Shown: positions 1 to 64,000 of the stretch, piece by piece
How positions within the stretch are numbered: position 1 is the stretch's first letter
Layout of the letters: each line of letters starts with the position of its first letter
Assembly (NCBI GenBank): GCA_964017235.1
Contig: OZ024933.1
Location: 11,783,962 to 11,847,961, forward strand
DNA: 64,000 bases
Source: Sabellastarte sp. h YS-2021
Taxonomy: Eukaryota; Annelida; Polychaeta; Sabellida; Sabellidae
Direction: 5' to 3'
Notes under the pieces: generated by a model
Database searches by the model: none
What the model was told of the DNA's origin: nothing
Seen by the model: only the letters and a program-made list of their open reading frames with translations
Made by a program: the position numbers and the translations under genes

Positions 1-300
1 ATCGGTGAAAAAAAGTTTTATATATATTATCATTATTACAATATATTCCGATTATTACAACAATCTGTTGACATGTAATCCAAAACCAACAGAATACCTG
101 ACGAACCTGTGTAAATTCTTTACAAAAATATTATAAATTAAACCAAATGTTTGGTCTTCACATTTTGGTTCACGTACTCCACTGGCACAGTCTCCGACTT
201 TAATGTCTCTGATACCGAATATATAGGCAGTCTCCTACTTTATGGTCAATAATTTACCAATATACTGATTAACACTATTAAACAGTATCCGACTTGGTAC
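1..300. other. AT-rich sequence, nothing recognised
   Basis: No convincing open frame, repeat boundary or RNA gene is visible. It adjoins the 3' tail of the antisense LINE that starts near 301. Confidence 0.4.
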
Positions 301-3300
301 TAGTAAGTAAGTAAGAAACACTTATAAAGTGCCGAATTGATGTAAACATCCTCTAAGGTGCTGATGTGCAAAAGAGGAATAGTCCAGTTCCAAAACAAGG
401 TATGTTACCATATTAGCGTCCAGTAGGAGAGATAGGCTATGTCAGAGGATAAGCTAATCTGAAAAGATATATTTTCAACCGTTTTCTGAAACCAGAAATG
501 CTTTCTATGGTTCTAATGGCTTGAGGAAGCTTGATCCACTCCGTGGGAGCCCCTACTATGAAGCTGCACAGCACTGAGCGTTTATTTGGTTTAGATGAGG
601 AATTTGATTGGCGATTGCCCCGTGTAAGATCACTCCGCCTAATTAGAGTGGAAAGATACAGCGGTTGGCTGAAATGTATTGCTTTATAAGTAAGAAGATT
701 GTATTTCAACAATATACGGTAATGAATGGGAAGCCAGTGTAGTTTGTGCAGGAAGGGTGTGACATGACAATATTTATTTAGCTTGTATACCGTACGACAT
801 AAGGCATTTTGAACTCTCTGTAGTCTGCTAGTATATGCCTTTTTGTGTTGTAAAGCAGTGGGTTACAGTAATCCATGCGACTGTTAACCAAGGCATTTGC
901 CACCCTTACAGCTGTTTCATGATTTAAGTAACTGTGGATGCTTCGCAGTTCCTGGAGATGGTGTGGCCACGGTGGCAGAGTGGTAACACTCTCACCTCCC
1001 ACCTCTGAGGCCCGGGGTTCGATCCCCATCACTGCCTCAAGTGGGAAAGCTGGTAGTTGCTTGCCGTTGGTCGGCAGTTTACAGTACACAACCCTAGCGA
1101 ACTCTATGTACTGCTTTCCTCTGCTCTTCCAACTACCCGTCGTGATATGACCTGTACAGTGTTGAAAGCGACGTAAAACCCAAATAAATCAATCCTGGAG
1201 ATGGTAGTAACTTATGCGACAGAGATTAGCCACGTGTCTTTGCATTGAATTTTCTGCATCCAGGAAGACACCAAGGTTTTTGACCAATTCAGCTTTTTCC
1301 ATGCTGTTGCCAAGCAAACTCACTGGGAAAGATGACTTCAGGGAGCTTCTAATTTGATAATCACCAATCACTATGAAATTTAAGTTTATTATTTTCCATC
1401 CAAGCCTGGACCACCTGAAGGCAATTTGTCAGTTCAGTGATACTAGAATCGAAGTTCCTAGAGTCAAGTTCCAAATAAAGTTGTGTGTCATCTGCATATA
1501 AGTGATGGGTCACGTTGAATTTAGATATGACTGAACTAAGTGGGGTTGTATGTAGGGTGAAAAGGAGTGGCCCCAGGACTAAGCCCTGGGAACCCCATAA
1601 GGGAGTTGAAAAGCATCTGAAAGATGTCTATCTATTTTGAGCACTACCCCATCAATGCCATACCAGTGCTGAAGGCAGTTGAATAGGATTGAGTGGTCTA
1701 TTGTATCAAAGACTGCAGATAAGTCTAAAAGGACTAATCCAACAGCTGCACCCTTGTCCATTGAGGTGGCAATGTCATTTTGTATTTTTAACAATGCTGT
1801 TTCAGTTGAGTGAAAAATTCTATATGCTGACTGATTTTTGTTGGATATACCCTTGTGCGCTCATTTATCTGCCTAGCCATAGCTTTCTCTATGAGTTTGG
1901 AGATGTAGCTGAGGTTTGACACTGGTTGATAATTCTTGAGAATATTTCTGTCAAGACCAGCTTTTTTAACAAGGGTGTAACATGTGCAGTCTTAAACAGG
2001 ATGGGAAATTGCCCTTCTGTAGGGAGTAGTTCACAGTATTTGCAATAGGAGTCAAGAGCACACTGAAACAATCAAGGACCAATGAGGTTGGGATTGGATC
2101 CAAGTCACATGATTTGTTTGGTGTGGACTTTATTTTAATGATTTTAAGGACTTCTTTCTCTGAGATGGTCCGGAAAGAAACAAACTTATTTTTGTAGGAA
2201 CTTGTGACAGGGGGATAGACATCAGTAGACAATAATCCAGATCTTAGTTTAGCAATTTTGTCTGTGAAATACCTGCCAAAAGTGTTGATTAAACTGTTGA
2301 TGGTAGTACGATCTGGAAGCACAATTTTTGGTGATCTTTGGAGGACTTTCTTTATGGAATTCCACAAGGCCTTGTGGTTATCCTCATTTTCCCTAACCAT
2401 ATTGCTATATTATTTGGTTTTTGCACATTCCAAGAGGCGGTTGAAATGGTTCACTGCAGCTCTATGCCTACTACGATTTTTGGTAGAGTTGTCCCTTTGC
2501 CATTACCTCTCGAGTTTGCGCTTACGTCTCTTTACTGGCAAAATCTCGTTGTTTATGAACCCTTTGTTGACATGTTTTGGAGTTTTACGTTCATGAATTC
2601 GGTTCTGTTTATCTTGCCAAGTTTTCTGATTTTTAAGCGTTTTACTCTGCAGGAATTTTTGAATCGGAATGTTATGGTGAAAAAAACAGGCAGGTTGTCT
2701 CATATGCCATCCTTTACATAATGGTGAACTGAGGAATTTAGGAATTTACTAGAGCAGAGTACATCAAGGATATGTCCAGGTGATGACACATGTTGAATAA
2801 AATCAAAATCCAACAGAACTGTGTTGAAATTATCTGTCCAACAGTTTTGACTGTCTAGCTGGATATTGACATCTCTCTGGATATTGACATCTCTCAGAAT
2901 AATGTTTACATGTGGTGACAAAGCAGCAGCTTCCATGAAACAGTTGAATTCCTCAATAAATTTGCTGATGCTCCGAGGTCAGTAGATGACATGTACCAGG
3001 AGCTGGCTTGACTGGCACTCTGACAGCTTGACGGTAGTATGTTCAAAAGGGTCCCACTGATCAGTTTGACAAAGCGCGCTATCAAAGCCATTCCTGGCAA
3101 CTGCTCATCTTTTCTTGTTCCTGTGTGGGACATGGTGAAGCTGGAAACCTGCAGGGGTTATCTCATCTATTATGCCCTGTGTGTCCGACCGCCTTAGTCA
3201 GGTCTCAGTGACACCAACGATGTAAAGGTCATTTGATGAAACATCACCAAAGGCCGATGTTTTGTTACGCAATGACCGGGCGTTCAGCAGACAGGCTTTG

Positions 3301-3350
3301 AAATTTCTGACCGATGGACCTGGGTTCAAACTAATATCAGCGGTACTAAA
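301..3350 (-). mobile_element. CR1/L2-like non-LTR retrotransposon (LINE), degraded
   Basis: Reads on the minus strand, with its 5' side at the right. The apurinic-type endonuclease lies at about 2700-3345 (translated NPGPSVRNFKACLLNARS, then FDFIQHVSSPGHILDVL). The reverse transcriptase lies at about 1190-2400: LVLLDLSAVFDTIDHSIL at about 1640-1740, the catalytic YADD at 1488-1499 followed by TQLYLEL, and VKNLGVFLDAENSMQRHV near 1200-1300. The C-terminal HETAVRVANALVNSRMDYCN and the LTYKA region reach to about 440. Stops and frame changes split the ORF into several pieces, so the copy is dead. A SINE interrupts it at 963-1192. A short repeated AGTA run at about 300-315 may be the 3' microsatellite tail. 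The exact clade within CR1/L2/Jockey is not decided here. Confidence 0.85.
963..1192 (+). mobile_element. tRNA-derived SINE (family A) inserted in the LINE
   Basis: The head carries pol III box A (TGGCAGAGTGG) and box B (GGTTCGATCCC). A unique body follows, and the tail ends GTTGAAAGCGACGTAAAACC then CAAATAAAT. A 13-base target-site duplication, TCCTGGAGATGGT, flanks it at 950-962 and 1193-1205 and proves insertion into the LINE. This is one of about eleven family copies in the window. Confidence 0.9.
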
Positions 3351-3489
3351 TCTCAAACTCTTTTGGACTAAAAATAGAACTCCAGAAATTTGCCAAGAAT
3401 TTCACCGAACGTTACCATTTCGCACAACATCCATGTAATTATTTTTATTCACACATTGTGATTACAAACTTGTTCATTTTGTAAGTGCA

Positions 3490-4316
3490 GTACTTGACTA
3501 TGAGAACATTTTAATCGTAATCAAACGTGAATTAAATGAATTACAAGCAGTCAATATATATTGAATATTGTTATATATAGCAATCTTGTTATGTAATTAT
3601 ATGAATTTGTGTTGATGTACACTGTATAACTTGTCGGCTTACTGTTAACACATAAATCAGAAAGTGATGAGTTTTGCAGTTAAAAACCTTCTAACCACTT
3701 TAAAATATAAAATAATATACTTTACAAAGTATTGTAAGTATTTTAAACATAATTTAAGCCATTATCAAGTTATGAAGTAGGTCAAACATAACACTGCAGC
3801 CATATTTAAATCTAGTATTCAATGTTTAAGATCACCCTCACCCAGTCTTAGCGCTATGACCAAAGATAAGACTAAGATAAGATTAAAACCTTTTGTGAAT
3901 GGATCTAAGACAAAGACAAATGTCGTAACTAGTTTGTGTCCGAAGCTATGACAAAAGTCTTGCATTTAAGACTAAGGTTAAGATGCAACCTCTGGGACTT
4001 AAATTGATTTCACAAACGATGACTTGGCTGCATCCATGCTAATTACATAACCACAGTGGTTTTCTGTGTCATGTAACCTTTTGTTTGTAGTCAAAATATA
4101 CTAATGATAACATAAACCCACAGTTTATTGACTTTTATCTCACGAGAAATGCTGTTTTGCAATGGAAAGCCTTGTAACCACATAAAACTCCCAAGAGACT
4201 ATTTTGGAATGTGTTAAGAATATTTATTATACTTTCTTTATCACTATTTAAATTTTGTAGTGGAGAAAATTAATGGTAGCCATATTTAAGTCTTTTTTCA
4301 AAAAGTTAAGCCCACT
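3490..4316. repeat. Two adjoining copies of a non-autonomous TIR-type element
   Basis: Blocks rich in paired motifs such as AGACTAAGATAAG and CCTTTTGTGAATGGATC lie at about 3835-4015. The part from about 4030 to 4310 (CATAACCACAGTGGTTTTCT ... GGTAGCCATATTTAAGTC) aligns with 33775-34060, inside the MITE at 33641-34195. A second, more diverged copy of the same block lies just left (GCAGCCATATTTAAATCTAG). Ends are not sharply defined. Confidence 0.55.
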
Positions 4317-4317
4317 C

Positions 4318-4650
4318 CCAGGTGGAAACACGTTGGCCTAGGAACCTAGAGATCATGGGTTCAAACCCATGTTTAGGCAGATATATAGTGGCTCAACTGA
4401 CCACTTAAAATTATGGTTCTGTGTTGTTGGGTCTTATACCCCATAGACGGCTAAAGAACCGCAATGACACTGATAAATATACATCCATGGGCCTCAGTCT
4501 TTCACTTAGGAATGTCATTAAGATGAGCTATTGGTCTGTACAGATGGGTAAAATAATGCTTTCATTCCCATAGTACATAGAGATACTGTGCTGACTCTGC
4601 TGAGTATAAAAATACAATATAATAATACAAAAAAAATGCTGAAAAATTTC
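4318..4650 (+). mobile_element. tRNA-derived SINE, second family (B)
   Basis: The head has a weak box A (GTTGGCCTAGGA) and a good box B (GGTTCAAACCC at about 4359). The body contains GTTGGGTCTTATACCCCATA and the 3' end is A-rich with AATA units. The body differs from family A. It directly follows the MITE pair; no clear target-site duplication was found. Confidence 0.6.
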
Positions 4651-4866
4651 ACATATATTTTGTATGTTTGACAACATAAACTAGTAGCAACTAGGTCAGA
4701 ATAAAAAATTTATTCTCAAATTATCAGTTCACAGTTTCACAAGAATCTGGATTGATCAGCTACCATCAGTGACCTAAACCTGTTCTGCCTGAAAGGTTTT
4801 AAATCTAATCCTTTTGATTACCTGTTTTTTTCTCAAACACTACACACCGTACACACTGAGGCCTGG

Positions 4867-6226
4867 ACCTGTATTCACAAAGATTCTTATTCTTAGAACT
4901 AGTCATTTCTTAGGAACTAGGATATTTCTTAGAATTGTTGTTTTTCCTTAAAATTTTTCTTAAAATTGTAATTTTTCTTAGAAAAATGCTAAGAATGAGA
5001 ATTTTCCTATTCACAAAGATTCACACTTTTTCTTATAATTTTTCTAAGAATAAGAATTTGTCATTCACAAAACGCTTATTCTTAGAATATTCTAAGATGT
5101 TAATGTAAAATGTAAATTTAAGACTTGTACATGCTTAACTCAAGAAAAATGGCTGCTTTGGTGATAATAGTGCAGCAAATGATTGCAAATCAACATCCAG
5201 AACATGGTCGGGATTCACAAAAGGTCTTAAGTCTAAGCAATTTTTTTGCTTAGACCAGTCTTAAAGTTTTGACTTTTGTCTTAGCTAAGATTTCTCTTAA
5301 ATTTGGATTCACAAAAAGTGCTTAGCAAACTCTTAGCTGAGACAAAATTTGTGCAAAAAATCTTAACTACTTTGAATTCAAATTAACAAATTTTAGTAAA
5401 ACAAAAACAGTTTTCATCCATAAATACACAAAACGTTCTCTTCAAAATTATAAAACAGATTTGATGCTTTTTTGGTAAAATTATGCAAAATTAGTAGTCT
5501 TTGTGTTTTATTGTGAGTCAGCCACTTTTATGACAATATTTTTACCACAAGAAGGTAAAATGTGGAAAATTATAGATAATTAAATGATGTAAATTTATAT
5601 TGCAATCCACATAAATTACTTTTATAGGAAGTACAGATCCAAATAGTATATATGTTTTCATAACAAAGGGTAAAAAGTAAATACATGCAATGGAATATTT
5701 TAAAATTACTTAAGTCTGCCCTACAGTGGTCTTAAAGCTTTGACAAAATCTAAGACCAATTTTTGTCTAAGACCTTTTGTGAATCTCATTTTGTCTGATC
5801 AAAAAAGTCTTAACTTTAAAACAAAATTCTTCCACAGTTTAGACTTTTCTCTTAAAGTTATGACAATTTTTTGTCTAAGACCTTTTGTGAATCCCGGCCC
5901 AGATTGTTACATATAAGTTGTTTGTACTGTAGTGAAATTCAGCTTTTTTATATTCTCTTAAAAATGCCCGACTATCTCTTAACTCTTTCCAAGATCTGTA
6001 TTCACAGAGATTCTTAGAACATTTTTCAGATTTACACTTACATCTAAGAAAAATTCTAAACTGAGCACACATTTCTTTTTTACTTCTATTTTTAGAATTA
6101 TTCTTATCCAAGAATCATCTTGCAAATAGGATTTTATTCTTAAAGTAAGAAATTTCTTGACTTCGAACTATTCTTAAACTTAAGTGTAATTCTGAAGAAA
6201 ATTCTAAGAATCTTTGTAAATACAGG
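4867..6226. mobile_element. Long MITE with terminal inverted repeats
   Basis: The left end CCTGTATTCACAAAGATTCT is matched in inverse at the right end (AGAATCTTTGTAAATACAGG). Internal sequence is saturated with TTCTTAGAA-type motifs, and a second internal boundary (CTATTCACAAAGATTCAC) occurs at about 5009. No transposase frame remains. Another MITE at 5205-5901 interrupts it. It ends about 75 bases before the 5' side of Ig gene copy 1. Confidence 0.7.
5205..5901. mobile_element. Nested MITE, GGGATTCACAAAAGGTCTTA type
   Basis: The left terminus CGGGATTCACAAAAGGTCTT is mirrored at the right terminus (AAGACCTTTTGTGAATCCCG). The inner sequence repeats TCTTAGCTAAGA-like words and has no coding capacity. 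It lies wholly inside the MITE at 4867-6226 and must be the later insertion. Confidence 0.75.
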
Positions 6227-6336
6227 CTTCGAGTTCAAATGTTAAATGACCTTGTTGATTAAATCTGTGTAAATAAACTGAATGAATATTATTTATTGTA
6301 GATTCTCTGATTGAGTTGTTGATGAATTAAGCAGAG

Positions 6337-6388
6337 ATGAATAAAGTCCATCTGATTCTGCCGATGATACTTCTGCTGCTCCACATTA
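6337..6388 (+). CDS. Ig gene copy 1, exon 1 (signal peptide)
   Basis: Encodes MNKVHLILPMILLLLHI, a short charged N-end and a hydrophobic core, and ends in phase 1 at the donor GTGAGT. An acceptor-like TTTATTGTAG at 6292-6301, also present before copy 2, suggests this exon begins near 6302 with 5' UTR and that a further 5' UTR exon lies upstream. Confidence 0.8.
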
Positions 6389-9300
6389 GTGAGTATCCCT
6401 GTACTGATTAAGATCTAGTTCAAGGGTCAAAGTTGGGGTTTTACATCCTGTTCAACAGCCAAGGTCATAATGGAACATGTCCTCATTTTTGTTACTGGTA
6501 GGAGTCGAATCCACACGGCTGTAACAGCCTGAAATTAACTAACCTACTAAGCCAAATATGTAAAAATAACATGTGTAAAAATGGAACTTATTTGTTACTA
6601 ATGAACTGTTCTGAAAATAAAATACTTTAGACCTATTTGAGTTATTTTTAAGCTTAATTGATCAAATGAGTTAGAGGGCATGATGCTATATAGTGGATAA
6701 CATACTGTTTTTCCAACCTCTCAGGTCATGTGTTCAAAATCAGACCCAAAGCAAAGTTGATGGTATTTTGCTGGTGCACAATTTTTATTGAGCAGAGTCT
6801 CACAAACACAACATGACATATCATAACCTATATGTTTCTTAGGAGCAGTATTAAATCTAAACCAACCAATAACATATGTGTCAAAGTCTGAAACCATTGC
6901 CAGCAATAGTACATTTGACCAAATCTGTATGGAGAGTTATTTTAATGGACCTAACCTGGTTCTAGGTTGGCATTGGTTGTTATATAATGTAAAACATATT
7001 AGAAGCCTTTCAGACCCAATTATACTGTAATTAACCCAATTGATGTGTCATAATTGTGTTGGTGCTTTGCGGATATGAGATTTAATGAATATGCTGTACA
7101 TTATTATTTTACAGGGGCTGTCTCTTCACTGGAAATAAATGGTTCATACACAACATCTTTCCAGTGTGCAGATGGTGGCTATGCTTTGATTAGAGGAGAC
7201 AACTTGACCTTGGAATATAACTATGGACACAATCAATCAGAAGTAAGTATGACATTATCAACAATTATCTCCCAAATTATATTTAGTTATCCAGTGCTTG
7301 TTCATGTTCTTCTACAACATTAAATTACACCTGAGAGTTAAAAAATATCTTTCACTATTGGCCACTTTGTAATTTTGACCATATGTGGAAGTATTTTACC
7401 ACATTTCAAAAAAAAAACCCCTTTTTACATTTATTTCAAGTAAAATGATCAGAAAAACTGGTAAAATACACACGAGGAATATAGAAATGAAAAGTAATGA
7501 TGTTAAACAACGTCTTAAAATTACAAATTAAGTAAGAGGTGTAAATTAAATAGGTTAATAGCTTGGTAAGTGTCCAGTATTGGAAAATAATGAACTGTTG
7601 ACTCCCTCCTTTGGGAACTTGTAAACAGTCCATTATTTTCCAATATTTGACACTTACTTGGCCTTTAACCTATACTTAAGCAGCACTAGATGACACAACA
7701 GTTTATTCAAAGATTCAAAACTTTATCATAATATTCAAGCCTACAGTATTCCAACAAACCACACATAAAATAGAGACAATCGCTGTCAACAAATAATCAC
7801 ATGCCTTCCTTGTAGTAATTGGTATAATATATTCCATCAAACTGCTGCATGACAATAAACACACGGTAAAGCATTAGTCAGTCGAGATTAAGTGCTATGA
7901 AAGTTCAACAGAATTAGAATTAGATTATATTCATTTGGATTATATTCAAAAATACTATTTCAGTCACAACTGTGATATGCATCGTCGGAATTATGTCTAA
8001 AGTGTTTTACATAGCGTTTTTTCACTAATAGCGAAACAAGCGAGAAATCACAATATTAAAGGAAGCTTCTTAATGTTTTTTCACTTACTTCATTCAGGGC
8101 ACTTGTAGTTTATATTTTTCAAATGTATCATCAATTTTTAATTTGGCCAACTTTTCTCAAGAGTTTAGGTAAATTACACAGTAGACCAATGTTGTACTCT
8201 AGGCCTCTTCATCCGACCGCCATTCTAGAACTTCTTTTAATTTGTTGATTTATATCTATTTGTCTGATATGTGTGCTTCATTACTTTTCAATATAAATTA
8301 TGTTTTGCATTTCATATAGCTGAAAAGTTTCCAACTCTATCAAAAATCCGAAGGTTACCGTATGTTTGATTATGAAAATGGCAATGAGAACATAAAAGAC
8401 CCGTACAAGAGGCTGAACTCACATGACTGGATAGAAACAGGCATCAAGTTCAAAATTGCAGATATCAATAAGAATGACACAGGCAAATATCAATGTGAAG
8501 TAGACACAGGACAAGAATATAACCACGCAGTCCTTGAAGTCAAAGAAATATTTGGTTAGTCATTTATTTTGTTTGTTTTGAGAATATAATATATTTTTGG
8601 TAAGTTTGTTTGATAGAAACACTATGAGAGTCTATAAATGACAAATTGGAAGAATGTTCCCATTATATTTTCCAGCTTAGAGATAATATAGGCTCATACC
8701 TTACACCAAAATATTTAGAAATACATTGGACATAATTTTTCATACTATAAGTATACAGGTAAATTACAATAATTTTCTAGTCGTAATATAAAACAACAAG
8801 TTCAGGCAAGGCATCATACTTAAGTTTAACTGACAATGTGTAACATTAATAAAGACGTGGGAGTGTATTGCTCTAAAAATAGAAATCAAGTATATTTATT
8901 TAATGTGAATTATATACCATCCATTAACTTTAGTTTTCATGTGTTATTTACTTTCCCTAAATGTAACTTGTTGCTGTAAGTAGACAAATATTTATGCAAA
9001 TGAAAGCAGAAAAGAAGTATGTAAGAGAAGTTATAATCTGTATATTTTAGGCAGGGAACCTGTATTTGTTATTTTAATAATTTTTAAGGGCTGTCAGGGT
9101 ATTGTTTTCACCCATGGTGAAGGTTTTGGCGAGTTTTTGGTTGGACACACGAGCGGTTGGCTGGAAAAAAGTTATCCATTCAGTAGCTCAGAAATCGTAA
9201 GGTGTAGGAAGGTGATATTTGGTAGGGACATTGGTGAGGGGATGTAGGTGTGCAACGTCATGGTGTGACCTTGATGTGGCCTTTTCACAGTGATCTTGAG

Positions 9301-12300
9301 TTTGAAAATGTTGTCTGAAACTGTAAGGTGTAGGAAGTTGATTCTTGTTATGAAAATTGGTTAGGGACATTGGTTAGGGGGTGTAGGTGTGCATCATGAT
9401 GTGACCTTCAACTTTAGCTGTTACAAAGTGTGTTCACTTGCCATATTTGAGATATGTTTCTCTAATGACAAAGTTATATGGATTGCTGTAACTAATTGTT
9501 ATATGTTCTTTTACATAATTGTGTTATTTTCATTGATAGTTATTCTCCAGTTAATAACTTTATAGCTTCATAATTTTTTACTTTATTTGATTAATACTGT
9601 CATTTTGCTATTAAATTGCTTGTTTTAATACTTCATCTACAATTTCTCTAGTGAAACATTTATATAACTAACACTGCTCTGAAAGTATCCCAATTTTTTT
9701 CTTTGTACTGTTTCACTTCTTCTATATATCTCATGATGATGAAAACTATTTCCCCAGGCTGTGGGGCATGGTCATTTGTAATGCTATTTTAACAACTTGC
9801 ATTGTTTCTCATGTTCCAAATATTTCAATGAATAACATAATCACAACTTATTTTAAAGTCTGAAAAGAGTCAAGCTTGACATTTTACTAAAATATTTATT
9901 GGTAATTGGTTTTATTCTGAATCAATGTCAGACTCCCGAAACTCATCACAATCAAGGTCAGAATTACTCTCTGACTCAAACAGCAATATCCTGGCTTCAT
10001 CTCTCAAGTTCTCCACCCTATCTACAGTCCCCAAGGCATCTGCCATGTTATCTGATAGCTCCAAACTGATAGCTCCAAAATCCAAACTGATGCCACAACA
10101 TCTGAAGGACTTACTTATGACCTCTTCTGACATTTTGGACCAGGCACGAGAAACCCAATTTACAACATTCTGTCTGGATGCTTGCTTGAGGTTGCCCTGT
10201 AGGGTCCTGATGTCAACCCAACCTACACTTTCTCTTTTTGCATTTCAATATCAGAACTGGTATTCTATTAAACATCTCCTGTTTGGCAAATAGGATGCCA
10301 CCACCTCAAAAGGAAAAAAAAAGTAATGCAAAAATTTATAAATAAAATCTCTATTGTTTTGAAGTATTATTTATTTTATTGATTTATGTAGTGTTTTATG
10401 CATTCTTACTTATCGGTTATGAAGTGATGGGTAGTTGGAAGGGTGGAGGAAACCAGTACATACAGTTGGGGGGACCTGTACTATAAACTGTTGACTAATG
10501 GTAAACAACTACCAGCTGAGGTCAGGCCGGGAGTCAAGCTCTGATCCTAGAGGTGGGTGGTGATGAAGTTTCAAAAGACACAAAGTAACAGAAATGTGTC
10601 AAATTTAAATATTTTGAGAACAGATTTCACTTGAAATAAAAATGACATCTGTATCTTTGCCCTGCAGTTGCTCCCTCGTGTCTGCCATAGTGTGGATTCT
10701 GGCCTTTTCCAGCACCACTAGCCTTCTTACAAGAGTCCATTCATCCATCCATTTTAGATGCTGTCAATCTTACATTGTTTGCTGTTTGCAAGACTCTTTT
10801 TCGGATCACACCATTCTTCTCCTTTAGGCATATAAATTCTAGCTTTTTGTTTCATTTGATGACATATCAAACCTACACATAGTCTGATCCATGTTCCATG
10901 ACATTAAGTTGTTTCAGTATAATTGATAATAACTGATAACCTTGACACTTACTGTGGCATGTTTATCCTGCATGGCTGCCCCGCTCTGTTCTTGCTTTTG
11001 TTAACTAATTCTGCCTATTCTGCAACAGTGTCTAGCATACTGGAGGACTTGGGCCATTACAGGCTTGTTGTAAAGGGGTCTCAGAGAAGTGTTGGTTCAC
11101 TATATTCTTCTAGTGACCGAGATAAGGGTGGGTAAATTTACTGTCAGAGAACATATATGTCCACTTGTTACACTTGTTTTGTTAAATGTTGTATAGTGTG
11201 TGTTTGGCTAAATTATTCAGAAAGAAAAATAAGTGAGATTTTGATCTAAAGTGCAGAGTTCACCCAGAAAAAGCCAAATGCTGTATTGTTTTTACAATAC
11301 CAGTTAAATGGACCACATGAAGGTCAAGTTCAAAGCACTCTCAGTTATCTTAAGGACAATGGTATTAAGTTATGTCTAAGTTTTTGATCATACAATTATC
11401 ATTTAATAAAAAGATCCACAGAGTTGGCATTTTCAACAAGTGAATTCTGCAGTCATTGTAAATTTGGTTTCTAATTCAGAATTGTGAAAAAGAGTTCAGT
11501 ATTTATTTTTCTGTTACTTATTTATGCTCTACTGTTGTTTGTAACACCAGTGTCAATTCTAAATTTGGCCAGTCCTAACTTGCCTGGTTATTATTGAAGC
11601 CTAATAGAGAAGAAGCACAGGAAGCATGATGTCTCCAATGTAAATCAATGTACTGCATGTAACCACAGCCAAGATAAATTCATGTAATTTTTGTTGTTGC
11701 TTTTTACTAACAGAGACAGTGAATTTAAATGGGGTGTCTCTAACGTAAATGATAGTTTACTGAATATGACCAAATGTATGATGCATGTGATTTGTGTAGT
11801 TGTTTTGTGTGCTAACACGGACAGTGCATCAAGTGGGGGTGTTTCCGGTGTAAAAGTCCATTTACTCGACATGACCATGACATGAAATTTATTCAGTCAC
11901 TGTGCCCCTGCTCTTTGGAACTCTTTCCCCTTCCATATAAGAAACAGCCCCTACCTTACATCTTTCAGGAAACACCTCAAACCCACCTGTTCAACTCCAG
12001 TTTCCCAACTTAGTCCCCTTCCCTTTTGGTCACACCCATAACTCCGGATCACCGACCTTGACCACCCCTCGACTGTCCTTATGGTTAATGTGTTTTGTTA
12101 ACTAACATGCTGAGTTCCCCTTTATGGAGAAGATATTGTGCATGCAAAGTGGTATATTAGATTAGATTAGACCAAAAACAAACAGGGACAGTGAACAAAG
12201 TGGGGGTGTTTCCAGTTTAGAAGTCCATTTGCATGATATGACCAAAGGTGAGATGATGCATGTAACGGTGTAGTTGCTTTGTGCCTACAAAAGACATGAG

Positions 12301-15300
12301 TAAATTTGCATGAATCAGTAAATTGGTCTTATCTTCATTGAATTTAGCTTACCAGGAAAACGTAAAGCATGCATGTATCTTCATAAACTTTTTTGAAGAT
12401 AGGATGTCACCAAATATGCAATGATAATATATTTGAATTGAAGTATTGTTTTCTTAAAAACATAAGACTATGCTTAGCTTTAGACTTATTATTATTGTAT
12501 ATCTAATTATTGTAAAAACTTTCACTACATGGTGTATAATTATAATTTCAGTTTTTACATGAACCAAAGCTGAGTTCATGTATGATCCTGTTATATAGCT
12601 ATATCTCACATTTATTAATCAGATCCACCAGAAGATGTGACAATCACCATTCCAAGTGATGTGGAAGAAGTATCAATTCTGCCCAAAGGATTCCAGGAAT
12701 ATACAATTAACGCATCAGCACAGTCAAATTCTTCCATTAATTGCAGTGGTGTTAGGATTACATGGTCATTCACAAAAGGGAAACCCCAGTCCTGTCAAGA
12801 TGGTAAAGAAATGTTATAATCTCAAGCCATTTAAAGCTGCCGCTTTTTTTTGCTGTTTATTTCAGTTTCTCCTGCCATTAATGATATTGTCACATGACAC
12901 TTTATTACATCTTACTAATAACTCTTTCTCGCCTCAGAGATATTAAAGGTAATTTCATTTTGCATTATATATTGCTGAACAAGACCCTGCATATGTCCAT
13001 TTTAAACCAAAAGGAATCGTTTAGATTGGAACCGACAAGAGTTTAGCCTTATAAAATAGCAGTCTATTGAATGCCAAGTAATTCGTTGGATGTTGTACTA
13101 TCAATTTTTGTTTTTATATGGAGTTTTAAAGTTATATTTACATGTAATTAGCAGCTCATGGGTACAGGTCCTCATGCTGTCACAATTTAATCAGATAAAT
13201 ATTTTCAATCACAGTTTCACAAGAAAATGGTCTAAAATTTTTGAAAGTTACATACAAACTTGAAATTCCAATAACATATATTTTCTGTGTTTAGTACAAT
13301 TTTGAATGAATAAAAAAAAAGGATTTGTACATTAAGCTTAAAACAGGTTTGTACCAATAATAGACATCTTTGTGTGCGTAATTCCATTGTACATAGTATT
13401 AATATTCAATATTTGAATGGCAGTTGCAACCTAGTTTCTGCAAGAAGGAATTTTTCCAATAATGTTACATGAAGCAAAAAAAAAATGAATAAAGAATACA
13501 AGAAGCATGGTGTTTACGTACTGAGACACATTTTAACTGTTGACAATTGTCAGCTGGTATGATAAGTGAAGGATTAAAAGTTATGATGTTGTGGACTCTC
13601 AGCAGACTATAGTGTTTCAAGTTATGGGCTTTTAATCATCGGTTAATATTTGTCCGTGTTTTGCATGTCAACTCCTAAAATACCAACATTATGACATTCA
13701 CTTTCACAATAACAGGTATTGTATTTTACCTAATTCGGTTCTGCAAAATCTTGTCAATATATATTAATGGTACACTACAATAAACAATTGTAACATTACC
13801 AGTGTAAAGTAATGTAATTTCAGATGAGAAAGATGCTACTTTCTGTCCATTCACATTAAAGGAGTCAGAAATCACTGCAGGGGAATGTCTAAAGCTGAAA
13901 GTTTATGCAGAACAGTATGGTGTTCGAAGTGAGACCAAAACTTACGCTGTCTGTTATAGCAGTAAGTAAAAGTCTGTTGGAAACGTATTTTTAAAGATTT
14001 GCCCCAGGTCGTCAGTAATCATAAATTAGTATGTTTGAGAACTTATTACAGGCCGCCACCTCAGTATAAGCATTTCTCCTACCAGTAGCAATGCTTGAAG
14101 ACTTGTTCCAGTGTAACCCTGGTTGTTGAACAGGACATAAATCAGCAATGTTGACTTTGTGACATGTCTTTTGTGTACTCTCGACCACCTCCCATGATAA
14201 CTACAAGCATAGACTTGGAATATGTAAGCTGATAGAAAATGCTGTAAGGTGCAGCTTTCAATGTTAAAGATCATATTTGAGTGATATTGTAGCACATACG
14301 AAACTAAGAGTAAACAGTACTTAAATTTAACAAATAGCAAAATCTGCTAAAAATGAGAAATACTGAACTGCAGGTGATAGCATATCATTGTTGGACCTGA
14401 TTCAGGTGACATTTCTCTTGCTTTCAGGTTCTCGAAACACAAGGATAACATAGCCTAATCATTATCAGTTATGGAAGAGTTTCTCCTCTTCTCTCATTTA
14501 CAAGAATGTCAGGTTTCTTAATTCTGTTTTACAATTTCAAAAGTTAGGGTTGTGCATCTTGCTCAACAACAATGGTCATTTTAGGAGATGTTCCTGAGTT
14601 TCTGCCACTTATGGCAGACAAAAGTATAGTAAATAGTTACTTTTTACAATCAAGTAGCTTAAGTAATAACTCATATATGTTGTATACTGCATTACTTTAC
14701 CTGTCTGGTGATACTTTTATCAAACCTGATATTTATACAGTTCAGGTATGTATGTACAATGCAGGGGCGGATCAAGCCTTTAAGTAATGTGGGGGTTCAC
14801 ATCAGAGTAAGGTGGGGGTTCACATCAGACATTCCATAACTAAGGGGGACGGTGGCATGCCTCCCCGGGAAAAAATTTTTTTTGGTAAAAATATAGTGCC
14901 TTTCCTAAATTTAACACCACTCTCAAGAAATAATTTTGTACTTTGGGTTGAACCCCTTTACAATATTTTTCAAGTGGAGGTTAACGCCCTGACCGCTCAT
15001 CTGCTAATGCATTGGTAATACTTATTATTTGCATGGAGAAGCTACTGTCTACCAGATCGGTTTGGTCACCTTCATACATTTGTTTCATATATTTTACGTG
15101 AGGCCCTTATATTTAGCAAATAATAAGGAACTGATCTTGCTTAAATTCAGAATTCTAAAGATTTAAGGTAATCCTTTATGTGCTAACGGATGGTCCATGT
15201 ACACATAATTATTTTAATACCTAGATCCACATGGAGGGAAATTTCTTGTCAGTTGCTTTCTCAAGGTGTCGTTAACAGATACGAAACATATTTAACTCAG

Positions 15301-18225
15301 GAAAGACTGTAGATTTCTTTTCCTCTTTATAACTTATCCAAAAGTTTTGTAATTAAGTATTGCTAATGGAAAAATAATATGTTATACTTCTTGTTTTGAA
15401 TAAACCTTATTATAGATAAAATGACTAAAAACAATTTTATTTTTTCAGGTCCCAACCATCATTCCTGTCCAGGTAAGACACCTGTGTCTAGAGATATACT
15501 TAAACCTTTGCCTATTACCCAATTTGCAGTATTCTGTTCAACGGATGCATGTGGTGTATACATTAGATTGTGCATGTGTTTCTGGAGACGTGTTGCGAAA
15601 ATGAAGTGATATTTTGTCATTACCACTCTCCAGCAGAAAGTTAAACATCTAGGCTCCTTAACATGTCAATGTCACCTACAAGTGTGACTATAGCCAATAT
15701 GTACAATTATATGCATATATTTGGAGATATAAGTTGTAAAAAATAGAGTCCTGGTGTCATATGGGGAGAGTATCTTATTTGTTTTAGATTTTATTAAAAA
15801 ATTCATTTAAATCAGCAATAAGATTTTTAACGTGGGAGACCCATGGAACAGGGATAAGACATGGTGGAGTATTTCCAAGAAGCTGAAGGTAGGCAAGATG
15901 AAAAAGGCATGCTGTTGGGTGACTACTGACAGACATTTAACATTGACCCTGAACGTAAGTGTATCAACTGCCAATATAGTATGAACAAGCTGACCCAGAA
16001 CTGGTTTGCAATACTAGAGCCAAGCTGTTTTGGACATTTTGTTGAGCCAAGTTGTCCTTCTGTTGGGATAGCTTGGTGTGTCTGTTGATTTGAATGTTCA
16101 TCTTATCTCATACAAGCTTTGGGGAACTGGACAAAGCGGCCCTAAACAGAAGGCCAACAAAAATACCCTGTTCATTACATATATCATTAGTATTTAGAAC
16201 ATGCAGGCACTGAAGTTTGACAATGAAATAATGTATGGCCAAATTGTCAAAATTAGAATGGTACACTGTGACTTCCTTTATCAGTGTACATTAACAACAT
16301 TTCTGTTTAAACAGTTTATAATCCACACTTCTTGAAATTTAGCCTCTCCAAACTGCTGTTTTGTGTATTGTGTATACTTTAAAACACCCAAGACTGTGAA
16401 TATTCATACATAGTCTATTGTAAATATCCTGCTTATGACACAAAGATATGAAATTTAAAAAAATAAAATAAAATTTCACCATCAAATTTTTAACTGTTCC
16501 AGTAATAATGTTTCAAGGGAAACTGACTGATTGACATATGACAAATTAAAAAGTAAGATGGTGAATAACCTGACTTTCATTGTCACTCAAACTTTAGTAT
16601 GTGTAGGGAAAGCCTTTTGTAACCCATGAAGTATCCCTCAAAATGAACCTGATATTACGAAGTACAAAATACAAAATTAATAGAATTAATTCTCCCCATT
16701 GATGAACACAGTCACAAAATTTCCTTTCATATAGCATTTTTTATATTTCAGTTTTTGGATCCCAAGCCATTGTTGCAGTGACAACAACAGGTGTGACTGC
16801 AGCTGTACTTATAGTAATCTTCATAGTCATAGTCATTGGTGTATATGTGGTTTGGAAAAGGAGAGGTACGATTTGTCAAGTAATGCTAAACTTTCAAGTG
16901 CACTGTTCATTAAAAATTAGTGTGGTTTTACACTTTGCTAAAGATAACCTATGAACTTTTAACTAGTAATAATATATTAAGCATGCTAAGCCCTTTCTTT
17001 TGATGCTGGACTGTTGAATACCAGACTGTTGAGTTCTTGGCTATCACATGTTGGTCCAACAGAGCACCAACATTAAACTGGTGTCATGAAACCGACTGAT
17101 ACATTTAGAATATTTACATAATGTTTTCATCTCATCAGGAGTGGAAATAGTCACAAAAAAAAATAAAAATAAAATGGCCAGGAATTAGATCTGTTTATAT
17201 CTTAGGCATATTCATTAGTTATTGTTATTCAGTAAAATATATTACTGAACGGTTGAACATTGTTCACAGTTACAATATTCTGTTTCTTGAGTGAGCATAG
17301 GTTTAAAATGTAATCTGAAAACACAAACAAGTAAATATGTAAGAGTATAGGCACAAGCGTTGCTATACATGGAACTTTCTGTTGGCCAATTTTAGTGAGA
17401 TGTGAGGGCGGTCGGACAGGTGTTCTTCTGTTTGGGTGGACATTGGCAAAAGGTTTGAATGGGCTTAGAAACTGTAAGGTGTACGATATTTGGTAGGGAC
17501 ATTGCTTGGGGGTATAGGTGTGCAATGTGACTTAGATTTGATCTTTGACCTTGACCATTTAAATCTTGTTTGTACCATATCTCAGAAACTATAAGGTGTA
17601 GGAAGATGATACTTGGTAGGGACACTGGTTGTGGGTTGAATGTGAGCATCTTCATAGTATGACCTTAATTTGATTTTTGACCTTGCCAAAGTGACCTTGA
17701 CCTTTAAAATTTATTTAGGCTATATCTCAGAAACGACAAGGTGTAGGAAGTTGATATTTGGTAGGGACATTGGTTAGGGGGTGTAGGTGCACAGTGTTGC
17801 GGTATTACCTTGGTTTAAACTTTTACCTTGCAGTAATGACATTGACCTTAGATACTAGGACATTAGGTAGTTGTTTAGGTGTGGAACATCATGTCATACT
17901 GTTTTTTTGTAAAAGTCTCCCGATCTTTGTACTGTGTCACTTCTTCCATATCTCATAGTGTTATAAACTATTTCCTGGGGCTATGGGGTACGCTCATCCC
18001 TGATGCTATTTTTTACTTTACTGATTATAACTGATAAAGTTAAAGTGATAAACACAAGGCATCTACATTTCTATACCATTGTGTTTTTGTTGAAAAGGCC
18101 ACAGCAAAGAAAATGGAACAGTATGGCACACACAAGCCAATGAGGATGTTGCAAGTGGAACTGAACCACACTGTGAACTGGTAATGGTGCTTGGTAACCT
18201 TTCTTCCAGACTAAAATCCATTTGA
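6337..18225 (+). CDS. Ig-superfamily transmembrane protein, gene copy 1 (eight exons traced)
   Basis: Exons: 6337-6388, 7115-7242, 8320-8554, 12623-12802, 13824-13961, 15449-15472, 16752-16865, 18098-18180 (or to a stop at 18225). All use AG/GT sites, and phases run 1,0,1,1,1,1,1,0 with no break, giving 318 residues. Layout: signal peptide 1-19; V-like Ig domain about 24-136 (Cys35 in FQCADG, Cys119 in DTGKYQC); a second domain 139-244 starting DPPEDV with CLKLKVYAEQYGVRSE like FN3 F-G strands and five cysteines; hinge SPNHHSCP; transmembrane helix about 260-286 followed by WKRR; cytoplasmic 287-318. Many N-x-S/T sites (NGS, NLT, NQS, NDT, NAS, NSS, NCS) fit an extracellular glycoprotein. Likely a type I receptor or adhesion protein, possibly immune. 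The ligand and named family are unknown. The start was chosen because the first Met gives a clean signal peptide and is conserved in copy 2. Confidence 0.8.
6432..6556 (-). mobile_element. Old tRNA-headed SINE in intron 1 of copy 1
   Basis: On the minus strand the right part reads TGGCTTAGTAGG (box A like) and GGATTCGACTCC (box B like); the left part resembles the reverse of a molluscan SINE tail (GGGTTTTACATCCTGTTCAA). The same insertion sits at the same place in intron 1 of copy 2 (about 50938-51054), so it predates the gene duplication. Confidence 0.6.
7115..7242 (+). CDS. Ig gene copy 1, exon 2 (first half of V-like domain)
   Basis: 128 nt between the acceptor TATTTTACAG and the donor GTAAGT, phase 1 in and 0 out. 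Encodes AVSSLEINGSYTTSFQCADG then GYALIRGDNLTLEYNYGHNQ, with the first Ig cysteine and three N-glycosylation sites. Identical length to exon 2 of copy 2. The Ig domain is split by a phase-0 intron just after the C/C' region. The usual core Trp position is held by Tyr (EYNYG). Confidence 0.85.
7551..7672. repeat. Foldback (inverted-repeat) element in intron 2
   Basis: The left arm TAGGTTAATAGCTTGGTAAG continuing TGTCCAGTATTGGAAAATAA is mirrored by TTATTTTCCAATATTTGACA continuing CTTACTTGGCCTTTAACCTA, with a loop of about 20 bases (CTCCCTCCTTTGGGAAC). It looks like a small MITE able to form a hairpin. It is not seen in intron 2 of copy 2. Confidence 0.75.
8320..8554 (+). CDS. Ig gene copy 1, exon 3 (second half of V-like domain)
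   Basis: 235 nt, phase 0 in and 1 out. Encodes LKSFQLYQKSEGYRMFDYEN ... GIKFKIADINKNDTGKYQCE ... AVLEVKEIF. The DxGxYxC motif with the second Ig cysteine and the final AVLEV strand are typical of V-set domains. Acceptor CATATAG, donor GTTAGT. Confidence 0.85.
9092..9800. repeat. Degenerate intronic repeat family C, copy 1
   Basis: Contains repeated modules such as GTAAGGTGTAGGAAG...TTTGGTAGGGACATTGG and ends with TTTCCCCAGGCTGTGGGGCA. It shares modules and the right end with 17390-18012 in intron 7 of the same gene. No coding capacity. Confidence 0.6.
9912..10250 (-). pseudogene. C-terminal remnant of a pogo/Tigger-like (DDE_1) transposase
   Basis: The minus-strand frame reads KQASRQNVVNWVSRAW then SKMSEEVISKSFRCCGISL, matching the W..AW..I..E.I.KSF..CGIS pattern found after the DDE_1 domain of Tigger/jerky/CENP-B-like transposases. 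A very acidic C-terminus (FESESNSDLDCDEFRESDID) and a stop follow. No HTH or catalytic DDE region is visible upstream, so only the tail survives. It lies antisense in intron 3 of Ig copy 1. Confidence 0.6.
10372..10563 (-). mobile_element. Old SINE, family A
   Basis: A diverged reverse-strand copy: GGGTAGTTGGAAGGGTGGAG, AAACCAGTACATACAGTT, CTGTACTATAAACTGTTGAC and AACAACTACCAGCT are recognisable. The tRNA head at the right is eroded. No clear target-site duplication. Confidence 0.75.
10564..11600. other. Intron 3 sequence, nothing recognised
   Basis: Short open frames on both strands show no known motif, splice-phase fit or repeat match within the window. Confidence 0.35.
11600..12295. repeat. 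Minisatellite of about 105 bp, interrupted by a LINE end
   Basis: About three units share GACAGTGAA...GGGGTGT...GTCCATTTAC and GATGCATGTGATTTGTGTAG. Two units lie left and one right of a LINE 3' end (11890-12172). Confidence 0.6.
11890..12172 (+). mobile_element. 5'-truncated CR1/L2-like LINE 3' end
   Basis: Matches in reverse the LINE fragment at 51080-51700: CTTTCAGGAAACACCTC, CCAGTTTCCCAAC, TTGGTCACACCCA and CCGGATCACC are shared. The 3' end is GAGTTCCCC...GATATTG then TTAGATTAGATTAGA, a simple-repeat tail. It sits inside the minisatellite. Confidence 0.75.
12623..12802 (+). CDS. Ig gene copy 1, exon 4 (second ectodomain, first part)
   Basis: 180 nt, phase 1 in and 1 out (acceptor TTAATCAG, donor GTAAAG). 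Encodes DPPEDVTITIPSDVEEVSIL, then PKGFQEYTINASAQSNSSIN and CSGVRITWSFTKGKPQSCQD. A proline-rich entry followed by a W-containing strand suggests an FN3 or C2-Ig-like sandwich; a strict family call is not possible by eye. Confidence 0.75.
13824..13961 (+). CDS. Ig gene copy 1, exon 5 (second ectodomain, second part)
   Basis: 138 nt, phase 1 in and 1 out (acceptor TAATTTCAG, donor GTAAGT). Encodes EKDATFCPFTLKESEITAGE, then CLKLKVYAEQYGVRSETKTY and AVCYS. The KVYAEQYGVRSE piece resembles the F-G region of FN3 domains. Three cysteines here plus two in exon 4 leave at least one unpaired or an extra disulfide. Confidence 0.75.
14762..15010. mobile_element. hAT-like MITE (CAGGGGCGGATC type), copy 1
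   Basis: Starts CAGGGGCGGATCAAGC and shares GTGGGGGTTCACATCAGA, AAATATAGTGC, AACACCACTCTCAAGAAATA and TACTTTGGGTTGAA with the copy at 47758-48086. The terminal CAGGGGCGGATC resembles hAT termini. No transposase frame. Confidence 0.65.
15449..15472 (+). CDS. Ig gene copy 1, exon 6 (24-nt hinge microexon)
   Basis: A 24-nt exon between a strong acceptor (ATTTTTTCAG) and donor (GTAAGA), phase 1 on both sides. It adds SPNHHSCP between the second domain and the membrane exon. It is symmetric, so skipping would keep the frame. A microexon called by eye is less certain than the larger ones. Confidence 0.6.
15473..16751. other. Intron 6, nothing recognised
   Basis: AT-rich intron with no coding frame, SINE or MITE recognised. 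Confidence 0.4.
16752..16865 (+). CDS. Ig gene copy 1, exon 7 (transmembrane segment)
   Basis: 114 nt, phase 1 on both sides (acceptor TATTTCAG, donor GTACGA). Encodes VFGSQAIVAVTTTGVTAAVL followed by IVIFIVIVIGVYVVWKRR: about 27 hydrophobic residues then a basic stop-transfer WKRR. This makes the product a type I membrane protein. Confidence 0.85.
17390..18012. repeat. Degenerate intronic repeat family C, copy 2
   Basis: Three tandem modules of about 120-130 bp, each with AAACT(A/G)TAAGGTGTAGGAAG-like and TTTGGTAGGGACATTGG, ending with TTTCCTGGGGCTATGGGGTA. It matches 9092-9800. Confidence 0.65.
18098..18225 (+). CDS. Ig gene copy 1, exon 8 (cytoplasmic; possible last exon)
   Basis: Acceptor TTGAAAAG, phase 1 in. 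Encodes GHSKENGTVWHTQANEDVAS then GTEPHCEL. There are two readings. A donor GTAATG at 18181 ends the exon in phase 0 and would continue to a distal tail. Without it, the frame runs 14 more codons (VMVLGNLSSRLKSI) to TGA at 18223-18225, with a polyadenylation-type AATAAA at 18400-18405. The first 28 residues are supported by phase; the choice of end is open. Confidence 0.6.
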
Positions 18226-18542
18226 TCACTCGAAAAAGTAAAATGGGTGAAACCTTTAATAAGGATTTGCAATTAATATCTTTGTACACTGAGATACACA
18301 TTTTTTCTTTGTTATCTGAAGAACCAGTGTTTTACTTAGATTTTCCTAGAAACCTTCATGTTTAATTGTTTCCACCTTTATTGGAAACAGTATTGAAAGA
18401 ATAAAGGGTCAAGTTATTGGTGTTTTAAGTTGGCATTTAGCCAACGGGTAAACTTCACTAACCACTCAGAAAAGTAAAACCAATGGAATTTCCAGTCAGT
18501 ATGTATAATGAAATAATATGTATTGTTATTATATCCATACAG

Positions 18543-18646
18543 CCTGTGACTTTGTTTAAACCATCTTGGACTGGTATTTCAGAACTTGACAGATTTTGGT
18601 CCAGCTTCAAACCTATTGAGAATCAGGGAATCATAATGTTAATGAG
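18543..18646 (+). CDS. Candidate extra exon after exon 8 (weak)
   Basis: The acceptor TATCCATACAG is followed in phase 0 by PVTLFKPSWTGISELDRFW then SSFKPIENQ, with a possible donor after AATGAG (GTATCT). Its phase (0 in, 2 out) would bridge exon 8 to the tail-like stretch at 35029. No motif supports it and it may be chance. Confidence 0.2.
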
Positions 18647-19970
18647 GTATCTTTTTCTTGCACTATTATACTAATGTATGTTGTCTATTTTGTTCAATCT
18701 TGAAAGGCCATGACCTTTTGATATACTGGTCATATTTTAAACATAATATGCCAGCATCCCTTCCAACAATATTCTATTTTATTTTATTGCATATGCCATT
18801 CATATGGTATATACAATAAGTATATAATTACAATGCCTATCTCTTCCGAGTTGTATTATTGATTTATTTAACCTTGATTACCATTATTCTTTGAATTGTT
18901 TTAGAGTTCCTAATTCACTAAAGCCACAATAGAATATGTTTAAAAACCATTATTCTTATTATGTTAATACATCCTAGCCAATTGACAATTATTAATCCAG
19001 TCAGCGCAACCGGATCCCCCAAATGACAGAAAAAAAAACATCTTGTGGTTCCACAATCAGGACCGGTCTAGTACTATGCATCTACTTAGTGGCTTATTGT
19101 ACTTCCTGTCTAAACTACACAATGTCACAGCATCTTTTTTGTTCGGTACGTGCACTGTGCAGGTGGATTTTTTGAAAAGTTCGCGAAGTTTGAAGAAAAT
19201 TGTGTGGATTATGATGAATTGTAAACCTTTTGGTGTCACCAGCATCTATGCTGTATGGCATATAGGGATTTATTTGTAATGTCATTCTGTGGTGTCGGCA
19301 TTGTTGTCTCAACTGTCATTGTCACACTTTCTATTCTGGACAGTATTTCAAAAAATGGCTGGCCAGATTAATTTCAAATTTGGCATGTGGATATAATTAG
19401 TCCTCAGGTTGTGGTCTATTGTAGTGAGACCTTAAACTCCCAGTAGTAACATACTTATCTTGAGTTTAAGTTTTTTTTTGTTTCTATAACGTATCTCCAA
19501 TACACATTGACTTATTTAATCCAAATTTAGCTTGTGGTTGCAACTGGTATTCAGGTGTGTCATATTTTAAGGTGACCTCAAAGTCCCGTGTTTTGAAAGA
19601 AGTTCGTTGAGTTATATATTTTTTAAATTTTTCCATAGAGTGTACTGAAGATAATGAAAAAATATAATTCATATTTCGCATGTATATGTGACTGGCCAAA
19701 GATATGTGCCACACATTAAAGTGCCATTAAACCCCCAGTAATAACAGAATTATTTTCACTTTCCCTTTTGTTTGAACAGTATTTAAATACTGTGCATTAC
19801 CAGGCATGTTTAAGTTACGAATGTAACAAGCCTTGAACAGAACCTTCTTGAAAAGATTACCTTAAACTCCCTCACAGCTGCAAACTAACATTGACTTTAA
19901 TGTTGGGACTTTCTTGGCTTTTGGAAGATATTTGGTGTGGTAACTGAGATTTTTTTCATTGATATCCATC
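18647..19970. other. Intergenic or intronic AT-rich sequence with degenerate repeats
   Basis: From about 19330 to 19740 there are degenerate modules (CCTTAAACTCCCAGTAGTAA; CATTAAACCCCCAGTAATAA) that recur near 20560 (CCTTAAACTCACACTAATAA). No gene is recognised. Confidence 0.4.
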
Positions 19971-19987
19971 ATGTAGATATATCTAGA

Positions 19988-20198
19988 TATATTGTTCAAC
20001 ACTGTACAGGTCATATCAGGACGAGTAGTTGAAAGGGCAGAGGAAAGCAGTACATACAGTTAGTCAGGGTTCTTTACTGTAAAATGCCGACCAACGGCAA
20101 GCAACTACCAGCTTTACCATTTGAGGCCATGCCGGGAACCAAACCCCGGCCTCAGAGGTGGGAGGCGAGAGTGTTACCTCTCTGCCACCGTGGCCCCC
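19988..20198 (-). mobile_element. SINE, family A
   Basis: A reverse-strand copy from the tail (TTGTTCAACACTGTACAGG) to the head (CTCTGCCACCGTGGCCCC). A 10-base target-site duplication TATATCTAGA lies at 19978-19987 and 20199-20208. Confidence 0.9.
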
Positions 20199-20399
20199 TA
20201 TATCTAGAGAAAAATAAAAATGTCATTTTAAGTTACAAGTTGAGAAAATTAAGATTAATTTATATGAGGAATGTATTTTAAGGCATAAATATATTGCAAG
20301 AATAATTACTGAAAATAGAGGAATAATTTGTACTTTATTTTTATTTATAGTATGGATTTTATGTAAGTTTTTTGCTGATATTTTATGAGTTTAAGGTTG

Positions 20400-21070
20400 T
20401 AGCAGTTTTGTGTCACTCAGCTTTGATGGATCACATATATGACCAGAATCGTTGTCACATTTTTTTCCGGAAAATATGTAAAAAATTGCTTTTAGGATGT
20501 AAATTCAAATTTGACATAAGGATGTTGCCAGTCACCAAAATCAGCGCTATTTTAAGATGACCTTAAACTCACACTAATAATACAATTATATTGCATGTAA
20601 CTTTTGTGATTTTGCACTACATGGGAACAAGTGTTTTTCGCCAATACCTTGGAACAAGTGTTGTCACGGCAACACTTTTGTTCTGTTTCTTGGACCTTTA
20701 TATAAATAATTTGATGGTTTCTTTGTATTCCATACTTATGCACCAATCGTTCTGTTTCTTTGACCAATATAAAAATAATCTGATGGGTTCTTTGCATTCC
20801 TTACCCCTACACGGATCTGAGCTGATTAGTTTTTTCTCAATACCTGAGTGTTGCCACGGCAGCTGTTTCCAGGACTTAAAAATATTTCATGGGCGCTGTG
20901 CATTTCACGCTCTGAAATGCCATGTTTTTCTTCTGTTTCCTGGACTTACATTTATTTTATGGTTTCTGTGTATTCCATAACCCTGCACACATTATAGCTG
21001 ATTAGCTGATCGGCAGTACCTGGCAGCTGTTGCCATGACAACACTTTATTATCCATTTCTAGGTTGTGGA
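20400..21070. repeat. Degenerate tandem repeat block
   Basis: Repeated words include TTCTGTTTCTTGGACC, TTTGTATTCCATAC, GCTGATTAG and TTGCCACGGCA at intervals of about 130-150 bases. The 129-codon open frame here follows the repeat and is not considered a gene. Confidence 0.5.
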
Positions 21071-21319
21071 TATAAAAAACATAAAATTATATACATATTT
21101 GTATATAATTACAAAAAACCTGTGTTGTGCTTCGTTCAGGAGGTTTATTTCCTTTGGAATGAACTCATACCTCTTTGCCACTACTTCAGAGCACATCTGT
21201 AGAAAAGGGGGGGGGGGGACATTGGTACATTGACAGCAACCGAGTCACTGGTAAGCAACCATTAGAACCCACTGGAGCCGTGGTTGGGGGTCACTTTTGG
21301 CCTTAATAGTCCATAGTAA

Positions 21320-21476
21320 CTGACCAGCCTACCAAGCAATAGTTATTCAGCTCTTGTCCGTTAGGTAAGAAGTATTATCATAATAAAATTGCAAATTTGA
21401 TAAATAAATTAAATTTTTATAAGTTAATACCTTTCTCAAATCGACAATAGCTGAATAACTACTAGGGGTCTAAACA
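21320..21476. repeat. Short foldback element
   Basis: CAATAGTTATTCAGCTCTTG at about 21340 is mirrored by CGACAATAGCTGAATAACTA at about 21440, with outer arms also complementary (AGCCTACC / GGGGTCTAAA region, imperfect). Probably a small MITE. Confidence 0.5.
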
Positions 21477-22540
21477 GGTTTAGGCTATGAAAAAGATGTG
21501 TGACATCATGTTGTCCAGACAAGAAGGAAGTATGATGCGCTACCTAGCGAATGCACACTACTCGGCCACTCCTGCCAGTGTTTTATATACAAGACGACTT
21601 TTTCTGTCACATGGCGGAGCCGGTCGCAATGACTGGTATAGCTATTGTCCCAATGGGCAAGGTATTTACTTATACAAATCTAATTTTCTTATTAAGTTTG
21701 CAGTCCATTTTCAGGTATCATGGCAGGTGATTAAAGATTGATGAGAAAAACTTCCCTAATTCATGTGAGTCACACCTTATGGATATTGTTGGAAGACATG
21801 ACCTGGGAGGCGGATCCAATCCTGAGTAAAACTGTGGGGAATACCAAATAACAAAGTTTGGCCTGACAGTTGATATTTTGGTATAAAATGCTAAAAAAGT
21901 ATGTATTTGGCGCATGAGAGATAAATATGCCACATTTTGTTAAATAATATGGTCTCTTTCACTTAAGCAAGAGATATACTGGAATTTTTGCCATCGTTGC
22001 CTCAAGTATATAGTTGTTTGCTATGTTTGCTACAGATAATAACATAATGGATGCTATAAGGTTCTCTGTCAAATCTGTTATCTTTTGCAAAACGATTAGT
22101 TCCTTGTATCCCAGTAGCTGACTGTATTCGATATTTTAAGTACATCCTTGCTGAATTTATTTTTCCCCCATAAAGTACAAATCTTGATGAGGGTTAGAAA
22201 GACCCTCTCATAGAAGGTGAACATTAGAATTAAACTTACAATACTGTAGAGAATTAAGACGTGACTATATTTCATAAAAGAAATAAAACAGTAAAATTTG
22301 AATAATCATGACATAAGAAATTGAAAACAAGAAGAATAAAATTAAAGTACACATACAACATGTGTAATATGTGACTATAAGTGAGCAAATTGACAGATGA
22401 AATACAGATGCAATTTTTCAGTAATAAAGAAAATTAAATGGTAAAACTACAGCAAATATTAAATGGATGCTACAAATTTCGCTTCATTATGCTGACGCCG
22501 CCACCACAGTGTGTAGAGAGATTTCATTGTTACTGCTCTA
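21477..22540. other. No gene recognised
   Basis: Short open frames only, without motif, repeat match or splice support. Confidence 0.35.
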
Positions 22541-22559
22541 ACGAAAAATATTATAGCTA

Positions 22560-23300
22560 GACTTCTCAAATTTGCAGGATATATTCATACTCATAAAATC
22601 AATCTTGTCTCGGAATATTTGTGGCTTGATTTTGAAAAACAAGATGGCTGCCACGGGCATTTTTTGACTTTCACCAAAGAGTTTTGTTGGCCCTCTAGAG
22701 CCAAGAGTATTATAGGTAGAGATCTTAAGTTTGAAGGGTATGCTCATCATTACAAAATCGTAAAGAAGAAGACCATTTTTGACCTCACTTTGAAAAACAA
22801 GATAGCTGCAATGGTCGTTTCTATGTCAGTCATGAAAAGTGCTTATATTTCCCTTATTATTTGTCCTAGGTTTCCAATGTGAAACCAACCTATAGGGAAT
22901 CATAGCAAAATTCAAAAGTGCTTATTACTCGCTTATTATTGGTCCTATAGGAAGTCATGAGCTAGGAATCTTTTGATGTTGTCAGGTTTGACCTCCTTCA
23001 AGATCAAACGAGGATAGCCAAACATTAAAGTGCTTAGAACTAGCTTATTATTGGTCCTAGAGGTTTGCAATGTGACATCAATCTATAAGAACTCATTGGC
23101 TGGGATTCTTTGGATTTGATTAGGTTTGATCTTGGGCCCTTCCTTCAAGGTCAAATGATGATAGCTAAATTTAAAAGTATTTATAACTTGCTTACTATTG
23201 GTCCTAGAGGTGTACAGTGCAAAACCAACCTATAGTAAATCATGGGCTAGGAATCTTCTGCTCTGGTCAGATTCGGCCTTGGGACCCTCCTTCAGGTCAA
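22560..23300. repeat. Degenerate tandem repeats (about 130-bp units)
   Basis: From about 22840 at least four units share AAAAGTGCTTAT, CTTATTATTGGTCCTA, AACCAACCTATAG and CATGGGCTAGGAATCTT. The preceding part has two units with TTGAAAAACAAGAT(G/A)GCTGC. Confidence 0.65.
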
Positions 23301-23712
23301 ATGATTGTTGAATAGCTTTGGTGAGTTGTCTTCCCGGTGAATACAAATTTGCATTGGTTGTCCGATCTAGGTCTAGTTAGGTTTGACATATAACATAGTG
23401 TGGCTTGGTTGTGATTTTTTTTAGTTTCACAAAATAATCCTTTATTATCAAATTTTTGATGCTTTATAGTGTACCTCATCATATAATTTTGATAGTATAA
23501 ATCCTTTCGAGTATACTAGTCCATATCTGCATGACATTACTAAATGGAGAAAATTCATTGAATAACAGATGAATTCCTTGGTCATGTGAAACTTGTTTTC
23601 TTTATAACATAAAGTGAACAATACATATTGTGAAGTATTGTTCCCAAATAATGATGTGACACACTCACTTTGCACTTGAAATAATGAATCTTATTACATG
23701 CAGCTTTATATT

Positions 23713-23940
23713 TATATATTTGGGGTTTTACGTTGCCTTCAACACTGTACAGGTCATATCACGACGGGTAGTTGGAAGGGCAGAGGAAGCCAGTACATAC
23801 AGTTTGTCAGGGTTTTGTACTGTAAACTGCTGACCAACGGCAAGCAACTACCAGCTTTCCCACTTGAGGCCATGCTGGGAACCGAACGCCGTCCTCAGAG
23901 GTGGGAGGCGAGAGTGTTACCACTCTGCCACCGTGGCCCC
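23713..23940 (-). mobile_element. SINE, family A
   Basis: Reverse-strand copy, from the TTTGGGGTTTTACG tail to the GCCACCGTGGCCCC head. A 14-base target-site duplication TGCAGCTTTATATT lies at 23699-23712 and 23941-23954. Confidence 0.92.
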
Positions 23941-24360
23941 TGCAGCTTTATATTATACTTAAGTATATATGTATTCATGACAAATTACTCATATCAGATA
24001 AATAGATTAAAAAGTTCTGCCAACTTTCAAGAATGCAAGTAATGCTGACAAGACATAAATATCTAGGTATATTCTTCTCATCCAGACTAAGTTGGTCATT
24101 TGCAGTTACGAGTAAATTTTGCTGTGTAAATCACATGTTAAATGTTAAGATTGGTGGGCAGTCCCATGTATACTCTCAGATACTTTAAGTTCTGTACATA
24201 CTGGCTGAAACAAAAGTATGTAGTCTTTATTCGTAACAACTATGCCTCCCTTGCATCTAATTGTAGCCATTCAGTTTTCCCACAAACAATGTCATCAGAA
24301 AGTGAAAATTTAATTTTATCTGTATGGTGGTTTTAAAATTCATGCTTACAACAAGGATAC

Positions 24361-24595
24361 TATTTTTTTTTTATTTGGGGTTTAACGTCGCTTTCAACAC
24401 TGTACAGGTGATATCACGACGGGTAGTTGGAAGGGCAGAGGAAACCAGTACATAGAGTTCGCTAGGGTTGTGTACTGTAAACTGCCGACCAACGGCAAGC
24501 AACTACCAGCTTTCCCACTTACGGCCATGACGGGGATCGATCCCCGGCCGCAGAGGTGGGAGGCGAGAGTGTTACCACTCTGCCACCGTGGCCCC
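24361..24595 (-). mobile_element. SINE, family A (well preserved)
   Basis: Reverse-strand copy with intact box A and box B (GGGGATCGATCCCCGG region) and a T-rich junction. A 12-base target-site duplication CAACAAGGATAC lies at 24349-24360 and 24596-24607. Confidence 0.92.
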
Positions 24596-24671
24596 CAACA
24601 AGGATACAGTATTAAAAATGAAATCTTAAATGTATATTGTGCTTGAGGTCTTTAGTTACAATAAATTTCTG

Positions 24672-24835
24672 GGGCCGGATTCACGAACAATAATTTGACT
24701 ATTCCTAACTTACATTTTAAGTAAGAGATTATGAAACTGCATTTACAGACATTCCTAACTCTAAGGTGAGCTTAGGACTCATACTTATATTTTAAGTTAG
24801 ATTGGAAGCTATCTTTGGAGGACATGATGTTCATA
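24672..24835. repeat. Left-end fragment of a GGGCCGGATTCAC-type MITE
   Basis: GGGGCCGGATTCACGAACAA followed by TTCCTAACTTACATTTTAAG-type modules resembles the ends of the MITEs at 5205, 33641 and 62378. No matching right end was found. Confidence 0.45.
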
Positions 24836-24840
24836 TCACA

Positions 24841-25085
24841 AGATTTAGTTTGTAAATACTGAGCTATAATGGTGTTGTTTTCGGATGTTTGTTTTATGTT
24901 GTTTTTGGTTGTTGGCTTTATTTATCCAAGTTGTTAATGTTTTTTTTGTGTGTATGAAGGAAAAGATTTAGTTTGTAAATAGTGAGCTATAATGGTGTTG
25001 TTTTCGGATGTTTGTTTTATGTTGTTTTTGGTTGTTGGCTTTATTTATCCAAGTTGTTTATGTTTTTTTGTGTGTATGAAGGAAA
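24841..25085. repeat. Recent 123-bp tandem duplication
   Basis: Two nearly identical units, 24841-24963 and 24964-25085, starting AGATTTAGTTTGTAAATA and containing TTGTTTTCGGATGTTTGTTT. Only a few differences are seen. Confidence 0.85.
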
Positions 25086-25659
25086 AGAGGTGAATTTTTT
25101 ATTTTTTTAATAACTAACCATTTTTCAACATGCCACTAATTTAACATGAATTACTGTGTGGGGGTATGATTCTAAGTCATACGCCTCTCATTACTGCTGG
25201 TCGAATTTAAAAAGATTATTCTTGTCTGTATAGTACTAATGTGTCATTGGATGACACTTGACCTTATAAATTAAAATGTTCCTGCGGTTTTGCAAGCACA
25301 CTTCACTTTTGAATTGAATGGAAATTCAAGGCCTACAGGCGCCATTGGTTAAGTTGTACAAAAAATTTAATTTTAAATTTTTAGTATTTTATTCAATTTG
25401 TTCTTTTAGTTTTAAAATTGTACAACTTTATGGTTCTGTGATTGCTTAGATAATTCTTCTGTTGATGTGTACAGTGAGGTTGACAGGTGTCATATGAAAT
25501 ATGTAACGGTAACATATTGATGATATAACTTTGTATTAGTAGATCATGTCAATGACAGTCGTTTGTATTAAAATAGTGTTGATTAGTATGGGTTTGTTGT
25601 AGGGTGTCGCTATGAAATCAACATTCTGTTGATGTTTGAGGATGATATTAATGTAGTTT

Positions 25660-28600
25660 GGCAGTTACATGGATTATACTGTAAATTAGATAATGCAGTA
25701 GCAATAGTATTGGTTAGTATTTATCATTTGATGATTGCTCTTTACTAGTGTTATTATTTATCTCAGCCTGTTACTTGATGCATACTTTAATAGTGTGCGT
25801 AGCTTTAAATTATGAATTAAATTCTGTACTGCAGTAATAATAGTATTAATTAGTATTTATTGTCTGACATTTCCTTCATATTAACATAATTACTTATTTC
25901 CGTTCACGTTACTTGCTATGTACCGTAACAGTGAGTGTTCACGTTAATGCAAAGCAGTGTGTCATATAGCTTTGAATTATTAAAATTTCTGTATTGCAGT
26001 AATAATAGCATTAATTAGTATCTATAATCTGACAATTGCTGTATATTAATGTAATTACTTACTCCAGTTCATGTTACTACTTAAATATTGTAACAGTGAG
26101 TATTTGTGTGATGATGCATAGAAGTATGACACAAAGTTTGGAAATCTAGACCTGTATCAACGTAATTGTATTCAAAACTATTCATCACCCGTTTCCTTAC
26201 TAAGAACCAGCATTAATTAGTATCTGGTATTATTAGTTTGGCTATCATGCCAAAAGTATTTCATTGCTCAGCTTGTAATGGGCAGCACAAAAGGCCAATG
26301 GACAGTAAGTGCCAGTTCAAAAATGATACATCCAGTACTTCAAGTGTACAAAATTCTGAGAATTTAAATCAAGAAATATTAATGGCATTAAATTCTGTCA
26401 GTTCCAGATTGTCAAGTATGGAACAAAGAAAGAGGATTGGCTACAGGGCACATGTCAGCAGGCACCTCTTCCTCTGAGAGGGCAACAGTGGACATGGCGT
26501 CGTATCAGGCAGTGAGTGACACTGCAGATGACACTGTTATTCCCGGTGCTCATATGTTGAAGGGATCCAAGCAAATTCAAGATGCTGTGGATCAAAGATT
26601 GAAGGAACTGACCACACTGAATGAAAAAAGTATGTTCAAGTCACAGAGAGGGGGGCAGGAGCAAATATTTGTAAAACGACAGGTCCTATGGCCCCAGAAC
26701 TATATTTTGTCAGGTACTACAAAATATAGAGTGTCTTATGACAGTCTCAGTATATTTCAATGGGTCTGTGGTTTATGCAACATAGAAAAAATGCCAAGAC
26801 AAAAATTGCAGAATGGCCAGGACTTTGGGTTGGCCTCTGCTAAAGGAGCCCACGCCCTGCTTCTGTGTCACATGAAAGAGGGCAAAGTTGAATGGCACAT
26901 GACTGAGAAAATTGATTGTATCAGAAGTGCACATGCCCAAAAAGTGGTTTCAACTTCATCCACTCAGGGTAAAAATGCAGATAAGTACTGTGCAAAGTAC
27001 CCTGTGTAATTTTTTTTTTCAGATGGGTAAATGCTCCCACACCAGTGACCATGTTACAAATGGTCACAGTTATAAACACATATCTAGTCATTGTTTTTGA
27101 GTGAGGAAGCGTTTCCCCCAACCACAAAGAGATTGTAGAAATGCAAAGAAATACAAAGAGGTAAAAAACGAATGCAGTGCCAAATTCTAAAAGAGTCAAA
27201 AGGTCATATGGTACAGACCCCTCATCGAATGTTGAGTAGTAACCAATTAAAACCCCATATGAAAAAATCTAACAGAAATTACAAATGTAGAATTGTAACC
27301 ACTTCTCGTACCTTCAATGGGTAAGTACCAACTGGAAACTGGATGTGTACAAGTATAAGAATTACTCTTATGACCAGGTGGTCAAATGCCCCAGAGGTGG
27401 GGGATTACCAGTCACGCCTAGTATGGCTTCCCCCAGTCAAGGTAAGTCTGGCAAAAATAAAATCAGTGGTCATTACAGAGACAGAATAAGCTCACATAAA
27501 AATGCAAATAACAATCACACTGTCACTGGCCTAGCCAGGCACCAGGTTGATCAGAGCAAAGGCTTACTTTATCAAACTTGCATGAATTTTCTGCCTAAGG
27601 TCGAGGTAAGTGATCATAAGCAGGACATTGAATGCACCAATAGGTTTCAGATATTTCAAAGGGGTGACAATGTTGTTTCCGAACAATCATGTGATGCTGA
27701 AAATACCTTCCACGCTCAAACTGACATAATTCCTGCTACTGGTCCAAATCTGGATCTTAGACATGTCAAGGCATCACAAAGAGACGCATCAGAATTTACC
27801 TCAGAATAAGTCCAAAGGGTAAACATAAAATCAAATCAGCCCAGGTTAATGTCAAATATCAACAGTGTCAAGACATTCAAGCCCAGAGACTTAAAGATGA
27901 AGTTATGGGTATTAACACTGCAAGTACAAGGGGCTCTGACATGAACCATAAGGGTGAGAGTGTAAATAGTACAAAATATGACCTTGACCTTCGCCATGAG
28001 GTCAAGAGAAGTTACAAGGCTTTTTTACCCACTTGTCGAACTTTGCAACAATGGGAGACTAACACCAAGTTCAAATTTGGTTTCATTCCTTTAGGTGAAT
28101 TAAAACTCCCTCACTTGATTCACTGCAATTAGATAAAAAATTAAGAAGTCTGGTGAGAACAATTTTATGCGTTCTCAAATTATGTTTGACTCTCAACTGA
28201 ACCCTGATGCTTGGAATAAGTATTTATAGGGCTACTGAGATAAGCAGCTTCCCTTACTGGTTCACTTTGGCTTCCCCCTAGACTTCAATAGGGAAGCTCA
28301 GTTAATGAGTCACTCAGATAATCATTCCTCTGCCAAAGCTGACAATATCAGTCATCAAATAAAGACTTTTGGTAGGGGTTGTCAGTTGTATAAAATTAAC
28401 ATACGTAGGGTCTTTTATCATGTAAAATTGGGCCCCATGGACTATGACCTGTTAGGTTTGCGTCACGTCAACTGGTACGTTGACATCTGCCTCCCCTTCG
28501 CGTATCATCATGGGAGTGCTCTGTTTAAACACTTAAGTGATGCTGTGCCTCATATCATGCATCAGAAAGGTTATGACGTCATAAATTATATCAATAATAT

Positions 28601-30780
28601 CTTAAGAATTTACATTCAGAGTAAAACTGATGCCTCTTTTGACACTTTACAGTCGTTTCTTCATGACCCAGGCTTTGAAATTTCTATGAAAAAGCTAATA
28701 GCCCCTACAATGTCTAAGAATTGCTTAGACATTATGGTTGATACAGTTAACATTGCTCTGGCCATTCCCCAGGCCAAGATGTAAGAAATATTACAAGCTT
28801 GTGACCAATGGTGTCATAAAAATTACTGTGACAAGCATCACTTGCAGACATTATTAGTCTTTTGTATGTAACAAAATGTGTTCATACATCTAGCTTTTCC
28901 TTACACTGATTCTAGGATTTCCTGAGGTCGATGGAAGACAAAGGTCACACATTAATTGGTTTGTAAAATTCATGCCCACCTTCAATGGCGTCGTTTTCTT
29001 TAATCAACAGCCAGTCAAATGCTTTATTGAGCTGGATGCCAGCTTAAGTTGACTAGGTGCTAGGTGGGGTTCCAGAGTTTACACCCTCAGTTTACCCTTA
29101 GGCTACCTTGACATAAATATAGCCCACCTTGAAATCCTAAATATTTTGCTGGTCCCCAGGGTCTGGCACCAGTTTTGGGCTAATAGTGCCCTTAACACTG
29201 GCAGGACTAGGGATCTGACCTTGGTTGCAATAGCTCGCAACATTCAGTTTGAGGCTTGTAGAAGCAACATTGAACTGCAAATACATATTACAGATAAAGC
29301 CAATGTCATTGCTGACCTGGATGGATCATTACAGCCCATCCTCAGATCAAATCAGATGAAATTAGATCAATTGTTGCCCACACATCAATGGGACGAGGTT
29401 AAAATACAACCCACTACTATTGACTGGTCTATTTACATTACATATTAATGTCATATATTATTCTTTTCTGTAGACTTTAGCCCAGCCATTTCCAACCTTA
29501 TTCATAAGGGCCTTCAGAAAACCCATATGGCCCTCAGACCTTCAACACAAAGAAACTACTAGTATGTTTCGTTTATTTATTGCTTTTACTGTTTTATGCA
29601 TATCCAATTAAAAAGACATTCACCTTTGGTACTGATTGCTTATATCCAGTTCTTTTACACAAATAAATACTCTGCCACAGCCATGGCTAACCACTTGTCT
29701 GCTATTAAGACCAAATTGTCCGCATAAGGCTTCTCCACACAGGCTTTTGAGGATCCAAGGATTAAGTATTTTCAAAAGGCCTTAATTCTCCACAGACCTT
29801 TCAACTTATAGTCAGAGCCTGTGATAGTATATATATGGGACAGGTATTGAAAGCAGTATATGCATTGGCTTTTTTCTTATTTCTTAGGAGATATAACTTG
29901 GTCCCTCATACAAGAAAATCATATACCCCATTAGTCATGGCCATCAGAAATCTCTAGTATGTTACCTCTGGTACAAAAAATGCACCTTTGTTTCAATATA
30001 AGACATCCCAGGGCTGGTTCCCAATGACTGATACTCAAGTCAGGGGCCATTTTAGAATGATCCTTGCCAAACTGCAATTGCAAAATACAAGTATGACATT
30101 TCACGCTTTCCGGCAATCAGGTGCCACCTACGCCTTCAATGCAAATGTGGCTCTGTAGGATATACAGAGCCATGGTACCGGGACTTCAGAATGGTTTTGG
30201 AGATATGTCATAATGGATCAAAATGCCTCTGATCAAGTGGCTAGTTCATTCCAAGACATCCTACACTCTACTTCCTACTTGGGGTTTGGGGCTTCTTCTT
30301 TTCCACAAAAACAAAAGTTAGTTTTAACAAAATTCCAGTAAAGTGGAAAACTGATGTTTTACTAGAATAAATTATAAAGATTTGCTAAAGTTAACCATAA
30401 CAGTTTCATGACCTTAAAGTGGGTTAAAATCACATATTTATGTTGCGGCCACCATAACTTAAATCAAAGTCATTCCAAATTTACTTAAGGTGACCTTAAC
30501 TGCTAATCGCAAGATAGGGCCACCTTAATCTTTATCTCCTGACATTATCTGTATATTATGTATTTAAGGTGACCTTGAGGTTTTCATGATGTAATCATAA
30601 CTGTACAGATCACAAAAGTGTCATCACCTCCCACTGAGGTGTAAGCTTAACATTACTTTGAGGCCACCATCAACTTAAATCGAAATTATTCCAAACTATA
30701 AGGTGACCTTACTTGCTAACCACAAGATAGGGCCACCTTAAATTCTCTGCCTTGGCCTTAGTCACCTTGCATCACCTTGC
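25660..30780 (+). mobile_element. DIRS/Ngaro-like tyrosine-recombinase retroelement, fossil copy 1
   Basis: Parts in order: a leader with two to three tandem units of about 165 bp (GCAGTAATAATAGTATTAAT) at 25660-26130; a gag-like region from 26247 (MPKVFHCSACNGQHKRPMD ... DFGLASAKGAHALLLCHMKE); a reverse transcriptase region at about 28300-28790 (MDYDLLGLRHVNWYVDICLP) with RNase H-like sequence after it; a tyrosine recombinase region at about 29650-30320 (YAFNANVAL and GTSEWFWRYVIMDQNASDQ); and 80-bp direct repeats at 30447-30529 and 30662-30742. It is broken many times (of order ten or more) and old. Confidence 0.75.
30447..30742. repeat. Paired direct repeats at the DIRS-like 3' end
   Basis: Two units of about 80 bp share AACTTAAATC, ATTCCAAA, AAGGTGACCTTA and AAGATAGGGCCACCTTAA, 215 bp apart. 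They fit the split direct repeats used by Ngaro-like elements. Confidence 0.65.
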
Positions 30781-32900
30781 AAAGTTTTCACCATACCTGT
30801 GTTACAAATGTATATACCACTAGATGTATGTGTGTTACTAGAATAAAAAATATATACATATATTCCCCAAGTGGGGCTTTCACTACCTTTCTTTGGACCT
30901 GAGGCAATGTTAAAAATATCACAGTAAAGCTGTAAAGTAATTTTCTGTGCAGAGGGTCATTATCGTAAACAGCCAAAGGTATACACCAAATTTTTCATAG
31001 TTCTTGGCCAATCAGATTCACTGATACAACCATATCTAAATAGTTAGGATATGTTTTTCCTTGCTTAAAATCTAAGGTGACCTTATCTAAGTGTTGTTTC
31101 GTAGATTTCAATTCTAAAAAAAACTAGTCAATTGGAAAACCTTCCCTTTCTTCGATGTAAGGTCACCTTATTTAAGTATTATTTATGAATGCAGCCCCGT
31201 TTTATTCAAGAAATTGAGATTATCAAATTGTAAATAAAAAAATATTAGAAATATAAATACTGTATGCATACAGTCCAGTCCAGTTTGTGGAGGACATCAC
31301 TTTGCATCCTAGAAAATTACTCAGTGTCTATTAGCAACATGTAACGACATAATTTCATAGGTTTTGCCTCTGACCTTAAGCCTTTTCGAATTTGATACTT
31401 GCAAATCCCCCCCCCCTCCTCTCTGACAGGGCTCTAGTACTATTATTCTAATTTTCCTGCAAACTTTTCACTTTTTAGCTCTATTAGTGTGAACTCTGGG
31501 GTCCTTCCTCTCCTGACGCTCAGGGGACTTTGGTTTGACTTTAGTTTGTATTCATTATATCAAGTCAGTCCCTTGCTGATTACCAAACCTTGAAACCTCG
31601 CTTTTCACTGTTGTTCAAGGTCACCTCAGGGTAAAGAATGTATATGTTATTTTTTCATATTATTGATGCTAGATGATAATGTTTTTATGGATGCTTCTGT
31701 CAAAATGGATAAAAGTGGTGTCAAATTGGATAAAATCTAATATTTTGTACGTGCTTTTAACTTAATAAACTACTTTTTCCCCAACATTAAATCAAATTGA
31801 GAGATAGGTTCAATGCCATTTTCAGTGAACCACTGGAAAGTCATCATCAATTACTAGATTTTTTAAAGGTTTTTTGCAACAAGGGAAATAATATTGAAAT
31901 AATAATGCATTGATAAGGTCACATAAATTCTTTGATATATACATAAACTTGTTTATTTGAGATGATATTTAAGTAAGTCAAAATGAATCAGACTGTGTTG
32001 AAAAGTCAAACATCATCTCAAATAATCTGTACTTCTCAGAAGCCTTTTTTATGTTTTCTTGTTATTATGTGCTATGTGTGTATCACTGTCAATGTTTTTC
32101 CTGTTGGTTGTGCTTTTTGACAATGTAACATTAAAAAGTAAAATGTGTACCATATATCAATTATAGCAATGATGTAATATAAAGTGCCTTAGTTTCAGTC
32201 ATTTTTGATTATCAAAACTTTTTGAATAATACTCTTGATCAATAGAGAATATTACCTTTTCCAATTCAGCCGAAGTAATTCTTGTGTTGACACAAACTCA
32301 CTTAGTCACTCTCTCTCTCTGTAACAATCATGCCATATGAAAAATCCCATTGTTTCCATTGTTCAATCATAAGTGAGCTTGTGCCTTTAACTTAATTTCT
32401 ATCATGTGAAGTTACTTGTATAATTAATAGTGAAAGGTGTGGATTCCATTTGTGAGGGTGATATAGAAATGCTTTGGATGTAGCATCCAAAATCAGTGTA
32501 TTCTGTGGATTAAGCGTGTTAGTTTTATTATAACAGCTATGGATTTCAGCTGTATTGTGTTACGCATTTATACATTTATACACAAAAAAATGAAATAAAT
32601 TATTTTACGCAGAAACAAAAAGAATTTTCCTTTCCTGGCTGATCCAACGCCAAATCTGGATCGTCATATCTTTACATTGTGAAAATTAAATGTAATGGCA
32701 CTTTGGCTCTTAACTGTTCATTTCTCCTCTAGCTTTACTAAATTGCACTGTCTGATCTAAAAAAACCCTTTACTTTGTATTTTTCACCTTTATATATATA
32801 TCTAGGTGTATGATGCTATTTCCACAGGTTTTTGGGTATGGGCATAATTGCCAGTGCAATTCATTGGTTTATCATGGTACAAACTTAACTCTATCCTACT
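30781..32900. other. No gene recognised; scattered AAGGTGACCTTA words
   Basis: Palindromic TAAGGTGACCTTA-like words recur at about 31075 and 31160. A short C run lies at 31407-31415. Otherwise AT-rich and featureless. Confidence 0.35.
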
Positions 32901-32913
32901 GATAGTTTTTCAA

Positions 32914-33090
32914 TGTGTCACTCTCACCTCCAGCCTCTGAGGCCAGGGTTCAGTTCCGGGCACGGCCTCAAGTGGGAAAGCGGGAAGTTGTTTGCAGTTG
33001 GTCAGCAGTTTACAGTACAGAACCCTGACGAGCTGTATGTATTGGTTTCCTCTGTCCTTGCGACGTAAAACCCCAAATAAAACAAAACAA
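32914..33090 (+). mobile_element. SINE, family A, partial
   Basis: A copy with a damaged head (TCTCACCTCCAGCCTCTGAG), a box B like GGGTTCAGTTCCG and the tail CGACGTAAAACCCCAAATAA. The CTTCCAACTACCCGTCGTG part is deleted. Confidence 0.8.
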
Positions 33091-33640
33091 ATGTGTTAAG
33101 ATAGACATTGCAGGTACTTGATTAACATATAAAACAATAATATAAATAAACATAGATATTTTATATTCACCATCAACCACATATACCCTACATGGGCGAT
33201 ATACAGAGCGATATATATATCTTTTGTACACAGCATATGTATACGTTGGCAATTCATATTGATAAGTGAGAAAATGTGTAGCCTACAGATATGAATAAAA
33301 TGTGATTATGAAGGCCTTTTAACATCGTTTCCACCTGTTTTTTTTTGTTGCTTAAAAACCCATACAGAAATGGCTGAGAAATTGCAAGTTCATAGCAGTG
33401 TTTTCACATTTTCGTTTTAAATAAGTAAATATATTTCACTCCTAAATCTCGGTGAATAAAATGTTGGATGATAAAGGTAAAATATCCCTCATTAGACATA
33501 CACGGAAAAAAGTAACATTACAACACTTGTGCTTTACATTTGTATAATATTTTGATCTTCATTCATTACATATCGCTGTTAGAGGGTGGCTGGTTTTGAG
33601 AACATGATGCTGGAAGGCAACCAATGCCTTGATAGACCTG

Positions 33641-34195
33641 GGGCCGGTTGAACAAAGGGTCTCAGATTTAGCCTGGACTTAGGCTATGTCAAGGACTTAA
33701 ATCTGAGCCTTCTGTCTTCGCTAGGTCCTGGACATAAATGGATTTCACAAAGGGCTACTTAGCTAAGTCCAAGTCTATCATATAACCATGGTGGTTTTCT
33801 ATGTCATGTGACCCTTTATTTCTAGTCAAAATATTTAAGTGGCAACATATATCCTTTGTTTAGCTCATTTTATCTTTGAAATCATGCTGTTTTAATGGGA
33901 AGCCTTGCAATCATATATATATAGCCAAAGACTAATTGAGGGTGGTGTTCTTTATACTTATTCTTTATTTTCAAGCATTTAAAATTTTGAAGTGAGAAAA
34001 CATATGGCGGCCACATTTAAGTCTTTGTTTACAAAAGTTTAACCCAATTTTGGGTAGACTTAGCCAAAGCCTAGACTTAGCAGCTTTGTGAAGCCATCCA
34101 TGTCTGAGATCACATACTTAACCTCATTTTAAGACAAGAGTCTTAACTTTCAGTCTAAGTCTGGACTATATCCATTTGTGAAATCGACTCCGGGG
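33641..34195. mobile_element. MITE, GGGGCCGG type
   Basis: The left end GGGGCCGGTTGAACAAAGGG and the right part (CCATTTGTGAAATCGACTCC) show weak terminal inversion, with SINE-free TCTAAGTCTGGACT-type modules at both sides. A 4-base CCTG duplication lies at 33637-33640 and 34196-34199. The core matches 4030-4310. Confidence 0.6.
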
Positions 34196-34199
34196 CCTG

Positions 34200-35028
34200 A
34201 TGAGGAGCAATCTGTTGATTTGGTACTGGGTAACACATTTATTTCAGCGATGATATTTACCAATGCACAAATTTATAAGCCAAAGCAGACTGATGGCACA
34301 TTACTTTACTGATGGTCTGTCTTGATATGATCATAAGATCAGCAACATATCTGTGAATATGATATACTCTCTTACTTCAACAAAAATGTAAATTCACCCA
34401 ATACTCTTGCACATAATATGCAATACCCTAAATTGGTTGGTTTCTAGATATGTAATAGACAAACCTCACCTCAGTTACAGTATATTTATCCAGTCTGTAA
34501 AAATAGATTTTAAATTGTCTACAATGAAAAATTTCACAAGTTATAATCTATTCTGAAATGTTTTTATGATATCACAGAGTGCAGAGCTTTTACTATTGAA
34601 GTATGTGTTTTTTAATATCACTGAATATGCTGCATAACCTTACATAAAATGTTACACTGTGTGTAGTTTCTAATAGTGTAATCTATATACTGCAGAAAGC
34701 AAAACTTAATAAACAGATTCCAAAGAACTATTCTAGCCTAGGAATGAGTAAATCTTCATGTGTGATGGTGCTTTCATGTTTCTTTCATTAAAGAATTTTT
34801 CGTCCCTGTTCATAAACAGCCTCATATCTGTATAAAACTTTTCACGAATATAATTACAGGATAATATTTATATTCCTCGCATGTCTTTAGAATTGCAAAG
34901 TTGGAGTCGTAATTTTTTTTAAATTGTCATGTTAGATATTTAATTTTATGTGAAGATATAGATATTATTGTTAATCAGTGATATTTTTTGGAAAAATGCA
35001 TTTTAACCATCTTAAAAAACTATAAAAG
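34200..35028. other. No gene recognised
   Basis: AT-rich sequence immediately before the tail-like exon candidate; no repeat or motif identified. Confidence 0.35.
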
Positions 35029-35282
35029 AAAACCAACTTCCAAAGAAAATATTCAGAATGAGATACATCTACCGCAGAATGTACCTCAGGGAGGAGACAC
35101 CACAATCTATCCTGGGGTGGATTTGACAATCCCCAGAATATACCTGGATATTAAGTGAATGGGAGTATACTTTATATGAGTTTACACCAGCAGGTATAAC
35201 ATCTACAATGGCTGTGGACAGTTTGCACACTGATGGCAGGACGGAGCAAAAGAGTAATTCTCAGTATGTTAAGGTGCAATAA
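35029..35282 (+). CDS. Candidate cytoplasmic-tail exon with ITIM/ITSM-like tyrosine motifs
   Basis: Two overlapping open frames. Frame A (35030-35158): KPTSKENIQNEIHLPQNVPQ then GGDTTIYPGVDLTIPRIYLD, IK, stop; TIYPGV fits TxYxx(V/I) and RIYLDI is YxxI. Frame B (35127-35282): PEYTWILSEWEYTLYEF, then TEQKSNSQYVKVQ and stop; SQYVKV fits the ITIM consensus (S/I/V/L)xYxx(I/V/L). A one-base frame change or a small intron within 35127-35158 would be needed to use both. A possible acceptor is TATAAAAG before 35029; ATTCAG at 35051-35056 would instead join exon 8 in phase 0. It is the only downstream same-strand tail-like sequence seen, 17 kb from the transmembrane exon. Linkage to copy 1 is inference; it could be another gene or a relic. 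Confidence 0.3.
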
Positions 35283-35324
35283 CCGATACAATTACTGTAT
35301 CATGAATGATTTGTGTATCTGCAT

Positions 35325-35870
35325 CTGCATCTAATTCTAATTTGACTTTTATAGCCCTTAATCTCCACTGAATAGTGGACTCTTAGACAATAGCAATATG
35401 CAAGTAGCAAGTGGACAACAAGACAATAGCAATATGCAAATTCAAAGTCCAGGGACAAAAAACAGGTCTGCACCACAGAGAAGCCATAAGAAAATTGAGC
35501 TAAGGAGGAAAAGCCTTTGCATAGAGATAGGTTTTGAGCTTCTTTCTAAAAGAGGCAATATTGGGTGATGCATAGATGTCTTTAGGGAGAGAATCCAATC
35601 AGTGGGGGCATCAAAGGCAAAACTGAAGCCAAACTGCTTAGTGGACTTGTGAATTGTGGGTTACAAATTTTGGTACATTGAGGAAATTGGCAACACTCTG
35701 ACTGCGTCTAGTATTGTAAGTAGTGCGGTATGTGGATAGATGTGGCTCGAAATATTTAGGGAAACCAGTATGAATAAACTTGTACACCAGGGTAGCCAGT
35801 TTGAACTCAGAGCGAAACTGAGCAAAACTGAATAGAGAGCCAATCTAGAAGGTCAAATTTCAAACCAAGG
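35325..35870 (-). mobile_element. 5'-truncated CR1/L2-like LINE 3' end
   Basis: The minus strand carries a broken RT C-terminus (PKYFEPHLSTYRTTYNTRRS, QSVANFLNVPKFVT, then a LIGFSP-like remnant of the usual W-S-L-P motif). The 3' UTR reads GTGGAGATTAAGGGC and ends in a GCAGAT-type simple repeat at about 35320-35340. The same 3' end family occurs at 62968-63157. Confidence 0.7.
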
Positions 35871-36535
35871 TCAAACCATTACTTTTCACAGCTACACCTT
35901 TGCTCCATAACAACTATGAACTCCTATAACTTTAAAAAGCCCACTGGCTTTTAATGTTGAAGTCCCAATAATGTTGATACCTGTGGAAAATGTTCAAAAT
36001 TGAAAATGTAATTAACATTTAAAAGTTGCCCATAAGATGCTGCACACAAAACATGTAGGGGTGGTACAATATCCTGTGGACAAGAGAAAACAAGACAGTA
36101 CCGATCAATACCAATGAACATATATTTAAACAGTATTCACTGGAAAAAGTCCAAGCTTCGCTCAATATGGTCCAATAATATATATGTAAGAAGAGATCAT
36201 AAATAGTATAAGAAACTGTATTTTATTGAAACTTAAATAACTAATGTTTCCTAACCTATATAAACTGTATATCTACATGTTTCCTATGGACTAATTTATG
36301 TCTGAAATAAAGAACTATCTCTTTTTCTATCTATCTACCAATACAAAAGAAATTGATTTGGACGTAAATTCAGACACTGATAAGTTCTTTCATTATTTTC
36401 TGTTCATGAGGGACTTTCTACCAAATGTGACACTTTCAGTTGTTTCAGAAAACAGAAAACTGATCAATATGGAGTGATCACTGTTTTATGGAGTGATCAA
36501 CTACTTAATACCTGATGTGATTTATTAATTTTTAA
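35871..36535. other. No gene recognised
   Basis: AT-rich spacer between a LINE end and the next repeat; no supported feature. Confidence 0.35.
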
Positions 36536-36539
36536 TGTT

Positions 36540-37025
36540 TTTATTACCTCCATCAAGGAGGTTATGTTTTCGTCTGGGTTTGTCTGTCCATCTGTCTGTC
36601 CTTCTGTTTGTTTGTGAACAAGATAACACAAAACCTTATGGACGGATTTTGATAAAATTTACAGGATATGTCCCAAATGGTAAAGGAAAGAAATGATCAA
36701 ATTTTGGGAGTAATTCTGATTACTGTCTGGATCTTCTGGATCCATGAAATGTAATTTTTAAAGAAAGATAGCTCAGAAACTTATGGAGGGATTTTTATGA
36801 AATGTTCAGGATATGTCCTAAATGGAACAAGAAACAAGTGATTCGATTTTGGGAGTGATCTGGCACACTGTCTGGATCCATGAAAAATAAATTGGGAGTG
36901 GTCTGGATCTCTATCTGCAGAAATGTGAAATAGAGGGGGAAGTATCAGTGCTAACGGTAGGTTTTGAAAGTCCAAGAATTGAGCTCACGTGGTGGAGGCC
37001 TGCGTTCTCCGAGTGCACTTGTTTA
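36540..37025 (+). repeat. Widely distributed animal repeat (TCAAGGAGGTTATG type)
   Basis: Starts CTCCATCAAGGAGGTTATGT, has a GTCTGTCC-rich run and GGATTTTGATAAAATTT. It then has a second half with GAGGGATTTTTATGAAAT and ends GTGGAGGCCTGCGTTCTCCG followed by AGTGCACTTG. This start and end combination recurs in many animal genomes; its origin is uncertain. Confidence 0.6.
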
Positions 37026-37029
37026 GAAT

Positions 37030-37788
37030 TATATTTCACTTGGCTGAGTTACTAAATTTCTTGATTTTGTTAATTTAGAGAGTAGAGTCTCAAAATGTTC
37101 ACTTGGCTAAACTAAAGGTTTTCTTAATTTGCGAGAGGTGTGACATTTAGTTGCCTTATCTAATAATGGAGTGGACATTGGACAATAGGATCTTGAGTTG
37201 TCCTTGAAATGACAATGATCATACTGAAATAGTTTTTGACATCTTTTATTGCACACAATCCAATTTGTTGTTGATATTGTTTCACCCTTATAGTTACAGT
37301 TCACATAAATTTCATTTCTATCTCATTATAACTTATTGTTTCACGCTTGAATTTATTCTTCTTGAACTGATTTCTGAAATACTTCAAACATCCAATATAA
37401 ACATCCAATATTTTATAACATTAAACTCAAATTTATTATCAAATATGCCAGCTTAAGTGACACACTTCTCATTGCTTCATGCTAGTTTTTAAAGTGGATT
37501 CTTGTTCCAAGATTTCAGTGGGCATTGGTTGACCTTTGACCTGACTGTCTTTCTATCCCTGTTAAAAGCTTCATTTATTTTGACTCTGTTATTTTACTTT
37601 GGTTTTAAATGTTTAGTATTTTATGGATGGTTAACAATTATTGGCTCGTATATACACAGCCTATCAGTGCTACTGTGATTATTGCGTCTGTTTGTTTATA
37701 ATGTTGTTGTCCTGGGTCTTCATGGTGACTGTAGGTTGAGTTAGTAGGTTATTTGATATAAATTGATGATGAATTACTGTAACTCTGT
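37030..37788. other. No gene recognised
   Basis: Short open frames on both strands, no motif or repeat match. Confidence 0.35.
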
Positions 37789-37789
37789 A

Positions 37790-38020
37790 GGGGCCACAGT
37801 GGCTCAGTGGTAACACACTCACCTCCCACCTACCTCTGAGATCGGCAGTTCAAACCCTGAACACCATGTGGGAAAGTTGGTAGTTTCCTACAGATGGTCG
37901 GCAGTTTACAGTACAGAACCTTGACCAACTGTATGTACTGCTTTCCTCTGCCCATAAAACTACTCGTCGAGATATCACACATACATTGTTGAAAGTGACC
38001 TTAAAGCCCAAATAAACTTA
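37790..38020 (+). mobile_element. SINE, family A (older copy)
   Basis: Head GGGGCCACAGTGGCTCAGTG with a box A like motif, a weakened box B (GCAGTTCAAACCC) and the tail TTGTTGAAAGTGACCTTAAA then GCCCAAATAAA. It is more diverged than the others; no clear target-site duplication. Confidence 0.85.
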
Positions 38021-38162
38021 AATGTTATTCTGCAGTGTATTAACTATTTAACTGGTGACTGATAACCTACTAAAAGTTCAGTGTGTAGAATTTTGATGTG
38101 CCACTGTCCCATTTAGAATCAACACCAAACACTATTTATTGAACTATTGAACACTGACAATA

Positions 38163-40400
38163 ATGCCAAAGGTATTTAAGTGCACTGCCTTTGGGGGCCA
38201 ACACAAGTAACTAGTGGGAGCCAAATATCACCAGAAAGGTGTAAATGATTTTTTGGCTAGCAATGTAATGATTTAAATGAAGGTAGCATCAATAACTCTG
38301 TGAACAGTGATATTTTGCTGCCACTTAGTGCTGTTAGTTCTAGGCTAACTGCAATTAAGGGGTGTGTTACGCAGATTGAACAGAAATTACAACTGGGCAA
38401 AGCTATCAATGTATCAATTCTTATTCAATTCAATTCTGATCCTAGCCCTTACCCCTCTAAAAATGACCTTAAAGACAGTGACTCAGAATATAACGCTGTT
38501 ATACCATAAATCAGATGTCTGAAGAGTTCCTCCAAGAATCAGGAGGCTACAGAATTATGTTTTAGCATCATCATATAAAACAGAGGAATTGTGATGACCT
38601 TACTTTTTTCAATTGATATCAGGTTTTACCACCATTTTCAGACAAGAGAAAAGTACCAAAACACAAAATGCTATGTTAGACTGTTTTGTCGATATAATGG
38701 AGGATGAGCAAGATTTTGGGTCTACCTCTGCCAAAGGAGCACACGTGGTGCTCCTTTGTCATATGGAGGATGCTAAGGTTCTTTTTATGATGACAGAAAA
38801 AAATCAATAGAATCAGAGGGCACATACCCATAAGATTGTTTCAGGTCAATGGCTTCATGAAGCATGAAAATCAAAAACATAATACTTTGAGAATTTTTGA
38901 CGACTCACACACAAGTACTCACCTCCCTGGCTAGAATGGAATTCAAGAAGACATAGCTCACAGTTTCACTAAATTTAACCTTGCAATGTGCCATAAAGAT
39001 AAACCTACCCAGTGTAAGACTGTTTGCAAAACTGTCCTTCTTTACAAGTCTGGGATGACCAAAATAAAATTAAATTTGGGTTAATTCAAATTACCTTGAA
39101 CAAATTCAGAGGTCAAATGGCCAAAATTAACCAAGGTAGACATCAGTTGAAGCTTTCGACATGTTAAGCTTGACCCTTCTGACAACGATATACTAGGATT
39201 ACGTCATAATGACTGGTATCTCCACATGCACCTGCCTTTTGGAGCTCACCAAGGTAGCACCATCCTTCATCACCTAATCAACGCTGTGCATCATATGCAG
39301 CATCAATGTAATAATTATGAATTCATGTTCCATGTAAAATTGATGTCTCACATGGCACATTACCTACCCTCCTCGAAAAATTAGGTTTCACAAAAAATAG
39401 GTCTCAAAAATACTACAACCTACCACTTCCATAAACTGTTTAGGCATCATAGAGGACGAAAAGAACTCTTTACACTTTCAATACCTCAAGAAAAGTCTTA
39501 ACAGGTGTCTGGTCTGGCAAGTGAAATCTGACTGGTTACAGAAACAGCTCCAGTCACTACTCGGTTCCCTTCTCTACATCAGTCAGTATGTATGTAATTG
39601 TTCTTTCTGAGCAGACTACTGGACCTATTAACTTCTATGGAAGATAAAGGTGAAATACCCTTCAATGGCTTCACCATTTTTGATCAATAATCTACAAGAT
39701 TCCACATTGAGCTTGTCGCCAGGTTACAAGGCCTTGGTGCTCAGTGGAGATCTCAGGTTTACTTCCTCAGAATACCACTGGACTACCTGAATATGAAAAT
39801 AGCGCATTTAGTAATGCTTACTATTTGGGAGACCTCAAGACACAAAATTTTCATTGCCTGTGACAACCAAGCAGTTGTCCATGTGGTCAATACTGGCCAA
39901 ACATAGGATCTGACTCTGGCTGCAATAGCCAGGAATAATCAATTTGAGGAGGCAGCTACAATGATTATTACACTCAAGGTCACCTATATAGTAGGCGAGG
40001 CTAATCAAGTCACTGACCTTTTCAAATCCCTTAGCCAGCCTCACTCCTTTGTTGCCAGAATTTCATTGGATTTCAGTAAATACTAGCAGTTTACATATTG
40101 ATTAGACCATTTGACATGTCTTTCCATAGGAAAACTTAATCTAACTACACTTTGAGACTCAGATGACTTATCTGGGCTACAGACTGCCACTCAAAGAAGC
40201 TACCACAGTATGCTCTTCATTTTATCAGATATGTAAAAAATTCACTAGTTTGAGGCCACACAAAACTAAAAGGAATATGTATGTATGCAAAACTTTGGGG
40301 TGACCTTACCTCTAAAAACAGCCTGGAGCTAAGGCCACCCTAAATTCAACTCTAATTCATTCCATGGCTTACTTTTATATTGCCTCTATATAAGGTGACC
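38163..40400 (+). mobile_element. DIRS/Ngaro-like retroelement, fossil copy 2
   Basis: Same order and strand as the copy at 25660-30780: a gag-like start at 38163 (MPKVFKC), then DEQDFGSTSAKGAHVVLLCH at about 38700; reverse transcriptase/RNase H-like sequence at about 39150-40080; and a terminal part with GGGTGACCTTACC and AAGGCCACCCTAAA at 40310-40395. The recombinase region is largely missing. It is more worn than copy 1, with many breaks. Confidence 0.65.
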
Positions 40401-41545
40401 TTTTCCTGGTCACTATCTATTTAAAATATCTTTAAATGTGTTGAAATACATACAAAATTAAAATCTGCAATTGTGACTCTATATAAATATTAGAGTAGTA
40501 TAGTGTATATATTCAAATATTATTAATAATATTATGTGTTTTTTTTCCTTAACCCTGACTGGAGGCAATGTTGTTTTGACCCATTTTTACACTATTGCGC
40601 ATATAGCAAAATGGCCAAAAATATTTCATTTTACATAATATTCAATACATTTTTGTTATCTATATACATTTATGTTATCTATATTTTACATTATAACAGC
40701 CATTTAATAACAAGGAAAACAAAAAAGTGACTGTCTGTAGATCAGTTTTCAGGAACTTATTTTCTATGGCAACTAATTTTATGCAACACAAGATTTTGAT
40801 AAGATAATAAGTTTCACACAACACACACACACACACATTTTATAGAATTATCTTGGTCGCAGTAGAAAACTCGTCTGTGAAACCCGTTTGAGACAAAAAC
40901 TTAGTCTAGTCAAAAGGCTCAGATTTGAGACTGTGGCCTTGCCTTAGTCTGGGAAAGTCTAAGACCCTTTTGTAAGACATGTCCCTGGATATCCAATAAA
41001 ATATACATGAAATAGTTATGAAAATTATGCTGCTTAGGCACGTATATTACAATAAAAAGCCAATTAAATGTGCTAATTTGGACAGATCAACTACAAGGCT
41101 ATAGAGGGTCAACAACTCCAGTTCTTTGAATTTGGGTTTCCAGTCGGCTTTTAACCAAAACTTTCCACTGAAAATAAAATGATTAAAGTCACAAATACGG
41201 AGTTAAATTCCCTCTAATTCCCTGGATTGTGTTTGTCTTTTAGGTATTTTGTTGCATTAAATTTTCCAGATATTATGAAAATGATTATATGGACTTGTAT
41301 TTCATACCTAGTATTTACCTTACAGAGGCAATCACAGAACATTCTCAAGGTTACGGAGTGGGGCCATAGGTGGTCGGGGCTGTGGAGGTGGGTACGGAGC
41401 ACTTTGTGGCCGGATATTTCGTGGTGAGAAAGACTAGATAAAATCCCACAGTAGAAAAACTCCAGCAAAGTGTTGCGCAAGTTATGTGTTCTGACGCATT
41501 TAATTCAGATTTTTAACAACTTGCAAACAATTTACAACATTTTTT
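40400..41545. other. No gene recognised; CA microsatellite and MITE remnant
   Basis: A CA run lies at about 40820-40838. At about 40853-40985 words such as AAGTCTAAGACCCTTTTGTA recall the AGACCTTTTGTGAATC MITE ends. Nothing else is supported. Confidence 0.4.
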
Positions 41546-41548
41546 TAA

Positions 41549-42690
41549 AAGGCATGTTTCAAGCCTCTCTTACGTTCCATTGTACATGCATGTACGTCCT
41601 GAATACAGAGAAAAATCGGCTGATTTGCAAGGAACACTTAAGCTACACGTGCAATTTTATATAACAGAATTTCAAGGTTGCAGGGGCACCCCCCACACAT
41701 AATCGAAATTGGCATGCATATTATTCTCTGCATGCTTGCTGGCTAGGCTATAAACACATTCATATCTCAAGGAAAATTTATAAGAGGCTTGGGCACGTGT
41801 GTTTCCTTTGCTTTTGTTGCCGTCCGTCATGACTGCATGTGTATTTCGTAAGGTTGGTGGTTACTTGCCGACGCCTGGTGGTTTACAGTGCAGTATACAC
41901 TGGTTTCCTCCACCTATAAACTAGCCATCGTAAATATCACCCTGGCTGTTGAACGTGACATAAAACAATAAATAACTCTATGCATCCGTGTTAACCTACT
42001 GTGGGGCCTGTATCTAGTCATAGTCTGTTCTTTGATGTTCAATTACTGACACACTTGTTGCAAAAAAAATACCTTGTTTGCATGTGCAAAACTCTGATTC
42101 CCCACTGCCCGGCTATGCTCATATTTTTCAACAATATTTGCAGCACACTTACGTGTGTATACACATATGATGGGATGTAAAGTCTCTCTTACATCCCATC
42201 ATACGTGCATGTACGTCCTGGTTACAGAGAAAAATCGGCTGATTTGCACGGGACACTTAAGGTACACTTGCAATTTTATAACAGAATTATGAGGTTGCAG
42301 ACACCTCTCAATGAAAATTGGCATGCACATTATCCTCTGCGTGCTCTCAGCATGGCTACAATTGCATCCGTATCTCAAGGGTAACTTATGGGAGACTTAG
42401 GCACGTGCATTCTCCTTACTAGTGTTGTAGGTTTCCCCCATTTACTTACATTGTTTGCATGTGCTGTAAGATACACTCACGTGTACCTTGCATGTATATA
42501 AGACCACTGTTCAACCTGTAGCCAGTAGCAGTCTGCTCTTTGGTCTTCAAGTTGGGACACGTGTGCTGGCAGAATACACATAGTTTGCACGTGAAAATCT
42601 CTACTACCCCACTACCACGCTACGTTCATATTTTTCAACAATATTTGCAGCACACTTATGTGCCTAAACACATACGATAGGATGTATGAG
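41549..42690. repeat. Segmental tandem duplication, unit about 600 bp
   Basis: 41549-41815 aligns with 42186-42420 (GCATGTACGTCCTG, CAGAGAAAAATCGGCTGATT, AATTGGCATGCA, CACGTG...TTTCC/ATTCTCC). 42005-42180 aligns with 42500-42680 (CATATTTTTCAACAATATTT then GCAGCACACTTA). A SINE fragment lies in the first unit. Confidence 0.75.
41848..41975 (+). mobile_element. SINE 3' fragment, family A-like, diverged
   Basis: Recognisable GGTGGTTACTTGCCGAC, TGGTTTACAGTGCAG, ACACTGGTTTCCTCC, and the tail GTTGAACGTGACATAAAACA then ATAAATAA. Head missing. Confidence 0.65.
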
Positions 42691-43008
42691 AAGCTTAAGA
42701 TAAGTTTTACATGTGTATACATGTACGATGTGATGTGAGAGAAGCTTAAGAGAAGTTTTACATGTGTATACATGTACAATGTGATGTAAGAGAAGCTTAA
42801 GAGAAGTTTTACATGTGTATACATATACGATGTGATGTAAGAGAAGCTTAAGAGAAGTTTTACATGTGTATACATGTACGATGTGATGTAAGAGAAGCTT
42901 AAGAGAAGTTTTACATGTGTATACATGTACGATGTGATGTAAGAGAAGCTTAAGAGAAGTTTTACATGCCTTGTGTATACATGTACGATGTGATGTAAGA
43001 GCAGCTTT
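42680..43008. repeat. 51-bp minisatellite
   Basis: About six units of 51 bp: GATGTGATGTAAGAGAAGCT, TAAGAGAAGTTTTACATGTG, TATACATGTAC. The period is a multiple of three, which keeps both long minus-strand frames (156 and 127 codons) open as 17-residue repeats; these are not taken as genes. The last unit carries a small insertion (CCTT). Confidence 0.92.
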
Positions 43009-43334
43009 AGGATATATACAAGCTTTGTGAAGTGGTGCAAACCACAAGTATCATTTTTGCACTTCAGGTGCATTGAATTCATACAAGTTAGTCAACTATC
43101 TTGTTTAAGTGGCTCTCTTCATTGTTAATGGGAACCTGAGTCTAGGTTATACAAATATTCTTAGGTCAAGTTATAGAATGTCTCATGGGTTATATAAACT
43201 AAATTCACTGTTGACATTTTTATGAATGGACTCGGACTTTAACTTTACTATCTGATCATAAAGTACTTCCACTACCTTAATGCATCATATTGCCAATAAA
43301 ATACAACTGTTGTTCACGAACAATCTTATGTGTA

Positions 43335-43670
43335 TAAAAACTATTATAAAGACCTGAAATCATTGCTAGCGTACATTATAACGAGTGGGATACAATATTG
43401 TAAAAGTAGTCCAAAAAGATATAGTTCCTAAACAACTACATTTCTTGACTGAATGAATACACATTTTTGTGTTAAAATCGTATTGGTCTTTATAATAGTC
43501 ATAAAGGACTTGATTTCAGTACTGCATCGGCGAATAAATCACAAACATCCTGGAGGAATAATGGACGAAGCCCTATCAGGCTGAGTTCATTATTCCACCT
43601 GGATGTTTGTGATTTATTCAATGATACAGTACTCAAACCTTGTCCTTTATTGCTATAGTATAATCAGTGG
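43335..43670. mobile_element. Composite foldback MITE, copy 1
   Basis: The left part runs from CTATTATAAAGACCTGAAAT to GTATTGGTCTTTATAATAG, itself bounded by inverted ends. The right part is a hairpin with arms CGAATAAATCACAAACATCC and GGATGTTTGTGATTTATTCA around GAAGCCCTATCAGGCTGA. The same two parts occur in reversed order at 46315-46690. Confidence 0.8.
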
Positions 43671-43674
43671 ACAG

Positions 43675-44640
43675 TGTCATTTTTTGTAAAACCCAATGAC
43701 AATGACACTAAGAAACCAGAGCAAAATTTGTAAAGTTATAAAATTATAACTGTGTTAAATTGGGATAGTGCAATTTTAACAGTACTTTAAAAATATGTGT
43801 TTGTGGAAGAAAAAAACTAACAAAGAGCAAAATAATGGAAACAAACTTTGTACATTAGGAGTTGAATTAAAAACAAATTAGGTAATGCTATGCATATAGA
43901 CATCACTTTGCATAAGTTACTTCAGTTACATTATTTTATCCCCAGCTGCCGGATCTTGATGACTTGCATTATAAAGTTGGACAATATCTAACTGTGGGGA
44001 AATTTGTGTAAAAGGGGAAACAACACAATCAATAAGTGCGTGCGCAGATAAAATATCTATGACATCATTTCTAATTATAAACATAATGGTTTGTTAAATC
44101 TTTTCTGGAACAGTTTACACTTTTTCCTGTTCTTTTAGGGATATATATATATAGAAATATTTGGACAACATAATTCTTATTGAACGAAAAGGATCCAAGG
44201 ATAAACTTATGTAACAGGTAATTTATCACATTTTTACTGGAATTATAGTATTTTAACATTGATGAAAGATAAAAACTCTTAATAAATTTTGTTGTTATTT
44301 TAATTCCAAAGCAATTCCTTAACTTGGGAAAAAGTGTGCCAGTAGAACACCTTAGAAGTAGGAAGTTTCTCATTAATTTTAGCTAATGAGTTTGGAAAGT
44401 TAAGTATAATGTAAAAAAATGAAATCTGTATTAACTTCTTAATTTGAACCTTACCATTAGTCAGAATTAATTCCGTTTTAATATCTTAAAAATTGGGAAT
44501 TAGTTTTGGTTCTGCCTAATATTTCTCTACTGATGCAGTTTGTCTGCCATGGGCAAGCTCATATATTAGGTGACGGCTCATCATAATGGCACATAGCACA
44601 GTATCATTTAAAATAGCCTGTAATAAGTCTCTATTCGTTC
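43675..44640. other. No gene recognised
   Basis: AT-rich, with short open frames only; no motif or repeat match. Confidence 0.35.
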
Positions 44641-44652
44641 TGACAGTCTAGA

Positions 44653-44881
44653 TTTATTTATTTGGGGTTTAACATCGCTTTCAACACTGTACAGGTCATA
44701 TCACGACGGGTAGTTGGAAGGGCAGAGGAAACCAGTACATAGAGTTCGCTAGGGTTGTGTACTGTAAACTGCCGACCAATGGCAAGCAACTACCAGCTTT
44801 CCCACTTGAGCCCTTACAGGGATCAATCCCCGGCCTCAGAGGTGGGAGGCGAGAGTGTTACCACTCTGCCACCGTGCCCCC
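44653..44881 (-). mobile_element. SINE, family A
   Basis: Reverse-strand copy close to that at 24361-24595. A 14-base target-site duplication, TCTGACAGTCTAGA / TCTGAAAGTCTAGA (one mismatch), lies at 44639-44652 and 44882-44895. Confidence 0.9.
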
Positions 44882-44895
44882 TCTGAAAGTCTAGA

Positions 44896-46310
44896 AATTT
44901 ATTTATATGTCTAAAGGTTTATATGCTTTTTTAATTAAAAGTAAGTGTTGTTGATTAAAAGTAAGTGGAAGTAATGGAATGTGTATGAAAATACAGAAAA
45001 CACATAACTATTCCGAAAGAAAAATGAAAAATCATTTATTTCTGGGATTAAAGAGTAGGGGAGATTTTATTTAAAGGTGGAGGTTAGCCAATGGGTATTT
45101 CCATAGCAACAATATCAATCAAGGAGCATTCAATAGATTGCCTGTTAAAACTCATTAGATACTACAAGTTCATATTGTGTCTTAAAAACAGGAGCTTTAA
45201 AGCATGAAATCTAGTAAAACTCTAGCTCATACAGATCACATTTTAGGGTATTTTTTTCACGCGAATTGGCATGGCATGGTAGGTAAATGTCTCTTCGTAT
45301 AAACAGCTATAAATTTGAGGTGACTTTTGGCCCAACTTGAGCTTGAACACTTTTGTGCAATGGGCTATGTTAGTACCTGGATGGGTAACCGTGTGAGTGC
45401 ACTTATTGTGTCTCTGATGGCTCAGCAGCTTGTGCTAGTAGACTGAAACCATCTTCAGTGATTTATTTATTTTACTAGATAATCGGAAAACTAACAATTG
45501 TGATGGTTGAGGGCAATCTGTATCAGCTTATTCTAATTCTAACAGTACATTTATATAGTACCCAATCTCTGTAGTAACACGTCCGTAAGTGCATAAAACA
45601 GAAAAGAAAATACAGACCCACAATAATTTCACCAGAGACATAACACTGGTCACCAGTACTCGGCTACCTCATTAAGGAAATAGAAACAAGCAGTAATAGC
45701 ATCTTTCACGTGACTTCTGGCAATTCTGTGATATAACCACATCTTCACTTCTGCTGTGCTGGAAAATTACCACAACTCTAGAAGAGTAAATGAGGTGCAG
45801 GTTGTAGTCCATCCTGTCTAGTAAACAACAAAAAGTGCAGCAGTTACGCAATACATCATGAATCAGGAGTGGAACTTTCCCACTTTTGCTAAAAATAAAC
45901 TCTCTCTATCAAATGATCTTGGGGAAAATGTGATATCGTGGATAGAAGCACGTATTCAACAAAAAGTCAACATAACCAAAAACATGAAAATATCAGGTTG
46001 TCTTGAACCACTATCTTTTTTCTGGCCCATCAACTTTTTTTAATGTTGATGTTAAAAGAAAATTCTATACATTAAGAGAGATCTGCTGAAAGTGGTTTGC
46101 CATTGTACATCACAAATGGCTCATAATATTTTAAGCAGAATGTCGTAGGTTCACAAATGTAGAACTTTGTACATTAAAATTCCGGTTTAATTGGATGTGA
46201 ATCCTAAATCCACTGGAGGGCTTTTCCTATTGAAATTAATCCAGTGGCTTGGAATTTAAAGTTGCAATGACAGTAAAGTTCATATCTGTTATCTGGAATA
46301 TCAAAGGACT
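44896..46310. other. No gene recognised; one 5S-like fragment
   Basis: Apart from the 5S-like piece at 45360-45420 nothing is recognised. A 61-codon frame at 45858-46043 (MNQEWNFPTFAKNKLSLSND) has no known motif and was not called. Confidence 0.35.
45360..45425 (+). repeat. 5S rRNA-like fragment (pseudogene or 5S-derived SINE)
   Basis: GTTAGTACCTGGATGGG at 45369-45385, followed by TAACCGTGTGAGTGC, matches the 3' internal promoter half of eukaryotic 5S rRNA (GTTAGTACTTGGATGGG...ACC). The 5' half is not recognisable, so this is not a functional 5S gene. Confidence 0.5.
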
Positions 46311-46314
46311 TTAA

Positions 46315-46690
46315 AAAATACTGTAGGAATAAAGGACGAGGTTTGACTTTGTATCGGCGAATAAATCACAAACTTCTGGGCGGAATAATGGATGAAGCCC
46401 GATAGGGCTGAGTCCAATATGGCCGGAATTTTGTGATTTATTCGCCGATACAAACTCAAACCAAGTCCTTTATTCCTATTATAAAGACTGGCATGATTTA
46501 AACGTCTCTTTACTTAGTCAATACATGTACTTTTTGTAAGAACTATGTATCTCATACTTCTACGGTTACCAGTCTCTAGAACTACTTTTCGCTACCAGAT
46601 CCCTTGCGTTATAATGTACGCTAGTAACTTTGCGCAGCGACACGTTTTCGCTTTCTGCGCACTTCCGGTCTTTATAATTCTAATTAATCA
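46315..46690. mobile_element. Composite foldback MITE, copy 2 (inverted relative to copy 1)
   Basis: Hairpin arms GTATCGGCGAATAAATCACA and TGTGATTTATTCGCCGATAC around GAAGCCCGATAGGGCTGA. The second part runs TATTATAAAGACTGGCATG to ACTTCCGGTCTTTATAATTC and contains GCGTTATAATGTACGCTAG, the reverse complement of the word in copy 1. Confidence 0.82.
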
Positions 46691-47755
46691 GGGATTTCCA
46701 GATAACATGGGAGAACATCAATAAGGACTCCCTCCCTACAGTTTAAACTTAAATGGGGTTGAAATGTACCTAAATTTAAAACGTATAATGATGTATCTAG
46801 TGGTATAATTGTGGACCCATTTTCTTCATCGAGTATGGTACTTAGTACTTTCATCAGCGAGTTGAACTCGAGTTCACTCAGGTGTAGTTAATGTATTGTT
46901 TGCCACATGAAATAATTTAATATGCTGAATGGGAAGTTGTTTGATCATGGAAACATATGGTTTACTGTAAGCATCACAAATATCAAAACCTCACAAGAAG
47001 TAAGTTTTGTTGTTAATTTTGTCTATTTTGCAAGAATTTATGCTAGAATACTTGCTGTGTTGTGAAATTTGATAAATGCAATCTGGAGGACGTTTGTACA
47101 ACTGGTTGTGTGTGCTCGTTATAAGTTTTAAGAGTACTTTGTGAAAGTACTTTAAAGATTGATGCTTCTCCATTTATCGCGCATCAAGTTATGGCCCGAG
47201 TTTCAGTGAAATTGTTACAACCTTAGAGGTAGCCATGTGTTGTGGTGAGGCGGAGGATGACAGTACACACCATTTCGTCAACCTTCTTCACTATTAGTCA
47301 CTATTATGAAAGTGAAACTATGTAAAAATACACTGAAATTTCCCCTCCAAAATTCAAACTCCACCAAAACCACCAGAAAGTTTAAACTTATTGACTCAAC
47401 TTTATCTTGTTAATTACACGATATTACATACTTTCCAGGACAAGGCTGTCTCAAGATCTTAATGTTTACCACTTACAGAAAATAATAAAGAGCAAATATT
47501 TTGAGCAAGAATCCCATTCTAAAATGAAAAATTCTGGTCAATATTTTTTGAAAAAAAAAATGGTCAACGTGGAACCTTGATTTCCTTGATATTTAACAAT
47601 CTCAAACAAGAGAAGTAATACCCGAATACTAGAACTTCTGTAAGGTAAAAATCTGTTGTTTTTTATTTACAAATAATTTTCCCATTTCATAATTTTTTTC
47701 TGGAACTTTATGATGTACATCCTGATTAAACCTTTATATCATTTGTAATAGAAGT
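46690..47755. other. No gene recognised
   Basis: No motif, repeat match or credible frame seen. Confidence 0.35.
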
Positions 47756-47757
47756 AT

Positions 47758-48086
47758 CAGGGGCGGATCCAGCTTTTAAGTAAGGTGGGGGTTCACATCA
47801 GACATACCATAACTAGGCCCCCCCCCCCCCCCCCCGGTGAAAAAATGAATTTTTGATAAAAATATAGTGCATGTCCTGTAAATTTAACACCACTCTCAAG
47901 AAATAATTTTGCCTAAATGTCTGTATGTAATTTTTAATTTTTTAAAAAGTGATGCCAATGTAATAAATTAATTGATTGAATCTGTATCTTTTTGTACTTT
48001 GGGTTGAACTCCATTATATTATTTTTCAACAGGGGGGGGGGGGGGGGGAAGATGAACCCCCTATCCCCCTCTCTGATCCGCTAATG
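47758..48086. mobile_element. hAT-like MITE, copy 2, with homopolymer expansions
   Basis: Left end CAGGGGCGGATCCAGC, right end CTGATCCGCTAATG, imperfectly inverted. Long C (47818-47836) and G (about 48032-48049) runs, complementary to each other, lie inside. It is homologous to 14762-15010. Confidence 0.75.
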
Positions 48087-48089
48087 AAT

Positions 48090-48210
48090 ACAGACCTGGA
48101 CTTGTCCCCCACTATGACTTGGAAATTATACATGATTAGTTAGCGCACTGAGTTCCCCTTGGGGAAGATATTGCGCCGGCAAAGCAGTAGATTTAGATTT
48201 AGATTTAATG
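48090..48210 (+). repeat. LINE 3' tail fragment
   Basis: CTGAGTTCCCC, TTGGGGAAGATATTG and a tail of three TTTAGA units match the 3' end of the LINE fragment at 11890-12172. Confidence 0.6.
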
Positions 48211-48589
48211 AGTATTTTGGGGCATAAAATGATTGATAACTACTATCTGTGTGGCTAAACTAGTGAAATCTGTTTTTGAATGGTGACAATACAAAATAAC
48301 ACAATCTGTGGTAATGTTACAGTAATGTATCTTCTTGTTTCACTAGAACATTGAGAATGTACAACTTTTTTTTTGTCTTGCACATGTTTTTCATTGTACT
48401 CTTGTACGTTATTGTTAAATTGAAATGTCATATCAGGTGTCTGTACATGATTAATTGTCTAATGAAAAAAATTAAATGAATAAAAAATCTCTCTTCACCA
48501 CTGAGATCGAGGAAGTTGAAAATTATGGAAGTCCAGTAGTAACATAGCAAAAAAAAATATAGTCCATAATAATGATCAGGACACTTTGT

Positions 48590-49270
48590 TTTTGAAGGGT
48601 AAATTAATTTATTTATTTGTTTATTTGGGGTTTTACGTTGCTTTCAACACTGTACAGGTCATATCACGACAGGTAGTTGAAAGGGCAGAGGAAACCAGTA
48701 TACACAGTTCGTTAGGGTTCTGTACTGTGAACTGCCGACCAAACGGCAAGCAAGTACCAGCGTTCCCACTTGAGGCCGTGACGGGGATTGAACCCCATCC
48801 TCAGAGGTGGGAGGCGTGCGTGTTACCACTCTGCCACCGTGGTCCCCTTGAAGGGTTAAAGAAAAGTATAGGTTGAGATAATGAGATAATTTTTATGTTG
48901 TTGAAGGGTTAAACAAATAGTTGTGATAATAAAATAAGATTTTAGTTTTTTAAACTTTAACGTTAAAGAAATATTAAGTTTCTGTTTTTCCCAAGGTTTA
49001 AATATTAGTTGAGATAGCGATATAACATTTTTTGTGTGTTTGGAAGGTTTAAAAAGTCAGTTGAGATAACGAGACAATCTTTTGTTTTGTTTTTGAAGGG
49101 TTAAAAATAAAAGTTGAGATAATGATATAACTTTTTTGGTTTTTGAAGGGTTCAGGAAATGTTAAGTTGTGATGGTGAAATAAGATTTTTGTTTTTAAGT
49201 GTTAAAAATAATAAGTTGAAATAATGAGATACCTTTTTTGGCTTTTTGAAAGGTTAAAAATATAAGTTAA
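48590..49270. repeat. Degenerate minisatellite (about 50-60 bp) split by a SINE
   Basis: Six or more units of the type TTTTGAAGGGTTAAAAATA then AGTTGAGATAATGAGATAAC. The SINE at 48601-48847 landed in a unit. Confidence 0.75.
48601..48847 (-). mobile_element. SINE, family A, inside the minisatellite
   Basis: Reverse-strand copy with an ATTTATTTATTTG simple tail and intact head. Target-site duplication TTGAAGGGT at 48592-48600 and 48848-48856; note that this word is also part of the satellite unit. Confidence 0.88.
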
Positions 49271-49556
49271 CTACTGTACTGAGGTTGATATGTGACCTTG
49301 TGACACAGTGGAGAAACGTCCATTTACCTTCAATTGCCTTCTGTCGCAGTGTTACACCAAGAGACGAAAGAGTAACAACTTTATTAACCCAGTAACTACA
49401 CCTTCAGTTATCACAGTCGTCAAGCACGCTATAACCGATGTTCACATCCGGCAACTCTGTCGAACATGTTTAAGATATATATAACAAAAATCAATTAAAT
49501 TCAATAATTATAAATGTGTTAGATATTTTAGAAATACAAGGCAGAAATATACGACA

Positions 49557-50118
49557 AATTAATAAAGGGATACCTTAAAAACAGTTACATGTTAAAATAT
49601 TTGCTAAAATACGAATTATAGCATTTTTACAAAGTGTGTATGAATACTTGTTCAATGCGTGCACCAAACAATATGAATACCTCTCCAATGTGTGATTTCA
49701 GGCTTGTTTTAGGGGGTTTAAGTGCATATTTTGTCAACATACAAGATTTTTTTGAATGAAAAAACACTGGATTTAATAATAAAAATTAATAATTGATGTC
49801 ACCTCAACAAAAAGTAGCTTTACTGAGTATTTTAAATTTTTTTAATGGATGAAATAGCTACTTTTCGCCAAATTATCAATTATTATCAATTCGAATTGAG
49901 AAATTTAGTGTTTTTACCTTTTAAAAGTCACATATTTTGACCAAATATGTGCTGTAACCCTCAAAAACAAGGCTACAAATCACGCATTCTACAAGTATTC
50001 ATAGCATTTTGATCACACATTGAACTAGTATTCTTACAAACATTTTGAAAATGTTATAATTCGAATAGAACCAAATATTTTAAAATGCAATTGCTTGTCA
50101 AGTATCCCTTCATATCTT
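49557..50118. repeat. Long inverted repeat (foldback) of about 560 bp
   Basis: Arms of about 260 bp. AAAGGGATACCTT at 49564 mirrors CAAGTATCCCTTC at 50099. TGAATACTTGTTCAATGCGT at about 49650 mirrors the 50020s. AATGTGTGATTTCAGGCTTG at 49690 mirrors AAGGCTACAAATCACGCATT at about 49970. AATAATTGATG...AAAAAGTAGC at 49790 mirrors GCTACTTTTCGCCAAATTAT at 49857. No transposase. Confidence 0.82.
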
Positions 50119-50797
50119 TATTGTATATTTCAGGACTTGCCACCATATAATATTTCCTTCCCTTAAAATTACGGAATTTAATTGATTTTTTGTTATAAAA
50201 TTCTTAAACTTGTTCGTGAGAGTTCCCGGAAGTGTACATTTCTGTCGGTGTCGATTGACGACTGTGGTTATCATAGCAAGAAAATCAACTGTGTATGTTG
50301 TAACAGTTGTCTGCGAATGCCCATGGTACCAATTCAGAGGCATAAGTTTTAGATATTTAAAAATGTCCATAGGACACACAAGGAGAGGGATGCTTTGCCT
50401 CTGTGTCACAAGTTCACATTCCAAACCTTGGGCGATATTTGAGAGGCAGCGTAATAACCACAATTAAAACCACCTGTAGGGTAAATGGGGTATTAGAGAC
50501 TGTGTAGCACTACTTACCAGTTGTCTGGATTATGTTAATAATGTTATGCTATTTTGCTGTTGTGGTGTAAATTGTTGAGACTTGAATTTGTTGTTCTTGC
50601 TTATGTTGATGTTTGTCATTTTATAAATGCTGTGCCATATACTTTGAGGTTTAATCGCAAGTCAAATCTATCTGAGACCACATCTGAGTCAAAATATAAC
50701 ATGACCTTGTTGATCAAATCTTATCTTAACATTTTTTGACTGAAATATATTTATATTTACTGTGTAAATAAACTGAACAGATATTGATTTATTGTAG
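50119..50797. other. Upstream flank of Ig gene copy 2
   Basis: Open frames exist on both strands at 50110-50467 with no recognised motif. From about 50640 the sequence is homologous to the flank of copy 1 (ACATGACCTTGTTGATCAAA; TGTGTAAATAAACTGAA; TTTATTGTAG), so any shared promoter or a 5' UTR acceptor lies in 50690-50797 and 6240-6302. Confidence 0.5.
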
Positions 50798-50831
50798 AAG
50801 CTCAGTGTGAGTGGTTGATGAAACAAATAAG

Positions 50832-50880
50832 ATGAATAATAAGAATAATATGTATTGGATAATTCTGCTGCTTCATATTG
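50832..50880 (+). CDS. Ig gene copy 2, exon 1 (signal peptide)
   Basis: 49 nt ending in phase 1 at GTGAGT, with the same ILLLHI end and the same donor context (GTGAGTATCC) as copy 1. An acceptor-like ATTGTAG at 50791-50797 precedes it. Confidence 0.75.
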
Positions 50881-53800
50881 GTGAGTATCCTTGCAGTGGT
50901 ATGTAGTTTAGAGGTTAAAGGTCAAAGTGGGAATTTAACATCCAATTCAACAGCTATGGTCAAATTGGGACAGGTCTTCAGCATTGTCACTAGTCGGAGC
51001 CTGTGATTACATGACAAACTTTCTAACCACTCAGCCACCTGGGCCCTTGAGATCTAGGAAATCATTATCATAAGGAAAAGTCAAGGGGCATTCAAGGTCA
51101 GTAATCCGGATTTGTGGGTGTGACCAAGAGGGAAGGAAACTGCGTTGGGAAACTGGAATTAAAGAGGTGTTTCCTGAAAGATGCAACAGAGGGGCTGTTT
51201 CTTACTTGGAAGGGGAAGGAGTTCCAAGGAACCGGTGCATAGTGATTGAAAGAATTGGAGAAATGTTTGACTGATTTGTAAACCTTATGGTCGAAAGTGG
51301 GGTTGCGAAGGAACTTGAGTTTAGGGGTACTTTGCCTTGTATTCCTGGACGAGGTATAGGGGTGAATTAATTTTCTCAGCTAAACTGGTTGGCCCTGGTT
51401 GAGAATTTTGTATGTAATGAGACCAATTTTGAATTGTATCTTATATTTCATAGAGAGCCAATGGGGTTTCTTTTTAGTTGAGGGGTAATGTGGGAGTATT
51501 TAGAGGACCGGGTGACAACCCTACAGAGTGAATTTTGGACTGCAATCTTCTTAACTCAAAATCTGTGAGTGATAAGAATAAGGAATTGCAGTAGTCCAGT
51601 CTGCTGCTCTCCAAAGCATTTGCCAAAGGAACTGATGTGTTAAGGTTTAGAAGGGGACGGATTCTATAGAGGTCTCTTGCATGAACTCTGGTGGACTTCA
51701 TAGCATTCCTACATGTTTATTTACTACCAGGCAATGATAATACTTTTAATGAACATCAACTGTTATTTCTGGTGTAAATATAACATGTGTAAAATGGAGC
51801 TTATTTGTTATTAATGAAGACTTGTGATATTTGTAAACTTCACCAATAATTATTATTGCCAGTCAATGTAAACATTTTAGCTGTTCTGAAAATACATGTT
51901 TGACTTATACACAAGATAAGCTGAATACTTCTTAGATGAAATTAAGCTTGCTTACAAAGTAACAGTTTTTCTATTATGGGAAGTATTGTACATCAAATAT
52001 TCAAATGAGTTACAGAACATGATGATATTGTGGATAACAAATTATGTTCACCAACCTCTTAGATCATGTGATCAAATACAGTTGCTAACTTGACATTTCA
52101 TAGTTGATGGTATCTTGCTGGATCACATGCTTTTTTCTGTAGTGTCTCAAAAACAAAACATACCATAACCTATATCTTCCTTAGAAGCAGTAGTAAACCG
52201 AAAATAAAGTCAAAAGAAAAAAAATCAAAGTCTTAAAACATTGTCTGCAATAGTACATTTAAACATATATGTAGAGACCGTTCTTTAAATGGACCTAGCC
52301 TGTTACCAGGCTGGTATTGGTTGTTATACTATGAACAATATTAGATGCCTTTCAGAACTGGTTATATTGGAAATAACCCATAGATGTGTCATAATTGTGT
52401 TTGTGCTTTACCAATATGGGATTGGAATATGTTGCGATATTTTTTAAATTACTATTTTACAGAAGCTGTTTCTTTAATCCAGATTACGGCTTCCTATACA
52501 ACACCTTTTAAGTGTGTAGATGGCAGCTATGCTTTGATTAATGGAACAAACTTGACCATAGAATATAACTATGGACATAATTTTTCAGAGGTAAGAATAA
52601 TACTGTCTACAATTATCTCACCAAATTACATTGATTTACTTGATATGTTAATTCAGGAGCATTAATTAGCATTATAAAGACCGGAAGTGAACAGTGAATG
52701 AAATTCCGTTTGTGCACATAGAACCAGCTAGGCATAAAACATGTGATAACTGCCCCCTGAAAAACAGAATTGCTCGATTGTATGTTGGTAGTAAAATCGT
52801 TTGCTTTTACAAGAGCAATCATGCATTCAAAACAATATGGTGGTGTAATTCTTTCCTGATTTAGGGTGCCCATTTAATTGCATGACTATTTTATCTTAAA
52901 TATTCTCTAAAATATGTGTGCATTGAATAAAGTTAAAGTTAAGTTAAGGTTCTTAACTCATTGAACACATTTAGTTAAACTTTAAATTTTATCTGTCAGG
53001 CAAACTTATCCATCTCAGATTTTCTTCACTGAGTTGTCTGTGATTGCTACCACTTTGCACGTTCCCCAACAAATGATTGTGCACTCTGGTTTGGGTTATG
53101 TTATGACTTAGAATCTGCAATTATGAACACAATATACAAGAAATAACATGACCCAATGTACAAAATGATGTCATGAAGAACCTTAAGGTTTACAGCATTC
53201 CATGATACAAGATATACTAACATATACCAATCATTGACAAGAAGTAGCCCCAAGTCTACCTTCCGGTAATGTGTAAAATATAATCCACTAAAATGCTGCA
53301 AGACAATAAAGACTTGGTGAAGAAGGAATCCAAAGAGATAAAGTGCTATGAAAGTTTGATCAAAGTTAGAATTATATTGCACTTGTTTGGAGTTTATTTT
53401 AAAGTAGTATTTCAGTTGCAGCTGAATGATATACATAATTGGAAATATTTCTACAGTGATTTAGATAGTGTTATTTTAATAAACACCATTTCAAAATGAC
53501 AGAGAAATCACAATATTCAAAGTTTTTTTACTTTCTTCATTCAAGACACCTAGAGTTATTTCTTTGCCAGAGATATGTGCTTATCTAGCGTGCTAGTGGT
53601 CAGGTTGGCCTTGTACAAGTCAAGAAATTACTAATGATAACATGGGTTAATAAATAAACAATATTTATTTACAAATATACAAGTTTTACCAACAAAGTTG
53701 GGGCTGAATTGGCACATTTAAAGTTGATAAGTTTACATGTTTGATAACAGTTTAATATTCACACTAAATAGTTACTTGATATCAGATAAAACAATAATAA

Positions 53801-56800
53801 TCAAAACAGGAAAGTCATATGCAGAAATAACAGTTATAGTAAAATATACTGGAGAAGCACCTAAAGAAAAGGAAACCTACTGCATGTGTATCACCCTTAG
53901 CATCTAGAACCTATACAATGTGTCTACCACATTAGTTCATCTACCTCTAAGCACAAGTTCAGTACCTCATGTAAGTTCAAGAGGTTTTACCCCATTGATT
54001 TCTCACATATCTGACACCTAGAACTGAAATTAAAAGAATTCACTGAACCATAGATCTGTAGTCAACATCCCATCAACAATGACACCCCAACTAAATATAA
54101 CAATACCTTCAGGTTTTACCCTGGCAGTTCATCAACACACTACTATAGTCATAGTTTACCCAAGACTGTCCTGTAAAATAACAAACTACTACTAATTATA
54201 TCACAGTTCCTAAAATTTGGCAAACAGCCTCCTTCCTGAAATATAAAGATTATATACTTAGATTAATTCAAAGTTCTACAGAGCTCTGAGACTATTAATT
54301 CATTATTGAAAAACTCTCAGGTTTTATCCTGGATAGTCTGATTTTATCTCAAATAAACACTAAACCTACATTCTAATCTCTACTAGAAGACACAGCTTTT
54401 ACCCTGTAGAAACTAAGTTATTCAGGTTTTACCCTGAAACGAAAATACAAGAGATCAGGTTTTACCCTGGCATCTTGTTGATTCCCCTTGGCCAATTCAG
54501 CACAGACTGAAGGGTTACACCACCTTATATTCAGAAGAATTTCCCGCCAAAATTCCTGTGTTTCCCCTCCAAAGTTCTGTGCTTCCCTCCAAAACACTTG
54601 TTTGTAAACTCAATCCTGATTGGATCAGAGCTTCAGTCTTTCCCCAGAAGTTGAGGAGACAACATCCTGTTCACACAACAATTTCAACATGTGACAGTAC
54701 AAGTACACAGGTACACAATAAAATACAGGATAAATATTCAAATAATTCAAGTAGGTAACCCATTTTATAATAATCCAGCATAAATGATCTGAAATACAGC
54801 GTCATTTACACTTTATTATCACCAACTACACAAATATAATATGTATAATTTTCATCATCAGCTGTGGACACTATATTTCCCCCCACTCATAAAACGATAG
54901 CTCATCCCGAGCTATGACCTGGGGAAATATATACTACATACAATATAATGCTATACACAATTATATATACACAACATCAGTAGATCACAGACTCATTACG
55001 ACTTCAATGACCTAACCACATCGTATGTTGCTCCATAATACCAACCATAGAGACTAAATGTGTCTAACACATAATTAAAACCTGAAAAATAACATACACT
55101 AAGCACAAATTCAAAAAAGACATTGTTATTCAAAATTTACATTAGGTTTTAATTCATATGCACAAAATAACAAAAAAAGAAACAAATCGAATGTCCATAA
55201 ACGGTCTATGCCAATCGTGGATCCTGGCATCTCTGCTATTCTGTTAATCTTCTGAGTAACCTTGGTGCTGGTTCCACCAGATCTATTGGAATTAACCTCC
55301 AAGCAGGCAGTTCCTTTATGACTTTAACAATACTATCAGGTTCTGGAATGCCCAATAATTCCAAAAATCCACACTCTGGCTCTTCTTTCTAATCTGAGGG
55401 ACTAACTGACTTCTCCTGTTCAATCAATTGGCCCATCGTCAAACCCAAAGGGTTGGAACTCCCAGCTAGAGGCCAGGTGGTGACACAGTTCACAGTTTTC
55501 CAGAGGAATTACAGGCATAATAGGCTCAACAATTCCTTTGGGCACTGTTGCATCTATCTAGTGGTAATTATCCATCTTCCTCTTCTTCAACAACGGAATC
55601 GGTTCCCCAATATAAAAAATCCCCTGCTTCAAGCGGATCCCATCTACTGTTTTAAAAAAAATGAAATTACATGACAGGTCGAGGCAACACATTTTCGGTT
55701 CATGAACTTCATCCACATGCACTTTATAATCTCTGTCAGAATAGATGGTGAGACCACACTTTACACACTTCAAAGATGTGAAAAGAAAGAGGGGAGTTCA
55801 GGATCAAACTATCAACTGATAAAAGGTTTTACCCTTTTACTATTTCACATATGCTCTGCTCTCTACAAAGAATGAAAATTTAAGGTGGGATAACTTATCT
55901 GAGGTTTTACCCTTGACTACAGTATTTCCTAAAATTGAAAATCACAATCATAATCTTTCAATCGCACAGGTGGTTTTACCCTCCTGCCACTCCTTGTGAC
56001 TGGTACATCAACCTGATCATTTTCAACAGCATTTGGAACAGAACTTGCATCAGAGCTAATGTTTCTTGGACATGAATCAGAGAATATTGTTTTACCAGTA
56101 GCCTCTCTCAATAATTCAGCTGATTCATCTGCTGTACCTGAAAAGGAAACATTGTCATTAGGTATATCTTCCTGATGAAGAGACACATCATTCAAATCAT
56201 CATTTAACTGTTCACTGTCCAACCCAACATCTACTTTGCCTTCGGATTCCTTCTCACCAACACCGAACACACCATCACTTAACTCTACAATTACAGCAAC
56301 AGCAGAAGAGACTGTCCAATCATCCATCTTAACCCTAGCAGGTTTCAATCAATCATGGTGGACATACTTGATATCAACCTTTGATGACCCCTGGATGCCA
56401 TAAACATAATCTGAAATCTTCTTGACAACTTTGAATGGACCAGATCAAGGCAAATGAAACTTAGAACTAGTTCAAAGTTCATGAGCTGTGCTATGCAAAA
56501 CACAGTGTCACTGTGACTTCAACATTCTTCCTAAAATCATAGGACCTTTTCTTCCTATCACTAGACCTGATGATATTATCCCTAGCTATGCCATGAATAT
56601 TCAAAATTTCTTCCTAAGATCTTGAACATAGACAACTCCTGAGCTTGAAGGAACTTCCTCAATACCTGTCCCTAACATTAAGGCATCTGTATATCCCTTC
56701 CAAGCATCTTTTTTACAGGGCCCTCCCCAGTACTTTCATGAATGGAAGAAGAATAAGCCATCTTGACTATTGGCAAACAATCGCCCCAATTCTTGTGATT

Positions 56801-59800
56801 TTCATCAAGTACCTTGCTCAGCATGTCCTCAAGTGTCCTATTAAATCTCTCCACCAAGCCGTCACTCTGAGGGTGATAAGGTGTAGTACGGGTTTTCTCT
56901 TTGCCAAGTAATTAACACAAGGATTTAAACAGATTAGACTCAAACTGAGCACCTTGATCACTATGAAACTGACTTGGAACACCAAACCTAGAGATGAGAC
57001 CCTGAACTAACACATCTGTAACAGTACTTGCTTCCTGATCTGGCATACCAAAAGATTCTATCCAGTGAGTAAAATAATCGCTGATAATCAGGATATACCT
57101 AATACCATGATAACTCTCAGGAAGAAGACCCATAATGTCTAATGCTACCCGTTTTATAGGAGCAGCTACATTGTATTGCTTCATGGGACCTCTATGCCTT
57201 TTGGAGGGAAACTTGCGTCTTTTACACACCTCACAAGTCTTACACCAAGCCATGATCTCACCCTTGCATCCGACCCAATAAAACCTGCTACATACTCTTG
57301 CCAAGGTTTGTCTAATGCCTAGGTAACCTGAACTTGGTTGATTATGCAATTGTTCCAAACCCATATTTCCAGGATTTCTGGTAGAATCGACTGATATATG
57401 ACCTTGTCCTTCCCAGGAAGCCACCATTTCCTGTACAAAACATCATCCCTCAGAACCAATCTATCCTATTGAACCAAATAAGTTCAGCTACCCGTTTTCC
57501 ACTGACATTTCAATATAAAGTAAATTTACTAACCTTACATACAAAATAAATGTCATAATCCACTTTTATTTGCTTTTTGCTGTTATAAGATAGCCATAAT
57601 GAGTGGTAATTTGGAGAAAGTATATATTTCGTTGTTTAGCCAATCAAAATCAAGGACACATTTTTGTCATGTTAGAATTCCAGTTTTACAGTATGGAAGA
57701 TTCTTTGGTTCTCATGTTTTGCTTAATAAGAGGCGGTTAACCGGTAACCGACCAGGAAGTACTGGACGTGAAACCAGAAGGAAAAAATGGCTATCGCAAC
57801 ACCCCTACTTCTAACCACAAAAGGAACACCATACAAATGAGTTATAAAGTGCTTCAAAGCATGTAGAACTGCTAAAAGTTCTCTCTTTGTGACACAATAC
57901 AGTCTCTCACTTCTTGTCAAGGACTTGCTATAATATCCAAGGATCCTCTCCCGACCATCCTGAACCTGAGACAATACAGCCCCAAGCCCCACTTTACTAG
58001 CATCAGTGTCCAAAATAAACTGTCCATTAGAATCTGGGTAAGCTAAAGTGGTTGTGTTCACCAAAGCCCTTTTTAACTGAGAGAATGATTCCTGACACAC
58101 AGAATCCCATTCAAACTTTACATTTTTCTCAGTAAGCCTGTGAAGAGGCTTTGCAATAGTCAAGAAATCCTTGATAAATCTCTGATAATACAAACATAGC
58201 CTTAAGAAACTTCAAAGCTGTCTCAAATTCTTAGGAACTGGCTATTACCTAACTCCTTCAGTCTTTGTAGGATCAGTGGCTATTCCCTGCTCAGAAACAA
58301 TGTGCCCAAGAAAAGTAACCTCCTTGCGAAACAAAACACACTTCTTTGGTGACAACTTCAAACCAGCACTTCTAAGCCTGTGGAACACCTGTTTCAAATT
58401 ATGGAGATGTTCTTCAAAGAAAGTATCCTTTGCAATAATATCATTCAAATACATTAGGATTCAGACATTGGAAAATTTTATCCATTAGCCCCTTAAATGT
58501 ACTGGGTGCATTGGTTAATCCAAAAGGCATGCCACAGAACTGAAACAAGCCATAAATACTTGCAAAGGCAGTTTTTCCTTATCCTTTTGATCCATTTCTA
58601 TCTGCCAATAACCACTCTGTAAGTCTAAGGTGGAAAACCACTTAGCTTCTCTGAGAGACTCTAGACAATCCTGAGTGTGGGGTAAAGGATAAGAATCCTT
58701 CAAAGTTACATCATGCAACTGACGATAGTCAATGCAATACCTTATTGACCCATCTGGCTTAGTAATACAACAGGTGATGCCCATGGACTGCAAGATGATT
58801 CAATAACTCCAACTTCCAGCATTTTATTAATCTCTTCTCCTTCTACCCTCCTTTTGGCTAAAGGTAATTTCCTATGTCTCTGCTTAATGGGACGGTAGTT
58901 ACCAGTATTGATCTTGTGTTGTACCAGATGAGTTTTACCTCTATTTGTCTTGGTCCTTGCAAAGAGATCACTAAAGAAAGCTAAACAATCCCTAACCTTG
59001 CTCTGTTGATCACTAGTCAACCCCTCAGAACAAGCCTTATAAACTGGTTCCACATACTCTGGTAAGGACAGATGTTGATCCATTTGATCCTCAGCAAGGT
59101 TCCTATCAAAACTAGCCTCAGCAACAGACACAGGTTTAACCTCCTGAATAACACTACAATCTCCAAGAATAGTTTCTCTATAAAGCTTTACTGGAGTATC
59201 TGACACATTCATAGCCCTGACAGGAAAAAAAAATCACCCTTGGTATTGACCAGGGTCCTTGCTAACACAACACCCTTACTAAAACATTTCTCTGTGGATT
59301 CACCAGGGTCCTTGCTAACACAACACCCTTATTAAAACATTTCTATGTGGATTCAACTAAAAAACTCTCAGGCAATACACAACCCTTCCTCTGAGGAACA
59401 TAACCTGGAAGAGTGATTTCTGAATTTGCTGGTACCTCAACATCTTCAACTAGCCTTAGCCTGAACAAAGAGTTGATTTTACTCTCCAAGACACAAGACA
59501 CACTATCACCATTTATATGCAAACAACTATTGGCTACATCAATCATACAACCATTACTTGACAATAAATCGCTCCAAAGGATAACTGGCTCATTTGTCTC
59601 AGCAATTATGAAGTTTTGTGTGAAACTACCAATCTGAGAATCCAAAGGAAGACCTGACCAAGAACTTTAATCCTGTCACCATTTGCCAACAAAATGTTTC
59701 TTCTCAGTTCTGTTAGTGGAGGCCTCTTGTTCAAAGGAATAGAAAAGTATTTCTTAGGATGAAGTATGGACCTGTGTGCACCTGTGTCTATCAGACAATT

Positions 59801-62800
59801 CACTTCAATCCCATTAAGTTCTGCCTTAAGATACAGACCATCCTCACACACAGTAGTTCTGGGCCAAACTTTCAAGTCTGCTGTTGTATGGCCCTCTACA
59901 CCAGCTTCTCTCCTTTTAAATCCTGTGATGCACCCTTTGTCTGAGCCCTATATACTGTGACCTGTTTCACCACAAAAGGCCCAAGTTTGAACTCCACTTT
60001 TTTGTTCACCTCTATATTTCCAACAAACTCTGATGGAATGTCCCAACTTCCCACAAAAATCAATAACTGTTTTACCAATTGTTTTCATGGGACATTTTGC
60101 TATAAATTCCTCTAATCATTACAACCAAAGCACCTTTTTGGACCTATGCCAACAATAGTCTCAGATTTTCCAGGTTTATTTACTGAGCAGAAAGGTTCTA
60201 CCCCTCCATACTTTGCAACTCTTAGGGTTTCCATCTGCTTTTCTAACTCTGTTATTCTCTTCTGAAACCCCTGGTCACTGCTTTTATAAGAAGTTTGACT
60301 AACACATTCCCGAACAAAACCCAAAGATTTCCTTTGTCTAGTGGACCTGAAAGCCTCATATTCAATAGCCACTTTAACTGCAGCCTGCATTGACTTTGTG
60401 TTACCCTGAAACACTGCTAATTCTAAGAGCTTCTATAAAAGTGTCTTTAGCAATGGTATCCCTCATCTTTATGATGAGCTCTATGTAAGTTTTTCTTACA
60501 AGTTTGCCGATATCATGAGCTAATTCTGACAAAGATTCATTATTCTACCTTACCCTACTCTTTAACTGGGCCTTGAAAATCTGACACTGGTTTGCTGCAT
60601 CACACCTATCACACAAGGCCTTTTTCAAAGAGGGATAATGAGTACGTTCATGAGACTCCAAGTCACTTAGGTTTTCTACTGCTGATCCACGAAGACAAGT
60701 TGCCAGTTCTGGAGCCATTGTACCCATAGTCCACCCTGCCAACCGGCAAGAAATCACCAAAGTTTGTTATACCATCAAAACAGGGAGGTTTGGAATTCCT
60801 TTGAATTTGGATATCATACTCTTGTTCCATTGACATACCACCTAATTAATAGGGTACCCAACCACTCCTTGGAACTTCCATTACTTGATCATAGTATTTT
60901 GGTCTAGCATGTAAGGGAGGCCTGGAGTGGTTGGGGTGTCTGGCATGTAGCTGTCTTTCAAGAAACCTTCTATCATAGTATCTATCAGTAATGGAAGGTC
61001 TGACCCTTCCGTTATATACATAGCTAGGTATCCAATCATTGTGTCCTGGGATATCTGGCCCATATCCCAGGGAGTAATAATCATCCCCAACATCTACTAC
61101 ACAATCATCAACTGGAGGACTCCTACAAAAATCCTTAGGCTTAGCTGACTCCATCTTACAACTGACAGCCTTACCCTACACACAATGCACTTATCTCTAT
61201 ATACTTCTAAAAATACTAGCACACAGTAGTTTATAGGGAGCTGCTCCCTATAAACTACTGCACACCGCTGTTGTAAAATCAGAGTTTTACCTCTGAAGTA
61301 GGAAAATACTTCCACAGAAGTATCAGAATCCCACTTCTGACACCAAAAATAAGTAGCATGCTAGTGGTCAGGTTGGCGTTATACAAGTCAGGAAATTACT
61401 AATGAAAAATGGGTAAATAAATAAACAATATTTATTTACAAATATACAAGTTTTACCAACAAAGTTCGGGCTGAATTTGCACACTTAAAGTTGATAAGTT
61501 TACATGTTTAATAATAGTTTAATATTTACACTAAATAGTTACTTGATATCAGATAAAACAATAATCAAAACAGGAAAGTCATAGGCAGAAATAACAGTTA
61601 CAGAAAAATATACTGGAGAACCACCTAAAGAAAAGGAAACCTACTGCATGTGTATCACCCTTAGCATCTAGAAACTATACAATGTATCTACCACATTAGT
61701 TCATCTACCGCTAAGCACAAGTTCAGTACCTCATGTAACTTCAACAGGTTTTACCCCATTGATTTCTCACATATCTGACACCTAGAACTGAAATTAAAAG
61801 AATGCACTGAACCATAGATCTATAGAGAACATTCCATCAACAATGACACCCGAACATAAAAATAACAATACCTGCAGGTTTTACCCTGGCAGTATTTCAA
61901 CACACTACTATAGTCATAGTTCACCCAAGACTGTCCCTGTACGGCCTCAAGTGGGAAAGCTGGTAGTTGCTTGCCGTTGGTCGGCAGTTTACAGTACAGA
62001 ACCCTAGCGAACTCTATGTACTGGTTTCCTCTGCCCTTCCAACTACCCGTCGTGATATGACCTGTACAGTGTTGAAAGCGATGTTAAACCCCAAATAAAC
62101 AAATAAACACCCAAGACTGTCCTGTAAAATAACAAACTACTACTAATTATATCACAGTTCCTAAAATTTGGCAAACAGCCTCCTTCCTGAAATATAAAGA
62201 TTGCATACTTAGATTAATTCAAAGTTCTGCAGAGCTCTGAGACTATTAATTCATTATTGAAAAACTCTCGGGTTTTACCCTAGAGAGTCTGATTTTATCT
62301 CAAATAAACACTAAACATTCTAGGCTCTACTAGAATTCACAGGTTTTACCCTGAAACAAAAATACAAGAGATCAGGGGCGGTATTCACAAACATTCCTAA
62401 TCTTAGTCCTATCTTATACATAGATTTCAATCATCACTTTCTAATGATACTCTTAATCAATAATCAAATTCAGTTTGTAATTTGAAACTATATTACTTCT
62501 ACATGAAGATTTAGGTGCTAAAATTGTGCTTACTGTAATAGAAATAAAATCAGGCATATGATTAAATGGATAAATTACTAAAGTTAGGACTAAGACTAAG
62601 ATAGGAATCTTAGTGAATACCACCCCAGGTTTTACCCTGGCCTCATGTTCCTTCCCCTTGGCCAATTCAGCACAGACTGAAGGGTCACACCCCCTTATAT
62701 ACAGGAGAGTTTCCCGCCAAAACTCCTGTGTTTCCCGTCAAAAGTTCTGTGCTTCCCTCAAAAACACTTGTTTGTAAACTCAATCCTGATTGGATCAGAG

Positions 62801-63488
62801 CTTCTGTTTTCCCCAGAAGTTGAGGAGACAACATCCTGTTCACAAAGCAATATTAACATGTGACAGTACAAGTACACAGGTACACAATAAAATACAGGTA
62901 GGTAACCCATTTTATAATAATCCAGCATAAATGATCTGAAATACAGCATCATTTATACTTCATTATCTTATCTAATCTAATGTGGACTTTTATGGCGCTT
63001 AATCTCCATCATTGATGGACTCTAAGGCGCATCTAACCATAAGCAAGGCCATTAGCGTTAATCAAGGGACAATAGCCAGGTCATACCAAGGAGACACAGA
63101 TGTGACGGGGGAGGCTATGGTGGGTAGGCTTTTGCAAACAGGTATGTTTTAACCTGTATTATCGCCAACTACACAAATATAATATGCATAAATTTCGTCA
63201 TCGGCCGTGGAGACTACACTTACTTGCTTTTTAATATGTACTATATTTTGCATTTCACATAGCTGAAGAGCTTCCAACTCTATGATAAGGTCACGCGTCA
63301 AGCGATGTTTGACTATGAACGTGGTAAAGGCAAATATTTTAAGGACAAGAGGTGTACATCATATGAGTGGACAGAAACAGGCATCAAGCTCACAATTGCA
63401 CATATTGATAAGGGCAAATATGAAGGTTCTGTTAGCAAGGGAGGAAGAGAACATAATGATACAGTCCTTGAACTGAATGAAATCTTTG
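50832..63488 (+). CDS. Ig-superfamily protein, gene copy 2 (exons 1-3; continues past the window)
   Basis: Exons 50832-50880, 52463-52590, 63263-63488, phases 1,0,1 as in copy 1. Signal peptide [16 protein letters not shown]; then [20 protein letters not shown] (Cys34) and [20 protein letters not shown]; then [20 protein letters not shown] to VLELNEIF. The frame is open and all sites are AG/GT. Unlike copy 1, the second half has DKGKYEGSV where copy 1 has NDTGKYQCEV, so the second Ig cysteine is lost and exon 3 is nine bases shorter, in frame; a new Cys90 (KRCTS) appears. Intron 1 carries a LINE end and intron 2 a 9.6-kb Gypsy fossil. It may be a functional diverged paralog or an early pseudogene. 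Later exons lie beyond 64000. Confidence 0.7.
50938..51054 (-). mobile_element. Old tRNA-headed SINE in intron 1 of copy 2
   Basis: The minus strand reads GGCCCAGGTGGCTGAGTGGT at the head (box A). It is orthologous in position to 6432-6556 in copy 1. Confidence 0.55.
51080..51710 (-). mobile_element. 5'-truncated CR1/L2-like LINE
   Basis: The minus strand encodes [33 protein letters not shown] and LRRLQSKI (RT C-terminus), then the C-terminal tail ending near [14 protein letters not shown] and [10 protein letters not shown]. Frames are interrupted. It is absent from intron 1 of copy 1, so it inserted after the gene duplication. Same family as 11890-12172. Confidence 0.82.
52463..52590 (+). 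CDS. Ig gene copy 2, exon 2
   Basis: 128 nt (acceptor ACTATTTTACAG, donor GTAAGA), the same length and phases as copy 1 exon 2. Keeps Cys34, the NGT/NLT/NFS glycosylation sites and EYNYGHN. Confidence 0.82.
52591..53579. other. Left part of intron 2 of copy 2
   Basis: Homologous to 7243-8280 of copy 1 in its right half (GAGAAATCACAATATT; TTTACTTTCTTCATTCA). A piece at 52673 (TTATAAAGACCGGAAGTG) matches the end of the composite foldback MITE at 46660-46690. Confidence 0.55.
53584..54875 (-). repeat. Left (3') LTR of the Gypsy fossil
   Basis: About 1.29 kb, matched along its length by the right LTR. Contains six spaced copies of a AGGTTTTACCCTGG-like word. Confidence 0.88.
61937..62107 (+). 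mobile_element. SINE, family A, 5'-truncated, in the right LTR
   Basis: Begins within the body (TACGGCCTCAAGTGGGAAAG), lacking the tRNA head, and ends CCCCAAATAAACAAATAAA. A 15-base target-site duplication CACCCAAGACTGTCC lies at 61922-61936 and 62108-62122; the left LTR gives the empty site. Confidence 0.92.
62378..62627. mobile_element. MITE in the right LTR
   Basis: Left end GGCGGTATTCACAAACATTC, right end TCTTAGTGAATACCACCCC: inverted ends with an AATCTTAGTCCTATCTTA / TAAGACTAAGATAGGAAT pair. Flanked by a 3-4 base AGG/CAGG duplication; the uninterrupted left LTR shows the target (GATCAGGTTTTACC). Confidence 0.85.
62968..63157 (-). mobile_element. LINE 3' end in the right LTR
   Basis: The minus strand ends GGAGATTAAGCGCCATAAAA then a TTAGAT-type tail, like 35325-35400. 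ATTATC is duplicated at 62962-62967 and 63158-63163; the left LTR carries the empty site (TTATTATCACCAACTAC). Confidence 0.8.
63263..63488 (+). CDS. Ig gene copy 2, exon 3
   Basis: 226 nt, phase 0 in and 1 out (acceptor TTTCACATAG, donor GTATGT). Homologous to copy 1 exon 3 at both ends ([26 protein letters not shown]). The central DxGxYxC motif is replaced by DKGKYEGSV. Confidence 0.78.
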
Positions 63489-64000
63489 GTATGTTATTTA
63501 TTTTTCTTGTTAACCATTAGAATTTTGGAAAAGATAGTGTATTTATTTTGGTTAGTTGTGGGTTTAACTCAAACAACATCAAAATCTGTAAATGACACAT
63601 GGGAAGCACCTTCCCATAACTTTTATTCAGTTCAGAGATACAAAAGGCCCATATTGAAAAACATATACATATATATTTAATTAAATAGCAATATTTTGAA
63701 CATAGCTGTACATGCTACATGCATATGGGTAAATAACGATATTTCCCTGAATTGTAATATAAAACAAGTTCAGAGAGGGCATTATACTTAAGTATAACTG
63801 ACAATGTGTAGCACTAATGAAGATTTGACAATGTACTGATCTATACAGATAAATCAACTAAATTATGTCTACTTACAACAACCAGTTACAGTTAATGGAG
63901 AGTAAATAGCACATGAAGATTAAAGTTAATGAATGGTATATAATTCATAAACAATATATTAATGCAAATAAAAGAAAAGAGGAAATAAGTCCTACGAGAG
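63489..64000. other. Start of intron 3 of copy 2
   Basis: Homologous to 8555-9050 of copy 1 (TGTAAATGACACATGGGAAG versus CTATAAATGACAAATTGGAA; AACTGACAATGTGTA in both). Confidence 0.6.

What the first reader, a model, noticed from the sequence alone, without database searches (positions are those of the whole stretch)
6337..18225. Complete-looking Ig + FN3-like type I receptor gene assembled from raw sequence
Eight exons with canonical splice sites and unbroken phases give a signal peptide, V-like domain, second cysteine-rich domain, transmembrane helix and cytoplasmic part. The unusual points are an Ig domain split by a phase-0 intron, a Tyr in place of the core Trp, five cysteines in domain 2 and a 24-nt hinge microexon. 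It may belong to an expanded molluscan Ig receptor family.
Basis: partly seen in the sequence, partly recalled or inferred. Interest (0 to 1): 0.7.

Follow-up and report, generated by a model that had tools for sequence, protein, structure and literature searches.

The report
Member of a 70-gene receptor cluster
The gene model holds up: it is one of about seventy related cell-surface receptor genes, most of them spread over ten million bases of one scaffold, and the family looks like an undescribed recognition system with an unusual, possibly immunoglobulin-like head.

Summary
The eight-exon gene is there, and paralogues support it. Splice sites and phases are canonical; exon 8 of four paralogues fixes its acceptor at 18098 and the protein at 332 aa, not 318. 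The 24-nt hinge micro-exon is conserved: eight copies found in five genes, all 24 nt, two each in three of them. Searches of the window's own genome by single exons give 73, 75 and 70 hits (exons 2, 3, 5); 63 of the 75 lie on one scaffold between 6.49 and 16.88 Mb, mostly + first, then mostly -. A second member begins in the window (50832) and runs off its end. dN/dS medians of 0.27-0.44 (exons 2-5) show coding constraint.

Domain 1 resembles a V-set weakly (Pfam E 0.0046, below cut-off), and 12 of 13 members tested match no Ig model. The B-strand Cys is Tyr; the F-strand Cys is present here but in only 3 of 32 members. Domain 2 (five invariant Cys) has no convincing match; FN3 is unproven. 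The tail has no tyrosine.

Best reading: an expanded family of type I recognition receptors, comparable in layout to Hydractinia Alr or the pearl-oyster Ig cluster. Ligand, expression, fold and species were not established.

The parts
6337..6388 (+). Exon 1: start codon and signal peptide (MNKVHLILPMILLLLHI), donor GTGAGT, phase 1
   Evidence: hydrophobic core from residue 6, ten-residue mean 3.21; aligned with exon 1 of gene 2
7115..7242 (+). Exon 2: first part of domain 1 (strands A-B by alignment); Cys35 (7165-7167), invariant in 13 of 13; Tyr52 (7216-7218) at the B-strand Cys position; ends in phase 0
   Evidence: 73 genomic hits with a consensus query
8320..8554 (+). Exon 3: rest of domain 1 (strands C-G by alignment); DTGKYQC motif, Cys119 (8494-8496)
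   Evidence: 75 genomic hits at 74 loci with a consensus query
12623..12802 (+). Exon 4: first half of domain 2 (Cys179, Cys196)
13824..13961 (+). Exon 5: second half of domain 2 (Cys206, Cys220, Cys242)
   Evidence: 70 genomic hits with a consensus query
15449..15472 (+). Exon 6: 24-nt hinge micro-exon, phase 1-1, encodes S-PNHHSCP-; length is a multiple of three, so skipping keeps the frame
16752..16865 (+). Exon 7: membrane-spanning helix (peak window from residue 267-268) and KRR
   Evidence: a TM exon in the corresponding place in L070, L071, L072, L073
18098..18225 (+). Exon 8: cytoplasmic tail without tyrosine, stop TGA 18223-18225
18400..18405 (+). AATAAA, possible polyadenylation signal
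   Evidence: read by eye; not tested
50832..50880 (+). Second family member: exon 1 ([16 protein letters not shown])
   Evidence: boundaries by eye
52463..52590 (+). Second family member: exon 2
63263..63488 (+). Second family member: exon 3 (exons 4, 5, hinge, TM and 8 lie beyond the window, in L073)

Best explanation
The finding is one gene, intact by sequence, of a large, mostly clustered family of single-pass cell-surface recognition receptors. SHOWN by sequence: signal peptide; a head domain (D1) split over two exons; a second domain (D2) with five Cys invariant in the members aligned; an 8-residue hinge exon found once or twice in other members and not found in some; a membrane helix; a short tail without tyrosine in this gene; about 70 loci, some 62 of them in a 10.4-Mb stretch in two mostly opposed blocks; purifying selection over exons 2-5. 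INFERRED: D1 is a V-type immunoglobulin-like fold without the usual B-F disulphide and binds a ligand; D2 is a cystine-rich stem; hinge copies set stalk length, possibly by alternative splicing; the receptor signals through a tyrosine-independent tail motif (ENG...T-x-PH-x-EL-V in its nearest relatives) or a partner chain. Duplication gives many related heads for non-self, microbe or self recognition.
For: Exon structure and phases. Genome hits by exon: exon 2 73, exon 3 75 (74 loci), exon 5 70, with every first-look candidate scored in each. Clustering, orientation, and 66 of 75 exon-3 hits with an exon 5 within 60 kb downstream on the same strand. Exon order 2-3-4-5-TM in L070, L071, L072 and 4-5-TM in L073; homology in pieces over the whole gene, introns included. 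Micro-exon conservation. dN/dS medians exon 2 0.31, exon 3 0.36, exon 4 0.44, exon 5 0.27. D1 alignment to PD-L1 (E 0.014) and FCAR (0.0027 summed over weak pieces); sub-threshold V-set match.
Against: No Ig model matches 12 of 13 D1 members at E<=1, where chance families reach 0.067. In the whole protein the best Pfam E (0.0044, DUF3149) is a TM-region match to an unrelated family, better than V-set at 0.022. A 13-member D1 profile finds no Ig chain in the PDB (one hit, a designed protein, E 0.11). Profile comparison with V domains: CD4 0.036, PD-L1 0.079, but CD2 0.51 and CD8a 0.68, no better than GFP 0.19, lysozyme 0.31 and FN3 0.67. The tail lacks ITIM/ITAM tyrosines. dN/dS shows no excess of amino-acid change in D1, which an arms race would favour. 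Expression, ligand and cell type untested.
Confidence: 0.6

Rival explanations
1. The family are adhesion or cell-identity molecules (neural wiring, gamete or tissue recognition) rather than immune receptors.
For: The same anatomy would serve; no tyrosine in the tail of this gene; purifying selection dominates.
Against: Cluster size, opposed blocks and a recent local duplication are more usual for immune or allorecognition loci (general knowledge, not tested).
Confidence: 0.25
2. D1 is not an immunoglobulin fold; the DTGKYQC string of this member is chance on a different beta domain.
For: Only 1 of 13 members matches Ig models; the family profile finds no Ig chain in the PDB; only 3 of 32 members have a Cys there; CD2 and CD8a compare no better than unrelated controls.
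Against: PD-L1 and FCAR alignments put G-x-N-L-T-L-x-Y and G-K-Y-Q-C where Ig domains have strands B and F; the exon-3 model is all beta, though at very low confidence.
Confidence: 0.25
3. Many or most loci are silent pseudogenes and the window gene is a relic.
For: 7 of 75 exon-3 hits have in-frame stops; 2 of 33 exon-3 sequences held lack a donor at the expected place; some exons lie tens of kb from the next.
Against: The window gene is open throughout with intact splice sites; dN/dS well under 1 in the four exons tested.
Confidence: 0.07

Closest known systems
Clustered Ig(+FN3)-TM genes of pearl oyster Pinctada fucata scaffold 9 (PMC9646362; passages and section 3.4 read)
   Same: Ig-domain genes, often with FN3 and a C-terminal TM, clustered in a megabase-scale region of a bivalve chromosome enriched in mobile-element domains
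   Different: Those were found by Pfam Ig (PF13927) and vary in Ig number; here one D1, below every Ig cut-off, and a D2 not recognised as FN3. Homology between the two was not testable
Hydractinia Alr allorecognition family (passages in PMC11067881, PMC11999971, PMC13119343; Huene et al. 2022 itself not held)
   Same: Single-pass receptors of a clustered family (at least 41 loci, pseudogenes among them), low sequence identity, IgSF membership confirmed by structure prediction
   Different: No sequence relation tested; allelic polymorphism and self-binding unknown here
CD2/PD-L1-type V domains
   Same: G-x-N-x-T-x-E and D-x-G-x-Y strings align with PD-L1; CD2 D1 also lacks the canonical disulphide (recalled)
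   Different: Not significant for the family; CD2 itself compared at chance level; no shared D2 or tail known
Oyster CgIgIT2 (passages in the review PMC11999971)
   Same: Molluscan IgSF transmembrane receptor with a role in immunity
   Different: Five Ig domains and a tyrosine motif; here two domains and no tail tyrosine

Membership tests
Immunoglobulin V-set (Pfam PF07686) | Score above the curated cut-off (26 bits) | tested here: not met
   15.4 bits whole protein, 17.6 bits D1 alone
Immunoglobulin V-set (Pfam PF07686) | B-strand Cys | tested here: not met
   Tyr52 at that column; no Cys there in 13 of 13 members, Tyr in 12
Immunoglobulin V-set (Pfam PF07686) | F-strand D-x-G-x-Y-x-C | tested here: met
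   DTGKYQC in this gene; the Cys is present in only 3 of 32 members
Immunoglobulin V-set (Pfam PF07686) | C-strand Trp | tested here: not met
   Gln68 at that column, Tyr67 beside it, in the PD-L1 alignment
Immunoglobulin V-set (Pfam PF07686) | Beta-sandwich fold | tested here: inconclusive
FN3 | Match to an FN3 model or FN3 structure | tested here: not met
   No FN3 model for any of 9 D2 members at E<=1; weak single-member hits to IL6Ra-bind (0.04) and IFNGR1_D2 (0.15), FN3-like by recall, and to Ig_NUP210_9th (0.073, 2 members); PDB profile search empty at E<=10
ITIM/ITAM immunoreceptors (KIR, LILR, CgIgIT2) | Tyrosine motif in the tail, or charged residue in the TM | tested here: not met
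   Tail of this gene has no Tyr; no charged residue in the TM core (read). A paralogue (L071) has one tail Tyr in the stretch seen
Hydractinia Alr | Clustered multigene family of single-pass receptors | tested here: met
Hydractinia Alr | Allelic polymorphism and control of allorecognition | not testable with these tools
   one genome, no reads

The most novel reading that the evidence does not exclude
A previously undescribed self/non-self recognition complex: about 70 germline receptor loci, most in one 10-Mb region, with a V-like head that dropped the canonical disulphide, a new cystine-rich stem domain, and a stalk whose length is set by repeatable 24-nt cassette exons.
Probability: 0.35. 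Interest if true: 0.75.

Novelty: new variant of a known kind. Interest (0 to 1): 0.56.

Why it matters
Pfam missed 12 of 13 head domains tested here as Ig, so annotation would tend to leave such genes uncharacterised (inference).

Tried and rejected
Exon 8 acceptor at 18105, 18110, 18122 or 18137: rejected because four paralogues have an AG at the place homologous to 18098 and the same frame. FN3 for D2: left unproven. Mosaic origin of exon 3: among the three nearest genes dS is 0.63-0.73 in exon 3 and 0.30-0.60 in exon 2, against 0.20-0.37 in exons 4 and 5, but a tree holding the three together in exon 3 is not rejected (p-AU 0.32), so I do not claim shuffling. Positive selection: exon 4 of this gene against its nearest relative has dN/dS 0.82 on 59 codons, below 1. 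Species: the genome has 1.786 Gb in 647 contigs, numbered to at least C21, the longest whose length I saw being 189 Mb; Mercenaria papers report 1.79 and 1.86 Gb with 19 chromosomes (passages in PMC7831173 and PMC8905726), but nothing here identifies the organism; a myosin search was dropped as uninformative. AlphaFold of exon 3 alone was uninformative, so no fold search was run. Literature: seven searches, of which I saw listings, showed no title or abstract start that describes this family; only open-licence PMC text is covered.

Full report
THE GENE. Window 6337-18225 holds eight exons with canonical AG/GT sites and compatible phases. The start of exon 8 I place at 18098, which gives 332 residues; none of nine AGs tested gave 318. 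Exon 8 of four paralogues (L071, L075, L076 which is the L073 gene, L077) has an AG at the homologous place and the same frame (HSKENGTVWHTQANEDVASGTEPHCELVMVLGNL here, NKENGAGQFTQGSVDDEAGTQPHSELVNVRSNL in L073/L075). Exon 8 is otherwise poorly conserved: a genome search finds only four places, three of them at E 0.003-0.14. An AATAAA follows at 18400 (by eye). The protein has a signal-peptide-like start, eight extracellular Cys, nine N-glycosylation sequons (seven extracellular), one strong membrane helix and a tail without tyrosine.

THE MICRO-EXON. The 24-nt exon is the only candidate on either strand of the window with YYYCAG, an open phase-1 frame of 12-63 nt and GTAAG. A model of five copies, which I had picked from an alignment, finds further ones with nhmmer. 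In all there are eight copies in five genes: one here, two each in L069, L073 and L070, one in L033; each is exactly 24 nt between TTTCAG and GTAAG. The weaker L070 copy scores only E 0.08 and is accepted on its splice sites and length. None was found in L071 and L072, whose introns from exon 5 to the TM exon are held whole. The hinge thus looks like a conserved, repeatable and dispensable cassette; whether two copies are spliced together or alternatively is unknown.

THE FAMILY. Protein searches of the window's own genome (1.786 Gb, 647 contigs), exon by exon with consensus queries at E<=0.01, give 73 hits for exon 2, 75 for exon 3 (two belong to one locus) and 70 for exon 5, with every first-look candidate scored; the tool calls such counts lower bounds. 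63 of 75 exon-3 hits lie on C7 between 6.49 and 16.88 Mb, median spacing 161 kb: 43 on + from 6.49 to 13.65 Mb and 20 on - from 12.64 to 16.88 Mb, the two overlapping from 12.6 to 13.7 Mb. The other 12 are on C2 (5), C19 (3), C5 (2), C6 and C14. Seven of 75 contain in-frame stops. 66 of 75 have an exon 5 on the same strand within 60 kb downstream, by nearest pairing, which can count one exon 5 twice. Of 33 distinct exon-3 sequences held, 31 have AG and GT at the expected place. A second member starts in the window: exon 1 50832-50880, exon 2 52463-52590, exon 3 63263-63488, with exons 4, 5, two hinge copies, TM and 8 beyond it in L073. This gene, gene 2 and the gene at C7:11.98 Mb align in pieces at about 68-91% over exons and introns, so whole gene units were duplicated.

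CONSTRAINT. Pairwise Nei-Gojobori ratios (pairs with dS under 1.5) have medians 0.31 (exon 2; 108 of 120 pairs), 0.36 (exon 3; 415 of 435), 0.44 (exon 4; 118 of 120) and 0.27 (exon 5; 75 of 78). Sequences with stops or without splice sites were left out, and pairs are not independent; all four medians are well below 1. Exon 3 is the least alike between this gene and its two nearest relatives (46-52% identity against 78-87% for exon 5), without excess amino-acid change.

THE DOMAINS. D1 spans exons 2-3, joined in phase 0. In this gene it scores E 0.0046 against V-set (17.6 bits, cut-off 26), and single-sequence search of solved structures gives FCAR 0.0027 (summed over pieces, none passing alone) and PD-L1 0.014, and with the 318-residue query JAM-1 0.009. 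Both alignments shown, PD-L1 and FCAR, put Tyr52 on the B-strand Cys. Against the idea: 12 of 13 family members match no Ig model at E<=1; an unrelated TM-region model scores better than V-set in the whole protein (DUF3149 0.0044); the family profile retrieves no Ig chain; profile comparison gives CD4 0.036 and PD-L1 0.079 but CD2 0.51 and CD8a 0.68, with controls GFP 0.19, lysozyme 0.31 and FN3 0.67. The F-strand Cys is kept in 3 of 32; Gly is the commonest residue there. Cys35 is invariant in 13 of 13. D2 has five Cys invariant in 9 of 9, so an odd Cys in each domain of most members suggests an inter-domain or inter-chain bond (inference). D2 matched no family better than E 0.04; the weak hits include Ig_NUP210_9th and two cytokine-receptor domains, FN3-like by recall, beside unrelated ones. 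AlphaFold of exon 3 alone, from two window peptides, gave pLDDT 46.5 with six strands, which decides nothing.

READING. The safest statement is a large, clustered, constrained family of type I receptors with a possible but unproven V-like head. Its build and layout resemble the Pinctada Ig-FN3-TM cluster (section 3.4 of PMC9646362) and the Alr complex of Hydractinia (passages). A recognition role is inference from family size and layout; the absence of tail tyrosines in this gene argues against ITIM/ITAM signalling. Species and expression remain open.

Noticed in passing
L083 (C7:9864250-9866750): A paralogue has exon 2 three times in a 1,118-bp tandem repeat (first two units 99.8% identical; the tandem-repeat tool, limited to period 500, lists nothing). 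Exon 2 is phase 1-0, so the copies could only be used one at a time; an assembly error is not excluded.
   Followed up: partly
C5:136.84 and 137.01 Mb: Two family copies with equal scores 172.7 kb apart (exon 3 and exon 5), both exon-3 hits with a stop: a recent segmental duplication or an assembly duplicate.
   Followed up: no
C7:13271649 and 13273679 (-): Two exon-2 hits with equal scores 2 kb apart before one exon-3 hit (13263680); perhaps a second exon-2 duplication.
   Followed up: no
window 55929-59947 (-): ORFs that look like a Gypsy-type retroelement (by eye, recalled motifs) inside the long intron 2 of the second receptor gene.
   Followed up: no
window 437-2409 (-) and 26392-29448 (+): Fragments that look like LINE and DIRS-type reverse transcriptases (by eye, recalled motifs).
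   Followed up: no
window about 6417-6500: Short interspersed repeat in intron 1, with 39 further matching places listed in the genome, a lower bound.
   Followed up: no
window 42612-43091 (-): Open tandem repeat translating to MYTHVKLLLSFSYITS-like units; probably a minisatellite.
   Followed up: no
C14:20123497-20142816 (+): A myosin-head exon (model positions about 126-173) repeated nine times at about 2.35-kb spacing, like an alternative-exon array.
   Followed up: no
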